Shown here piece after piece: positions 1 to 64,000 of a stretch of DNA of 64,000 bases (the first letter of the stretch is position 1; every line of letters starts with the position of its first letter). Position numbers and translations under genes: made by a program. The DNA is from Morinoia aosen. Its lineage: Eukaryota > Arthropoda > Malacostraca > Amphipoda > Talitridae. Under the pieces are notes generated by a model. It made no database searches, had not been told where the DNA came from, and was given only the letters and a program-made list of their open reading frames with translations. Where the stretch lies: NCBI GenBank assembly GCA_030386875.1, contig CM059569.1, positions 48,647,842 through 48,711,841 of the forward strand, read 5' to 3'.

Positions 1-563
1 ACGACGCCTTGAGAGATACCCATGACAGTAGAGTAGTAGAGCCAGGTATGTAAATGGATGATCCGGTTGATCCCTAAGTGAAAGTTGCGTGAAGCCCATG
101 TTGAATTCGTGTGCAAGTGGTACTATTTGTGTGCGTATGTTTTATTTAAAACATAATTTTATTATCATTGATTGGGTAAGATAACGCCAATAAATTTGAA
201 CAAGGTTTTTATGATAAATTCAAGAATTTTAGGGCCAAAATCTCTTGCAAGGTACGCAAATCTGTATAGATTAGAGTAGGAAAGAGTTTATTACGTCGAA
301 TTTTTATCATAATGGTAGATGTAGAAAAGTTTCATATACCATCTCTTTCTCTTAATCGCAAATTTATCTGCAATTTTTTTGTTATTCAGCCAATCATTCT
401 TCATGAAAAATTTTTTTGAGTGTAACTAGGTGAAAACGATGAATTACATTTTTTGTTTAAAATAATGTATTATTGTACTTACATTACATTTTTCTGTAGT
501 ATGACATTGTAGCAGTTGTCAGTTTTTCAATTTCAGTCATCAGCAATTAAAAAATTCTAGGTA
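1..563. other. AT-rich upstream DNA, no gene seen
   Basis: No convincing exon, RNA gene or promoter. If pod1 has a non-coding first exon it could be here or to the left of the window; I could not identify it. Confidence 0.5.
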
Positions 564-1450
564 GGGTAATTCATCAAATATCGAACTGAACTGATTATCG
601 AACAACTTTGGAAATATGCGCGTAATAAATTTAGTAAGCATCCAAACTTGCTCAGTGCCAGTGATCTTTCATCTAAAACTCCTATTTTAGTGATAAAAAC
701 TCATTTCTGTGAGCTGCAAACTGCTACCAGCGGTTGCGAACGCATTTTCTGTACGACCCTTACAAATTGGTCGAATTTTTTCACTCGAAAAATCTTACGC
801 ACCTCGGGGAAAATTGCGACGGTTTAATTGTTGTTCGGTCTCCGTCATAACTAGAGAGTAGTGTTGTCATATGATGTTCTGTTGCTGTATTTTTTCCTTT
901 TCCGCCAAAAACTTGATAATTATTCCATGTTCGACATTCAGTTCCTTTTTCATGTCAGTATTAAATACTGAACAAAGGTGTTCGAATCAAAATTCCTTAA
1001 AAATCATGAATTTATGCCTCGAACAAGGCTTTTCGATTCTTAATTCTTTTAAATAACTGAATCGATCTATTGAACGCCTGTTTTATTTCATTAAAATATT
1101 GTATTAACGCTTGATAATAACATTGAATAGTTGAAGATGGGAATTCTGGTGAGGGGCTACCAATCAGCTGCTGGTGTTCCAAGGCCCTCAAGATCATCTA
1201 TGATTTGTCTAGCTACATTTACTGATGATCAATCCCTTGCCAAGAAAATTGATGCAAGCATCAATTTTCAATCATCAATCGTAATTCATTGACGAGTGCT
1301 TTACACTCTACTCCAAAAAAGGTCACACAGGTTGATGATCACAATGATGGTTCAACAAACACTGCAAATGAAACATCGACATCATATTCAAATTTTGATA
1401 ACTTTCCATTCAAACGCATCTTGAAAATAAGTAATGAGACAGTTATTTCA

Positions 1451-1735
1451 AACAAACAAACAAGACAAACATCGGCATCTTTGGGATGCTTTATTTCCAA
1501 TCAAGCCTGATACAAATGATCTTAAGCATTGGTTTTTCAAATGTCTTATAACTAACACTATATATAGGACACCATGACGGTTCCCCCGTAAAGCCGGTAC
1601 CCATTTCCGACATCTGGGTCGAGTGGGGTATTGTGCTTGAGCTTTCCCTTATACCCAACGGGGAAAATCGCAGCGCCAGCGCCGGGATACGAACCCGCGA
1701 CTCCAACATACAAGTCCGATCCCTTAACCGCGAGC
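1451..1735 (-). mobile_element. tRNA-derived SINE, 5' truncated head (family A)
   Basis: On the minus strand a pol III B box (GGTTCGTATCC) lies near 1682-1696. It is followed by a body shared with the SINE at 48061-48411 and a tail ending in an A-rich CAAA repeat at the low-coordinate side. The A-box region is diverged or truncated near 1725. Inserted inside the 564-2277 element. Confidence 0.7.
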
Positions 1736-1870
1736 ATTTCCTAGAAAATCCAGTGCACCAAAGAAAAAAAGAATGAAAGAAAAACGTTTATTTTCCAAGT
1801 GGCCACATGAAATACATGTCAACATATTGGGTTTTAAAAAGTTTCTTAATATAGGACGTCCTAAAACAAA

Positions 1871-2025
1871 AGTTCCATACGAGGAGTACTAATTGACAAA
1901 CCATCAGAGGTGTACAAATAGTTAATGGACAAAATATACGAGGCGTACTAATAGACAAACCATACGTGGCATGCTAATAGTCTAACAAATGTTCCATACG
2001 AGGAGAACTAATTGACAAACCATCC
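1871..2025. repeat. Imperfect short tandem array
   Basis: About four diverged units of roughly 35-45 bp built on TACGAGGAGTACTAATTGAC. Each carries CATACG, a TACTAAT-like core and GACAAACCAT. Lies inside the candidate transposon. Confidence 0.55.
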
Positions 2026-2534
2026 TGTTCGAATCAAAATTCTTGTTCGATTCATGTTCGATATTGATGAAATTATGTTATTAAAGAATTCGATTTTTAG
2101 AACAATAAATAAATTCCAACAATCTACGTTGTCTTTAAAGCGCCATCACAGAACAAGAAAGCAACTGTTCAAGAATAATCATGCGGCCCGCAACAGTTAT
2201 TCAGAGCAAAAGTTACCGATTTATGAAGGTTTTTTCTAGACACACGTGGTTTCTGTTCGATATTTGATGAATTACCCTATTCAAGTTTGCACAGAATTAA
2301 TTTTAATATTTTCTTAGGCCTTATAATTTTCTATTTTGAGGTAATTAAATGATTTAGATTTTATTTCAATTATCTGTGTAAATGTTGATGCTAGTACTCA
2401 AGTTTTAAAATACCTTTATAAAATTTTGTTTATAATCAGTATAGAATTTTAGCTGTTGGGTCTCCAAATCAAATGGTGCCTTCATCTTTCTCTTTGAAAC
2501 ACCTGTGTTGTAGTAGGGGCAGCTCAAACTGATA

Positions 2535-2768
2535 ATATTTAGAAGTCATTAGTTTATAATTTACTATTTGTTGCTTATTTTCAATTTTTATTTTGCATTT
2601 TTTTAGTGTTTGAAATATAGAATACTGTACTTATGTAGGTTTTAAAGAATGAATATTTAGCAGTCATTAGTTTATAATTTACCATTTGTTGCTTATTTTT
2701 AATTTTTATTTTGCATTGTTTGGTGTTTGAAGTATAGAATACTGTACTTATGCAGGTTTTAAAGAATG
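2535..2768 (+). repeat. 117-bp tandem duplication over the pod1 start region
   Basis: Copy 1 (about 2535-2651) and copy 2 (about 2653-2768) share the same AT-rich run, a TTATG(T/C)AGGTTTTAAAGA acceptor-like motif and an ATG. In copy 1 the ATG (2649) is followed by two codons and a stop; copy 2 supplies the real pod1 start at 2766. Confidence 0.8.
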
Positions 2769-2925
2769 GCGTGGCGCTTCAAAGTGAGCAAGTACAAGAA
2801 TGCTGTTGGCGTGGTCCCGAGAAAAGAAGACTGGCTCAGTGACATCAAAGTTGGCTCTCCTCAGTCATGTGGGAATCACATCAAAGCATCAGCTGCTTTT
2901 ATGGCCTTCAATGTTGAAAACAGAG
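2766..2925 (+). CDS. pod1: pod1 coding exon 1 (start codon; coronin N-terminal motif)
   Basis: Residues 1-54, beginning [14 protein letters not shown] and running through the basic coronin N-terminal motif and NHIKAS, as in the CORO7 N-terminus. The donor after CAGAG is gtgag, phase 1. An acceptor-like tatgcag ends at 2755, ten bases before the ATG, so this exon may begin with a short stretch of 5' UTR and a non-coding exon may lie upstream. Confidence 0.92.
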
Positions 2926-5900
2926 GTGAGTTTGATTTTTCTTGTTGCCAAAATGTTATGTTTTATAGGATGTCAATCTGAGTTTTGACTGAATGACTTG
3001 AGGTGAATCTGAGGATGCTTTCTTATGTAAAAAGCAATAAAATAAGTAATCTATTGGAACTAGAAGGTTAAATCTTTAGTAGGGCCTACTATAAAATTGG
3101 TTTTTGTGTTGCAGACTGATAAAAAAATATGATAAAGTATTATTTCAGTTCAATTGTAAAGTGCAGCTTGTATGTAAGTACAAATGGCTTAAGTCTCGCT
3201 GAGCGGCGAAGCCGCTCAGCGAGAATGAAAATATCGATTATAACTGGAATTTGATGCTGATTCCAAAAATGCAATTTGTTTTGACCGCTCTCGATTTTTT
3301 TGATTTTTTTTTTGGGAAAGGCGGCTAGCAACAACTGAGGTGGTGCCCAAAAAATGCCATGTCCGTACAGGTTGGGTGGAACCCGGCCCTATCCGGTACT
3401 CAGGTCTTCAAGGCACGGTCTGACCATGTTGGGTCGAGAATGGCAGAGTTCGGATCATGAGGTGGTGCAGGCCAAAGTATGCCAAGTCCGACCAGGTTGG
3501 GTCGAGAATGATAGAGTTCGGATCATGAGGTGGTGCAAGCCAAAGTATGCCAAGTCCGACCAGGTTGGGTTGAGAATGGCAGAGTTCGGATCATGAGGTG
3601 GTGCAGGCCAAAAAAAACATTAAAAATGTATAAAAATTTAAAATTCAAAAAAATTACCAAAAATCTATAAAATCGAGAGCGGTCAAAACAAATTGCAGAT
3701 TCGGAATCAGCATCAAATTCCAGTTATAATCAATATTTTCATTTCCGTAAAACTTTGGCATAATCATTCTTGTTCCATAAAAATTTGGCCTAATCATTTA
3801 TCAGTAAGGGCTTTGTAGCACCTTTGTCAAAAATTCTCTCTGTGTGCGTGCTTTACTATTGCCATTCATAATGTTTCCTAGCATGAACATATTTTTTCCA
3901 TTGTTCTTGCCTGAATTGTCTCTTGCATGATAACTGGACTTTGAAATACTTTTGACTTGAAATTTATCAGTCATCAAAAAGTTGTATTATTTACAACTGA
4001 TACGTGTAATTACTGCATAGTAATTACTTTCATATCATCTTTATATATATTTAAGACATTAAGTTCTTGAAGAAATATTTTCCAAAAAAAAGTTTAAAAA
4101 CATTCTGTATCTAGCAAAAAAGCTGTAAAGGCTTTAATTTGACTTGAAACTAGGATTATTCAGAATCTTTTTTGTGTTTGTTTTGGAATTAGATCAAACA
4201 ATAAAATTTTATGTGAATATTCATTGATAAATTCTTCGTAGCTAAAATTATACAGTGTATTGACATTTCTGATTTCAATGCCTTTTAATCAGAGTGACTT
4301 CTTCAAAATGTGAAATGATTTAGAAACAAATATATGCTCCACCCAATAAAATTGTTCCTCCAAACCTCTCTGGATTGGAATGTTCCACATTGTATGCAAG
4401 ATGCTTCTATTTAGCTTATCTTCAGAGCTTAAATTCTATGTGTATAGATTTGAATAACTGAAATGGAAATATTAGAAGGCTCGAAATGCTTCATGAGAAA
4501 TAAAAGATCAAATTGGTTGATTATAAGAAAGTTTTAGCCTCCCTTACCACAACAAAGATGCTCAAAGAGAGGAAAGATGAAAACTTCATAATCTGTGTTC
4601 TTACTGAAAGATTTAATTTTTCAGTCTCACATGGGTGATTTTATTTTTCAAATCTTTGTATGTGTTACACAAGTCATGCTTTGCTTTTGTGCTGATTTGA
4701 ATTTAAGTCAAGTGATCCTGATGTCAGGATTTAATAGCAACTTTGTGCCTAGGTGGAGGCTCTCTGGGAGTGATGCCTCTTAGCAGCAAAGGCCGCTTTG
4801 ACCCCAACCAGCCGCTGCTGCATGCACACAGTGACCTCATCACGGACTTTGACTTCTCACCATTTGATGATGGCATGTTGGCCACAGGCTCAACTGATGC
4901 CTATGTGAGTAGCGAGTGACTGTCCTGCACAATGATCTGTTTCTTATCTTGTGCTGGAAGGTCAGGCAGTGCATAACTAGGAGCAAGGTGTTCATTTCCT
5001 AGGTTGGGATGTCACACACTGTACAGGTGAGAGAAAAGTTCTTGAATGATGTGTCCTCAAATAATAAATATGAGAGGGATTAGTGGGAACGGAGTTAGTT
5101 CTGCTATGTAGCAGCAGATGTAATATGTGAGGAAAATCTGTTTCCATAGTTAAAATTGTGCCTGTAAAATGGATATATTTAAAACTTCTTGTTGTTTTGC
5201 TAAAACAGCTCTTCTGTACCTTTTTGTTCTAGTTAAAAGTTGGGGTTAACTTAAGTATGAAAGCAATACTAGAGTCAAGAATTTTATGCCCTAAAAAATC
5301 TAGTAGGAAATATGATAGAATTTTTGCTTTTATTGGGAAAATTCACCGATATATGGTCGAAAATATTTTAAAGTGTTACAAAAGGTGCAAAGTAGATGTA
5401 TGGGACGATTACTTCTTGAACCGAGCTTGGCTGAAATCTTTTGACTGTAAAGTAGGTTTTTGAGCTACATTTCGTGCACTACTCATGCTCTCTATTGTTA
5501 GGCTGTGGCACCTCTAGTTCTCCATCAGTCTAGTATTGCCAGCAATCTGATCTCAATGAAACTGATGTTTACGCAGGATTCTATTTTGAATTTCATCTCA
5601 TAGACGTAGACCAATTGAGCAGTTCCCTTACTTGGTTTCATTTTTACTTCTGAGTTAACATCCATAGGGTTTTAGTTCAGTACCTTTCTTCTCTCACTGT
5701 GTTGTGATTCAGTTATCAGTACAAAAATGTTTCAGTTTTTGGAGTATTTTTCTTTCATACTGGAATGCATTGTGCATTGTTAGCCAATCTCAATATTTCA
5801 TTTTGTGGACTGTGAAGACTTCCAATTTATTTGTGCCTTTATTTAATATTGAAGGGATACAATTATGCACAAATTAAGCCTTGTCTTGTGGTTACAGCCT

Positions 5901-8900
5901 ATAACCTTGAAAAATATTTTAATATTTTATTTCCTTTGTTTATTTTATTAGTTGGTACCTATATTGTGGGTAACGTTAATGTATGCTCAATTAATTCCGT
6001 GACATTTTCTTGGTTACTTGAATTTTTTCACTGTAGTTGAGACAATTTTGGGTTTCATATGTAATCTCCTTTATGTTGTCCATCGAGTCTCAATGCCAAT
6101 TGGTTGTTGATGTGGATCTTGTTCAGCCTTGCTGGATATCATTACTTATACCCCTTCTAAATTGATTATGAGGTTTCTCATTTTCAACAATGGCATCTCC
6201 TTTCTGACATGGGCATTCTCTTTGCTTCATTTCATCCTTCAAGTACTGGGACAGTTTCTTCAGAACTGAATATTTTCCCTCACTTCTGCGTGATAGAAGT
6301 CTAACCTCTACTAATGGTGCACAATGGCTTGCCAGGTGCACGTGTGGCACATCCCAGAGCAGGGTCTGGATAGCAACATCAGCACGCCAGAATACTCGCT
6401 GCCGCAGTTTGACAAGCGCGTCGAGAACGTGCTCTTCCACCCTACCACGGAGTTTGTCCTCTCTGTTGCCTACTATGACACCATCAAGGTGTATGACATC
6501 TTGCATCAGAAGGAGATTGCTTGTGAGTCTGGCGTCTTGACAACAGGGATCTTCTTTTGCTAGTTGTCTCTGCCTCTCTCTTGGTTCCTAAGTGGAAGCA
6601 TGTTCATTTACAGCACACATGTTATTGAACAGGCATTAAACGTTTATTATAATTATAACTTATATTATTAAATATCAAAATGTACATAACTGCATTTTTA
6701 ATACAGTATAAGATAAATGTTCATGCACAATGTCATCATGACCAGTGCAGAATATATATTTTTCAATTTTGATCAACCTCTAGAGAATTCTTGTGTGCAC
6801 TTATTTTCGTATGTTGGTGATAGTCCTTCACTTCTGTAGGCTGCATAGTTTTTGTAGGCTGCAGTGAATGCATTGCCATGGTGCTCTTAATAAATGACGT
6901 AGAATATTTCAGAATTTCAGTCTAAATTTTGGCTGCTAGTCTCCTGTGGAACAATGAATTGAGACGAGTTCCTTTATGAGCTCCCTAAACTTGAAATGTG
7001 TGCATAATGTGAACAGCAAAATTTGTGTGGGCATCAGCAATTTTTATATTGAATTTTATGTCACTGGACCCCTTGTTGTTAGACCTTTTGAGTGTACCCA
7101 CAAGTGTTTTGCTATTGAGTAATCCCAAGCAGCATTGAACTGCGTGACTGTAAGCCCATAATACATGGCCCATAATATTGTGTGCAAGCCAGATAGGTGC
7201 TTGCATCAAAACACTATCTTGTGTGCTGTGCGCAGGCTACAGAAGTACTTGTAGAGTAACCTAGGAAATGCTTGCCTAGAATGCTCTGTACAGGCTTGTA
7301 GAGTAACCTGTTGTATACTTGACTGGGGGCTTTGTTCAGGCTGTGGAAGTACTTGTAGAGTAACTTGATATATACTTAACTGTGGGGCTCTGTACAGGCT
7401 GCAGAGGTGCATCGGACCAGTTGCAGAGCATAAGCTGGCGAGGAGATGGTTCATCATTAGCCAGCTGCGGCAAGGATCGTCTGGTGAGAGTGCACGATCC
7501 CCGCAGCCCTGAGGGTGCCGCCCTGCAGTGCTCTGGCCACCAGAGCACGAAGGACTCGCGCCTCGTATGGGCTGGGGACTCCAGCCACATCCTCACCACC
7601 GGCTACAGCAGCAACCGTGTCAGGGAGATGTGCCTCAGGGACATACGTTCCTTTGACAAGCCGGTCAAGACGCAGCAGTTTGATTCTTCCACTGGGTACG
7701 TCGCTTAATTTGTTATCTATTTAGTGGTTTGTGCCAGAGCTGCATTTCTCTTTGCCAGTACGTTTGTTTGTCATGCCTACATACATTGAGTTTGGCATTT
7801 GTTTGATGGAATCCGTGTTTGGTTGTTCATAGTGCTGACTTGATCTCAAGAATTGATTAGTTCGTGATATGACCGACTACTAGATCAAATTAAAGTCGAC
7901 TTACTTCATGCAAAAGGAAACAGGAAAAAAAATGCCTGAAAAAATTGATGCTGAAATTCTGCATATAATATCAGCGTGAGGCATGCTGTGCTATCCTGCA
8001 AATATGTTTGAAGATGTACTCTTCCAATACCATTCTGGAAATAGACTTTCGTTAGAGATTACGGGTATAAGTGGAATCATTATTTAGGTTTTAGGACACA
8101 GATTAAATGATGGAAGGAAGATGTAGGGGACAACTTTTGGTTTAGAGTAAAAGACATGTTTAAGCATCTAATTTTTTTCGGTCCCACCTCAGGGGGATAC
8201 AACTATTGTATCTATGGGAATTGGCACTCTCAGGGGGACATTGTGAGGGCACGAGCTGAAGGTTAGGTAGGAATCCTTTTTTTATAAATAGAATAGGTTT
8301 TTGTTTTGTTATGGACCATATTTTTTTGGTTCGCTGCTGTCCTGTTTTTTCAGCACCTACTACTTTCTTCTTTAACTTTGATCATGTTTCATGAACTTCT
8401 TTCTCATCTTACTGTTTTTATGCCATTTCTGCATAGATTCCGCGTTTCCTTAACTCCATACTTTATGATGCCTTCTTCCTTCCTCTCTATGGATCTCATT
8501 TGTTGAGGATAGGGAGACTTAAACTGACTAATAATCTAATCTTTTTTTGATCCAAATAACTTACGTTTAAATACTCTGGAAATGTTCTTGAATGCAGTTT
8601 ACATTTCATATTTTCCATTTGTATACCTGAAATCACACGAGGCCTCAATTAGAAAAAATTTCTATTTTGTTTGCATGTGTCTTCTATTACACAAATACAT
8701 ACATACAAGCTGGGGCATAGTAAAGGCCAATTTTGGATGAACAGCAACAAAATATTCCACTAATTTTTCAAAATTTTACATTACCTCTTCCACCCACACA
8801 AAAAACTCCAAAAGTCTGCTGTGAATAGAACTAAGTTTTAAAAATAACTCGGACGTGGACATTCTTCAAAGGTGAGCATTGTTCCTAACATTCTGCAGCC

Positions 8901-11900
8901 TTGTCCCTAGGATCTGAGCGAAATCTTTTCCCCTGTATTATTTCAGCTCTTCAACTGCTGGTAGAAAGTTAGCTTGATACACTATGCTCTTATAGTATCC
9001 TCACAAAAAGCACTCATTGCCTCATTCTCAACCTTCGCCTCTGGTGATCAATGACGAGTAGTTAGTTCACGATTTCAACGTGTTAATTTCGCCATGAAAT
9101 ATCACGAGACTACAAAATATTCCATTTATGTTGAACGCTCACATTTGTTTAGACTTGAAATGTTCATTTCAGCATCCTGATGCCCCTCTACGATTCTGAC
9201 ACTCGGATGCTTTTCCTGGCTGGCAAGGCTGACGTCAGCATCATGTATTGGGAGGTGACGGAGAAGGAGCCTTTCTTAATGGAGGGGCTCAAGCACACAG
9301 GTGAGTGTTGGGTAGTATGGTGGTGCTGAGGGTCACTTGCTGCTGTTTAAATGTCTAATGCTGTAGGATTATCCCAATAAACGCCACCGTTATTTCTGAT
9401 AGGTATTAGAAATAATTTATGTTGTCTTTATTCTCTGTTTTGTTGCTAATTAGTTGCTGCCTGAGATTGCCGACTGCCTATTGCGTGTTGTGAGCGGCAA
9501 TTAAATGTTGAGAAAAATTGTGCTATTTTGTTAATGAAGATAAATTTTCTCCTTATAGAGTTAAATCTTCAGAGGTTCTGAAGATCATGGCACTGTAATA
9601 GCTGTTCAAATATTGTGCTCAGGAATGTTTTCTTTGGAATATTGTTACTCCTATCTGTGTTTCAGTTAGTGTTTTGTATATCTTCAGTTTTTTTAGAACT
9701 ATGGTACTGGCATGTAATGTAGATAGTACATTCTATTGATGCAATTCCCTCTAATTCTTCAATTGAAAAAACGAACTTTACATTTAGATTGAAAAATTTT
9801 GCCATGCGGGCCCACACGTAAGCTGGTCAAGTGAGAGGGATAACGCGGTGTGAGCTGAGTCTGGCTTGCTTGTTTAGTGTCAGAGTGGGATCAAAACATC
9901 AACTCAAATAACCCATAAAAAGCACTAAACAAAAATTAAAAAACAGCCTTGTTGAATTGATCTTTTCAAAATTTTCATTGAAGGGTTTTTCAATTTGTAT
10001 TTTTTTAATATGAGCCCTACCTGGTGTCAGTGCGTCAGCTGACTGTGAGCCCTACTGACCAATTACGCTGTTACAGGGAACGTACAGACGAAGGGTGCGT
10101 GTCTGGTGCCCAAGCGCGGCGTGGACGTGATGAGCGGTGAGGTGAATCGCGTGCTGCAGCTCACCTCCTCCGCCGTCATCCCCATCACCTACCAGGTGCC
10201 CAGGAAGGTACGGCCTGAACATCGCCTGCATGGTTTGTAGCTCTAGGATGTTACTTGATGCGTTGACTAAGATTGGTTAAACTCAAGTTCGATTTTCAAC
10301 TCAAATTTGAAGTCAAAAGTTGTTACAAATTTTATATATACCTAGCATTAACTGGGTCTATTGAATATCATGTATCTTAAATAAATGTTGAAAAGTTTCA
10401 TTTGAGCCATCGATGAGTTGTTTCGCAAGCAATGTGTTAATTTTTAGATAGTAGCAGCTACATCTGTTTAAATTTTCTGCTGAGATGAATAAGTTACAAG
10501 TTGCTTGTGACCAATAAATTTGAGTTTTTGCATCTTAAAATGCTTTCATTTTTGAGAGAAACTTGGGTGATTCAAAGTCAGAATAAATAATGATGCCTAA
10601 TTGAGTAACGTCGTGGCTTTTTGAGCCGAGCTGCACTCTCACCGCTTTGACATGCCTCGCTGTGTGCAGACGTACCGGGAGTTCCACAAAGACCTGTTCC
10701 CTAACACGCGCAGCTCATGCAGTGCACAGACGGTGCAGCAGTGGGTGGAGGGCGGCAACGCGGCGCTCTCGCCCCTCTCCCTTGACCCTGGCAAGCGCTC
10801 CGCCCCCACACTCCAGGTGACTTCACTGAGACTAGTTGTATTTTGGCTGGTATACGAGGGGTAGTCATAAAGTTCTCAGACAAATGCCATAATTTCTTTA
10901 TTTAACAACTCATTACTTTTATTTTTCTACATAAGCTCCATTGTTGTCGATACACTTTGGTAACCTATGTTTCCACCTGTAAGGGCCTTCCTGATAGAAT
11001 TGGGGGAAGGGGGGGGGGGGGGGGGCTTGTCCACTAGGTTCTGTACAAGAGAGATGTTTTCTTCATTTGTTGCTGTTGTGGGTCTTCCTCCTCGTGGGTC
11101 GTCATCAAGTTGGACTCTTCCCTCTTTAAAGCGTTTAATCCAATCATAAACGACTGCTCTAAATGGTGCAGTCTCTATAAACCTGCTGTAAAGCTTTGAT
11201 GATCTTAACAGGTTTCCAATTTAGTTAAGTTAAGAATTTGATGTTAGCTCTGATCTCAAAATTTGCCATTTGAAGGGTTGAAAATTACTATTTTGAGATG
11301 CAACCTCTCTCGATGCTGACCTGACATAGACTGATGAGACAGCTGCAAGTTATCAAGAAAGCTCTAAGGACAGGTTTCAACTTGTAAAAACTTGTAAATC
11401 TCTGTTCAGTTCAAAATTATGACATTTGTCCGAGAACTATTTGACTAACCCTCGTATTCCTTTGCCTCACTAAAGAATAAGCTACTAGTGATGTATATGT
11501 TCTCAAAACGCTTGTAACCTTCGTACTACTAACGATGGCTATTATTGAAGACGGTAGTTCAGGGCAAATTAAGCATATGTACTTTGGCTCTAGCTTGTCC
11601 TACAGAAGAACTCAAGGCACAGTGGGCGTCTACCAACTGGCTAGTCTATCAACTTGTGTCTTGAAGGATAGTGAAGGTTGTTGTTGTTTGGGTACCCCTC
11701 AGGGGGATACAATTAATGTATCTATGGGAATTGGCGCTCCCAGGGGGATAATGTGTGGGCCCGAGCTAAAGGTTAGGTAGGCTTTCTTTTTTGTTAAAAT
11801 AGAATAGGATTTTGTTTTGTTACGGACCATCTTTTTTCGGTTCACTGCTGTCCTGTTTTTTCAGCACCTACTACTTTCTTCTTCAACTTTGACCTTGTTT

Positions 11901-14900
11901 CATGAACTTCTTTCTCATCTTACTGTTTCTATGCCTTTTCTGCATAGATTCCACGTTCCCTTAACTCCATACTAAATGGTGCCTTCTTCCTTCCTCTCTT
12001 TGGATCTCATTTGTTGAGGATAGGGAGGCTTAAACTAACTAATAATCTATAATCTGTTGTTTGGGTACTGTGAGAATCTGTGTTCTATTTTTAAGCTGTG
12101 AGTCAATCTGATTGAGAATGTCTTTTTAAAAAATATGGATTGCAAATTGTTAAGTAGTAGAGAGTGTACTAGAGCTGTTGAGTTTGTTTGTGCTTTTTTG
12201 TCATAGATGTACGCGTGTGAACTTTTTTACTGCAGAAGAATAAGACATATGAGCCTAGTAACTTTTGGTCTGTTACTCATGTGTGGAATATCCTATACTT
12301 GTTTTTGATTAGTTGTCTGGATATTTTTGTTCTGAGCATTGTTAAGCAGATTTAATTTTTAAATTTTTTAGATGAGACGAGCTTTATTTTCAAAGCTCTG
12401 TTTCATGCTTAGTGCGCCTTAATGCTAAGGGCAAAATCACACTTTACTCATAAAAAATTATTAGTTTAGGACACTAACTACCATCCGCGAATAAACTTAG
12501 CATAGCTATGTACGCCTAATGAGGCATGAGAGAAGCACTGACTTCACCATTGCATGTGTTAGGTGCACCGGGGCCGGCTAAGCGAGCGCTCTGAAGAGGT
12601 GCAGCTGAGCAACGGCAGCGTGGAGCAGGAGTTGCAGCACCACAGCAACGGGGATGCTGCTCAGACACCTGCTGCTGTGCCCGTGCCCGCCCCGCGCTCT
12701 AAGCCCACTGAGCCCTGCAAACTGCCTGCTAAGCCCACTGTTGCTGTCAAGGTTTGTGCCAGCAGTCTTTACTGAGCCAAGTTCTACACAGCGGTTTCTG
12801 TTGCATCGTTGAACAAGGTAAAAGGTCTGTGCCAGCAGTCGCGAGTGCTGGAATGACTGAGCTAAGTTCAACACAAAGCAGTTGAATCGTTGAACAAGTC
12901 AACAGCGTTTGAGTGAGTATTTAGTAGTTTTCTTCCTGAATACTTGTTCTAAAGTGTTTCCTGTCAAACTCCGGGAATTCTTGTGTGAAGAAATGCTCAC
13001 TCACACGATGTGCACCTGGAATACATAAACGGCGGAAGTGCATATGTGTGAATAAGAACTGGTGCACTATGTGGTAAGAGTAAGCTGTGCAGCAAAGTTG
13101 CTCCTCTCACTAAATGCAAGCTTGAGGATCTGCTTTTCAAGGTCTTCATGCTGCAATGCCTCTGACGGTGAGTTTGAGATAAATCAAAGAATGTTGCACC
13201 CTTACAAATGATGGGAAGAAAATGAGTTGATGTTCCTGTGTGGCGTTGCAGGTGGTTTTCCCTCAATATGTTCTGAAGATTTTTATGACCATATGCTTTT
13301 TGTGGGGATTGACTTTATTTCGTATTTGCTGTTTCTATGCGCAGGGTGTCTTTTGTGGGATCACATCATGTGCATGTATTTCCTATTTTCTACCTTTCAT
13401 ACAAAATGGGCTCTTTACTTCTTTTGCATTTTATGTGGCTGGAAAGTCTTACACTGTGACCGAGGCATTTCTTATGTTGACCACCTTACTTAAAACACCA
13501 GCCTAAGAAGTAGTCTGGCTGCAGCGGCAGCAAAGTTTGGGCTGAGAGTCGGTCAGTCAGGAGTCTTAGAGAGAGCGAGGCAGGGTGCAGACCTGTTTTC
13601 TTGTGTGCCGCGCAGGCTAATGCGTGGATTATTGCCCCTATATGCTCTACTCGCACGCCGTGTTTTCTGAGCAACACGTGCAGTTGTCAGGTTTTGACAG
13701 TGTTGTCAGCACTTGCGCCTGCGGGCTGCCTCGTTAGCTGTACTTGTGCTGTAAGCTCGTGTGTTTAAGCTACCTGAGTCGAGGACTTGTCTAGTCTCAC
13801 TTCGTCAACTATTTACAGTGTTTATTTTGCCTGTTTTTCACCTTATAAATCTTTTAACTGTTTGGCAATAAACATGAACTTTTAATCGCAAAGTGAAATT
13901 CCTACGGTTAATTTAACCACGTTTTTAATAATAAATTATTATCAACTACTGGAACTGTTATTAATATTGGCCTTACTTCAAATGCACGGAAAAGCAATAA
14001 ATCCCGTGGAAAAGGAAAGAAAAGAATAAAGACTTGGAAACAATTTATTGAACAACATCGCAGTCCATTGTGTATCGTCTGTCGGCAAATTATAGTGGCT
14101 AGGAATCCTGAAGTCGTAGTTTATCGGCCACAGACTTGGTGTCAGAAGTATGGGATTGTCGAGCTAATTGGACTGTGATTCTTTGTTCCTGTGTTTCTCC
14201 TAATCTCCCAAGTGCAGTGAAGTGATCTATGACAAAAAAAATTTAGTGTTCGTAAATCGCGTTTCAAGTCAGTGAACTATTAATTTGAGAACGAAAGTGA
14301 ACATTTTTCAACTGAACTTTAAGGTTTCAAGATGCCTAGTTCAGGAGCAGCTGGTTCTTCAGCGTCGGACCGCAGTGGAAGTGGCGGTGAGCGTAATTCA
14401 TCGGATATGGGATTTGTGATGGGTCGTTTAGTGGATGCAATTTCTAATATGAATAGGCGTGTTCAGCCGCCTCCTCCACCTTTCGATCCTTGTTCTCAAT
14501 CGTGTGACATCAGGGAATTTTTCAGGATTTTCGAAGTGTATGCGTTGCATACGTACGGTCCTGAGGAGACTAACAGTGATGCGTGGCTCATTTCCTTGCG
14601 TGCGTTACTGATGGGTAGTGCGCAGTCTGCGTTGAGTGCCATGGGTGCAAGCCGGTTAGGTTATCAGAATGTGAAGAAGAACTTGATCTCTTTGTTCACG
14701 CCTCGAGATGTTTTCGACACCGCAAGAATTTCAGCATTCATGTCGTCACAACGAGTCCCAGGAGAGTCGTTTCTCATCTACGCCATGAGACTAACAGGTC
14801 TTGCAGCATCAGCGTTCGGATCCATTCCTGAAAGAGACAAGATGATCATGAGTAAGTTATTAGAATCGTTACCGATAGATATTAAAGCTCAAGTTAGTAT

Positions 14901-17900
14901 GCAAATGTCAAACCGTGAAAATCCTTCCCTTGATACTATGGTGCAAATAATTTCTGCTTTGGAACCATTTTCTGTGAAATCTATGCCTGTGCAAGCAATT
15001 GCTCTTCAACCTAGTTCTGACGAGTTAGAAGTTTCCGCGTTGAGTAAAAATTCAGTTAGATATCCTAACTTGAGAGAATTTGTTACTGTGCCTCAAACTA
15101 AAAAGTGTTTTTCTTGTAATGACCCAGGGCATTTTGCGAGAAATTGTCCAAAGAGAAGGCAGTCTTACTCAGATCGTGTTCCCAGAACTAGAGACGATGA
15201 AATAACGTGTCAATTCTGTAACGGTAAGGGGCATGTGCTGGCTCAGTGTAGACAGTTTAAGCGGGAATTTAGTGCTTGTAATTGGTGTGGCGAGACGGAT
15301 CATAAGTCTTTTAGCTGTAAAAGTAAGCCAATGTTAAACGAAAGTTCGGCAGTAGCGAGTCAGGAACCAATTGTGAACAGCTCTGACCCGGCAAATGTAA
15401 ATCTTTTGATGAAAACTAAACCTTCCGCTGAAAGTAGTTGCTATTATTTGGCAGTAAAAATTAATGGGACTGTTTTCGACGCGCTGATTGATAATGTGGC
15501 ATCTGTATCTGTCATTTCCGAAGATTGTGTTCGAAAGTTGAGAATTAGCTCCCCAGTAAATTGTCCAGTAAAAAGTAAATTACAGGGATTTGGCTTATCC
15601 ACGATCAATGTGATAGGAGAAATGAAAGTAAGAATAGAGATTGAAGAGCTCTTCTCTGATCACACCCTTTTAGTTGTACCATCTAATGTGACAAACCAGA
15701 AATTAATTTTAGGGTTAGATTATCTAGAGCGGCATTTCATGATTGTTGATACTGTGCGACGGGAATTGTGCTATTCTCCTCCCAATGAGCCTTCTTACCC
15801 AGTAAAATTGAAAACTAAGCCGGGTCTGCAAATGCAATGTGTTGTATCGAACTTGAACAAAATTGTCATTCCAGCTAACCACAGACAACTAGTGAAAGTG
15901 AAAGTGTCAGACGTAACTATTCCGGATGATACGTGTGGTTACTTGCAGCCAGTCAACGTAGTGTCGGAAGAAAATTTAGACATTCAAATGGCTTATTCGC
16001 TAGGATATGTTCGAAATGGCCATGTGATAGTGGAAATGATGAACTTAAACCCGTGCCGTGCAGTAGTAAAACCGAAGACGAAAGTCGGTATTTTTGTGGT
16101 AAGTGATAATGATGATGAAATTAACAGTGTGAGTAGTGTTGTTGGTGAACGCACAGACGTGGGTGAAATGTTCGATTTTTCAGCAACTGATTTGACAAAT
16201 GCACAGATAACGGAAGTTAAAGCTATGTTAAATAAGAACAGCAAAGCCATTTCTAAGCATGAGTACGATCTAGGATGCACCTCTACAACTAAACATGTCA
16301 TTGATGTACAGGGCCATGATCCTGATAAGCAACGCTATAGGAGATTTCAAGGTCCGTTAAGACACGAAGTCGAGCTAGAGTTACAAAAATTAGAAAAGCG
16401 TGGAATAATCGAAAAGTCATCTTCTCCCTGGTCTTCCCCTTTGGTGCCAATCCGAAAGCGCGACGGTACTTTACGACTGTGCGTAGATTACAGACGCTTG
16501 AATGCGGTCACAAAGCCCGATTCTTTCCCATTACCCAATTTAATTGATGCTTTATCAAATTTGCAAGGGTCACAATATTTCAGTACGTTTGATCTCATGA
16601 AAGGTTTCCATCAAATCGAAGTAGATGAACAAAGTAGGGAGTATACTGCGTTCTCAACGGGTGATTCACATTGGCAGTGGACTAGAATGCCTATGGGAAC
16701 TATAAATTCGCCAGCTTCTTTTATGAGACTGATGTCGCTCGTGTTAGCGGGAATTCCGTGGAGCATAGCGATCACGTATATCGACGACATTATTGTAACA
16801 GGTCGAAATTTCAGTGAACATGTGAAAAACTGTGATTTAGTGTTGTCCAGATTTGCGCAGCATGGATTGAAGATCAAACCCGAGAAGTGCGAGCTTTTCC
16901 GACGTGAGGTGACGTATTTGGGTCATAAAGTCAGTCGTGATGGAATTCTACCCGACGGAGCAAATGTCGAGGCGATCTTGAAGTATCCTCAGCCTAAGAC
17001 GCAACGGCAAGTGCGCAGATTTATCGGTATGTGCAACTTTTTCCGTAGACACATCCCTAATGCCAGCACGATCATGAAACCATTGAATGAACTACTTTCC
17101 CAAAATAAGTTAGTTTGGACGGAAGAATGCTCTCAGTCTTTTTACAAATTAAAAGAAATTCTAGCAAATCCACCTCTTTTAAGCTACCCTGATTTCTCAG
17201 AGAATGCTGCTCCGTTAATAATTACTGTGGACGCCAGTGGAGTAGGAGCGGGTGCCGTACTCACGCAAGAGCAAAGTTCCCAAGAGAAAGTGATAGCTTA
17301 TGCTAGCACAACTTTTAACAAAGTTGAATCTTATTACAGCGCGACAGAACGAGAATTAACTGGATTACGATGGGCAGTACGAACATTTAGACCTTTTATC
17401 TACGGCAAAAAGTACATTATCAGAACTGATCACAGAGCATTAATTTATTTGAACAATATGAAAAGTGTAGACGCCAGGTTAATGAGAACTTACGAAGAAC
17501 TGCATTGTGGACACTACGAGATTCAATTTGTAGCAGGAAAAGACAATGTTGTTGCAGATGCTTTGTCTCGAGTTGTGGAATTTCCTATTAGCAGTGAGGA
17601 TGTGGACAAGAACTATTGCGTCTCTTTGCATGGGCACAAGGTAAAATTAGTTCCTGGTGGCCCAGATTCACTTTTTCAAGCGCTTTCGCTAGGATTGTGT
17701 GACAGTTTAGATGAACATGTTACTATTCGCGAAGAGACTGTGGACTTAGTTTTAAAGAACCCTCGTGCATTAGGACTTTCTTGTGACAAGAGTACGATTA
17801 GGAAGCTGAAAATTACGCGACAAAGTGGTGTTCTACCAGAGTGGTTTTTGTTGGATGCATTCGTGAAAAGATTTAAAGTGAATGTCAGTGTTCATGAAGA

Positions 17901-20900
17901 CGGCATCGGTGTTGTTAAATTTGAAAGTTCTCCCAGTGATCCTACCATTCATTTACAAAGTTTACGTGGTGTGCACTTCAATTTACTTCTACCAGACGGA
18001 GAGACTATCAATGAAATATTAATTCAGCATATAGATACTATTATCAAATCTAATGATAACTTACCTGTGCATGAAGTTCAGCCTTCCCAGGTGCTGTACC
18101 AGCTTGAGGACGATGGGACAGCAGAGGCTGCAGTGACGCAGTCTGCGCGAATTTCTTGCAAAAGGAAACCTCAGGATTCTGCAAATTCTAAACAAGCTCC
18201 TGTTTCGACAAATAAAAAGGAGGTAATTATTGATAAAACATCTCTGCACATTTCTACAGAAGAACTTCAAAAACTACAAGAAGCGGATCCTCTCATTTCG
18301 TTGCTCATAAAATTAATAAAGCAACAAACTTCAGAACCTGAAATTAAGAAGGCATTATTAAAATTTAAAAACGGACGAACTTTTCTCAAATACTTCGACA
18401 CGTTGGTGGTGAATGAAGATGTGCTGTATGGAGGTCTTCATCGCGTGCCGGTGATCCCTGCTCGAAATCTTCCCAGCATGGTTAGAGAGTTCCATAAAAA
18501 ATCAGGACACATTGGTCGCGATAAAACGGTAGCGGCAATGTTACGACATTTCTTCAGTCCGAGACTCCCACCAATCGTTGCTTACGTTGTCAGAGAGTGC
18601 AACATCTTTCAAAGGTTCAAGGGCAAGACAAAAGGTGGAGCGCCTCAATATCGACGTATGCCGAAAGCCCCGTATGAAGAATACGCTGTGGATCTCTTGG
18701 AACTTCCTCCAGGGCGAGGCAATGCGAAATATTTGTTGGTTGGCATCGATCTCTACACGAAGTTTGCCAATGCAGTCGTGATTAGAAACAAGAAGTCGGC
18801 GACAGTTGCCGGAGCTTTGGAAAACTCCGTTTTTAGCACCCTGGTGAAGCTTCCGGAGACGGTAATCTCAGACAACGGTCCCGAGTTCCGAGGGCGACCC
18901 TTCATTTCGATGTTGAGAAGGCACGGAGTTAAACACTTTAGAACAGTGCCGTATTCTCCGCAGTGCAACGGTGCTGTAGAAAGGCTTAACGCAACGCTTA
19001 AGAATTTGCTAGCTACAGCGTGTGAAGAGAACAAGACGCCATGGACAGATCAACTTACAAGAGTTTTAATTATATATAATAATACGCTTCATTCCGAGAC
19101 TGGTCATGCTCCAGCTGATTTTTTCAACGAGATCGCAAATAAACTACCTATTCCTTTGTCGCAGCCTTATTGGCGTTTTCCTCATAAGAATTTTAAACCA
19201 TACGATATCGGTCAAAAAGTTGCGAAGAAACGACCTCATTTACCTTCAAGTAATAAATTCTCACCAAAGTTTGACGGTCCGTTCATAGTCGAAAAGGTTG
19301 ACAAAAATGGCATTACTTATAAAATAAAGAAGCTCGATGGTTTTAATTCACAAACGGCTCATTTTAATCAACTTAAACCTTGGTACGGCGAAGAAGACGA
19401 CGGCACAGTTTTTGGTGCAGACACTCGACATGAGCAGCAGATACGAGACAGACGCAGCAGACGACAGTTCCAGAAGACGAGCGAGATGGTGGCACAAACC
19501 CCGGTTTTACCGGATGAGCGAAGCTCATTCCCAGACTTCACGATGATAGGCGGTGTGGGCTTGTCTCTGTCGAAGTTGGCTGACAAGATTTGTGAAGCAA
19601 CAGAGGAGCAGCAACGAGCAACTCAGGTTGTCGCAGCTTCACCAACAGACGACGAAGTGAGTCAGACGGACGAGCAACCGAGTTTGGAGTGGGAGAACTT
19701 GAGTGATGAAACTAGCGAAGTTCCAGCCATGGATGTTTCAAGACTCGATGGCGAGACAGTAGCTCCAGATCCAGCCCAGTTGAAGCCTCGACGTGACTCT
19801 GAGAAAAATAGTCAGTGCTCATCGCAGCATTGGACGAGATTTTCGGCAAGAAAAGCAGCGGAAGCGTTAGTCGGAGCACTTGCTTTGAACAGCGCGAGGC
19901 AAGAATTTCCTTGTTTCGGTGCCGACTCTGCGTTCAAGTTCGATATGAAGAAGACGTATCGTGGGTCGACAGGCGACTTTCAGCTTCCAGAAGATATCCG
20001 TGACTTCGAGCGAGTTTCTATCTCGGATGGGCCGGACCTTTCCGACCATATTCGTTGCGAGATGAATTCAGAGTCTTTTCGATTCGATTCAGATAGCGAT
20101 TGTTGAATAGTTTCTAAATTTTAACTCGTTGATTGAATAAATTATCCTTCCTGTGTGTAATAAAGCATAATAAAAATAGTATTAGCATAATAATAAAATT
20201 TTGCATAATGAGACTGTTTTAGATCAAAGTATATTTTGTTACCTATCTATACTAATGTCTTGTGTTTTAAATATGTTACGTTGTAAGGTTACATACCTCC
20301 CGCCTTAAATTTGTTGTTAGATGGCGTTGGGGGGTGTGACCGAGGCATTTCTTATGTTGACCACCTTACTTAAAACACCAGCCTAAGAAGTAGTCTGGCT
20401 GCAGCGGCAGCAAAGTTTGGGCTGAGAGTCGGTCAGTCAGGAGTCTTAGAGAGAGCGAGGCAGGGTGCAGACCTGTTTTCTTGTGTGCCGCGCAGGCTAA
20501 TGCGTGGATTATTGCCCCTATATGCTCTACTCGCACGCCGTGTTTTCTGAGCAACACGTGCAGTTGTCAGGTTTTGACAGTGTTGTCAGCACTTGCGCCT
20601 GCGGGCTGCCTCGTTAGCTGTACTTGTGCTGTAAGCTCGTGTGTTTAAGCTACCTGAGTCGAGGACTTGTCTAGTCTCACTTCGTCAACTATTTACAGTG
20701 TTTATTTTGCCTGTTTTTCACCTTATAAATCTTTTAACTGTTTGGCAATAAACATGAACTTTTAATCGCAAAGTGAAATTCCTACGGTTAATTTAACCAC
20801 GTTTTTAATAATAAATTATTATCAACTACTGGAACTGTTATTAATATTGGCCTTACTTCAAATGCACGGAAAAGCAATAAATCCCGTGGAAAAGGAAAGA

Positions 20901-23900
20901 AAAGAATAAAGACTTGGAAACAATTTATTGAACAACATCGCAGTCCATTGTGTATCGTCTGTCGGCAAATTATAGTGGCTAGGAATCCTGAAGTCGTAGT
21001 TTATCGGCCACAACACTAATTAATATTAGCAAACTGGAAAATTTTGCTGAGCGTCAACACAACTTGAAGAAAGACATTGTTCAACTCCCCTGTGAAATAC
21101 CCCACGTCTAGCCTGATTTAATGCTTTCATTCATCATCACCATCGATTAATTTCATGCTTTTTAACCCCATTAACAATTGCAGCTTTTGCGAATTGATGA
21201 TACTAAATGCTTGGTGCAGGATTGACTCATTCTGTTAGTTTTCATATGCCATCTTTAAATAGCTACTAAACTTTACAGCTTGTGCTTACGCTGTCATCTT
21301 GAGGACTTTCCTTGGTTGATATTCCCGCTTGTCTCGGTTGCACTTGGTGTGTCCTGGGATGCTAACATTGCCGCCCGATGCAGCCGAGCATGGCGGTGCC
21401 GAAGCCGGCCCAGCGATCGAGTGTGAGCAGCCACAACAACAAACAGCAGCAGCGCTGCAGCGGTGGCCACGTCACCAACGGTGACACGAACGGCTCGCTC
21501 TGCACATCTTCCTCCTCACTTGCAGAACTCAGGAAGACTTTTGAGGCAGCCTCCGAGGTAACCACTCGTGTCGCCGGGCTCCTCTCCTCATCCTACTTGC
21601 TGCTGTGGATTGCTAGGTTCCTTTGGGAAAAATCATCAGATACTTCTTTTGGACTTTTTACCTTGTGGATGGTTTGGGAAAATATCTTTGACGTTGTATA
21701 TATGACCAAAGGGTGCAAAATGGAATAATATACTTTGATGATGAGCGACTGGGAAAAATGAAATTGGATATAAGAGTAACTTCCATATTGATAGTTTGAC
21801 CATTATCAAGCTATTAAAATCAACAGCTTTTGAAACTTCAATTGAAATGAACCTGCCATTTACCACACTCCAACATGCCATGTGAACATCCATGTACTTG
21901 GATGTTCATCCATTTTTGAGATGGATTTCACTTGCCGTAGGCAAATTTCACGGTGAATACAGAGCAATGGAACGTGGTGCACAACACACTTCTTATATGA
22001 TGACTCAATGCAATGATTGATTGCAAGCAAATGCTGCTACGTATTTGATGTATAGCTAAAGCATTCTCTTATGCGAACTCGTTTGATGCGATCAATGTTG
22101 TTCGATTCTAGAGGGAAATACGGCGACCCATACATTTTATACGTGGAACTGCACAGTTTAATTATAGTTTTAGATGCTAAACCTTGATGGGCGCTTAGTA
22201 ATGTCCTCTTTCCATAGTTTCCTTTCGACTAAGATTATAGGATGAATAATTACCGAATGTTTGTAGTTATTGTATGATTACAGTTACTGTACGATTTAGT
22301 TTAGTGTATGATTATGCTACTGTGAGATACGCGTGATATTCGTGATGCTTTCATCTTCAATGATTGCTTTTTGAATTATTACTTTGTGCTTCAGCTTCAA
22401 GTGCTTATTAATGTGGTACAATTCACTCGCTCCCAGGAGGAAAATGTGTGTGGGCCCGAGCTGAGAGTTAGGTAGGCCTTCTTTTTGTTGAAATAAAATG
22501 TTTTTTGCAATGTTGAGTACCAACTTTTTTCCGGTTCACTGCTGTCCTGTTTTCAGCACCTGCTACTTTCTTCATCAACTTTGATCTTGTTTCATAAACT
22601 TTTACCTCGATTTACTGTTTCTATGCCCCTTCTGCATAGTTTTTGCGTCCCCTTAATTCTATGCTTAATGGTGCCTTCCTTCTTCCTCTCTTTGGGTTGC
22701 ATTTGTTACTGATAGGGAGGCTTAAACTAACTAATATTCTAATCTGTATAATTCATTAACCTTATTACCTTGCGCTTCAGCTTTTCATGTTGTTTACTGA
22801 GTACACTTCACCAATCGTACATATGAAGCTTTGTGTAAAACTTCATTGTATCATCCATTCTTATTTTCGTATGGGCGTTAATCTACACTACTGATTCAAT
22901 AATGGGTTGATTTGTGTTTATGTGGAAACTTAGATATTAATTATGAAATGGGTCAAGTACGTAGGGGGGACGCGAGGGGAGTAAAACTTGAGTCTATCCA
23001 AAGTGTATCGAAGTTGAAGTTCTTTTATGCCAGTTTACTACCTCCATTGTAGCAGATAATAATTGTTTTTAGCAAAGAAACAGGCGTTCAAAACAAAAGA
23101 GTATGGGCAAAGCTATCAAACGCCAGTGCCAGGCTGTACTATTTTTGAGGAAAAAATTTCGTCTAATTTCGTCTAATGATTTTTGTAGTCTTTATCGCAG
23201 TATTACAAACATGTGATGCTGTAAAACTGGTCATAAAATTGCACAGCACGTTGAGGTCGGAAATTTTCTGAATTATCAAAGCCCAGCAATGAGGAATCAC
23301 GTCAAGTCGAACTTGAGCCTCATAAAATTGAGCATAGAAACCGTATGAAGATAGTTAATTTTTCTCTCACTGTGAAACAATAGAATTCTTAAAGAAGATT
23401 CGAACGCTTTTGAAACTTTTTGTTTGAGGACGTGAGTTGTCACAACACAACTTCATATGACAACAATGACTAGCACGTTTCATTTCAGAAAAGCGACTGC
23501 AGCAAGGAGGAGCGAGCCCGCAATCTTGAGAACTCGGCGGACTCCATGGAACAGGCGGTGAGTATCTCATTTAGCTATGTATTAATGCCTTCTTTATTGA
23601 CGTGCTGATGGTTGTAGTCTCTCAGTGACATCACAGGTGATGGAACATAGACGTCATATGGTTATGGGCTGTTCTGTTCCTTCCCCTTGTGCTGGAACAC
23701 TTGCTGCGCTTGTAAATGATACATTTACTAACCCTTCCCCTTGTGCTCATATAAGTAACCTGTAAATTCTCAGGGGTATCAATGTCAACTGAGCATCATT
23801 TACATGAGATGAGGAATGAACTACTACACGTGACGAGTGCGCAACAAATGTGTGAGTCTACTTGACAAGATCGCGTCAACTGAGCATCATTTTACGGGTG

Positions 23901-26900
23901 ACAAGTACCCAAGAGTGCGTGCGTCTATTTGACTAGGTCACCGATTCAGTGTTAGTAAAAAATGTGCCTAACCTTGCCTCATTGCGGTACCCCTCAGGAG
24001 GACGAATCGTGCTCGAAGCTGGCATCCCTGAGGGCGCAGTTTGAGACTCGCGGTGTGTCGGACGACGGCGGCCTCGGCGTTGCCAAGAAGGACTCTGAAG
24101 TATGGCTTTGCTTAGAGAGCGCTGCTATTATGAAAATTACTGTCTACAATTGCCTTTAAATTTGAGTTGAAAATGGAACTTTAGTTTAACCAATTACGGT
24201 CAAAGTATTAATCCTGTATGTTCGAGTGACGTGAATAAACAGAAAGGAAGGTGTTTAAATAGTGCATCCACCCTTCCTCTCTTTGAACATCTTTGTTGTG
24301 GTAAGAGAGGATAAAACTATCTCATAGTCAATAAATATGATCATTGTGTTGTGCGCAGGTTGATGGTGAGGGAGACGAGGTGGTGACGCCCCACGGCAGC
24401 GTGCTGCTCAAGGCCGCCCCTGCCTCACCGTCTGCGCTCCGCCGCCACACCGCCTCCCGCACCCGCTCCTTCCGTGAGTCCTGTGCGCTAGTGACGCATG
24501 TGCATCTGTAGTGCAGGAGTGTTGCCTTTCTTGGCTGTAAAGCTGGAGTGTTGCCTCTCTTGACTGAAATGCAGGAGTGTTGCCTCTCTTGACTGAAATG
24601 CAGGAGTGTTGCCTCTCTTGGCTGTAATGCTGGAGGGTTGCCTTTCTTGGCTGTAATGCTGGAGTGTTGCCTTTCTTGGCTGTAATGCTGAGTGTTGCCT
24701 TTCTTGGCTGTAATGCTGGAGTGTTGCCTTTCTTTGCTATAATGCTGGAGTGTTGCCTTTCTTTGCTGTAATGCTGGAGTGTTGCCTTTCTTTGCTGTAA
24801 TGCTGGAGTGTTGCCTTTCTTGGCTGTAATGCTGGAGTGTTGCCTTTCTTGGCTGTAATGCTGGAGTGTTGCCTTTCTTGACTGAAATGCTGGAGTGTTG
24901 CCTTTCTTGACTGAAATGCTGGAGTGTTGCCTTTCTTGACTGAAATGCTGGAGTGTTGCCTTTTTTGACTGAAATGCTGGAGTGTTGCCTTTCTTGACTG
25001 AAATGCTGGAGTGTTGCCTTTCTTGACTGAAATGCTGGAGTGTTGCCTTTCTTGACTGAAATGCTAGAGTGTTGCCTTTCTTGACTGAAATGCTGGAGTG
25101 TTGCCTTTCTTGACTGAAATGCTAGAGTGTTGCCTTTCTTGACTGAAATGCTAGAGTGTTGCCTTTCTTGACTGAAATGCTGGAGTGTTGCCTTTCTTGA
25201 CTGAAATGCTGGAGTGTTGCCTCTCTTGACTGAAATGCTGGAGAGTTGCCTCTCTTGACTGAAATACTGGAGTGTTGCCTCTCTTGACTGAAATACTGGA
25301 GTGTTGCCTCTCTTGACTGAAATACTGGAGTGTTGCCTCTCTTGACTGAAATACTGGAGTGTTGCCTCTCTTGACTGAAATACTGGAGTGTTGCCTCTCT
25401 TGACTGAAATACTGTAGTGTTGCCTCTCTTGACTGAAATACTGGAGTGTTGCCTCTCTTGACTGAAATACTGGAGTGTTGCCTCTCTTGACTGAAATACT
25501 GGAGTGTTGCCTCTCTTGACTGAAATACTGGAGTGTTGCCTCTCTTGACTGAAATACTGGAGTGTTGCCTCTCTTGACTGAAATACTGGAGTGTTGCCTC
25601 TCTTGACTGAAATACTGGAGTGTTGCCTCTCTTGACTGAAATACTGGAGTGTTGCCTCTCTTGACTGAAATACTGGAGTGTTGCCTCTCTTGACTGAAAT
25701 ACTGGAGTGTTGCCTCTCTTGACTGAAATACTGGAGTGTTGCCTCTCTTGACTGAAATACTGGAGTGTTGCCTCTCTTGACTGAAATGCAGGAGTGTTGC
25801 CTCTCTTGACTGAAATGCAGGAGTGTTGCCTCTCTTGACTGAAATGCAGGAATGTTGCCTCTCTTGACTGAAATGCAGGAATGTTGCCTCTCTTGACTGA
25901 AATGCAGGAATGTTGCCTCTCTTGACTGAAATGCAGGAATGTTGCCTCTCTTGACTGAAATGCAGGAATGTTGCCTCTCTTGACTGAAATGCAGGAATGT
26001 TGCCTCTCTTGACTGAAATGCAGGAATGTTGCCTCTCTTGACTGAAATGCAGGAATGTTGCCTCTCTTGACTGAAATGCAGGAATGTTGCCTCTCTTGAC
26101 TGAAATGCAGGAATGTTGCCTCTCTTGACTGAAATGCAGGAATGTTGCCTCTCTTGACTGAAATGCAGGAATGTTGCCTCTCTTGACTGAAATGCAGGAA
26201 TGTTGCCTCTCTTGACTGAAATGCAGGAATGTTGCCTCTCTTGACTGAAATGCAGGAATGTTGCCTCTCTTGACTGAAATGCAGGAATGTTGCCTCTCTT
26301 GACTGAAATGCAGGAATGTTGCCTCTCTTGACTGAAATGCAGGAATGTTGCCTCTCTTGACTGAAATGCAGGAATGTTGCCTCTCTCGACTGAAATGCAG
26401 GAATGTATCCTCTCTCGACTGAAATGCAGGAATGTTGCCTCTCTTGACTGAAATGCAGGAATGTTGCCTCTCTTGACTGAAATGCAGGAATGTTGCCTCT
26501 CTTGACTGAAATGCAGGAATGTTGCCTCTCTTGACTGAAATGCAGGAATGTTGCCTCTCTTGACTGAAATGCAGGAATGTTGCCTCTCTTGACTGAAATG
26601 CAGGAATGTTCCCTTGCTTGATTGTTACCCTGTGTCACTCTTACCACAATTTTCAACTGCTAGCGAAGCGCTGGCCATCTGCGTTTCTATATTTGCTCAC
26701 TCCAAGCATCTCGACTTATAAAGAATTCTGATGTGCCTTGTTAAAAAAAGTGGGCAGACCAATCGCACTCTGATTGGTGTAGTCCCTCTGCTAGTATTCT
26801 TCCAGTGATTGTCAGGCCCTTGGGTGTATCATCGCCTGTTTTTTCTGCAAGCCTCTCATTTCTAACAGTGTTTTGTTAATTACCTATGGTAGTGACTGGT

Positions 26901-29900
26901 CAATGCTGCAAGTTAGCCGGTACTGTTTGTATTGACAGTGTATAGGCAGCTTTGGCTCGCGATTTAGCTACCGTTTTCACAGTCCTGTAAGGTTACGTTC
27001 TCCTGCTTACCTAACTTTTTCACAGTTCAGTAATGGTGCAGTGTGTTGCATTCTCCGGCAATTGTTTTTCACGTTGCAATTCCTGTTTCACACTTTTGCT
27101 CTTGTAACCGTACGGTGTGGTGGCAGGTCGCATCTGCAAGTTCCGGCACCTGAAGGGCACGGCAGGCCACCGCAGCACGCACATAGAGAACCTGCGGGAC
27201 CTCAGCCGCACCACGCCCGGCGAGAGCGACGGCATCACCTGTGAGTCCTGAGTGTTGTTGTCAGGGTCTTGTTTTCATGCCGAGTAATTTTTTTTAGCTT
27301 AAACTGCGTACTGCAGCCTTTGTAGTTGTTCTTTCCCCAAGTTATTAGTTCTGAAGTGCAAATACTCGAAATAACTCCGCCCATAAATAAAACAAGGATG
27401 TAGAGGATGTCGAGATATCAAGTTATATTTGGTTTGCGATTAAGCCATATTGTGTTAAGAGGGCTACTCATCTGCTAAGCTCTTGTAAAATGTTACTTAA
27501 TGCGTAAAAAACTCCTTCATTTACAAAAAAATCATGACATCTTGATTTGGTACGTTACTTTGTGGTACGTTACTCATTAGTGTGAAAACTACACATGTGT
27601 GACATCTATTATATGCATCTGAAGTAAGTTCATGGTCTACTGAATTGAAAAGTTTCTTGCACTCTCGTGTTAGAGCTCTTTCTCATGGAAGTTATTTAAA
27701 TTTGTGCATTCTTTTCATGTCGACTTCATACAATTACCCAAAAACACTTATTACAAACTCGTTCATGCTTTAGATTCATGCTGTGCATGGGATCTCTTGT
27801 GTGCGAGGCTTGACATGCTGTGTGAGGTATAATATGATGTAAGACTTCATGTGATGTGAGATTTAATACCATGTATGAGATTTCGTACCATGAAACCCCT
27901 CTTAGCCTCACCACATTACTTCATCAGACACTCCCAGAGGGAAGATGTGAGATCATGAGCTTATGGTTTTTGGTAAGCCTTCCTTATGTTGGAATAGAAA
28001 AGGTATTTTGTTTTCTTATGGACCATATTTTTTCGGTTCACAACTGCCCAGTTTTTCAGCACACACTATTTTCTTCAACTTTTATTTAGTTCTATAAACT
28101 TGTTTCCTTGCGCAGGGATCTTGTGTGGGAACACACATCGTGCCCACACACCCCGTTTTATAAATTTCAAACTAAATGAGGCCTTCCATCCACTCCTCTA
28201 TAGAACACCTTTGTTGTGGGTAGGGAGGTTTGGCTCCAATATGATGCAATCTCTCGCACATCAATGAGTTATCCCAATAGCGTAGATTTTTCCACTTCCG
28301 GATTCCCAGAAAGCAATATTCCTGAAAAACTTACCCAGTTCGAGGCAATCTTCAGACGAGTATGAGGTACGTTTGCGTGCAAGGATCGGATTTCTGAAAT
28401 GCAATATTTTCGAAGAACTTGCACTGTTTGATGCAAGCGTCTGACGAGTATGAGGTGCCGTGCAGGTAACAGTGTGTTCGTGGTGCTGCCGCTGACGGGC
28501 GCGGGCGGGAAGGTGTCTGTGCTGCAGCACCAGAAGGGCGGCCGCCTCGCAGACGGCGTCATCCCTGCCTTCCTGTGCGGGGCTGGTGTCCAGGACTTCG
28601 CCTTCGATCCTTTTGACGAGCACTCCCTCTTCATTGGTGAGCAGACGTGCGGATCTGTGGGAGGGCCGTTATTGGAGGAGTCTTTCTGTTGTCTTGGAGT
28701 CAGATATTTTGTGTGTTTAACTCCTTTCTTGTCCGCTGAATCTGGTGTGCTGCTGTAATATGTGATGGGAGACCACTTGCTTGCGGGCTTCTGGTTCATT
28801 TTATGGTTGATCAGCTACTCAAGATTCAATTGTGAAAGCTTTCTCTGGAAAGCTATGAAATACGTCTCCAATTAAAAGATAGGGCCCTTCGAGTTTAAAT
28901 AGCGGTTTTCTCTCCTTTTTAAATGAAGATACCTGGATATACGGTTAATTATGTTGGTTGTCTTTCACTTCTTTCAGAAATTATGTAATGCTGCTGCTGG
29001 TACGTCGGAAACCGCGCTTCATTTTCTCTGTCGTGTAACGTTGCTGCTAACTGCAACTTTTTACAGTAGTTGGATCATTAGATTAGTTATATTTTTCCTC
29101 ATAACAAAACATGGCTACTCGCTACCCTCGTCTTGATAAAATTTCCTGATAACAAAACATGGCTACTCGCTACCCTCGTCTTGATCAAATTTCCTCATAA
29201 CAAAACATGGCTACTCGCTACCCTCGTCTTGATCAAATTCCCTGATAACAAAACATGGCTACTCGCTACCCTCGTCTTGATCAAATTTCCTGATAACAAA
29301 ACATGGCTACTCGCTACCCTCGTCTTGATCAAATTTCCTGATAACAAAACATGGCTACTCGCTACCCTCGTCTTGATCAAATTTCCTGATAACAAAACAT
29401 GGCTACTCGCTACCCTCGTCTTGATCAAATTTCCTCATAACAAAACATGGCTACTCGCTACCCTCGTCTTGATCAAATTTCCTCATAACAAAACATGGCT
29501 ACTCGCTACCCTCGTCTTGATCAAATTTCCTCATAACAAAACATGGCTACTCGCTACCCTCGTCTTGATCAAATTTACTGATAACAAAACATGGCTACTG
29601 GCTACCCTCGTCTTGATCAAATTTCCTGATAACAAAACATGGCTACTCGCTACCCTCGTCTTGATCAAATTTACTGATAACAAAACATGGGTACTCGCTA
29701 CCCTCGTCTTGATCAAATTTCCTCATAACAAAACATGGCTACTCGCTACCCTCGTCTTGATCAAATTTACTGATAACAAAACATGGCTACTCGCTACCCT
29801 CGTCTTGATCAAATTCCCTGATAACAAAACATGGCTACCCGCTACCCTCGTCTTGATAAAATTTCCTGATAACAAAACATGGCTACTCGCTACCCTCGTC

Positions 29901-32900
29901 TTGATAAAAATTTCCTGATAACAAAACCTGGCTACTCGCTACCCTCGTCTTGATCAAATTCCCTGATAACAAAACATGGCTACCCGCTACCCTCGTCTTG
30001 ATAAAATTTCCTGATAACAAAACATGGCTACTCGCTACCCTCGTCTTGATCAAATTTACTGATAACAAAACATGGCTACTCGCTACCCTCGTCTTGATCA
30101 AATTTCCTGATAACAAAACATGGCTACTCGCTACCCTCGTCTTGATAAAATTTCCTGATAACAAAACATGGCTACTCGCTACCCTCGTCTTGATGAAAAT
30201 TTCCTGATAACAAAACCTGGCTACTCGCTACCCTCGTCTTGATCAAATTCCCTGATAACAAAACATGGCTACTCGCTACCGTGGTCTTGCTAAGTCAGTG
30301 AGTGTTGTGTGTGCAGGCTGTGACGACGGCAAGGTGCAACAGTGGCGCATTCCAGCTGATGGCCTCCAGCAGTCCAGCAATGAGCCTGAGGCCGTCCTGT
30401 ACCACACCTCAGACAAGGTGACTGCTGGGTGGGCCACACACTCCGTACAAAGGTGGTGTTGTCTTTTTAGCCCTGTAGTATGAATGTTTTCGGAACATCG
30501 TCAACGTCACAGCACGCTTCTTGATCAGGGCTCAACCAGTTACCGCTTCGTTATTACTTTTTGGTTGTTGATGAAAATCTATGTTAGTTGTTATCTAAGT
30601 TGGTTATAACGATGAATGCTTATAATTAGTGCCTGTTCCTGACGGTTGCCATTAGTCATCGCAACAAATGACGAGAGGTTCTCAGAGTATTAGAGCCTTT
30701 CTCAGGTTATTCTCAAGAAATATCTCCTCGGATGCTTGCTGTTTTTTGTTCCTCGTTGTTAGAGACGATGTAATACAAACTTTCTATTATATTAATAGAT
30801 TTCATCAGTGTTCAATTTATTCCATTTTTGTCACTCAAGTTTCACATCAACAAATTCAAGTTTAAACTGTTCACGTTTTGTTACACGTCTACTTAACCCC
30901 TTCCCCGGCAGAAACGAGTATACTCGTTTTCACAAAATGTTCCTTTTTAAGTCATCAACGAGTTTACTCGTCTAAAACTTTATTTTCAAAAACCAGCTAC
31001 GTACGTATATATTCGTCGATTTTAGGCCTTTGTAAGCCATTCTATGTGTGAAACGAGCATTCTCGTCAAAATAAAAAAATTAGTCTGAAAAAGAAACGTT
31101 TATGAAAAAATTGTTGGGGAAGGGGTCAATGGTGAGAAGTTTTCAGTATCAGGTGAAACTGGCTATTGCACATTATGCGTTTGATTTTATTGGCCATCTT
31201 TTGTGTACTTATGTAGTTCCCACTTGTTAGTTTGTTAGTGCATGTTAAGAAGAGTAGATGGATTACTGTGCTGTGAAGAGCTTGTTCATGGAGAGAAAGA
31301 TTCTCTTCTTCCTATTCATTGCTGGCAACATAGTGTGACGCTTCATTATATCACCTCTGTAGAGCGCCGATTTTGTCCAGTAAGCTCCTTTTGAACCATT
31401 TTAGTCAGAATTTTGAGCTCGTTTCCTTAAGAAAAACGTGCGGCAATGAAGACCTTCATTTGAACCGGAGAAAATGCACGTGAAATGTTCCACTGTGACT
31501 CGATCTTAACTGCCGCACCACGCCTTCAGGTGACGATGCTGCGGTTCCACCCCCTGGCTCAGGACGTGCTCGCCGTCGTGTATGGAGACTTCGTGGTGAG
31601 ACTCTGGGACCTGCAGCAGCGAGCCGTTACTATTGAGCTCCAGCCACATCCTGATCAGGTGCGAGGTCTTTCTTCCACTCTCTCACGTAATCTGAATGCT
31701 GCCTTTTTACGCTCATCAATACGTGGGTTGTGGTGAAAATTTGCTGCTCAATCAGTTGTAGGTGCGTTTGCTTTTAGAATTTGAATTTTATTGATAGTCT
31801 TGTTATTGATTTATGAATTGACCTTTTTTTTATTGTCTGCTCTACACTTACGTGACATGTGGTCTTAGATGCAATGCTCAAAAACTGGTCAACTGCCTGA
31901 TAAATTATCATCCACGTGTTTATAGAGAGCTCCGTCATTTACGTCTCAAGCTAGTTAATATTTTTCTTACAATTCTGTTTTTGGGCACTGCGAGTGGTAG
32001 TGCTGTAATTCAAACACGTTATTTCTCTTCATTTGAGAAATCACTCGCTTTCTACTCAAAGGGGCATGTGAAACGGACGCTTATTTCTTACATAATGAGC
32101 GTGGATTATTTGTTCACAGCTCTAGTGAACTAGGGCAATTAGCTTCCTTACGTGATAGGTGTAGCGCTCCTTGGTAGTCACGGTTGTAGAGCCTTCGTCA
32201 TTCCGAAATAGCAAAATAATTAATGGATGCCTCGAGAATAACTCGTCCCTGCTGCAGTTGTTCTCGGTGGCGTGGTCGCCGTGCGGCGTGTACCTTGCAA
32301 CGCTGGCGCGAGACGGCGCAGTGCGCGTGTTCGACCCGCGCAAGAGCGGCGGCGCATGCAGAGAGGGGCCGTCGCATCAAGGCGTGCGGGGCGGCAGGAT
32401 CCTCTGGGCTCTGGATGGAGCCTTCATCATCACCTGCGGGGCCTCCAAGTGAGGGCCTTGTGTCTTGTGTGCTTCATAGTGTCCGTTTTGCTTCCTACGC
32501 TAGTGAGTAATGCTGCTTTTTAGTGTCGAGTTTGCTTGATGCGCTAGTAAGTGATGCTCCTTCTGCTGCTGTTTCTTAGTGTCCGAGTTTTCAGTCGATT
32601 TCACAAATCGCGTGTCAAGTTAATGTTGAGTCTGCTTGTTGAGCGTCCTATTTGTGATGGAGACGTAGATACGTGTGTGCTGGTTATGATGGGATTGTTA
32701 TGCTTGGTTAAGGTTTACTGAATTTTTTTAAAAGCAACGTTTAGTTTATTCGGTGCCTCGTTCTCTCATAATTAAGTCAAACCGTCAGTGGAGGTCTCTC
32801 AGTTCATTTGAAAAAACTGCTGATTCATATTCACACAGTCATATTTTCACCAGCAGTAGCAAGTGGCATTCAACGTAATCCCAAAGCTTTCTTTGCGCAA

Positions 32901-35900
32901 ATAGAAGTAAGTTTTTAATTTAACATGTGGAATAAAAGTATTCACGCTTGTAAAGTATTCATGTATTCATGAATACTTTAACTGCAAAAGTATTCATGCT
33001 TGTTTTATTCCACTACATGTGGAATAAAAAAAATCCCTTATAGCATTGCTGTCAACAAGTTGCGACGCACGTTGTGGCCTTCCCAATTTTGAATTGTTGA
33101 TGTCGGCAGGTCATCGCAGCGCGAAGTGAGCGTGTACCGCAGCAGCGACCTCAGCGCTGCCCTCACCACGCTACCGCTCGACCAGAGCCCTGCGATCCTC
33201 ATGCCTACCTACGACCCCGATTCCAGCACGCTCTTCCTCACTGCCAAGGTGACGTCCGAATTTTTTGTGTCCATAAGTTTTGCCGCCATGTGTGGAGACT
33301 ATACTACAGCGGCTAAAATCTTGAACCAAATAATACCCTTTGTGTGTTCATTTATTTATATATTTGTTTAGTGTCCACTTCTTCCGTCTCTGTGACGCTC
33401 ATAAGGATGCTTAGTGTCGAGTTTCAAGTCAAGTGAAACACATTCGTGCAACTTGAATTTGTTTTTTTTAGCGTTTCATCTATGGGCCTGTTTTAAATCT
33501 AAACCTTCACTCCAAAGAAAACGGATTTTCGTCAAACTACAATTTTGGGTGATGGTCGAAAGTGAAAACAAATGTTGCGCATAAAATATTGAGCGTTGAC
33601 CAGTTGAACTTGCAAGGTAATGATGACTTCTGAAGCCCTGTGACCAAATAATCAGTGTGCGTCTTCGTCTAATTTTGACTCGTTTGTTGTTTTATAATCC
33701 CTTGCCATGAGCGTCTCAAAATGAGCAGTAAAGTGCATGCATTCTCAACATAATCACAACGTCCTCTGTTTACATGCTTTTTCATCCTTAATCCCATTTT
33801 TCATCACGTGAGGATTTGTTAACAACTTTTTCCTCTTGTTGAATACTCTTTGCACGTGCATCTGTTTGAACATAAAATTCTAATGCTCATAGTGTTACAA
33901 ACTTTCTTCCGCTGTTTTCACTTGAATTATGAAACACACTCAACATGGGTAACGTACTTTGCTCGGCAGGCGTAAACTTCTCAAGCTACGAAATTCACAC
34001 TGTGCACAGATTACTCACGCGACATGAAACTTGCGTGAGGTTATTGAATGAGAAATAGGTTTTCACTTAGGCGTTGTGCACAATAGTTCTATGTTTTGCT
34101 GTGCTGTTAAACTGCTTACTGAAGGACAGCAGCTTGAAGGTTCCCAATGATATTTTTGACACAAATGCAGAGAACATTATTGGTTACGGGAAAACGTCAA
34201 TTGATTTCAAGTTTCTTCGCATGGTTTTCGTATTGAATCAGAATTATAATTGGGATTGTCATCTATTATTTCTCGATCGCGCTGGTCACCAGTTGAACCT
34301 ATTTGTCAAGTCAGCCCAATCCAGGAACCTGATCCTAAATCATGCTTGTGTGAAACAGCAGCCTTTGGTTTGTCTGCAGTCTCACCCTCCGTCAGACTCC
34401 TTTGTGTCGTACAAGGAAATTGCTTTGGTGAATTGTGTTTGTCTTCTCTTATGCGAATTCTGTGACTTTTCATTGGAGCCTTACTCCGTTGAAAACATCA
34501 GAGTGTTTGTTTTATCCTTTGTTGTGCTAGCAAACTTGTGTTTTTTATTACTACTTCACCTTTGGTTTAAATTTGGATCGTGAGTTTGAAGAGTACAAAT
34601 TTGTGTGTGTGCAGGGCGAGAGCACCATCCAGTGCTACGAGGTAGGGTCTGACTCTCCCTACCTCTTCCCGCTCTCCCATCACAAGGCTCCCTCCGTCCA
34701 TCAGGTATTTCTCGCTCCCGATCTTTGGTCCGCCCTTCAGGTATTTCTTGCTTCCAATTCTGGGTGCAAGTTCTGATTTGAACTATGCTTGCACGTTTGT
34801 TCCTTATGCCAATTGGATCCTGAAGATTTTCAAATTGTACAATATTGTAATTTTTATCAAAACTAGAAAGTGAAAAGAGTGTAGATTGATACGTGATAAA
34901 AAATAACTTATGCATAGGAATCCAAATTATTTTCAATTGTTCCTCTTTTTGTTTATAGCAGCATTAGGATTGTGTCCCCAAAAATGAATAGTGGTTAGTG
35001 TTAAATTTGGAAAATTTCAGTGCAATTCATTCCTTCCCTTCAGTGCAGCAGAGAGGTTTTTTTCCGGTTGGGGTGCTGTTAATTCAGGGTGTCTACTAGG
35101 TAGTTAAGTAGTAAAAAGTAGTAAAATTTGGAAAGTAGTAAAAAAAGTAGTAAAAAGTAGTAAAATTTGCCTCAGGGTAGTAAAAAAAATTGTCGAGTGG
35201 AATAATTCTCTGAAAATTTAAAGTAAGGTTACATACTTATATAGAGTATGAAGATTTTTTAAAATTTATTTCTCCCATAATCAGAAATTTGCCTCGATTT
35301 ATGGGAAATATTCCTGTACAGATGGGGTGTAATTTAGGATTGGAGCACACAAAATCGAAAAATTTTTCAAAGTTTTTGCGAACAATAGTAAAAATAGTTC
35401 ACTTTTTCTTCTCATTCCGTTTGATCTGAAAGTTATCTAGTTGTTTTATGATGGAAGGTTCATTTGAGCCATTTTATTATTAATAAATTATTGAGAGAAA
35501 ACAATAAAATGGCTTTTGCTTTGATGCGGTAATCGAGGTTTCATAAATCGTATAAATGTAAATTTAAAAAATGTAATACCAGTGGCGATGCATTGTTGAA
35601 ATAACTTCTATTATTGCGCATTTACATTGAGATACAAGCTTAGGAATGTGTGATATCAGGGATTAGTATTGAAAATAAAATAAGGATTTAAAAATTATAC
35701 ATTTATGATTATGAGGTCGACATTTAACATCTTTTATTCTTACGTATCAAATATGTATTATACGATCTCAAGGAAAAATGGAATAGCATAGCTACATATT
35801 TTCTTGTGGAAGCATATCAAGTAGCTTTGATTGAAATATGTTTGTCAAGTAAAATAATTTATATTTTATTGCAAATTACGATTCTTTTAAATGTAAAACA

Positions 35901-38900
35901 CCTTGTGAACTTTTTCTTTTAAATTTTATGAATAAGCATTAACAACTAGCCAAAATTTTTAAATAGGTAGTTGTACTTATCACTAAATAACAATAACATT
36001 TTATTGGATTTCATCTCTAGTGGATGCAGTTGCCCGTAAGATATACATATAGCATAGTTGGCATAATTGTTCTTTTTGTGCACTTGTTCCCCTCAGGGGG
36101 ATACAACTATTGTTTCTATGGGAATTAGCGCTCCTAGGGGGAAAATGTGAGGGCCCGAGCTGAGAGTTAGGTAGGCCTTCTTTTTGTTGAAACAAAATGC
36201 TTTTGTTATGTCAGGACCACCATTTTTCGGTTCACTGCTGTCCTGTTCTTCAGCTCCTACTACTTTCTTCTTAAACTTTGCTCTTGTTTCATAATCTTCT
36301 TTCATAACTTACTGTTTCTATGTCCTTTCTGCGTAGATTCCGCGTTTCCTTAACTCCAAACTAAACGATGCCTTCCTCCTTTCTCTCTTTGGATCGCATT
36401 TATTGCTGGGTAGGGAGGCTAAAACTAATGACTAATCTAATCTTTTTGCACTTGATGCTGAAAAATTAAAATATTTTATTCACAAACGTAAGCACAGAAA
36501 TAAAATTATTCTCAATTAGCTTTTAGAGTCCAGGGGCAATTTCAGATGAGCAAGTCGTGAATCAAACTCATTACATTTCAATTCCTCCTAATGAATAATG
36601 TTTAATTCAAAGTCATATATTTGACTGGTAAGGTCTTGATTATCATAAACTTGATGTAGCCTTCCAATTCTTATTCCAAGAAAAATATACTCACACTCCA
36701 AGTTGTTGCGGCAGGATAGAAACATTACAATGACGTCAAAGGAACTTCTCCGCAGTTCATTTAAATCCAGAAAGTGTTTTATTGGACCTGAGCTTGATTG
36801 TGAGCAGTATTATCTTCCTGTGAAAAGACGAGTTTATTCTGTCCACTTCGATTTGAGGAAACAACGATTTACTGAAACTAAAATTTTTTTTTTCGAAAAA
36901 AATTACCTCCTTGTTAAGCTGAAAGTTTTTTTTCCAGTGTCGTTAATTTATGTCCAGATACAGAAAGAATTATGCTATAAAATTAACGTTTAATACAATG
37001 TGTCATCTTTTGAACGAGAGTTTAGTTCCTTTGAAGTTCCTTTTCGCAGTCATGGCGATTCAGTTACCTCCAGGATGTCGTCATAGTATGGAGATGCTCC
37101 ATGTAATCAAAGTTCATTCTTCTACTAAATGTATATAGGAGAGCTACATGAAATTTGCATTTACGTTTTGGTTCCGTAGTATAACATGTTCATAACCTAT
37201 TTGTTATTATTGATCGCAATTAGGATGCCGATTTAGATTTTGAGGTACGATAGAAATAGTTTACAAACTCGTATTTCCGAAGTGCCATAGTGATTGGTCA
37301 TAATGGAATTCCCTGATATTCTACCCTGCTGTAAAGGGATCTGACACTCCCCTGGTGTCTACTAGTTTCCAGTCAGTTTATTTTTTCCATATGATGAACT
37401 GTTTTCATCATAGTTGAAAGATGTTAAGACAAGGTCTTCGCCAAACTTTTGTTGGAGCCCATTTAGGACAGGGTACCTTAGGAATTTAGGTAACTTTTTT
37501 GCCGTAAAGCTTCGGTTGCTCCATTTAGTATTAAGCATTTCAAGTATTAAGAAACTTGGAGCTTTTTTAGAACCTTTGGTATTGCGTACATTATTGACTC
37601 AAATTACTCATTATAGGCCAATTACTTACCTCTAGACATTTGGACAACAATCATTGTGTAAAAAAAGGTAGTAATTTTTTGCCGTTGAAGGTAGTAAAAA
37701 GTAGTAAAATTTGGAAATGAAATATCAGTAGTCACCATGTAATTTGATGAAGATTGAAAACTTCGTGAATAAAATAGCGCCTTGGCTTAAAAAGAACTCC
37801 TTTAGGTTGTAATTAAGAACTTATTTATTTATGGGAGTGATGGGTCTTTTGAAAAATAAGAACGTCAAAGAAATAAATATTAGGTTAGTGCAGGTTTAGT
37901 CTAGCACCCATGGGACTCGAAATTTTGTGGCAGACATCTTTTAAACGTCGGGATACAGAAGAGGACATAACTAATACTGTGGAAGATCGTATCCAACGCA
38001 TGATCCGTGAGGATTACGTTGAACCACATAGAATGAGCTACAGCTGGAACAGAAGATTGTAGCCTCTGCAAATTACGATATAGGGCAAAAAAATTGAACA
38101 TATTTGTGATGAACTATCTGAGAAAAATGGCCAGAATTTAAATATGGTAGTTTGAATTAAACATAAAAAATTGAACAGTAAGTTGATGGAGTTGAATGGT
38201 GGTCGTATTTTAAGTTGTCAGTGGTGAGGTATTGCAAATTAATGATGAAATCAATTCGATGTGGGGGGCGTAAACAGAAAAGAATTTGGAATGTGAGGGG
38301 TATGAGATCGATAGAAGTGATGAGCCGTACGTGATTTACCTTTGGGCTGTATGCTGCAGTAGACTTATTTCTTCTATGTGCATACCTTTAACCTATCTTT
38401 TCAAGTGTATTGGTTGCCTAAAGTTTCTTTCGAGATCAAACTTTTAGTTGCATAATTCTATTTTGACTCCCTTTCTTTCTAAGTAGGTGAGCAGGCAATT
38501 TCCTCTATTGTATACGTTGATATCTGCGTTTCCCTAACCATTTGTTGCGTGAAACCTTCCTTTTGCGAGCACTTGCTTCACTGAACAATTTACATGACAC
38601 TTAAACTTTGTATTCTTTTTCATAGTTAACTGATAAAACGCGCGTGGGCACTTGCCTTCTTGAGAATTGTTTTTAAGATGCCAGACCTCGTGTTCTCGTA
38701 ATCTTCTTTCATTGTTAACTGATGAAACGCGCCTTGTATGGGCTCTTGCGAATTACTTATAAGACGCCAGAGCACGTGTCCTTTCCGCTAATACAATATG
38801 TGTGCCGCCGCCCTAGGGCCTGACGTTCCTGCCGAAACACACCTGCGACGTGCGGGCCGTGGAGTTCGCCCGAGCCCTACGCCTCACGCAGAGCACCCTT

Positions 38901-41900
38901 GAGCCCCTCTCCTTCACCGTGCCTAGAGTCAAGGTGCGTCCTGTATGATGCTTTCCCGGTACGTCTTTTGTGCTGCTTTAGGCTCTCATGTGGAGCCTAA
39001 ACTACGGCGTATGAGTGCGGTCAACTTTGATATTTCAGGGAGGAGATGTGCTCGATTGGGCTTTGTAATTTTCTCAAAACCCACCATGATGAGGTTGATG
39101 TGTGATAAGTTCACGCTCTGTGTAAGAGGGAAAGCGAAAAGTATGATGTAATATTCATAACTGTGGCTGGAAGCAAGCATTTTGCCATGTGAGATTGGTT
39201 AGTGTGATCTTCAAAGTGACTTATGGGATTCCCATTCATCTCGTATACTCATGATGTATTGTATGCGATAGATTGTTCTCAATCAAGTTTTATAAATTAA
39301 ACCTTTATGTCTCGAATTTAGGATTTTTAATTAGGATTTTAGGATTTTCATTCTAGGATTTTTAATTATTCACTTGCTTGCCATATTTGTTTTATTAAGT
39401 ATCTGCGGTGAAGTTCTCTTCTAGACAGCCTCAACCATCAACGTGCCTTATAAACACGAAGTGAGTAACTGCATTAAGCTTTCATCTTCAAGTTCATGAA
39501 TGTTGTTGATGCAGCTGTGTGAGGTGATGTGCCACTGACAAGCAACTATCTGAACTGATACAGTACTCGTTATTGCCTCCTGGCTTCAGCGGCTAAGAGG
39601 TGTAAAGTACGAGTATCATTCACTCTCTAGTGTAGCAGCCTCTAGCATATGTACTCATGTATTCATCTGTACAAAAAGTGTAATGATGACTGCTAAAGTT
39701 AATTCGTGTTAAATACCTTCAATTGATAATTGCTGGAGTTTCCATTGTTAATGTTGAACTGAAGCTCATCATTCGTGAACACAGAGAAGAACTCTCTTTT
39801 ATTCAAAAAGTTTAACTTCATCTCTAAATTTTTTCTAATTTCAGGAGCTTGCATGATTGTTCATTCTTACAATCTTCCATAGACTTGACTGTAGCAGTGT
39901 AAGTTGATATTAGGGTCGAGATGGTCTCTTGATTGTGTGTTCATTTTGCAGACAAGCCTGTTCCAAGACGACCTGTTCCCTCCGACAACAGTGACGTGGA
40001 AACCGCGCCTCTCTGCCGCCGAGTGGTTCTCTGGCGTGAACAGACAGCCGCTGCTGGTTTCCCTCCAGCCTGCCGACATGGCCACCTGTTAGTAGGCAGG
40101 CTGCTTGTGGAGTGGCACTTCCTTCCAACTTCAGTGCGGGACTTCCTTCCAACTTCTGTGCTGAACTTGCTTTCAATTTCTGTGTGGAACTTGCTTTCAA
40201 TTTCTGTGCGGGAATTGCTTTCAACTTCTGTGCGAGACTTTTCAACCTCTGCGTGGACCTTCCTGTCAACTTCTGTGTGCGCCATCGCGTATTTCACAGT
40301 TGACAGTCTTGACTTTGGTTGTATTCTTTGCTGACTTGACGAGGCTTGATTATTAAAGCATTTTTAAATGCATGCGCGTGCTGTTCTGTGAAGTTAACGC
40401 CGATGAAGTGCCTATGTGCCTATTTGGGCCTGCTCTTGTTCACAGTTAGTTGTTGTTAGTTTTATTCTTATTCTTCTTAGGATTTTATTCGATATTCCTC
40501 ATTGCATTGCTTCCTAATAGCTGCAATCTTGGTCTCGATTTGGGCGAGTTTATTTGACCAGCCTACATTTTGGTACGATCTTTTTCCCTAGAAGCTTGCT
40601 TCTTCTGTTACTTCCTTTAATTTAATACTTAGTTGTCTGTGTATTTTTAATAGAGCCTTCTCATTGTAGTGTATGATTTTGTGTCAAACTTGCCAAAATG
40701 ATCGCTCAAATATTGAGCGATATTGTTCAGATGAAACTAAATGTGAACATGAGCAAACCCAAAACAATTCAGGGCTTTGGACGAAAATAAAGTAATCATC
40801 AAAATTGAGTAACTGCCTTACATTGAAAAAGTTAAACATTGCTCAGCATAGAAGGAAAAATGTGTAAAAAAAACTTAACTGAAAATTGACAAGGGAATGA
40901 AAAAATGGAAGAATATGTGTGCAGTTAGAAGTTTGGAATCTATGCCTAACATTATACATATCTCATTAGAAGATATTTGCACTATATGTTGCTAGATGCT
41001 ACAATGTGAGCTGTAGGTTGAGGTAAAAATGACCATAAGAACAAGCGTGGTGGCTAGTCTTCGTGTTGCTATTTAAAGTCCGTGTCCTTAAGACTCCAAT
41101 CACGTACAAGTAAAGGCGTACAATGAAAATAGTAACTATAACAACCACTTGAGAATGCATTAATTGGATTTCGTGTTGCAATGAATAACTATAAGTCATT
41201 TGTGAACGCCTTAACTGGGTTTCGTGTTGCAGTGAAAAACTATTTTTGAGCGCATTAAATGCATCAATTGGGTTTGGTGTTGCAGTGAGCAGCAGCCGCG
41301 AGTCTCCCCCCAGCGAGAGCACACCCGTGCCTCCGCGTGGCGTGTCCCTGGACAGCAGCAGCATCGCCGCCCCAGAGAGCGTGGCGCGCTTCACCTCCGC
41401 CATACCCGAGCATGTCCGCCAGACGCAGAGCAAGGTCGGTCGCCCTAGTGCACCCATTCTCAGCCGGTCCTCCGTCATTGACCCCCTCGGATTTATGTAT
41501 TAAGGACATACGGCCGAAATTTACCTCAACCAGGGGTAAATAACCCTTGGTTGAGGGCCTCTGCTCTAGTGAAGGGCAAGCTTAGTCAGCTTTTGAGTAT
41601 CACTGGGGTACTAGCAACGTCAAAATTGACGGCACTGTTGTGAAGTTACTGCTGCATTTCAAACTTGAATATTTTCAAATGAACGGAGGAACCGTATCTA
41701 AGGTCACTTACCCTCGTGTCTCCTCGTACGTGTTACAGACAAGTGCTGCTGAACTAATTTTGCCTGTATATTTTCTTGCCTATATTTATACAATATAAAG
41801 ACCCATATTTTATATTATAGGTTGGGCTCTTGACTAGATTAGAATTTCATTTGCCGCCCGTTGACTAGATTAGAATTTTATTTGCCGCCCACACATCCAT

Positions 41901-43282
41901 TGCTGCAAGTTAGGCCATAGAATAAAGTTAATGTCTTAACTGTCAACCATAGTAGCATTGTGGGCCAAATATATTATGAAGTTTCATAGGACCCAAATGA
42001 TAGGCAATAGATTTATGTTAGTTTGGTGTGTCTATCCTATGTTTTGAAGACTGGTATCCCCAAGGAAGATACCTTCAAGTTACCTCAGCTACAGATTGGC
42101 TTTCTGGACCTGGACGCATGTCTTTCGTGCCCATATACTTCTCTCAGTTTTCACGCATTATTTGCCATCTCTTTCTTTGGCTTTTCTTTCTCGTCCTTTT
42201 CAACTTGTTCGTGTGCACAGAGTATCCTGTGTAGAAATACGTCTTTTGCGTTCATTCCCCATTTTCTACTACCTGAACTAAGTCTAACTGGTCCATTCTC
42301 TTTACATTCTTGAGATCGCCTTTGTTGTGGCTAGGCAGTCTTTAAATGAACCAAGGAAATAATAATAAAAATAGTTTAGATTTTATTTGCTTCTCGTTGA
42401 ACTGAGAGATGGCCTCTTAAATTAACGTTTGCAGTCAAAAATATTGGTTCGAAAGTTGGGACGACTCGATAAATGGATAGGTTAAAACCAGCTTGTTAAA
42501 TGTTATTTATGACTGTGCAACTCAATGAATGGACAGCTTAAAACCTGCTAGTTGAATGTTATTTATTGTTGTGCAGCTGGAGCATAGCATGTCGGAGCAA
42601 ATTAGCGTGAGCACCGCGCTGGAGCAGGACAACTTTGAGGGCGTGGAGAAGGAGGAGTGGCTGGTGAGTGGGGTGCTGCTGCTGCTGGTCTCCGACACTG
42701 GCTTCTGTATCCCAAACCTAACCTGTCGACCAGCGTTGTTTCAACCTACTGATAACTTTTTGAATTTTTAACTGTGTTTTTTTATTGGGAGGTTTTTAAG
42801 CGATTATATGTAACTTAGTTTATAACTTGGTTTCTAAACCAGAATTTGGTAAGGCTCAGAGGAGTCGGTCAGTCTTTTTGAGTAGACCAATTTTCACTTC
42901 TACATTTGACCCCACTCTGCGTACATGCAAATTTAGAAGCAAACAATTTCTTGTTACTTTGCGTAGACAAGACGGGTATTCCGTCCAAGTAGTGAAGACG
43001 GGAACTAGCTTTGATCTATTTGTTGAATTGATGAATATATAATGTTGAATATAAGTACATAACTGAGGTCTACAGCTATAACGAAAAGTTGTAGTTGTGG
43101 TGTGCCAGCGTTAGAAGTTTGGCTTTAGTGACAGAATCAACATCTGGAGCTGGGACCCACAATATGTGTGTTGACTGGACGGTGGTTTGTGTGCTTGAGA
43201 GAGCCAGTTGAAATCTGGACTAAGGACAGCATTTTTCATTATTACGATGTAATTTTTTGTGTCATCTTTTCAGGACGAATGA
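2766..43282 (+). CDS. pod1: Coronin-7 / Pod1, tandem WD-repeat coronin, 24 coding exons
   Basis: Type II (double) coronin, an actin- and microtubule-associated cytoplasmic protein; the vertebrate orthologue CORO7 acts in Golgi traffic. Coding exons: 2766-2925, 4753-4904, 6336-6522, 7398-7695, 9173-9300, 10077-10207, 10670-10816, 12563-12751, 21384-21557, 23489-23557, 23998-24099, 24359-24473, 27127-27240, 28466-28636, 30317-30417, 31530-31658, 32258-32448, 33110-33248, 34615-34704, 38817-38933, 39952-40087, 41286-41434, 42577-42663, 43274-43282. Every junction is GT-AG and the phases chain to 3,285 nt (1,094 residues plus stop). Residues 1-401 form coronin unit 1 (N-terminal motif, WD40 repeats, DUF1900-like end), 402-617 a polar Ser/Gln/Pro-rich linker, 618-1013 coronin unit 2, and 1014-1094 a tail ending in an acidic E-E-W-L-D-E. 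The match to human CORO7 is recalled, not computed. The linker is longer than I recall in vertebrates. 5' UTR exons were not found. Confidence 0.93.
3195..3750. mobile_element. Foldback/MITE-like element with internal 68-bp tandem repeats
   Basis: An inverted repeat of about 77 bp (3224-3302 and 3671-3746, roughly 93% by eye) encloses a tandem array. Just outside the left arm is a perfect 13-bp stem hairpin (3195-3223) built on CTCGCTGAGCGGC with loop GAA. The interior (about 3333-3612) holds one diverged and two to three close copies of a 68-bp unit containing GAGTTCGGATCATGAGGTGG. No coding capacity. Located in pod1 intron 1; target duplications not resolved. Confidence 0.65.
4530..4580 (-). 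repeat. Fragment of the dispersed repeat family (tail end)
   Basis: GCCTCCCTTACCACAACAAA followed by AGAGAGGAAAG is the reverse complement of the tail seen in the copies at 24255-24325 and 8181-8545. The rest of pod1 intron 1 (2926-4752) outside the foldback element shows nothing recognisable. Confidence 0.5.
4753..4904 (+). CDS. pod1: pod1 coding exon 2 (first WD repeat)
   Basis: Residues 54-104. It contains [20 protein letters not shown], the highly conserved first WD blade of coronins. The acceptor is ctag before GTGGAGG and the donor gtgagt, ending in phase 0. Confidence 0.92.
4905..6335. other. pod1 intron 2, nothing recognised
   Basis: AT-rich, no repeat or coding signal that I can support. 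The 127-codon antisense frame at 6123-6506 overlaps exon 3 and is a shadow. Confidence 0.6.
6336..6522 (+). CDS. pod1: pod1 coding exon 3
   Basis: Residues 105-167, starting [10 protein letters not shown], which corresponds to the V-K-L-W-x-x-P strand in other coronins, followed by a blade reading [19 protein letters not shown]. Donor gtgagt, phase 1. Confidence 0.92.
7206..7400 (+). repeat. Four tandem acceptor-like repeats before pod1 exon 4
   Basis: Sequences of the form GCTNTGTNCAG-GCTNN-AGAAGTACTTGTAGAGTAAC recur with AG at 7235, 7293, 7339 and 7397 (spacings 58, 46, 58 bp). Use of any of the first three would bring an in-frame stop within ten codons; the last is the exon 4 acceptor. 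Confidence 0.75.
7398..7695 (+). CDS. pod1: pod1 coding exon 4 (largest coding exon)
   Basis: Residues 167-266 with WD strands [20 protein letters not shown] and the coronin-typical RVHDPR. The acceptor AG is at 7396-7397. It is the last of four tandemly repeated acceptor-like sequences, and the only one that keeps the frame open. Donor gtacgt, phase 2. Confidence 0.9.
8181..8545 (+). repeat. Dispersed repeat family R, near full-length copy 1
   Basis: Shares about 360 bp with the copies at 11691-12055 and 36086-36441 (and partly 22432-22746). It opens with CCTCAGGGGGATACAA, has CTCCCAGGGGGA-like and CCGAGCTGA-like motifs, and ends in CTAATCTAATCT. No terminal inverted repeats and no clear pol III boxes, so it is unclassified. 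The rest of pod1 intron 4 (7696-9172) shows nothing recognised. Confidence 0.75.
9173..9300 (+). CDS. pod1: pod1 coding exon 5
   Basis: Residues 266-309, reading [20 protein letters not shown] and then IMYWEV. The L-x-P-x-Y-D-x-D-T segment is a signature of the last blades of coronin propellers. Acceptor ttcag, donor gtgagt, phase 1. Confidence 0.93.
9301..10076. other. pod1 intron 5, nothing recognised
   Basis: AT-rich. TGAGCCCTAC occurs twice 36 bp apart near 10012 and 10048, just before exon 6. Intron 6 (10208-10669) is equally featureless. Confidence 0.55.
10077..10207 (+). CDS. pod1: pod1 coding exon 6 (DUF1900-like part of unit 1)
   Basis: Residues 309-352. [20 protein letters not shown] matches the V-P-K-R-x-x-x-V-M-x-x-E-V signature of coronins, and the exon closes with YQVPRK. 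Acceptor ttacag, donor gtacgg, phase 0. Confidence 0.93.
10670..10816 (+). CDS. pod1: pod1 coding exon 7 (end of coronin unit 1)
   Basis: Residues 353-401. [15 protein letters not shown] is the E-F-x-x-D-L-F-P-x-T signature, followed by [16 protein letters not shown]. Acceptor gtgcag, donor gtgact, phase 0. A mariner relic begins only 36 bases past the donor. Confidence 0.93.
10853..11456 (-). mobile_element. Internally deleted mariner-family element
   Basis: Terminal inverted repeats start TACGAGGG(G/T)TAGTCA at both ends and carry GTTCTC(A/G)GACAAATG, flanked by TA. Read on the minus strand, the right part encodes a mariner helix-turn-helix segment with [11 protein letters not shown] and DDPRGGRP. 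The left part encodes the usual C-terminal remnant with [10 protein letters not shown]. The catalytic middle is missing, a stop interrupts the N-terminal part, and a G homopolymer of about 17 bases sits at 11008-11026. Dead copy, pod1 intron 7. Confidence 0.85.
11691..12055 (+). repeat. Dispersed repeat family R, near full-length copy 2
   Basis: Same order of blocks as 8181-8545: CCCTCAGGGGGATACAATT, GGAATTGGCGCTCCCAGGGG, a pyrimidine-rich middle and a CTAATAATCTATAATCT end. Same orientation as copy 1. Confidence 0.75.
12563..12751 (+). CDS. pod1: pod1 coding exon 8 (linker)
   Basis: Residues 402-464, low complexity: a Glu/Gln/Ser/His-rich stretch and then a Pro/Lys-rich stretch ([13 protein letters not shown]). 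It is assigned from frame continuity on both sides and consensus splice sites (gttag / gtttgt). About 73 bp past the donor a copy of the donor region recurs. Confidence 0.85.
12752..12900 (+). repeat. 73-bp tandem duplication at the exon 8 donor
   Basis: AAGGTTTGTGCCAGCAGTC at the true donor (GT at 12752) recurs as AAGGTCTGTGCCAGCAGTC at 12823 (GT at 12825). Both are followed by TGAGC(C/T)AAGTTC and ATCGTTGAACAAG. Confidence 0.7.
13455..14132 (+). repeat. 5' LTR
   Basis: Starts TG, ends CA, 678 bp. Contains CTTATAAATC (about 13841-13850) and GGCAATAAACATG (about 13863-13876), which could serve as promoter element and poly(A) signal; neither is proven. Confidence 0.95.
14137..14156 (+). promoter_or_regulatory. 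Primer binding site, tRNA-Leu-like
   Basis: TGGTGTCAGAAGT starts four bases after the 5' LTR, followed by ATGGGATTG. From memory, tRNA-Leu(CAA) ends ...CCCACTTCTGACACCA, giving a 13-nt match and then a 2-nt insertion before GGGATT. The tRNA identity is inferred. Confidence 0.6.
14332..20106 (+). CDS. Gypsy Gag-Pol polyprotein with OTU-like insert
   Basis: Single 1,924-residue frame with no frameshift between gag and pol. Gag has three CCHC zinc knuckles (C259-C272, C293-C306, C316-C329). The protease follows, with [12 protein letters not shown] where D-T/S-G-A is expected (D387, N388, V389). Reverse transcriptase has CVDYRRLN at 717 and YIDD at 816-819. RNase H has D967, E1008, D1033 and D1076. 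Residues about 1104-1222 resemble an OTU domain ([16 protein letters not shown] ... GVHFNLLLP) with Ser1113 at the usual Cys position and H1215 present. Integrase: H1388, H1393, C1423 and F1426 (second Cys lost), catalytic D1454, D1514, E1550 (DD35E), and a GPF motif. About 235 acidic, Ser/Glu-rich residues of unknown role follow residue 1690. It makes and inserts the element's cDNA; activity is uncertain because of the altered residues. Confidence 0.93.
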   Translation: MPSSGAAGSSASDRSGSGGERNSSDMGFVMGRLVDAISNMNRRVQPPPPPFDPCSQSCDIREFFRIFEVYALHTYGPEETNSDAWLISLRALLMGSAQSALSAMGASRLGYQNVKKNLISLFTPRDVFDTARISAFMSSQRVPGESFLIYAMRLTGLAASAFGSIPERDKMIMSKLLESLPIDIKAQVSMQMSNRENPSLDTMVQIISALEPFSVKSMPVQAIALQPSSDELEVSALSKNSVRYPNLREFVTVPQTKKCFSCNDPGHFARNCPKRRQSYSDRVPRTRDDEITCQFCNGKGHVLAQCRQFKREFSACNWCGETDHKSFSCKSKPMLNESSAVASQEPIVNSSDPANVNLLMKTKPSAESSCYYLAVKINGTVFDALIDNVASVSVISEDCVRKLRISSPVNCPVKSKLQGFGLSTINVIGEMKVRIEIEELFSDHTLLVVPSNVTNQKLILGLDYLERHFMIVDTVRRELCYSPPNEPSYPVKLKTKPGLQMQCVVSNLNKIVIPANHRQLVKVKVSDVTIPDDTCGYLQPVNVVSEENLDIQMAYSLGYVRNGHVIVEMMNLNPCRAVVKPKTKVGIFVVSDNDDEINSVSSVVGERTDVGEMFDFSATDLTNAQITEVKAMLNKNSKAISKHEYDLGCTSTTKHVIDVQGHDPDKQRYRRFQGPLRHEVELELQKLEKRGIIEKSSSPWSSPLVPIRKRDGTLRLCVDYRRLNAVTKPDSFPLPNLIDALSNLQGSQYFSTFDLMKGFHQIEVDEQSREYTAFSTGDSHWQWTRMPMGTINSPASFMRLMSLVLAGIPWSIAITYIDDIIVTGRNFSEHVKNCDLVLSRFAQHGLKIKPEKCELFRREVTYLGHKVSRDGILPDGANVEAILKYPQPKTQRQVRRFIGMCNFFRRHIPNASTIMKPLNELLSQNKLVWTEECSQSFYKLKEILANPPLLSYPDFSENAAPLIITVDASGVGAGAVLTQEQSSQEKVIAYASTTFNKVESYYSATERELTGLRWAVRTFRPFIYGKKYIIRTDHRALIYLNNMKSVDARLMRTYEELHCGHYEIQFVAGKDNVVADALSRVVEFPISSEDVDKNYCVSLHGHKVKLVPGGPDSLFQALSLGLCDSLDEHVTIREETVDLVLKNPRALGLSCDKSTIRKLKITRQSGVLPEWFLLDAFVKRFKVNVSVHEDGIGVVKFESSPSDPTIHLQSLRGVHFNLLLPDGETINEILIQHIDTIIKSNDNLPVHEVQPSQVLYQLEDDGTAEAAVTQSARISCKRKPQDSANSKQAPVSTNKKEVIIDKTSLHISTEELQKLQEADPLISLLIKLIKQQTSEPEIKKALLKFKNGRTFLKYFDTLVVNEDVLYGGLHRVPVIPARNLPSMVREFHKKSGHIGRDKTVAAMLRHFFSPRLPPIVAYVVRECNIFQRFKGKTKGGAPQYRRMPKAPYEEYAVDLLELPPGRGNAKYLLVGIDLYTKFANAVVIRNKKSATVAGALENSVFSTLVKLPETVISDNGPEFRGRPFISMLRRHGVKHFRTVPYSPQCNGAVERLNATLKNLLATACEENKTPWTDQLTRVLIIYNNTLHSETGHAPADFFNEIANKLPIPLSQPYWRFPHKNFKPYDIGQKVAKKRPHLPSSNKFSPKFDGPFIVEKVDKNGITYKIKKLDGFNSQTAHFNQLKPWYGEEDDGTVFGADTRHEQQIRDRRSRRQFQKTSEMVAQTPVLPDERSSFPDFTMIGGVGLSLSKLADKICEATEEQQRATQVVAASPTDDEVSQTDEQPSLEWENLSDETSEVPAMDVSRLDGETVAPDPAQLKPRRDSEKNSQCSSQHWTRFSARKAAEALVGALALNSARQEFPCFGADSAFKFDMKKTYRGSTGDFQLPEDIRDFERVSISDGPDLSDHIRCEMNSESFRFDSDSDC
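20107..20334 (+). other. Gypsy 3' untranslated region and polypurine tract
   Basis: AT-rich stretch with several AATAAA-like signals. It ends GGCGTTGGGGGG directly before the 3' LTR, the expected place for the plus-strand primer, although the purine tract is short. Confidence 0.6.
20335..21012 (+). repeat. 3' LTR
   Basis: 678 bp, same as the 5' LTR in every line I compared. Followed by ACAC, matching the 5' flank. Confidence 0.95.
21384..21557 (+). CDS. pod1: pod1 coding exon 9 (linker, after the Gypsy insertion)
   Basis: Residues 465-522: a polar Ser/Asn/Gln run, then a short predicted helix [13 protein letters not shown]. It continues phase 0 from exon 8 across an 8.6-kb intron most of which is the LTR retrotransposon. 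Acceptor atgcag, donor gtaacc. Confidence 0.85.
22432..22746 (+). repeat. Dispersed repeat family R, 5'-truncated copy
   Basis: Begins at the CCAGGAGGAAAATGTG block (the copies at 8181 and 11691 have about 55 bp more) and keeps the pyrimidine-rich middle and the CTAATATTCTAATCTG end. The remainder of pod1 intron 9 (21558-23488) shows nothing I recognise. Confidence 0.7.
23489..23557 (+). CDS. pod1: pod1 coding exon 10 (linker, 23 codons)
   Basis: Residues 523-545, a charged segment [19 protein letters not shown]. Flanked by tttcag and gtgagt, phase 0 on both sides, so it could be skipped without a frameshift. Confidence 0.8.
23784..23942 (+). repeat. Imperfect ~92-bp tandem duplication before exon 11
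   Basis: TCAACTGAGCATCATTT starts both copies (23784 and 23876). Both then carry a (G/C)GTGAC(G)AGT-like block, TGTGAGTCTACTTGAC or its variant, and end near GTCACC. Part of the recurrent pattern of duplications near splice sites. Confidence 0.6.
23998..24099 (+). CDS. pod1: pod1 coding exon 11 (linker, 34 codons)
   Basis: Residues 546-579, containing [15 protein letters not shown], helix-forming and consistent with a short coiled segment. Acceptor ctcag, donor gtatgg, symmetric phase 0. An imperfect 92-bp tandem duplication lies just upstream. Confidence 0.8.
24255..24325 (+). repeat. Dispersed repeat R, tail fragment
   Basis: CCACCCTTCCTCTCTTTGAA, then TTTGTTGTGGTAAGAGAGGA: the diverged tail seen also at 28190-28235 and 42310-42345. 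Confidence 0.5.
24359..24473 (+). CDS. pod1: pod1 coding exon 12 (end of linker)
   Basis: Residues 580-618: [14 protein letters not shown] followed by an Arg/Ser/Ala-rich stretch that leads into the second coronin N-terminal motif. Acceptor gcgcag, donor gtgagt, phase 1. The 29-bp minisatellite starts about 35 bp past this donor. Confidence 0.85.
24508..26615 (+). repeat. 29-bp minisatellite, about 72 units
   Basis: Unit core TTGCCTCTCTTGACTGAA, period 29 bp, starting about 35 bp after the pod1 exon 12 donor. Variants are in ordered blocks: (A)GGCTGTAATGCTGG to about 24860; (B) ACTGAAATGCTGG to about 25260; (C) ACTGAAATACTGG to about 25780; (D) ACTGAAATGCAGGAA to the end. Because 29 is not a multiple of 3, three units give a 29-residue period, and the minus strand stays open for 501 codons without being a gene. 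Confidence 0.97.
27127..27240 (+). CDS. pod1: pod1 coding exon 13 (second coronin N-terminal motif)
   Basis: Residues 618-656. It reads [20 protein letters not shown] and then TTPGESDG, which corresponds to the K-F-R-H-x-x-G-T ... T-T-P-G-E-S-D-G block opening the second half of CORO7. Acceptor ggcag, donor gtgagt, phase 1. Confidence 0.93.
27930..28235 (+). repeat. Diverged copy of dispersed repeat R
   Basis: Keeps CCCAGAGGGAAGATGTGAGA, GGACCATATTTTTTCGGTTCA and the tail GGTAGGGAGG. It has a middle block (GCGCAGGGATCTTGTGTGGG) absent from copies 1 and 2 but resembling 13340-13375 and 42215-42240, so related subfamilies exist. Confidence 0.55.
28294..28467 (+). repeat. 88-bp tandem duplication spanning the exon 14 acceptor
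   Basis: CGGATT(C/T)C-GAAA-GCAATATT and GACGAGTATGAGGT recur 88 bp apart (28355 and 28443). In copy 1 the acceptor position reads GTGCAAGG; in copy 2 it reads GTGCAGGT, the exon 14 splice site. Confidence 0.75.
28466..28636 (+). CDS. pod1: pod1 coding exon 14
   Basis: Residues 656-713, first blade of the second propeller, with [19 protein letters not shown] and then [13 protein letters not shown]. The acceptor gtgcag lies in the second copy of an ~88-bp tandem duplication. Donor gtgagc, phase 1. Confidence 0.93.
29093..30293 (+). repeat. 48-bp minisatellite, 25 units
   Basis: Unit core AACAAAACATGGCTACTCG, period 48 bp with two 49-bp units near 29907 and 30196. It fills most of pod1 intron 14 and ends 23 bp before exon 15. 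Since 48 is a multiple of 3, long open frames appear on both strands with a 16-residue period; they have no start context, splice links or codon bias and are not genes. A block with CTACCCGCTACC near 29833 recurs about 145 bp later, a higher-order duplication. Confidence 0.97.
30317..30417 (+). CDS. pod1: pod1 coding exon 15
   Basis: Residues 713-746, [17 protein letters not shown], matching the x-x-D-x-x-I-R-L-W-R-V-P-A-E-G-L strand of CORO7. The acceptor gtgcag lies only about 24 bp after the 48-bp minisatellite. Donor gtgact, phase 0. Confidence 0.93.
30897..31125. mobile_element. piggyBac-like MITE
   Basis: Ends CCCCTTCCCCGGCA and (reverse) CCCCTTCCCCAACA. The left flank is TTAA (30893-30896), the right TCAA (31126-31129), a TTAA duplication with one change. 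The interior is non-coding and carries repeated near-palindromes AACGAGT(A/T)TACTCGT, AACGAGCATTCTCGT and a decayed ACGTATATATTCGTCG. Located in pod1 intron 15; the rest of that intron is featureless. Confidence 0.75.
31530..31658 (+). CDS. pod1: pod1 coding exon 16
   Basis: Residues 747-789. [19 protein letters not shown] and VRLWDLQ form a textbook WD blade aligned with CORO7. Acceptor cttcag, donor gtgcga, phase 0. Confidence 0.93.
31659..32257. other. pod1 intron 16, nothing recognised
   Basis: No repeat or coding signal that I can support. Confidence 0.55.
32258..32448 (+). CDS. pod1: pod1 coding exon 17
   Basis: Residues 790-853: [28 protein letters not shown] and a Gly/Arg-rich turn before [16 protein letters not shown]. 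Acceptor ctgcag, donor gtgagg, phase 2. The exon is much more GC-rich than its introns. Confidence 0.93.
32920..33035. repeat. Inverted repeat / hairpin in pod1 intron 17
   Basis: ACATGTGGAATAAAA and a TATTCA(C/T)GCTTG block flank a perfect 28-bp palindrome AAAGTATTCAT...ATGAATACTTT around 32957-32984. Copies of the same blocks recur inverted and direct to 33030. Possibly a very small foldback remnant. Confidence 0.5.
33110..33248 (+). CDS. pod1: pod1 coding exon 18
   Basis: Residues 853-899: [18 protein letters not shown] and then [17 protein letters not shown], the second copy of the coronin P-x-Y-D-P-D motif. Acceptor ggcag, donor gtgacg, phase 0. Confidence 0.93.
33249..34614. other. pod1 intron 18, nothing recognised
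   Basis: The 169-codon open frame at 34074-34583 is Leu/Cys/Phe-rich, lacks any family motif and lies wholly in the intron; it is probably chance. Confidence 0.55.
34615..34704 (+). CDS. pod1: pod1 coding exon 19 (tandem donor sites)
   Basis: Residues 900-929, [18 protein letters not shown] and then HHKAPSVHQ. The donor at 34705 gives the length expected from CORO7. A duplicated donor 36 bp downstream (34741) would add 12 in-frame residues, so two isoforms are possible. Confidence 0.9.
34701..34775 (+). repeat. 36-bp tandem duplication of the exon 19 donor
   Basis: TCAGGTATTTCTCGCTCCC (34701) and TCAGGTATTTCTTGCTTCC (34737) place two equivalent 5' splice sites, GT at 34705 and 34741, exactly 12 codons apart and in frame. 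Confidence 0.8.
35085..37739. mobile_element. Candidate 2.65-kb DNA transposon in pod1 intron 19
   Basis: The left end CAGGGTGTCTACT and the right end (reverse) CATGGTGACTACT match at 11 of 13. Both termini continue into matching subterminal TAGTAAAAAGTAGTAAAATT blocks, here in direct orientation. TAATT directly flanks both ends (35080-35084, 37740-37744). No transposase frame; repeat R copy 3 is inserted inside. The CAGGG start is hAT-like, but the short flank repeat is not 8 bp, so the superfamily is open. Confidence 0.45.
36086..36441 (+). repeat. Dispersed repeat family R, near full-length copy 3
   Basis: Opens CCCCTCAGGGGGATACAACT, has GGGCCCGAGCTGAGAGTTAG and ends CTAATCTAATCT. The minus strand holds a 70-codon open frame here that is not conserved in the other copies. 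Confidence 0.75.
38620..38800 (+). repeat. 89-bp tandem duplication before exon 20
   Basis: GTTAACTGAT(A/G)AAACGCG recurs at 38625 and 38714, followed in both by GGC(A/T)CTTGC, GCCAGA and a CGTGT-TC block. Ends about 20 bp upstream of the exon 20 acceptor. Confidence 0.65.
38817..38933 (+). CDS. pod1: pod1 coding exon 20
   Basis: Residues 930-968: [20 protein letters not shown] and then [18 protein letters not shown], corresponding to the L-P-K-x-x-C-D-V-R-x-V-E block of CORO7. Acceptor cctag, donor gtgcgt, phase 0. Confidence 0.93.
38934..39951. other. pod1 intron 20, nothing recognised
   Basis: A short run of AGGATTTT(T/A)A repeats lies at 39320-39365; otherwise no feature. Confidence 0.55.
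39952..40087 (+). CDS. pod1: pod1 coding exon 21 (end of coronin unit 2)
   Basis: Residues 969-1014: [18 protein letters not shown] and then [12 protein letters not shown], the second D-L-F-P signature and the conserved L-Q-P-x-D-M. The donor gttagt is weaker than its neighbours, and a run of 24-bp repeats begins about 30 bp later. Confidence 0.9.
40117..40285 (+). repeat. 24-bp minisatellite, about 7 units
   Basis: Units of the form ACTTNCTTNCAANTTCTGTG begin about 30 bp past the exon 21 donor. 24 bp is a multiple of 3, so all frames tend to stay open and give chance ORFs on both strands. Confidence 0.85.
41145..41285 (+). repeat. 53-bp triplication over the exon 22 acceptor
   Basis: AACTGGGTTTCGTGTTGCAG-like segments occur with the acceptor dinucleotide position at 41178, 41231 and 41284. 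Copy 1 reads GCAATG (dead), copy 2 GCAGTG (usable, but a stop follows after four codons) and copy 3 is the exon 22 acceptor. Confidence 0.8.
41286..41434 (+). CDS. pod1: pod1 coding exon 22 (tail)
   Basis: Residues 1014-1063: a Ser/Pro-rich stretch and then [18 protein letters not shown]. The acceptor is the third copy of a 53-bp tandem repeat (AG at 41284-41285). Donor gtcggt, phase 0. Confidence 0.87.
41821..41900 (+). repeat. Short tandem duplication in pod1 intron 22
   Basis: TTGACTAGATTAGAATTT(C/T)ATTTGCCGCCC occurs twice, 38 bp apart (about 41830 and 41868). Confidence 0.7.
42150..42345 (+). repeat. Diverged fragment of the repeat R group
   Basis: Shares CCATTTTCTACTACCTGAAC-type sequence with 13385-13400 and the tail TTTGTTGTGGCTAGGCAGTC with 28205-28230. 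A weak, old copy. Confidence 0.4.
42464..42576 (+). repeat. 56-bp tandem duplication over the exon 23 acceptor
   Basis: GATAAATGGATAGGTTAAAA and GATGAATGGACAGCTTAAAA start the two copies. Copy 1 ends GTGCAAC (no acceptor), copy 2 GTGCAGC (exon 23 acceptor at 42575-42576). Confidence 0.8.
42577..42663 (+). CDS. pod1: pod1 coding exon 23 (acidic tail)
   Basis: Residues 1064-1092, ending [13 protein letters not shown], equivalent to the D-S-F-E-G-V-D-E-D-E-W tail of CORO7; acidic Trp-containing tails of this kind are linked to Arp2/3 binding. Acceptor gtgcag, donor gtgagt. No stop codon here, so a further exon is required. Confidence 0.9.
43274..43282 (+). CDS. pod1: pod1 last coding exon (Asp-Glu-stop)
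   Basis: After the pyrimidine-rich acceptor catcttttcag the next codons are GAC GAA TGA. In phase 0 from exon 23 this closes the protein as E-E-W-L-D-E, the kind of acidic end expected. The exon continues as 3' UTR; the poly(A) site was not identified. Confidence 0.72.
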   Translation, partial: DE

Positions 43283-46200
43283 GTCTTTCGCCACTCGAGG
43301 CTTGGTTGACCACGGCTAGTGAGCCCATCGAAGCGTGGCAGCCTGCGCGTCTTCTCGCTTCTGCGAATTTACAGTGCTCGCCGAGCTGTCATAGCCGCGT
43401 CTCATTTAGTTCCTGGTGCGCACATGAGTGCTGTTTTCCTGTTAGTGCTGCCGTCAGCGTAGCTGCATTCATCGGTAACTTCCATCCCGCCTACCACGTT
43501 CTTCTCCGCCCCTCATACTGCTACCTTCCGGCATGTTCGCTTCCTTGACTGTACGTGCGTCCGACTTGAAGCGACTCAGTGGTTCGGCAACGCTGCCGAA
43601 AACTCCTCCAATACCACTCTCCTGATAATTCGTGCCAGCTGTGGACCAAATCCTCTCCTTGCATGTTGGGTCGTTCTTTTTATCTGTGAACCAAACTTGC
43701 GCATTGCTCTGCTGCTCTTGAGAGAATTGTTAGAACTAATAGCGAAGCACTTCCCAGCAGTGCGAAGGCATTGGTGTAAGCAATAGCATTCCATTTTTAT
43801 GACTTACCTCCTTGGTGAAACATGAAATGTTGGCCCGCACACTTCAGTCGTGGCCTGCTGCATCAGGAGCCTTCTTTTATTTCCTGGTTTTAATTGTGTG
43901 TTTTATACGATATGGAATGGCCAATTTCAGTATTTTTGCGCTTATGCTTCAACATTTATTTAGTTTTTCTTTGGGTGTGATTATTTATTATATTCTTGCT
44001 GGGCTGTTATGCCTTTCAGAGTTCTACATTCAATTCTGACTTTTGTCGTAATTTGTGCAATAATAGTTTGTTTTCGATTATAAAATTGGGCTTATCAATT
44101 CTAGGCTTGCACTTGCGTCTGGACTTACTTAGAAACTTTCATTGTTTGCTTCAAACAGTTGGTCTCGTGCGTCAGCATCTCGCAACTTCATTGTGCCACT
44201 CTTTTTTATTATACGGTGGCACATCTGTCTTATCAGATAGATAGCTGTGCCATTTTTAATACCGTGCTTTTATATCATGAGTTACTGTAGTAGCTCTGTG
44301 TAGAAATGTAGACGATCAATTTGAAGAGTGAGAGGAAACAGCTTCATACTCCTAGCACAATACTCACGTAGAGGCAGCGTCCAAAGATATTCCATTAACT
44401 AAGTATTAGCTTTGATGTGAACTAGTGTTTGCAGGCGCGCAAATCGATCCCATGCGCTCTACGACAATACTCGTGTACATACAGTCAATCTGAGGTTTCT
44501 GCTTTGCTCTCCCATGCTCATTGTGCTGTGCTGATAAAGCAGTTGCTGTAAGTAGGTTGTGAAGCAAAATTCGTGAAACTCGAGTATAGACTGTGAAGTG
44601 CGTGCACAACATTTCCGCCCAACAGAGCCGTAACTGACCCTCTGAGATAGATATTCAGTGCACGTTCTTGTGAGGCGTCTTGCTAAAGTTTCCACTGTAA
44701 TTTCATTGGTGACCACTGACTTTAAATGATTTTGCAGAAGCAGAGGTTCTTTTCCAGAAGGCTCGAGCTGTGCCATGAGGCCCAGACCGGCACTCGTGCT
44801 GCGCCACGACCTGCACAATATCACTAGTCATAATTTCTTAGCCTTAGATCATAACTGTAAGGCGTTCCGCACACACAAGCATTTGGTCAATTCGGACAAT
44901 AAGGCTCTAGATTAAGACGGTCGCTTTTGTACCTCTTAAACTTAAACTTGAACAGGGAGATTCAGCCTAGCTGCAGGACTGCCATAGCGAGCGCCCCAAT
45001 CTCTTACACTTAGAGTGAAATCATTCACAAACTTTTCACTTGCATCATTCACGTGCGACTTGAAAGTAACTCTAAAGCTCTTCACTAAATTTTATTTAAC
45101 GATCGTTTAAATACAGAGATAATTATATGCTTGAAGTTTCTTTTTACTTTAAGTTTTTTAGCATTCATTTGCTGTGTTCTTTTATTTCTGGAGACTAGGA
45201 TACAAATATAGAGAACGCGTACTAGGTAGAACAATACGTGATTTCTTGCGTTACGAGTTGTGTGTGTCTCGCGTTGGCAACCTGTGGCGAGCCTGTTATA
45301 TTTTTATGGTTTTTATAACGGTCCTTTGAAGTCTTGATGCCGTTGCAGTCAGTCATGTGACATGACCGACGTTGGTGTCATTTGGAAGAGGCGCACTTCA
45401 CATTTCTAACGTAATCTTTGCGACACTTCCACAGTTATTCGGAGTGCTCCCAGTCTTGTGTACATTCCAGAATATACACCATTCCTCGTTTTCGTTTCCA
45501 CGAAACAAACATTGTGCATGGTCGTCTGTTTTTTGCGCTATTGCTCTGCTTGGCGTTCTTCCATGTAGCCATCGTCTTAATCAAACTAACCCTCGGAAAT
45601 GTGGGATTTAAATGGGATAATTCATTTATTTCATCCACCTAGCTGTGGCAAGAGTTTACTCATTGTATAGTAGTATTGTATTGTGTTCTGATGAGCACAC
45701 GATTCGGATCTGCAGTATTTACTACTTCGTGCTGAGATTATTTCATCGAGCCAAAGAATGGTCAGCCTTTTAGTCAGCGATAAGATTATATTTTAGTGTA
45801 CTTTCAGTTGATAATGGTTTTGAACGAGTTTTGCGAACAAAGCTTCTAGTTGTTTACCTAATTATCGTTTATCTGAATTTGAATAGAGAAGCATCTCTAG
45901 ACAACCTCCGTGGGCTCCAAATCGCCTCAACGCTTGTGGCATTTATGCGCTTCGTACAAGATAAATTTTTAGATGAATTCTCGTACTTGATTATTTTTAC
46001 ACTTCGTCGTTTAGTATGTTATTATTTAATAAGCACAGCTTAAGTAATAATTAATTCTAGCTGTAGCTACTGATATTTGTAGAATAATTTATCTAATTTT
46101 TCCTTGGATCAAAGCGATGACCCGAGGTGACTTTGCTTCTTGGACGAAATTGAACCAATTTCTGTATTTGATCATACCGAATGTTTTTAGATGTGCTGCA

Positions 46201-47450
46201 CTTGAGTGTTTCTCATTGAATTTACTGTTCGACTCGTGGCTTTGTAGTGCCATGCCCATGCCAAGCTCCGTACCTACTGTAATGAAGTAAGGAAGCAAGT
46301 GTTAGACAAGCCGCCAAACTTCGTAGCACCTGCCTGTCGCCTGGGCCGAGCTGGAGCTCAGAGGCGAGTACAAGCAGCGCACAGTTGCAAGACAAATATT
46401 AGCCATAGTCCAGCCCTAACGTAATTTTTACTTTTAACTTGCCCTAGTGTTGCATTTTATACTCGATCGTATGTTAAGCGCTATTTTTAAGATCGTCCGG
46501 CCTATTACAAGTATCGCTTTGCGCATTCCCATGGCATTTATTTATTTTTATTATTTAGGGTTGTTTCTGGAATGTCTCATTTGTGTTGTCAAGCCCGCAT
46601 TTGTAACTCTTGTCACCAGTAACTAAGTAGTTTTTGTAACAGAAGTGAACGTAAAGCTAACTGAATTTATTTTGCATTCCAATCTGCTCTAGCGCGCACT
46701 TTGCGGTGTGGGCTGACATTCACTTCTCGTGTCAGGAGTTGCCTGCCAACGTGTCCGTCTTCGTGATCCTATCAAAGACGAGATTTGGACTCATGTGAAC
46801 CCATATTTGGTTTTGGCTGCGTAGAACACTGTACCTTATTTCTCCTCTGAAAAGTCTTACGTCGTGATGGAGGCTGAAATTTTTTCTTGCTTTTTATGTA
46901 TCAAAGGTTTGGGAGAGGGGATATTTCATATTTCCAATTAGAGCACTGCTGTAAATGAATTCACGAAACAAGCGCATTAATTTAACTGCTTCGAATTGCC
47001 CTCTTAATTCGTCATCTATCTAGTTTTTATTGTTCAGGGTGATGAGCTTTCTAATTTATGCTGTCAATTCTCATTATGTCATCATTACAGTATCTAATTT
47101 CTTGAAGCAAAATATCGTTTCATTCATTTCGTTGACAGCAACAAGACATCGCTAAAATTTTGTAGTTTTCCTATCACAGTTGTGAAATTTCGTTCGATGT
47201 GCGACTGTTCCCACTTCTGTAGCCACCGAGTTAGCAAAGTTCTTCGTTTGTGGTTTTCGATTCTATTTGTTCAGATATTTACGTATAATCTTTGTTTCAA
47301 ATCTTGAATTAATGTTAGAGTTATTGCATTTATTTTTCTAATTTGAGCGTGCGGTTGCGATTAAATGGAGATACTGCCATTTGTATGTGCATTTTTGCTA
47401 TTTTTGCAAATATTAGTATGCTTATTATAATTTCCTTCATTGTCCTTCAC
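43283..47450 (+). other. pod1 3' UTR and downstream DNA, boundary unresolved
   Basis: No coding exon supported. The 3' UTR must start at 43283, but no single poly(A) signal stands out. Many short open frames here have no family features. Confidence 0.5.
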
Positions 47451-47454
47451 CAAC

Positions 47455-47680
47455 AAAGAGATATTGCCATCACTTTCACCAAAGATCTCAACATAATGAA
47501 CAGAAAAGTGTAAAGAACACGAGCAGAATTCTTCGCTTCGTAGCAAGAAACTTGGAACACAAGTCAAAATACATAATACTTCCCATCTATGTAGGACCTC
47601 ATCTAGAATACGCAATGCAACTCTGGTTCCACACCCTGAGATGAAATCTTAACAAAATCTAGAGAATTAAGCGTAGACTG
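47455..47680 (+). pseudogene. LINE reverse transcriptase fragment (CR1/L2-like)
   Basis: Frames on the plus strand read TFTKDLNIMNRKV, then ILRFVARN..KSKYIILPIY and PHLEYAMQLW, then IKRR. This is the familiar block E-K-D-L-G-V ... A-N-R-x-L-G-F-I ... S-K-x-x-I-L-P-L-Y-x-x-x-V-R-P-H-L-E-Y found after the RT core of CR1-like LINEs. Stops and frame changes show it is dead. A SINE is inserted at its right edge. Confidence 0.65.
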
Positions 47681-47682
47681 AA

Positions 47683-47935
47683 GTGGTCGCCGTGCTCGAG
47701 TGGCTAAGAGCGCGCGCTCTTCACGGAAAGGGTCGGCAGTTCAAATTCCGGTGATTCTTCCAGCTGGAATTAGGGAGCACTCTCCATAATTCCTCGCCCA
47801 ACTTAGGTGTCGGAAATGAGTACCGGCTTACCGATGGTAGCCGTCATTGCGTCCTTAAGTTATAAGGCATTTGAAGGACCAACGTACAAGATGATATATT
47901 TCAGGCTTAATTGGAATGAAAAAACATCGTTTCTG
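47683..47935 (+). mobile_element. tRNA-derived SINE with Ser/Leu-type head (family B)
   Basis: The head has an A-box-like TGCTCGAGTGGC (47693-47704) and a B-box-like AGTTCAAATTCC (47738-47749), the arrangement of class II tRNAs (Ser/Leu). Its body from AGGTGTCGGAAATGAGTACC to TCAGGCTTAATTGGAAT is the same as that of the family A SINE in opposite orientation at 48061-48411. Confidence 0.75.
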
Positions 47936-48060
47936 AAACCAGGTTCCTTAAAATATTTTTTCTTCTTTTAACTGCAGTAGCTTTGCTAAATCCCCGATTT
48001 TCAATTTTCATCCTTGTTTTCAAAAGATATGTATAAAAAGGGAACAAATGGTTAGCAAGT

Positions 48061-48411
48061 CAAACAAACAAACATCGGCATCTTTGGGATGCTTTATTTC
48101 CAATCAAGCCTGATACATATGGTCTTAAGCATTGGTTTTTCAAATGTCTTATAACTAACCCTGTATATAGGACACCATGACGGTTCCCCCGTAAAGCCGG
48201 TACCCATTTCCGACACCTGGGTTGAGTAGGGTATTGTGCTTGAGCTTTCCCTTATACCCAACGGGGAAAATCTCCGCGCCAGCGCCAGGATACGAACCCT
48301 CATCTCCAACATACAAGGCTGATCCCTTAACCACTGTACCACGGAGAGCACAGTGGTCTCCAACATACAAAGCTGATCCCTTAACCACTGTGCCACGGAG
48401 AGCACAGTCAA
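48061..48411 (-). mobile_element. tRNA-derived SINE with duplicated head (family A)
   Basis: Minus strand: A box TGGTACAGTGG matches the pol III consensus, and B box GGTTCGTATCC follows. The A-box half of the head is present twice, 54 bp apart (A boxes near 48330-48342 and 48384-48396). The body and the tail, with CAGGCTTGATTGGAAATAAA and CAAACAAACAAA, match the truncated copy at 1451-1735. Confidence 0.8.
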
Positions 48412-49592
48412 TGACTGTATAGCATTCTGATATATCAGTTCAATCTTCGAATGATGAACGCTAATGCTGAAGTGACTGGATTTACCAAAATGAAACTATA
48501 GTCAAGTGACAAGATTTACCAAAATAAAACGATGCTCGAGTGACAGCATTTACCAAAATGAAACGATGCTTCTGCGACTGGATTCACCAAAATGAAACGA
48601 GACGAGCGCCGGTACTGATTGAATATAAAAGTGCATGAATAACTGTTTGTATAATATCACCAGTAATTAGTTCTCGGATTCTGATATTCTCGGTCAATGA
48701 AGGACACTACTCTGAAAAGGAAATGCGTTCGCTGACTGATTAGTTTACTGGCTGATTACACTTTTGGTAAACCGCAGTCACCACACTCGAAGAAAATGTG
48801 TTTCATTTTAGTATCATGTTTTTTTTTGTTGTATTGTGAAGGCTAGCATATTAAGCTAGTCGAACCCCATTGCGGGCTGTGACCCAGGCTGCTGTGTCAA
48901 AATTTATGACCAAATACAATCAATGCTGCAGTTACTTGTTACTCACAATTATTAATTTCTGAACTGCATTACAGTTATCTAGTCAGAAAGCAAAGCGTGA
49001 AAAGAATTGTCTTGTTTTTCAAACTGTGCAAGGATTTTGAGATGAATTTTGAAGTCCCAAAAAGAAAAAAATGCGTTTGAGGAAAACTGAACTGCTTACA
49101 CAGACATACACATAAAAGAAACTCGATAAAGGTTGACATTTTTAAAATTTAAATGCTTCTTGTAAATTTAAAAATGAATACTTGCCAATTGTGAAACTCA
49201 GAATGACAACGCTTTCAAAAACATTAGAGATTTTTGCTATTGTTTGCAATTCCTAATAATTTATAAGTAATATTAACCTAAATGTGACTGAGTATTTTAC
49301 TGAACGAATTATGGCAACATCAGAAGATCTTGTTTACGTTCCGAATGTGCTAGATGTCGTGGATTGTACTCTGACGAAGTGGAAAATTTACGCTATTTTT
49401 GAGTCGTGTTCGTGCTGAAATTGAATTAATTGTGAGTAAAAATATTGAATGAGTTAGTGCAGAAAAATATATATGGTATTTTTTGTCTACTTGGAAGTTG
49501 AAATGCTTCCCGTGATCGTAACTATCGAGGATAAAAATGACGTAACCAATGGAGGTCGAATAAGTGTGAAACCTACATTCATATATTTGGTT
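48412..49592. other. Intergenic, nothing recognised apart from short repeats
   Basis: TTTACCAAAATGAAACGATG-like units recur about every 37-38 bp between 48480 and 48605 (four copies); otherwise no feature. Confidence 0.55.
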
Positions 49593-50126
49593 GGTAAATG
49601 TAAAGGACTTGACCATAATCGATTTTCCACTCTTTGATCAATAAAGATTGTTGATGAGACCAAAATAAACAAGTTTTCTTCAATGCACTTTCCGGCGGAA
49701 ATAAGTATTTTAAAAGTTATGGCATTAAATGAGTTACCGTAACTCCAGTGTTTGAGGCGGGGAAAAATACACCGCGCGGTCCGACGTGAAAGTAAACAGG
49801 CGTTCCCGCGCGCCAACCAAGCCGACGAAGAGCAAACCCCCTATTACAAACGTAAAGAGGTTGGGTCGTGAGGGGTAGCAACAGTTCTTTTAGTGAAAAC
49901 TATAAAACTAAAAGAACTGTGGCTACCCCTCACGACCCAACCTCTTTACGTTTGTAATAGGGTGATGCACACAGGAGTTCCGGTAACTCATTTAATGCCA
50001 TAACTTTTAAAATACTCATTTCCGCCGGAAAGTGCATTGAAGAAAAATTGTTTATTTTGGTCTGATCAACAATCTTTCTTGATCAAAAAGTGGAAAATCG
50101 ATTATGGTCAAGTCCTTTACATTTAC
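49593..50126. mobile_element. Foldback element E1 (534 bp) with inner hairpin
   Basis: Ends GGTAAATG...CATTTACC with terminal inverted repeats of about 150 bp (49593-49747 and 49980-50126, containing ACTTGACCATAATCGATTTT and CTTTCCGGCGGAAAT). The interior has a GC-rich unique block and a 56-bp-stem hairpin (49839-49962). It is an inverted near-copy of E2. No matching target duplication was found, so it may have arisen by inverted duplication. Confidence 0.8.
49839..49962. repeat. Hairpin H1 (56-bp stems)
   Basis: Arms 49839-49894 and 49907-49962, starting CCCTATTACAAACGTAAAGA, one mismatch seen, 12-base AT-rich loop. The same arm sequence forms H3 and the outside of H2. Confidence 0.9.
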
Positions 50127-50203
50127 CGAAATTTGCTATTGAGTTCTTCTCAAGTACTTGTGATTTAATGATATACAAGTTTTATATTAGTATCTCAAGA
50201 AGC

Positions 50204-51429
50204 GGTAAATCTGAAGGACATGACAGTTGTCGATTTTGCAAATTGTAATGGCTAAACATTGTTAATGACACCAAAATAAACAAGTTTTCTTCTATGCACT
50301 TTTCGTCTCTAGTGAGTATTTTATTAGTTATAGCGGTAAATGACTTACCTCAACTCCAGTCTTCGAAGCGGAAAGGAATTCCTTGATCGAGTTGTATGGC
50401 AATACTGCAATGGCGTCTCGCTTCCAGCGCTCTGTCTTGAAAGACGAAACCAAACCTACCGCTATACCTCGTTAAATACTCATTTGACGAAAAAAGTGTA
50501 TAGAAGAAAAGTTGGTCAATGTGAAGTTTAATGCAATCACGGAAAATAATAATGCCGATCCCAGGAATCACTAAAGAAACACATTTCAGAACGTTTTACA
50601 TGAATGACATTCTGCTCGCTGATGCGTTTTTTTCGAATAATTGAACTTTGAAGTTGGCCTTGGCGCCAAAGGAAGCGAGCGCGTAAACGGAATTTAATTA
50701 ATAACGGAAGCTATTACAAACGTAAAGAGGTTGGGTCGTGAGGGGGAGGCACAGTTCTTCTAGTGAAAATTATAAATAAAGCTTCTAACCCACCCATTAG
50801 GGTGACGACCGCAATCTTGTTGACATCGGGTCCAAAATGGCGGCGCCCATGGTGGTCGCCATGTTAGACCCGATGTAAACAAGATTGCGGTCGTCACCCT
50901 AATGGGTGGGTTAGAAGCTTTTTTTATAATTTTCACTAGAAGAACTGTGCCTCCCCCTCACGACCCAACCTCTTTACGTTTGTAAAAGGGGGTTAGCTTC
51001 CGTTTTTAATTAAATTACGCTCGCTTCTTTTGGCGCGGGAAGGCCAACTTCAAAGTTCAATAATTCGAAAATAAAGCATCAGCAAGCAGAATGTAGTTCA
51101 TGTAAAACATTCTTAAATACGTTCCTTTAGTGATTGTTTAGAATATAATTATTAATTTCTGTGATTGCATTAAACTTCACATTGACCGAAAAGTTTATTT
51201 CGATGTTATTACCATGTTTCAAGCAACAAAAATTCAAAAATCGATGAGTAGCTGTTTATTCGAGCGCATTTGTCATCAATGACAAAACTAAACCTACCGC
51301 TATAAATCGGAAAATACTCATTTGAGATGAAAAGTGCATAGAAGAAAACTTGTTTATTTTGATTCAATTAATTAGGTTCAGGCAACAAAAAGGTCAAAAT
51401 TGACAACTGTCATCTCCTTCAGATTTACC
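50204..51429. mobile_element. Foldback element C (1,226 bp), central member
   Basis: Ends GGTAAATCTGAAGGA...TCCTTCAGATTTACC with a perfect 8-bp target duplication CAAGAAGC (50196-50203, 51430-51437). Long diverged inverted arms run inward (for example AAACCTACCGCTATA near both ends) to hairpin H2 at the centre. Its TIR resembles that of E1/E2 (GGTAAAT, AGGAC, TCGATTTT), so these belong to one superfamily. No transposase frame. Confidence 0.8.
50709..50997. repeat. Hairpin H2, two-tier nested palindrome
   Basis: Outer arms AGCTATTACAAACGTAAAGA share the H1/H3 sequence. Nested inside is a second inverted repeat with CATTAGGGTGACGACCGCAA and GACATCGGGTC, closing on AAAATGGCGGCGCCCATGG / GGTCGCCATG near 50833-50862. 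Total span about 290 bp with only a short loop. Confidence 0.88.
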
Positions 51430-51760
51430 CAAGAAGCTTTCTGAAGAACTTGTTGCAGTGGTGCAAGCTGTTGTAAATGCAATGAAAGTTGACTTATACA
51501 TGCACTTGGAGGAAATTTGACAATGAAAACAGCTGTTGCAGTCAACTCATTTGAGATATGTGGCCATATTTTTTATTACGTATGTGTAGTATTCAACTTG
51601 ACATCACAGAATTAAGTGCAAACCTATTTTTCTCAAAGTTGTATATGTTATGTGGAGGAAATTAGGGACTGTCATATGAATAATTTATTGGTAATGTTAG
51701 TGGTGAATAAGCCCAAAGAGTAATGTATTAACATTTTGACTCACAGGTTAAACTGAAGTT

Positions 51761-52295
51761 GGTAAATGTTGAGGACTTGACCATAATCGATTTTCCACTT
51801 TTTGATCAACAAAGATTGTTGATCAGACCAAAATAAACAAGTTTTCTTCAATGCACTTTCCGGCGGAAATGAGTATTTTAAAAGTTATGGCGTTGAATGA
51901 GTTACCGGAACTCCAGTGTGCATCACCCTATTACAAACGTAAAGAGGTTGGGTCGTGAGGGGTAGCCACAGTTCTTTTAGTTTTATAGTTTTCACTAAAA
52001 GAACTGTTGCTACCCCTCACGACCCAACCTCTTTACGTTTGTAATAGGGGGTTTGCTCTTCGTCGGCTTGGTTGGCGCGCGGGAACGCCTGTTTACTTTC
52101 ACGTCGGACCGCGCGGTGTATTTTTCCCCGCCTCAAACACTGGAGTTACGGTAACTCATTTAATGCCATAACTTTTAAAATACTTCTTTCCGCCGGAAAG
52201 TGCATTGAAGAAAACTTGTTTATTTTGGTCTCCTCAACAATCTTTATTGATCAAAGAGTGGAAAATCGATTATGGTCAAGTCCTCAACATTTACC
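51761..52295. mobile_element. Foldback element E2 (535 bp) with inner hairpin
   Basis: Inverted counterpart of E1, flanked by a perfect 8-bp target duplication CTGAAGTT (51753-51760, 52296-52303). Contains hairpin H3. An open frame of 75 codons (52072-52299) exists on plus and its mirror in E1 on minus; this reflects the copied sequence, not a gene. Confidence 0.85.
51926..52049. repeat. Hairpin H3 (56-bp stems)
   Basis: Mirror of H1 at the symmetric place in E2 (both pairs are centred on 50944). Arms CCCTATTACAAACGTAAAGA and reverse. Confidence 0.9.
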
Positions 52296-52680
52296 CTGAA
52301 GTTTAACATTCAGCTCAAATTTAAAGTCAATTGTAAGCAATGTTTAAAATAGCAAATGTTAGCTGGATTGTGCTTTCATTTAGTTTTGAATAAGCATTTA
52401 TTAAAATTCAGGTTATGACCACTGGTTGGTCAGCAGCATTATGTAAATTCCCTTTGTGTACCACTTGTGTATGTTGCAGTCAAAGTGTTAAGTGATTAGG
52501 GAAATCTAGGGTCAATATTGAATTTAATGTTGTCAACGAATTTAATAATTTTGTAGGTATAGATAGGTAATATAGTCGATTTTAAGACGTTTTATACGAA
52601 TAACAATGTGCCCGGAAATGCTTAGCTTTGGAGATATAGGATAAATAACGCCAGGTAAGAATAGCATTAACGGCAGTTTC

Positions 52681-52725
52681 GATATGGCTCTTCCGGCGTT
52701 TTGCGGACGCGGACCACGCCAAGGT
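52681..52725 (+). promoter_or_regulatory. FAU: Possible FAU transcription start (TOP-like tract)
   Basis: GGCTCTTCCGGCGTTTTGCG lies 330 bp before the coding start in a GC-rich patch. CTCTTCC after the start C is typical of ribosomal-protein mRNAs. A donor such as AAG-gttttt or ATG-gttaag follows within 60 bases and would join to the acceptor at 53011-53012. Inferred. Confidence 0.35.
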
Positions 52726-53018
52726 TTTTGGCGGGAGTCATCGGCCTCGATATGGTTAAGTTAAATTAAGATATTTTAGGCGCACTTGATACTTAACTAA
52801 ATTAACTTTACCAAACCTAACCTTACCTATCGTTACGTCAGAACCGGATTTCTGCTTATTTAAGTGGATGGTGATTTTAGTTTATAGTGATGTTAGGAAA
52901 TTGTTAGCCAGTTTGTCAATGCCAAATCTAGTATATCTGCCTTGAGGATGCAGTCCCACTGCAAAAATGAAATCTATAAACTTAGTTTAATTGGAATTAT
53001 TTTCCTGTGCAGAGCATC

Positions 53019-53132
53019 ATGCAGCTTTTTGTGCGTGGCAGTTCTCTGCATGTCTACAATGCTCCAGAGGGAGCCCTTCTTGCTGATGTGAAGGCCTTCC
53101 TGAGCTCAGTTGAAGGTGCTGAGCAGGAGGAA
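53019..53132 (+). CDS. FAU: FAU coding exon 1
   Basis: 38 codons from ATG to GAGGAA, donor gtaagt, phase 0. The exon itself begins at 53013 with six 5' UTR bases. Confidence 0.96.
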
Positions 53133-56100
53133 GTAAGTTGTGGGCTGGTAACTCCTTGGCTATAGCTCACTTGTTGCAAGTTCTCCTGGGATCAGGTTAG
53201 GTTATTTAATGTTGGGGAATTTTTCACGGTTCCACTCAGCTTAACGTTGACTTTGTCCAATGAATTTCTATGGGTCATGCTACAACCTAATAATACTCTT
53301 AGTTCATTTATGTGGAGCATGCTTCTTCCATTTCTGTCTGCTCATTAGGATAGTTATAATGACCATATCTGTGATACAAGTTTCACCAGTGCACAAGTAC
53401 AAAAATATTTTTTATTACTGGTACTGTTAGGATGGAGATATTTGTCATTCACATCTGGAAAATTTATTCAAGAAAGGTAATGAATCTAGTCATTTTTGAT
53501 GGGCCATGCTCACTTGTCTAAATAATGAGTCTACCTTCATTTGACTATGCTAATGAGATAACTGTATTTTTTAACATCTTTTGGGAATATTGGTTCACCA
53601 ATTTTTAAAAACATCTCTATTAGCAGGCTTTTACTTTGTTTACATGAGCACTTATCACACATCTTGCTAGAGATGAATGTTACTGTCTTGAATTGTGTTG
53701 CATGCATGAAATTGTTGTCAGTTGTGGTAAGATGTGTACATTTAGAAAGTTTGAGATAGTTTTAGAACATCATTAACTTGGTTTGATGACAGGATTTTCA
53801 TTGTGCAGAAAATGCTGAGTGGGGTTTTCCACACAATGAAAATCCTGCTATCAAACCAAGTGAATGATGTTCTAAAACTATCTCAAGCTTTCTAAGTGTT
53901 TACATCTTACCACAACGTACAAAAATTTCACACATGCAACACAATTCAAGATATGTATGAAACCCAATTCTTTTCTTATTTCACACAGTGCCAGTGATGT
54001 TCTAAAAGTGATGCAAGATGGCAGACTCCTTTGTCTCAGACTGGAATTAACAAAGTGTTTCAGAGCTTATTTTACCTCTTGATGTTGATAGTGTGTCATG
54101 GAAGAAGTGGATTGACTTCCATAGGTTATGATGGTTTTTCACTTTGGCTCCTTTGAGAGTTGATTTACAGATGAAATGGTCTATTGGGGGAATTTCCCTG
54201 AATATAAATAGAAAGAGATGATTAATTTTTATATTGATAGAATATTATTAAACTTTAGAATCCTATAAATATGAAATAGGTCGTTAATGCTTCAGTTTTG
54301 TTTTTGTATGCAACATCTCAAATTTTAAGCTCTAAATAATTGCATTATTCTTTAAAGGGCAAAAATATTTCTCTTTTGTCAAGTATTAATATTTTCAGTT
54401 CTTTCCTTTTGGTAGATTTGAATTTATTTTGGTGAAATTGGAAAAGTGTGGCGGGGAAATCCAAAAAAAAAAAAAAATAATAATAATAATAATTAGAATA
54501 GTGTTGAATATCTGAGAATGGAGTTGAGACAACTCTAGTAGAAGTTTAATGTCCCTCAATATTTAAAGTTGATAATACTAAACACAAGGGATTTATTTTA
54601 TCACAATGCACTCACAATTCTCTTGGCTAAGAATAATCATATTTTTAAAATATTTTGGCAGTGTTAATGAAATTTTGTCGATTTAGGATTGTGTAAAACT
54701 TATCCATTGAGTGATTGTCTTAAGATTGAACGATGTGTTAGTCTTTGTCTTACTAGATATATGTAGACAAGCTGCTTATAATAAAAAGGGTAACTTGAAC
54801 TTTTCAAGACAAACGCATAAGCTTTAAATGCATACATATTAATGAAAGAGCGCTGGCAATTGAATATTGCGTCAAGTAGAATAAGTGATCGATGAGCAAC
54901 TATTTCAGTTTGAGAAACTCGTAGTGTGAAAACTGTTTTTCTGTGTGTATGCTCGAGTTTATATTTTCTGTGTGCATGATTCTGTTCGGGATACCACTAG
55001 TGATGTAACATTCTGTGTACATGATTCTGTTCAGGATACCACTAGTGATGTAACAATGGTATTGGATTTGAAATGTTTTTCAGATCCGTCTTTTTGCCAA
55101 TGGCGCCCCTCTCGAGGATGAGGCTATGCCCCTGAACTCCCTTACCACCGACACATTAGACTGCAATGTTGCTCTTCTCGGAGGTGAGTGCAGACTTCGT
55201 CTAGTGTTGAGTCTGTCGACAATGTGTCCCAGTGTTACTGTTTTGTTTCAACTCACGATTTCATCTCTTTCCTCGGTTAAACTTGCAAGAGTCACTTATA
55301 ATTTTTGTATCATGTTATGTCAATCATAAAAGTGGTGTGTTAAGAGGTTAGTGCTGCGATAGTGGCAAAATTCTGAAGTATGGAAGGTAGGTGACTGAAA
55401 CTTGTAATGCGTATGTTAATCCAAATTTTGAGCATATTTTGTGCATACATTATTTTTGAGTTTCGCAAAAAATAATTATTAAATGAAACCTCTAATTTTG
55501 AGACCCTTTTTGCAAGTCTAATAACTCAGGAAATATTCAACACACAAGCTTGATTTTAGTCTCATTTGACGCAAGAATAAAATATCTAAATCTGGCTGTT
55601 AGTTCTGAATTTTAAATTTGAAACTAAATTTGAGAACTGAATTTGTCAGTTCTCAGATCTGAATTTCAAAAGTTGATAAGTTATTTAAATGTATTTTTGT
55701 TCCAAAATTTTCATAAAAATCCTGCTGACACACAACTTATTTCGCCAATGTAACACGACTTTGAAAACAAAATTGTAAAAACTTGCAAATTAATTCTAGT
55801 TCGTACGTTGAATAGTGCAAAAGTTATTAAAATTTCAATGTCCGTATGTTATAATCATAGAAAAAGCACATGAACGGCTTTTTCAAGAGCGCAAGAACGG
55901 GTCAGCCAATTGTTCTCAAACTTTCACAGGATACAATTGAGACTATTGAAAATCGGAAATTTTGTCATTTCCCGTAGCGTTATCCCCTTCAGTGGTGGCG
56001 TATTTTTTCCTGTGCCTCCTAAGATGAACGGGAGTTATTTTATAGGTTGGTACTTGGAAACTAATATTAGCTGAAACATTTCTTTCGAAAATTCTTGTTA

Positions 56101-56567
56101 TAGTGTTTTTAAGTTGAGCCAAACGTTCATTAGCCACTCAGCCGAACGATGAACCTACTAGTAAGGTGAAAAATTTAATGATAGACGACGTTAATAACGA
56201 TTTCTAAGAACGACAGTAAATGAAAATTAACTCGATTTCAAATGAATTTAGTTTAAGAAAGGGTCTAATGATTGCTTGTATGCTGAATTAATAGTTGTAG
56301 TGTTCCCGTTGCTGGACACATATGCTGAGAACAATGAATGGATACAGTAAGCGCATTATATTAACTCCCGCTTGTTGTTGTGCAGGTAAGGTGCACGGTT
56401 CGCTGTCTCGTGCCGGTAAGGTGAAGGGTCAGACTCCCAAAGTGGACAAGAAGGAGAAGAAGAAGAGTAAGACTGGTCGGGCCAAGCGCCGCATTCAATA
56501 CAACAGGCGCTTTGTGACGGTCGTCCAGAGCTTCGGCAAGAAGCGTGGCCCTAACAGCAACTCCTAA
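53019..56567 (+). CDS. FAU: FAU: ubiquitin-like FUBI fused to ribosomal protein S30
   Basis: Coding exons 53019-53132, 55084-55183 and 56386-56567, phases 0 then 1, total 131 residues. Residues 1-72 are the ubiquitin-like FUBI part ([14 protein letters not shown] ... [13 protein letters not shown] ... NVALLGG) ending in the Gly-Gly processing site. Residues 73-131 are eS30 ([19 protein letters not shown] ... [13 protein letters not shown] ... KKRGPNSNS), 59 residues as in other animals. The precursor is cleaved after Gly-Gly and S30 joins the 40S subunit. The 5' acceptor tgtgcag-AGCATC at 53011-53012 shows a non-coding first exon upstream. AATAAA follows the stop at 56571. Confidence 0.97.
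53680..53953. repeat. Foldback (about 125-bp arms) in FAU intron 1
   Basis: Arms about 53680-53806 and 53830-53953 pair through TTGAATTGTGTTGCATG, GTTGTGGTAAGATG, GATAGTTTTAGAACATCAT and CTTGGTTTGAT(G/A)(A/G)CAGGATT, with a loop of about 24 bases (CAGAAAATGCTGAGTGGGGT). No ORF. Could be a MITE or a local inverted duplication. Confidence 0.8.
54465..54497. repeat. A-run plus (TAA)n microsatellite
   Basis: An A-run interrupted by T then several TAA units. It could be the tail of an old retroelement, but nothing next to it is recognisable. Confidence 0.6.
54965..55058 (+). repeat. 46-bp tandem duplication before FAU exon 2
   Basis: TTCTGTGT(G/A)CATGATTCTGTTC followed by GGATACCACTAGTGATGTAA occurs twice (54965 and 55011), ending 25 bp before the exon 2 acceptor. 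Confidence 0.85.
55084..55183 (+). CDS. FAU: FAU coding exon 2
   Basis: Starts [15 protein letters not shown] and ends within the second Gly of the Gly-Gly processing site. Acceptor tttcag, donor gtgagt, phase 1. Confidence 0.96.
55184..56385. other. FAU intron 2, nothing recognised
   Basis: AT-rich. No repeat family member identified. Confidence 0.55.
56386..56567 (+). CDS. FAU: FAU coding exon 3 (S30 and stop)
   Basis: Encodes all of S30 in one exon, basic and Lys-rich, stop TAA at 56565-56567. Acceptor gtgcag. The exon boundary coincides with the processing site. Confidence 0.97.
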
Positions 56568-56570
56568 GTC

Positions 56571-56576
56571 AATAAA
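56571..56576 (+). promoter_or_regulatory. FAU: FAU poly(A) signal AATAAA
   Basis: AATAAA four bases after the stop, so the 3' UTR is very short, as is common for ribosomal-protein mRNAs. Confidence 0.85.
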
Positions 56577-56745
56577 TTGTTGCAATGAGTAAATGAGTTT
56601 GTGATTACCATATATTGTGAAATCCGGACTCTTCTCTTAGAGTGTCGTAAATGCGGAAGTTCAATTAAACATTGGCCGAGTAAGTAATGAAACGTAGGAT
56701 CTCGTAGTAATGGCATATAACACACACGTGAACTTGTTGCGAATT

Positions 56746-57242
56746 TTTATTCAACTGCAAGGATTGAAGTCATTAAGTAGGATGCTTCGTAGTACAGTTG
56801 CGACACTTCACACGAGTACTATAAAAACGGACTCTAAGGAATGACATCACTCCAACACAAAGCCACGGAATGTACAAATAATTAGCACTGGCTCTGATTT
56901 TTACCAGTCTAGCAGGTTCAACGAAGACCAGGGTGCTTTAATGGAAACGTTATTAATAACTTTGAGCGTGACGCTGTTCAACAGACACCCGGCATGTTCT
57001 TCGCCGAGGAATCCAAGTGATGTAATTGACGTCTTCAGTTTCCACAAATTACTCGGGTCACGCTCAGAATGGATTGAGGGGAAACGGGCATACATGAACA
57101 TGACTACCATATCAATTATAACAAGTTTGAAGACTCCTAGTATCGAAGCCAACTCCCTGAAAGCGACGAGAAGACCTAGTGTGAATTGTAGATTAGATGG
57201 GTCAGTTAAATCCTCCCTAACTAGTGTTCCAAAGTAAAGCAC
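56746..57242 (-). CDS. Possible terminal exon of an unrecognised minus-strand gene
   Basis: Open minus-strand frame 57242-56901 (113 codons, preceded by a stop, so its true 5' end would be a splice acceptor such as cactag near 57222). It has one strongly hydrophobic stretch (FTLGLLVAFRELASILGVF, then LVIIDMVVMFMYA) and a soluble end. About 150 bp past its stop AATAAA occurs on the minus strand (56751-56746). The order of frame, stop and poly(A) signal and its convergence with FAU suggest a gene end; I do not recognise the family and found no upstream exon. Confidence 0.35.
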
Positions 57243-57989
57243 TTAACTGTACGGGGCTCGGTGAGCGGGGAACATATCGACATTCCTAGGCAAAACCCCT
57301 ACTTCGTTTTAACCTTACAGAGCTGTGTACTAATCTTCAAGGATTTAGTACCTGAACACAAATTTAAAAAATTTAGAGTGCAGAGAGGTTTCTCCATAAT
57401 TCCTACAATAGCTTTTCGAAATCTAAAAATTTGACTACACATGACAGCAACTGATGGAGCAATGGTGCCACCGCGATGAAATCAAAATACAGTATTGAAT
57501 TAATTATACGCCAAGTTGGAGTAGTACAAAGTTTACCAGCGCTTCGACAACTTAGGACATACTGCGCCGAATTCACAGCAGTAGGCTTATCTTATTTGCC
57601 ACAACAAGTCATCGCATAGTTATTTAAACATGGCATCCGGATCGAATACCAGTTAAAATTAAACTAAAAATGATATTCGCTTCTCCGGTACATTCCGTAG
57701 TTTTACGGCCACTGTTCGATTTCATGGTTTCAAATGCGGTATCTAAAAATAGTATACTGTTCTTTAGATCACCATTACGCAGTTCAGCACGTCTCGACGA
57801 GTGCGATAGTCACCAATAAACGAAGTTGTCAGAATTGTAGACCTTTACGTACTAGCAGCTAATAACACATAGAAAAAATGCGTTGTAATACATACATTCA
57901 TTAAATTTTTGAAAAGATTTCGCACGGGGTAAGGAATGTTCTTGGGGCTCTCATATCGAAAGCGCATCCTTCTGGCTCCACAAGCATTT
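57243..57989. other. Intergenic or intronic DNA, nothing recognised
   Basis: If the preceding frame is a real last exon, this stretch would be its intron. No coding match that I can support. The left part of the older LINE's 3' UTR may reach into it. Confidence 0.4.
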
Positions 57990-58192
57990 TAATCCGTATA
58001 GCGTCCACGCTGCGGCCGTAAAGGCCAGGGGAAACTCGGACGCCGCGCATCTACGTACTTTGAGCACTCAGCTAAGAGGTGCTCGACCGTCAGAGTGGTG
58101 TGACACAGATCGCAGAACGGCTGGGGGCGCCGCTGTATGAGGTAGCCATGAGTCGACCTTGTGTGGCCAATGCGAAGGCGGCACAGTGTAGT
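57990..58192 (-). pseudogene. 3' scrap of an older related LINE (C-terminal zinc region)
   Basis: The minus strand reads CRLRIGHTRSTHGYLIQRRP, then FCDLCHTTLTVEHLLAEC, then a stop at 57990-57992. It is homologous to residues 1145-1184 of the intact LINE ORF2 next door but clearly a different subfamily. It starts abruptly at a (TAC)n run. Confidence 0.8.
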
Positions 58193-58419
58193 AGTAGTAG
58201 TAGTAACATAGGTTTGCTAGCGCTTCAGTTATTCAAACTATATCGCACCGGAGGTCACATAATTTAATTAGTATCAGACTTTCCGATTTACCACGTAAGA
58301 TGAACATCAACATTATTTGAACATCAAAAATTATATGATCGTAATTATAGTTACAACTCAAGAGTATAATTGTCTCCCCATTGAAATCTTGTACATACAA
58401 CAGTACATTCGAACACACT

Positions 58420-58523
58420 GGGCAGCCAAACCCCGTAGGGGGTTTCAGCTGCCCACCCATTATGGCCGGACGCCTTACCCACGCTGAAACCCCCCGAGGT
58501 ACCAACGCAGCGCGCCCGGCCAT
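58420..58523 (-). ncRNA. Structured 3' UTR element of the LINE
   Basis: GGGCAGC...GCTGCCC closes a hairpin at 58420-58454 and ATGGCCGG...CCGGCCAT closes one at 58462-58523. GGGGGTTTCAGC (58438-58449) is perfectly complementary to GCTGAAACCCCC (58483-58494), so a third, competing pairing exists. Plausibly a signal recognised by the LINE RT; inferred. Confidence 0.5.
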
Positions 58524-58598
58524 ATTGCAGTTTCTTCATCTACAATCTTCCAATACGATATCACGCTTGGTTACAGTGCATTACTGCGTGGCTTCATG

Positions 58599-61500
58599 TT
58601 AAATCTCAGAAAATAGCTTGCACCTCTCCAGGAACAGCTGCAACGCTGCTGCGTTAAAGCCTGAGCGCTCGTTTTCCCTGAGTATTCCAATCAACACATC
58701 CTCCGTGCAGCCACGAAGACTTGGGAAACACACATTGCGTATAGCAGAGTATCTTGGACATTCAACGAGAAAATGCACAACAGTCAGGGGAACACGGCAC
58801 CGTTCGCATTGCGGCTGCGGCTGTCGCTCCATGAGGTGGCCGTGCGTTATGCGAGTATGGCCGATGCGGAGGCGGCAGAGTATCACCTCCATTCGACGAG
58901 CACGGCAGTTAGAAGATGACCACTCTCGGACAGTGGGCTTAATGTTTCTCAATTTATTGTCAGTTGTGGCCGTCCAGTTTCGCTGCCACAGATCCTTCAC
59001 CGCCGCCTTGATGCGAGGATAAAAATCACGGGAAGGGACCATCAAATTTAGTGTTCTCTCACTTGACCCAGCAGCTTGCTTAGCTTCCCGGTCTGCTCTC
59101 TCATTGCCAGATATCCCCACATGCGTGGGCACCCAGCATATAACGACACTCTTCCGTTCATTTACGAACTGTGCCAGCTTTGTGACGATCTCCGCAATAA
59201 TGGGGTGGGTACTGTTGTACATCTGAGCAGCATCTATTACGCTTTTCGAGTCAACGAAGATGGTGAAAGAATGACAATCGTGCTCCTCGATCAGCTGTAG
59301 CGCTTCCATCACACCATACAGCTCCGCTGAGAAAATTGAGGTCTCTGGGAGCAGTCTCCTAGCCCTCACTATTTCCCCGGACACAGCGGCACATCCCACA
59401 GCGTCTCCTGTCTTAGAGCCGTCTGTATAAATCTTCACAGAGTTTGCGTGTTTCTCCAGTATATGCTCCATGAAAATTCCCTTCAGGATGTTAGCCGGCA
59501 TTGACTCCTTTTTCGGCACTCGACATCCAGGGCAGAAGCTCTCCACGGGGACACGCCATGTCGGAGAGCAGTCAAACAGCACAGGTAGCACTCTCATGGG
59601 TCCCAGCTGCATGGCGGCCGTCAGCGCAGGATAGTTCATTGATGATGGCAGACAATACGGGAAAGGCAGATGTCGTCCGGAAGGCGCGTGCACGCTTCTC
59701 CATGTAGGAGACAGGGGCAGCTGATCTAGACGAGCCAGGTACTGTAGGCTCAGCTGTACACGGCGGAGCCAAAGAGGAGGTTCTCCACTCTCCACACACA
59801 AACTGACTGACGGGGAGGTCCGAAAGGCGCCAGTGCAAAGCCTTATGGCCGTGTGGTGCACCGGATCAAGCACTGACAACGAAGTTTCCCTTGCATACTG
59901 GTATACAGTGCATCCATAATCCAGCTTACTTCTTATCAGGGTTCTGTATAGGCGCAGCAATGTTACACGGTCAGCTCCCCACGCCAGGCCTGATACACAT
60001 TTCAACAGGTTCATTCTTCTGTTGCAATCAGACTTCAGCGCGGCCAGATGGGGTTTCCACGATAGCTTGTCATCAATAGTTAGGCCCAGAAATTTGGCAC
60101 TATGAGCAAAGTTTATCGGTACTCCCCGGAGAAGTAACTGTGGAGGGTCCCGTCGGCAGCGTCCCTGAAAATGCAGGGCCACAGTCTTCCCAGTGGAGAA
60201 TACGAAACCATTTTCAGTCGCCCAGTCATTCACACCGTTGATAGCCAACTGCACTCTGCGCGCCAGCGCAGGCAAATACGCTGATGAAGTGTAAATCATG
60301 AAGTCATCAACGTACAATGACGACGAGACATCGGCTGGCAGTGTGGAGGTGATGTCATTGACGGCCAGAGAGAAGAGGGTGCAGCTCAGCACACTACCCT
60401 GGGGTAGGCCCTCCTGCTGGGTTTGCCAAGGCGACAATGTGGCTCCCACTTTTACACGAAAACTCCTCTCCTGGAGGAACCGCTGGACAAAGAAAGCCAA
60501 ATTGCCCCGAAGGCCACATCCATAAACACGTTGGAGGAGCCCATGTCTCCAAACGGTATCATATGCTTTGTGCAGGTCGAAGAAGACACACAAGCTCTGC
60601 TTGCGGGCGGCAATATTCTGAACCAGATGACTCTGCAGTCTCACGACAGCATCCGTGGTCCCCCGAAGCTGCCTGAAGCCGAACTGGGCAGGATTCAGAA
60701 TTTCTTCTGCTTCCAGCCATCGTACAAGGCGAACGTTTACAATCCTCTCCAATAGCTTGCACACACAACTCGTTAGGGCGATAGGTCGGTAGCTGTCTGT
60801 ACGGGTGGCCGGTTTCTGAGGTTTGGCAAAGGCAAGGATTGTTGCAGTGCGCCAGTCCCTTGGAAATACGTGGGTCGTCCAGACCTTATTGAATATATGA
60901 AGCAGCTGGCGTAAGGCTGATGAATGCATCCTCTTGAGCATCTGATAGTGAATCCCATCGGGGCCTGGTGCAGTATTATTGCAAGTTCTCAAGGTGCGGT
61001 AGATTTCAAGAAAGGTGATAGGCTCGTTGTACGAGAAAACTGTTTCCGTTGCAAAGTCTGGTTTATGTTGTTCTCTTTGGCGTTTTTGTGCTCGGAAAGC
61101 AGGTGGATACTGGGCTTCGCTACTATTATGCGCGAAACTATCAGCCAGCGCCACCGCCACCCGCTGAGGATCCGCCGTGAGTATGCCGTCCACTTCTAAA
61201 CAAGGCCTGCCACAGCTGTATTTTCCCTTCATCTTACCCACACGTTGCCAAATTTTGGTCATAGGTGTGTCGGTATTTAGGCTGCTAACATATTTGCGCC
61301 ACGAGCTCCGCCTAGCAGCGTCCTTGATGAATTGGGCCTTCGCTCTTGCTCGCTTATATGCAATAATATCTGCCAGCTCGCCGGTACGTCTAGAGCGTCT
61401 CAGGGCTTGCCGCCGCTCATAGTTTGCCACAGCGCAATCATTATTCCACCAAGGAACACGGTACTTTGGTGCACCACCGCGTGACATCGGGATAGCAGCA

Positions 61501-62309
61501 CTAGCAGCACTCCTGAGGGTACCGGTAAAACGCTCCACCATGTCGTCAACTTCCAGCAGGTCATTCATTTCTTCCATCTGGGTTAGGGCTTCAAAAGTAT
61601 CCCAGTTAGCACGCTTCATGCAGTATCGAGGTTCTGCTGGCACTGGAGTAAACTCCCTTACTTCCATAACAATGGGGAAGTGGTCACTGCCATAAGTATC
61701 ATCCAGAACGCTCCACAGAACATCGGGGAACATATCTGGGGTGCTGAAACTGAGGTCGATGGCGGAGGTCGTCCCTGTTTGGACGTGAAAATGAGTGGCG
61801 GCCCCAGTGTTGAGCAAACAGAAATTGGATCTCGTAATGAATTGGTTGATGAGCCTACCACGCTGGTCGCTTTGGGCGTTGCCCCAAGCCACGTGCTTTG
61901 CATTGAGGTCGCCTACCACAAAAGCGGGCCCAGGCAAATGAGTACTGATATTCTCAAAATCGGGCAACGAGAAAGGTTCAGCTGGGGGGATATACATATT
62001 GCAGATGGTGGTCATTTTCTTGTTGAACCAAAAACGGATTGCCATTGCCTGGATCTGGGTGTTCATCGGCACTTTGGAATAACCCAAGTCCTTCCTTACA
62101 AGAACAGCTAGTCCAGATCCAGGGACAGGATTTGGTACGTGAGAGAAAGTTTCAATATTATAGTTGGCTGGTGGGGTCGGAGTTATGTCTCCCAGCATGG
62201 TCTCCTGGAGACATATGCACAGTGGTTGTTGTTGCTGGATGATAGTCAGGAGGTCACCGTAATTCCTACGGTATCCTCTACAATTCCACTGTAAAACACT
62301 CTGCATCAT
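58599..62309 (-). CDS. LINE ORF2: endonuclease, reverse transcriptase, RNase H
   Basis: 1,236 residues, open throughout. AP-like endonuclease at 1-222 (WNCRG at 8-12, QET with E36, GDLNAKH with D134/N136, SDH at 208-210). Reverse transcriptase about 485-745 (SYRPIALTS, FFDLHKAYD with D578, LPQGSVLS, YVDD at 666-669, FLGLTID). RNase H about 957-1080 (YTDGS D963, AELYG E996, VDSKS D1020, H1063, D1073). C-terminal zinc motif C1168, C1171, H1179, C1184. It nicks the target DNA and copies the element RNA in place. Its ATG overlaps the ORF1 stop in ATGA (62306-62309), which suggests reinitiation. Confidence 0.95.
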   Translation of the reverse strand: MMQSVLQWNCRGYRRNYGDLLTIIQQQQPLCICLQETMLGDITPTPPANYNIETFSHVPNPVPGSGLAVLVRKDLGYSKVPMNTQIQAMAIRFWFNKKMTTICNMYIPPAEPFSLPDFENISTHLPGPAFVVGDLNAKHVAWGNAQSDQRGRLINQFITRSNFCLLNTGAATHFHVQTGTTSAIDLSFSTPDMFPDVLWSVLDDTYGSDHFPIVMEVREFTPVPAEPRYCMKRANWDTFEALTQMEEMNDLLEVDDMVERFTGTLRSAASAAIPMSRGGAPKYRVPWWNNDCAVANYERRQALRRSRRTGELADIIAYKRARAKAQFIKDAARRSSWRKYVSSLNTDTPMTKIWQRVGKMKGKYSCGRPCLEVDGILTADPQRVAVALADSFAHNSSEAQYPPAFRAQKRQREQHKPDFATETVFSYNEPITFLEIYRTLRTCNNTAPGPDGIHYQMLKRMHSSALRQLLHIFNKVWTTHVFPRDWRTATILAFAKPQKPATRTDSYRPIALTSCVCKLLERIVNVRLVRWLEAEEILNPAQFGFRQLRGTTDAVVRLQSHLVQNIAARKQSLCVFFDLHKAYDTVWRHGLLQRVYGCGLRGNLAFFVQRFLQERSFRVKVGATLSPWQTQQEGLPQGSVLSCTLFSLAVNDITSTLPADVSSSLYVDDFMIYTSSAYLPALARRVQLAINGVNDWATENGFVFSTGKTVALHFQGRCRRDPPQLLLRGVPINFAHSAKFLGLTIDDKLSWKPHLAALKSDCNRRMNLLKCVSGLAWGADRVTLLRLYRTLIRSKLDYGCTVYQYARETSLSVLDPVHHTAIRLCTGAFRTSPSVSLCVESGEPPLWLRRVQLSLQYLARLDQLPLSPTWRSVHAPSGRHLPFPYCLPSSMNYPALTAAMQLGPMRVLPVLFDCSPTWRVPVESFCPGCRVPKKESMPANILKGIFMEHILEKHANSVKIYTDGSKTGDAVGCAAVSGEIVRARRLLPETSIFSAELYGVMEALQLIEEHDCHSFTIFVDSKSVIDAAQMYNSTHPIIAEIVTKLAQFVNERKSVVICWVPTHVGISGNERADREAKQAAGSSERTLNLMVPSRDFYPRIKAAVKDLWQRNWTATTDNKLRNIKPTVREWSSSNCRARRMEVILCRLRIGHTRITHGHLMERQPQPQCERCRVPLTVVHFLVECPRYSAIRNVCFPSLRGCTEDVLIGILRENERSGFNAAALQLFLERCKLFSEI

Positions 62310-64000
62310 GTTCCCTTCTCTGGGGGCTGCTCTTTAGGATCAGGCGGTCTTTGATTTGATGGTGATTTGGTTGGTGCTGGTCTCTCCCCCCACGCGTGCA
62401 AGGGCACGGTTGGGCGAGGTCTTGGCGTAACCTTCGAGGGCAAAGCCCACACTCGTGTAAAGTCAGGCGCAGTCTCCTCTGGCACTCTTCCCACGCGGTC
62501 CAATGAACGCACACGCTGTGCCACTGAGGGTTCCGGCTTTCTCACACTTCTGCGGCTCTCGTGAATAGTCCTTACATCTTGGGGAGGTGGCATCTCGGAC
62601 TGTTTGTTCGTACTGTAGGGGGTCGCAAGCTCCTCGTCGATTGAACGGGTCACTTCTTTCGATGCTTCCCCATGGCCAAGGGTTAAGCCGGTATTCGCCT
62701 GGGCTTCCGCGTGCGTACCACCACGACGCTTTTCTGACTCAGCTTGGCGCCTCTTACTATCAGATGCTACAGTTTCCGCAGTCCTAGCGACCTTTGTCAT
62801 GGCACCACCAACGGGTGGCGATCTCACACTCGGTATGCGTTTCCGCGATACCGAGGAGACTGCCGAACTCAGACACACAGAAACTGGGGGGTCTGCTTGA
62901 GCACAACGTGACAGATCAGGAAGATCGCTCCGCTCAGGTCTATCAGCAGGTCGGGGTACAGCAGCGAGAGTACGGCGTGCAGCACGCGCGGCATCAGTAC
63001 CTGCGGTGAGGTCCCGACCAGCAACACTGGGGGCTCCTGTCACTGCCGGGTGCACTGGCACAACAAAGCTAGGTCTTCTTGGAGGGGCCCGCACTGCAGC
63101 GGCATAGGACGTCTCTGTTCTGACGTACCTGCTGCTCACAGCACGCTTGGCTTCCCCGTAGCTTATTCTTTGCGATGTTTGCGCGGCCAACACCTCTTCT
63201 TCCATTTTGAAGTAAAAACATTCCTTAGAGCCAGCAGGGTGTGATTTATCGCAGTTAGCACATCTCGGGGGCTTATCACAGGGCAGTTCGTGCTGGTCCT
63301 CGGCACAATTTGGGCATGCTCCTCTTAAGGATCGACACGTCTTAGCGCCATGCCCATACTGTTGGCACTTGTAGCAGCGTCGCGGCCTTGGAACGTACTG
63401 TCGCACGCTGCACCTCGTCCATCCTATGTTCACATGTGACGGCAGGGAACATCGGTCAAAGGTCAGGATGTAGACAGAAGTGGGCACCAGGGCACCATTA
63501 ACGTTTTTCTTGGTTCGGTACAGCGCCTTCACTTCATACTGCCGCAACTCCTCCAGGAGGCACTCATCAGCGTAACCAGGATAATTGAGGTAGAAAATCG
63601 TTCCTTTGCTCTCATTGAGACTTCCATGTGGGGACACTTCCACACCCACGCCAGCCAGATGGCGAATGCTCAATATATTGCGGCTCTGCTCAGAGTTGCG
63701 GACCTCCACCAAGAGACCACCACCGCGAGTCTCTGTGATCTTGGCGGGTCTACCTCCCAGCCCACGACACAGGTCTCGGTTTGCCATGATCACATCGATG
63801 TGCGTCAGCGGTGAGCCGTCAGTAGCTTTAATGTTGAAGAATCTTTTGTATTCTGTTGGCAAAATTGGCTCCACCAGGTCGGAGGGCGCGGTTTCCTCAA
63901 GAAGATGTAGTCTTCTGCCACGACGTCGCCCACGGCCTGGCCTGTTTGGCTGGCGTTCAGGAGCGTAAGGTTCAAGAATTATTTCTGTATCTTTGTTTTG
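62306..64000 (-). CDS. LINE ORF1: gag-like RNA-binding protein (5' end beyond window)
   Basis: At least 564 residues. No ATG start is visible; the frame is open to the window edge, with an Arg/Gly-rich stretch (PNRPGRGRRRGRRLHLL) near the upstream end. A central region (about 63240-63385) carries three CCHC-like knuckles: CYKCQQYGHGAKTC, CPNCAEDQHELPC and CANCDKSHPAGSKEC, as in gag-like ORF1p of Jockey/I/R1 elements. The C-terminal third is polar, Ser/Arg/Pro-rich and probably disordered. It binds element RNA in the RNP. The stop overlaps the ORF2 start. Confidence 0.92.
   Translation of the reverse strand, partial: QNKDTEIILEPYAPERQPNRPGRGRRRGRRLHLLEETAPSDLVEPILPTEYKRFFNIKATDGSPLTHIDVIMANRDLCRGLGGRPAKITETRGGGLLVEVRNSEQSRNILSIRHLAGVGVEVSPHGSLNESKGTIFYLNYPGYADECLLEELRQYEVKALYRTKKNVNGALVPTSVYILTFDRCSLPSHVNIGWTRCSVRQYVPRPRRCYKCQQYGHGAKTCRSLRGACPNCAEDQHELPCDKPPRCANCDKSHPAGSKECFYFKMEEEVLAAQTSQRISYGEAKRAVSSRYVRTETSYAAAVRAPPRRPSFVVPVHPAVTGAPSVAGRDLTAGTDAARAARRTLAAVPRPADRPERSDLPDLSRCAQADPPVSVCLSSAVSSVSRKRIPSVRSPPVGGAMTKVARTAETVASDSKRRQAESEKRRGGTHAEAQANTGLTLGHGEASKEVTRSIDEELATPYSTNKQSEMPPPQDVRTIHESRRSVRKPEPSVAQRVRSLDRVGRVPEETAPDFTRVWALPSKVTPRPRPTVPLHAWGERPAPTKSPSNQRPPDPKEQPPEKGT

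What the first reader, a model, noticed from the sequence alone, without database searches (positions are those of the whole stretch)
49593..52303. Cluster of three foldback transposons making a 2.7-kb nested palindrome
E1 (49593-50126), C (50204-51429) and E2 (51761-52295) all end in GGTAAAT/ATTTACC. C and E2 have perfect 8-bp target duplications (CAAGAAGC, CTGAAGTT). E1 and E2 are mirror images around 50944, and each carries the same 56-bp-stem hairpin. No transposase is visible. The termini do not match any superfamily I can name with confidence (8-bp duplications fit hAT, P/Galileo or Merlin). Such DNA can form cruciforms, and a transcript through it would be a long dsRNA feeding endo-siRNA.
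Basis: seen in the sequence. Interest (0 to 1): 0.75.

Follow-up and report, generated by a model that had tools for sequence, protein, structure and literature searches.

The report
Four nested non-autonomous Merlin transposons
The 2.7-kb nested palindrome is a pile-up of four short "Merlin" jumping elements that lack their own enzyme, some of them inserted recently, and the same genome carries enzyme-coding relatives with matching ends, so it is a known kind of mobile DNA rather than a new structure.

Summary
The repeats are real and lie where described. Element C is composite: a 674-bp foldback (F, 50514-51187, own 8-bp duplication GAAAAGTT) sits inside an older 544-bp element (D), so there are four elements, not three. 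The superfamily is Merlin (IS1016-like). The window's own genome gave 101 matches to the Merlin transposase domain. Of 20 loci fetched, 5 have a transposase enclosed by E- or D-type inverted ends with 7-8/8 target duplications, and 2 more by G-type (GGTCAATATTG) ends. E aligns to both ends of three of them, with 1.4-1.6 kb of transposase region missing at the hairpin loop. A ~99%-identical sister block 875 kb away on the same contig has E1 and an uninterrupted D, but unfilled sites for F and E2, and its own extra E copy. F and E2 are therefore recent, separate insertions, not one palindrome. E1 lacks a target duplication, only partly explained by a 590-bp difference beside it. No transposase element with F's own ends was found. 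One curious point: a 76-bp module nearly identical in otherwise diverged Merlin lineages.

The parts
49593..50127 (+). E1: 535-bp non-autonomous Merlin foldback (E family), no target duplication
   Evidence: E-family copies genome-wide; present in sister block
49593..49751 (+). E1 left terminal inverted repeat (159 bp, GGTAAATG...)
   Evidence: I2
49969..50127 (+). E1 right terminal inverted repeat
   Evidence: I2
49839..49962 (+). E1 internal hairpin, 56-bp stem, made of two inverted copies of the subterminal module; its loop is where the transposase region is missing relative to longer relatives
50196..50203 (+). Left 8-bp target duplication of D (CAAGAAGC)
50204..50513 (+). D, left part: older non-autonomous Merlin element (544 bp without F); its last 8 bp are the left copy of F's target duplication
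   Evidence: uninterrupted D in sister block
50514..51187 (+). F: 674-bp foldback (GGTCAATG...CATTGACC) inserted in D, TSD GAAAAGTT at 50506-50513 and 51188-51195
   Evidence: unfilled site in sister block
51188..51429 (+). D, right part (first 8 bp are F's right target duplication)
51430..51437 (+). Right 8-bp target duplication of D (CAAGAAGC)
51753..51760 (+). Left 8-bp target duplication of E2 (CTGAAGTT)
51761..52295 (-). E2: second E-family element, opposite orientation to E1
   Evidence: empty site in sister block
52296..52303 (+). Right 8-bp target duplication of E2 (CTGAAGTT)
52510..52862 (+). Truncated relic with G-type Merlin end (GGTCAATATTGAA...); no exact ATATTGACC right end in the window

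Best explanation
The cluster is four non-autonomous elements of the Merlin (IS1016-like) superfamily, produced by separate insertions. E-type elements look like internal-deletion derivatives of longer Merlin elements: the two long inverted ends and the two inverted subterminal modules were kept and the transposase segment between them was lost, which leaves a foldback with an inner hairpin. Inferred mechanism: Merlin transposase made elsewhere in the genome recognises the GG-starting ends, cuts the element out and inserts it with an 8-bp target duplication at A/T-rich, weakly palindromic sites. Order of events: D and E1 first; then the locus was duplicated, or its two haplotypes split; then F entered D and E2 inserted on the window copy, and another E inserted into E1 on the sister copy. 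Shown: anatomy, target duplications, unfilled sites, and transposase-bearing elements with E- and D-type ends. Inferred: catalysis, the deletion origin of E, and F's membership (GG end, 8-bp duplication, shared module). Not shown: which copy supplies active enzyme now, and F's own transposase-bearing partner.
For: PF12762 (DDE_Tnp_IS1595) has 101 matches in the own genome, 122 of 122 candidates scored. Of 20 loci fetched, 13 hold E-, D- or F-like DNA. Five have a transposase enclosed by E- or D-type ends: L087, L088, L089, L092 with TSD 8/8, L084 with 7/8. Two have G-type ends: L083 (8/8, one end GGCCAAT) and L091 (7/8). E-, D- and G-type rows fall in separate clades in a tree of 14 proteins (labels of L082, L085 and L090 rest on one end each, that of L086 on its near-identity to L085). 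E 1-314 and 315-535 match the two ends of L089, L084 and L092, leaving out 1381, 1392 and 1605 bp. The DDE residues (placed by motif, recalled) are kept in the long open frames of L088, L084, L091 and L083. Merlin's published features (GG ends, 24-462-bp TIRs, 8- or 9-bp TSDs), from passages of PMC8101967, all fit. The sister block has CTGAAGTT once at the E2 site and D without F.
Against: Ends of the transposase elements match E at only about 75-87%, so the immediate parent of E was not found. No fetched transposase element has F's ends; one locus, L079, holds an F-like stretch including one F end (82%, 2368-2640) some 0.7 kb from a transposase frame, not seen to enclose it. The two E-type elements with 8/8 duplications (L092, L089) have lost the catalytic glutamate. 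At the F site the window lacks 3 bp (GTT) that the sister has, so that unfilled site is not perfectly precise. E1's missing duplication is only partly explained. 81 of 101 transposase matches were not examined for ends.
Confidence: 0.95

Rival explanations
1. A hAT, P/Galileo or other 8-bp-duplication superfamily (for example KDZ/Zisupton) mobilises these elements.
For: 8-bp duplications and long inverted repeats are compatible with several superfamilies; the ends alone are not diagnostic.
Against: Merlin transposases sit inside elements with E- and D-type ends and 7-8/8 duplications. KDZ: 0 matches, but its control genomes were silent too, so that result is weak. hAT and Mutator families were not searched; the P-superfamily request did not complete.
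Confidence: 0.02
2. The whole 2.7-kb symmetric block is one unit that arose by a palindromic (inverted) duplication or replication-fork event.
For: E1 and E2 are 98% complementary and flank a palindromic centre.
Against: F and E2 each have their own duplication, and the sister block has E1 and D but neither F nor E2. No inverted repeat of 20 nt or more joins the DNA between E1 and D to that between D and E2.
Confidence: 0.01
3. E1 lacks a duplication because it is the product of ectopic recombination between two E copies.
For: Only the window's E1, among 42 copies in the fetched loci, lacks a duplication; its sister copy lacks one too (AATTGGTT / GTAGCTTT), so the loss seems to predate the split.
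Against: No reciprocal product: CATTTACCATTTGGTT occurs once, at the end of an old D-like cluster on another contig, and none of 16 GAAATTTGGGTAAATG sites lies near it. These exact patterns used the window's flanks; the sister's versions (AATTGGTT, GTAGCTTT) were not searched. A simple flank deletion is as good: the sister has 590 bp beside E1's right end that the window lacks.
Confidence: 0.3

Closest known systems
Merlin superfamily (IS1016/IS1595-related DNA transposons)
   Same: DDE_Tnp_IS1595 transposase in elements with E- and D-type ends, 5'-GG termini, inverted repeats within the published 24-462 bp range, 8-bp duplications.
   Different: Window elements show no transposase frame and fold back over most of their length; inner hairpin from inverted subterminal modules. 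In my five searches naming Merlin no listed title or start of abstract describes a Merlin foldback family; the library is open-access only and I read passages of just three papers.
MITEs
   Same: Short, many near-identical copies, no coding capacity, target duplications.
   Different: Inverted repeats are longer (159 bp) than in many MITEs (recalled).
Foldback / Galileo-type elements of Drosophila
   Same: Long inverted repeats that make the element fold back; passages of PMC4168063 describe Galileo as foldback-like in structure but classed in the P superfamily by its transposase.
   Different: Different transposase superfamily (Merlin, not P); Galileo duplications are mostly 7 bp.

Membership tests
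Merlin superfamily | DDE_Tnp_IS1595 transposase encoded by elements sharing the ends | tested here: met
   met for E- and D-type ends (5 of 20 loci). For F's exact ends no such element was among the 20 fetched.
Merlin superfamily | Terminal 5'-GG | tested here: met
   E, D, F start GGTAAAT or GGTCAAT; 2 of 42 E copies have a changed first base at one end (L006, L027)
Merlin superfamily | Terminal inverted repeats of 24-462 bp | tested here: met
   E 159 nt, D 135 nt (81%), F outer arms 153 nt (84%); range from PMC8101967 passages
Merlin superfamily | 8- or 9-bp target duplication | tested here: met
   E: 40 of 42 copies 8/8, one 7/8, one none; F: 32 of 35 rows 7-8/8, the window's F counted twice; empty site for E2 exact
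Merlin superfamily | Mobilised by Merlin transposase | not testable with these tools
   needs a binding or transposition assay
Foldback (FB)/Galileo as a family | P-superfamily or FB-specific transposase | not tested
   the one request for a P-superfamily domain (PF21787) did not complete; the Merlin link makes it unlikely
KDZ/Zisupton | KDZ transposase | tested here: inconclusive
   0 matches, control silent in all 14 genomes

The most novel reading that the evidence does not exclude
A 76-bp subterminal module (E 239-314) behaves like an exchangeable cassette among Merlin lineages. The window's E module is 91-99% identical to its copies in two G-type elements, and the transposase-bearing E-type and G-type elements match in it at 87-97%, although their transposases share only 38-49% of residues and their coding DNA matches weakly (74-76% over 67-95 bp). 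Yet it was not found in the two D-type elements examined, whose coding DNA is 77-79% identical to E-type. It would have spread by recombination between nested copies, or be held fixed as a promoter or transposase-binding region, and would be the building block that turns Merlin deletion derivatives into foldbacks.
Probability: 0.35. Interest if true: 0.5.

Novelty: new member of a known kind. Interest (0 to 1): 0.3.

Why it matters
It names the superfamily of abundant foldback families in this genome. It also gives unfilled-site evidence that some inserted very recently (10 mismatches and 6 gap positions against 1626 compared bases of DNA shared by the two copies), about 0.7 kb upstream of the first coding exon of a probable FAU/RPS30 gene. 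Such crowding is common around E copies here: 19 of 33 independent E loci have another E/D/F-like stretch of at least 80 bp within 1 kb. The shared module offers a testable route from full-length Merlin elements to foldback derivatives.

Tried and rejected
Rejected: a single palindromic unit (sister block); KDZ/Zisupton (no hit, weak control). Insertion-site preference of E for its own family is not supported: a loose test had 10 of 41 E flank pairs spanning E/D/F-like DNA (near-duplicate loci included), a stricter one 5 of 33 independent loci, and coverage of flanks by E/D/F-like sequence is 19-26% at every distance from 8 to 1000 bp with no peak at the insertion point, so the crowding looks regional. 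No random-genome background could be obtained for that. Reciprocal recombination partner for E1: not found. E1 duplication with a 3-bp offset (6 of 8): as good a match arises in 6% of random pairs. In one search I noted E1 as a rearrangement breakpoint because the right flanks differed; searches corrected this to a 590-bp difference next to E1. Rfam: no match in the window at gathering scores. A third copy of the E1 left flank: none reported (2 of 2 candidates scored).

Full report
What is in the sequence. E1 (49593-50127) and E2 (51761-52295) are 535-bp inverted copies of one element, 98% complementary, each with 159-bp terminal inverted repeats and an inner 56-bp-stem hairpin. E1 folds far better than its shuffles (-242.8 against -55.2 kcal/mol, 0 of 100 shuffles as good). 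A genome search with C showed that its middle (query 311-984) is a separate, abundant element, while its outer parts are contiguous elsewhere (8567 first-look candidates, 40 scored). The middle element, F (50514-51187, GGTCAATG...CATTGACC), has its own duplication GAAAAGTT and interrupts D (544 bp when F and one duplication copy are left out). Duplications: D CAAGAAGC, F GAAAAGTT, E2 CTGAAGTT, E1 none.

Copies in the genome. The window lies in G000:C14:48647842-48711841, an unnamed 1.99-Gb eukaryote assembly of 29 contigs. E gave 1703 first-look candidates, of which 40 were scored, and these were copies close to E1. In the 40 fetched loci there are 42 full-length copies: 40 with 8/8 duplications, one 7/8, and the window's E1 with 1/8 (L009/L016/L030, L015/L017/L019/L021 and L038/L039 are near-identical loci). 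Of 43 copies aligned (the 42 plus E2), 40 differ from the majority sequence at 1-6 positions of 535, E2 at 9 and two at 45-46; the sample is biased to copies like E1. The 36 distinct duplications show a weak palindromic preference (A at position 3 in 27, T at position 6 in 21). F gave 35 rows, 32 with 7-8/8 duplications; the window's own F is counted twice and a few loci are near-duplicates; the exceptions were L052 and L055, which are duplicates of each other, and a partial 77% copy.

The mobilising family. PF12762, the domain of Merlin and IS1595 transposases, has 101 matches in this genome. Twenty loci were fetched; 13 hold E-, D- or F-like DNA. Five have a transposase enclosed by E- or D-type GGTAAAT... 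ends: L087, L088, L089 and L092 with 8/8 duplications, L084 with 7/8. Two have G-type GGTCAATATTG... ends: L083 (8/8, one end GGCCAAT) and L091 (7/8). Open frames of 361-381 aa, stop to stop, match PF12762 above cut-off in L092, L088, L091 and L084. By motif (recalled), L088, L084, L091 and L083 keep the DDE residues; L092 and L089 have lost the glutamate. Rows grouped by end type fall into separate clades (E 6 rows, support 94/92; D 3 rows, 100/98; G 2 rows, 99/99; labels of L082, L085 and L090 rest on one end, that of L086 on its likeness to L085). PMC8101967 (abstract and outline, passages, and the first of two parts of section 10) gives Merlin as GG-ended, inverted repeats 24-462 bp, 8- or 9-bp duplications, and present in a wide range of animals. 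All of these fit. For F the fit rests on its GG ends, duplications and shared module: no fetched transposase element has F's ends, and L079 has an F-like stretch with one F end near, not around, a transposase frame.

How a Merlin element becomes a foldback. E 1-314 and 315-535 match the two ends of L089, L084 and L092, with 1381, 1392 and 1605 bp between those ends absent from E; identity of the end stretches is about 75-87%. The join is the loop of the inner hairpin, whose stems are inverted copies of a module that flanks the transposase region in these three elements. The deletion origin is an inference from this collinearity. D resembles the ends of L088 (92%) and lacks the module.

The sister block. 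The E1 left flank has one other reported match, C14:47821917 (98%). The two blocks are collinear at about 99% wherever tested: window 1-5000, 38000-49592 and 52304-58189, offset about 875 kb, same orientation. Window 5001-37999 and 58501-64000 were not tested. In the sister, E1 is present but split by another E copy with duplication CAAAATAA; D is whole; the E2 site reads ...AAACTGAAGTTTAACATTC... with CTGAAGTT once; and 590 bp lie to the right of E1 that the window lacks. The F site is also unfilled, although the window lacks 3 bp there. Shared DNA around the cluster shows 10 mismatches in 1626 bases, plus 6 gap positions. The match also stops near window 58189, where a repeat, presumably the LINE, begins in the window, and about 7.7 kb near window 40521-40533 is extra in the sister. 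This is either a recent segmental duplication or two haplotypes left in one scaffold; other near-identical pairs 0.7-1.6 Mb apart on one contig (L038/L039, L009/L030, L052/L055) fit either. In both cases F and E2 arrived after the split (precise excision from the sister is the less likely alternative), and the cluster is not one palindromic event.

E1's missing duplication. The sister copy lacks one too (AATTGGTT / GTAGCTTT), so the loss seems older than the split, and the window then differs by 590 bp on the right. No reciprocal recombination product was found using the window's flanks. A flank deletion and an exchange between E copies both remain open.

Surroundings. Pfam gave no ubiquitin-like match for the first exon alone. 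The cluster so sits 0.7-3.4 kb upstream of the first of these exons. E/D/F-like DNA crowds around E copies: 19 of 33 independent loci have another stretch within 1 kb, with even coverage and no peak at the insertion point.

What stays open. F's transposase-bearing partner; whether any enzyme is active now; haplotype or duplication; and why a 76-bp module is nearly identical in lineages whose transposases are 38-49% identical. The cruciform and dsRNA ideas were not tested. Papers: seven searches, of which five named Merlin; no listed title or start of abstract describes a Merlin foldback family. Passages were read in PMC8101967, PMC2884549 and PMC4168063; only open-access texts were covered.

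Noticed in passing
window 1-58189 (tested at 1-5000, 38000-49592, 52304-58189): A collinear ~99% sister block lies about 875 kb away on the same contig: recent large duplication or unpurged haplotype.
   Followed up: partly
window 53019-56564: Probable FAU (ubiquitin-like/ribosomal protein S30) gene on the + strand, just downstream of the cluster; three coding exons, the middle one a weak match.
   Followed up: partly
window 53686-53951: Another inverted repeat with 127-nt arms 12 nt apart (89% complementary), without Merlin-type ends by eye; also in the sister block.
   Followed up: no
window 58187-62333: LINE with an open 1244-aa frame (58599-62333, minus strand; endonuclease, reverse transcriptase, RNase H). 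The sister block's match stops near 58189, and copies of that edge elsewhere are 99-100% identical, so it looks recently active.
   Followed up: partly
window 14323-20106: Open 1927-aa gag-pol frame of an LTR-type retroelement (protease, reverse transcriptase, RNase H, integrase). Described only.
   Followed up: no
window 24512-26621 and 29094-30289: Tandem arrays: 29-bp unit x 73 (97% matches) and 48-bp unit x 25 (95% matches).
   Followed up: no
L073, L074, L076, L080 (G000:C27:58.5-62.0 Mb): IS1595-type transposase genes that look bacterial by eye, one beside an HD-domain frame (L080), inside a eukaryote scaffold: bacterial insert or contamination?
   Followed up: no
L015, L017, L019, L021: The same E copy inside a 2.2-kb near-identical stretch on four contigs: E has hitch-hiked in another repeat.
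   Followed up: partly
L072 1400-3050: Frames resembling a pogo-like transposase (by eye, no search) inside an old D/F cluster.
   Followed up: no
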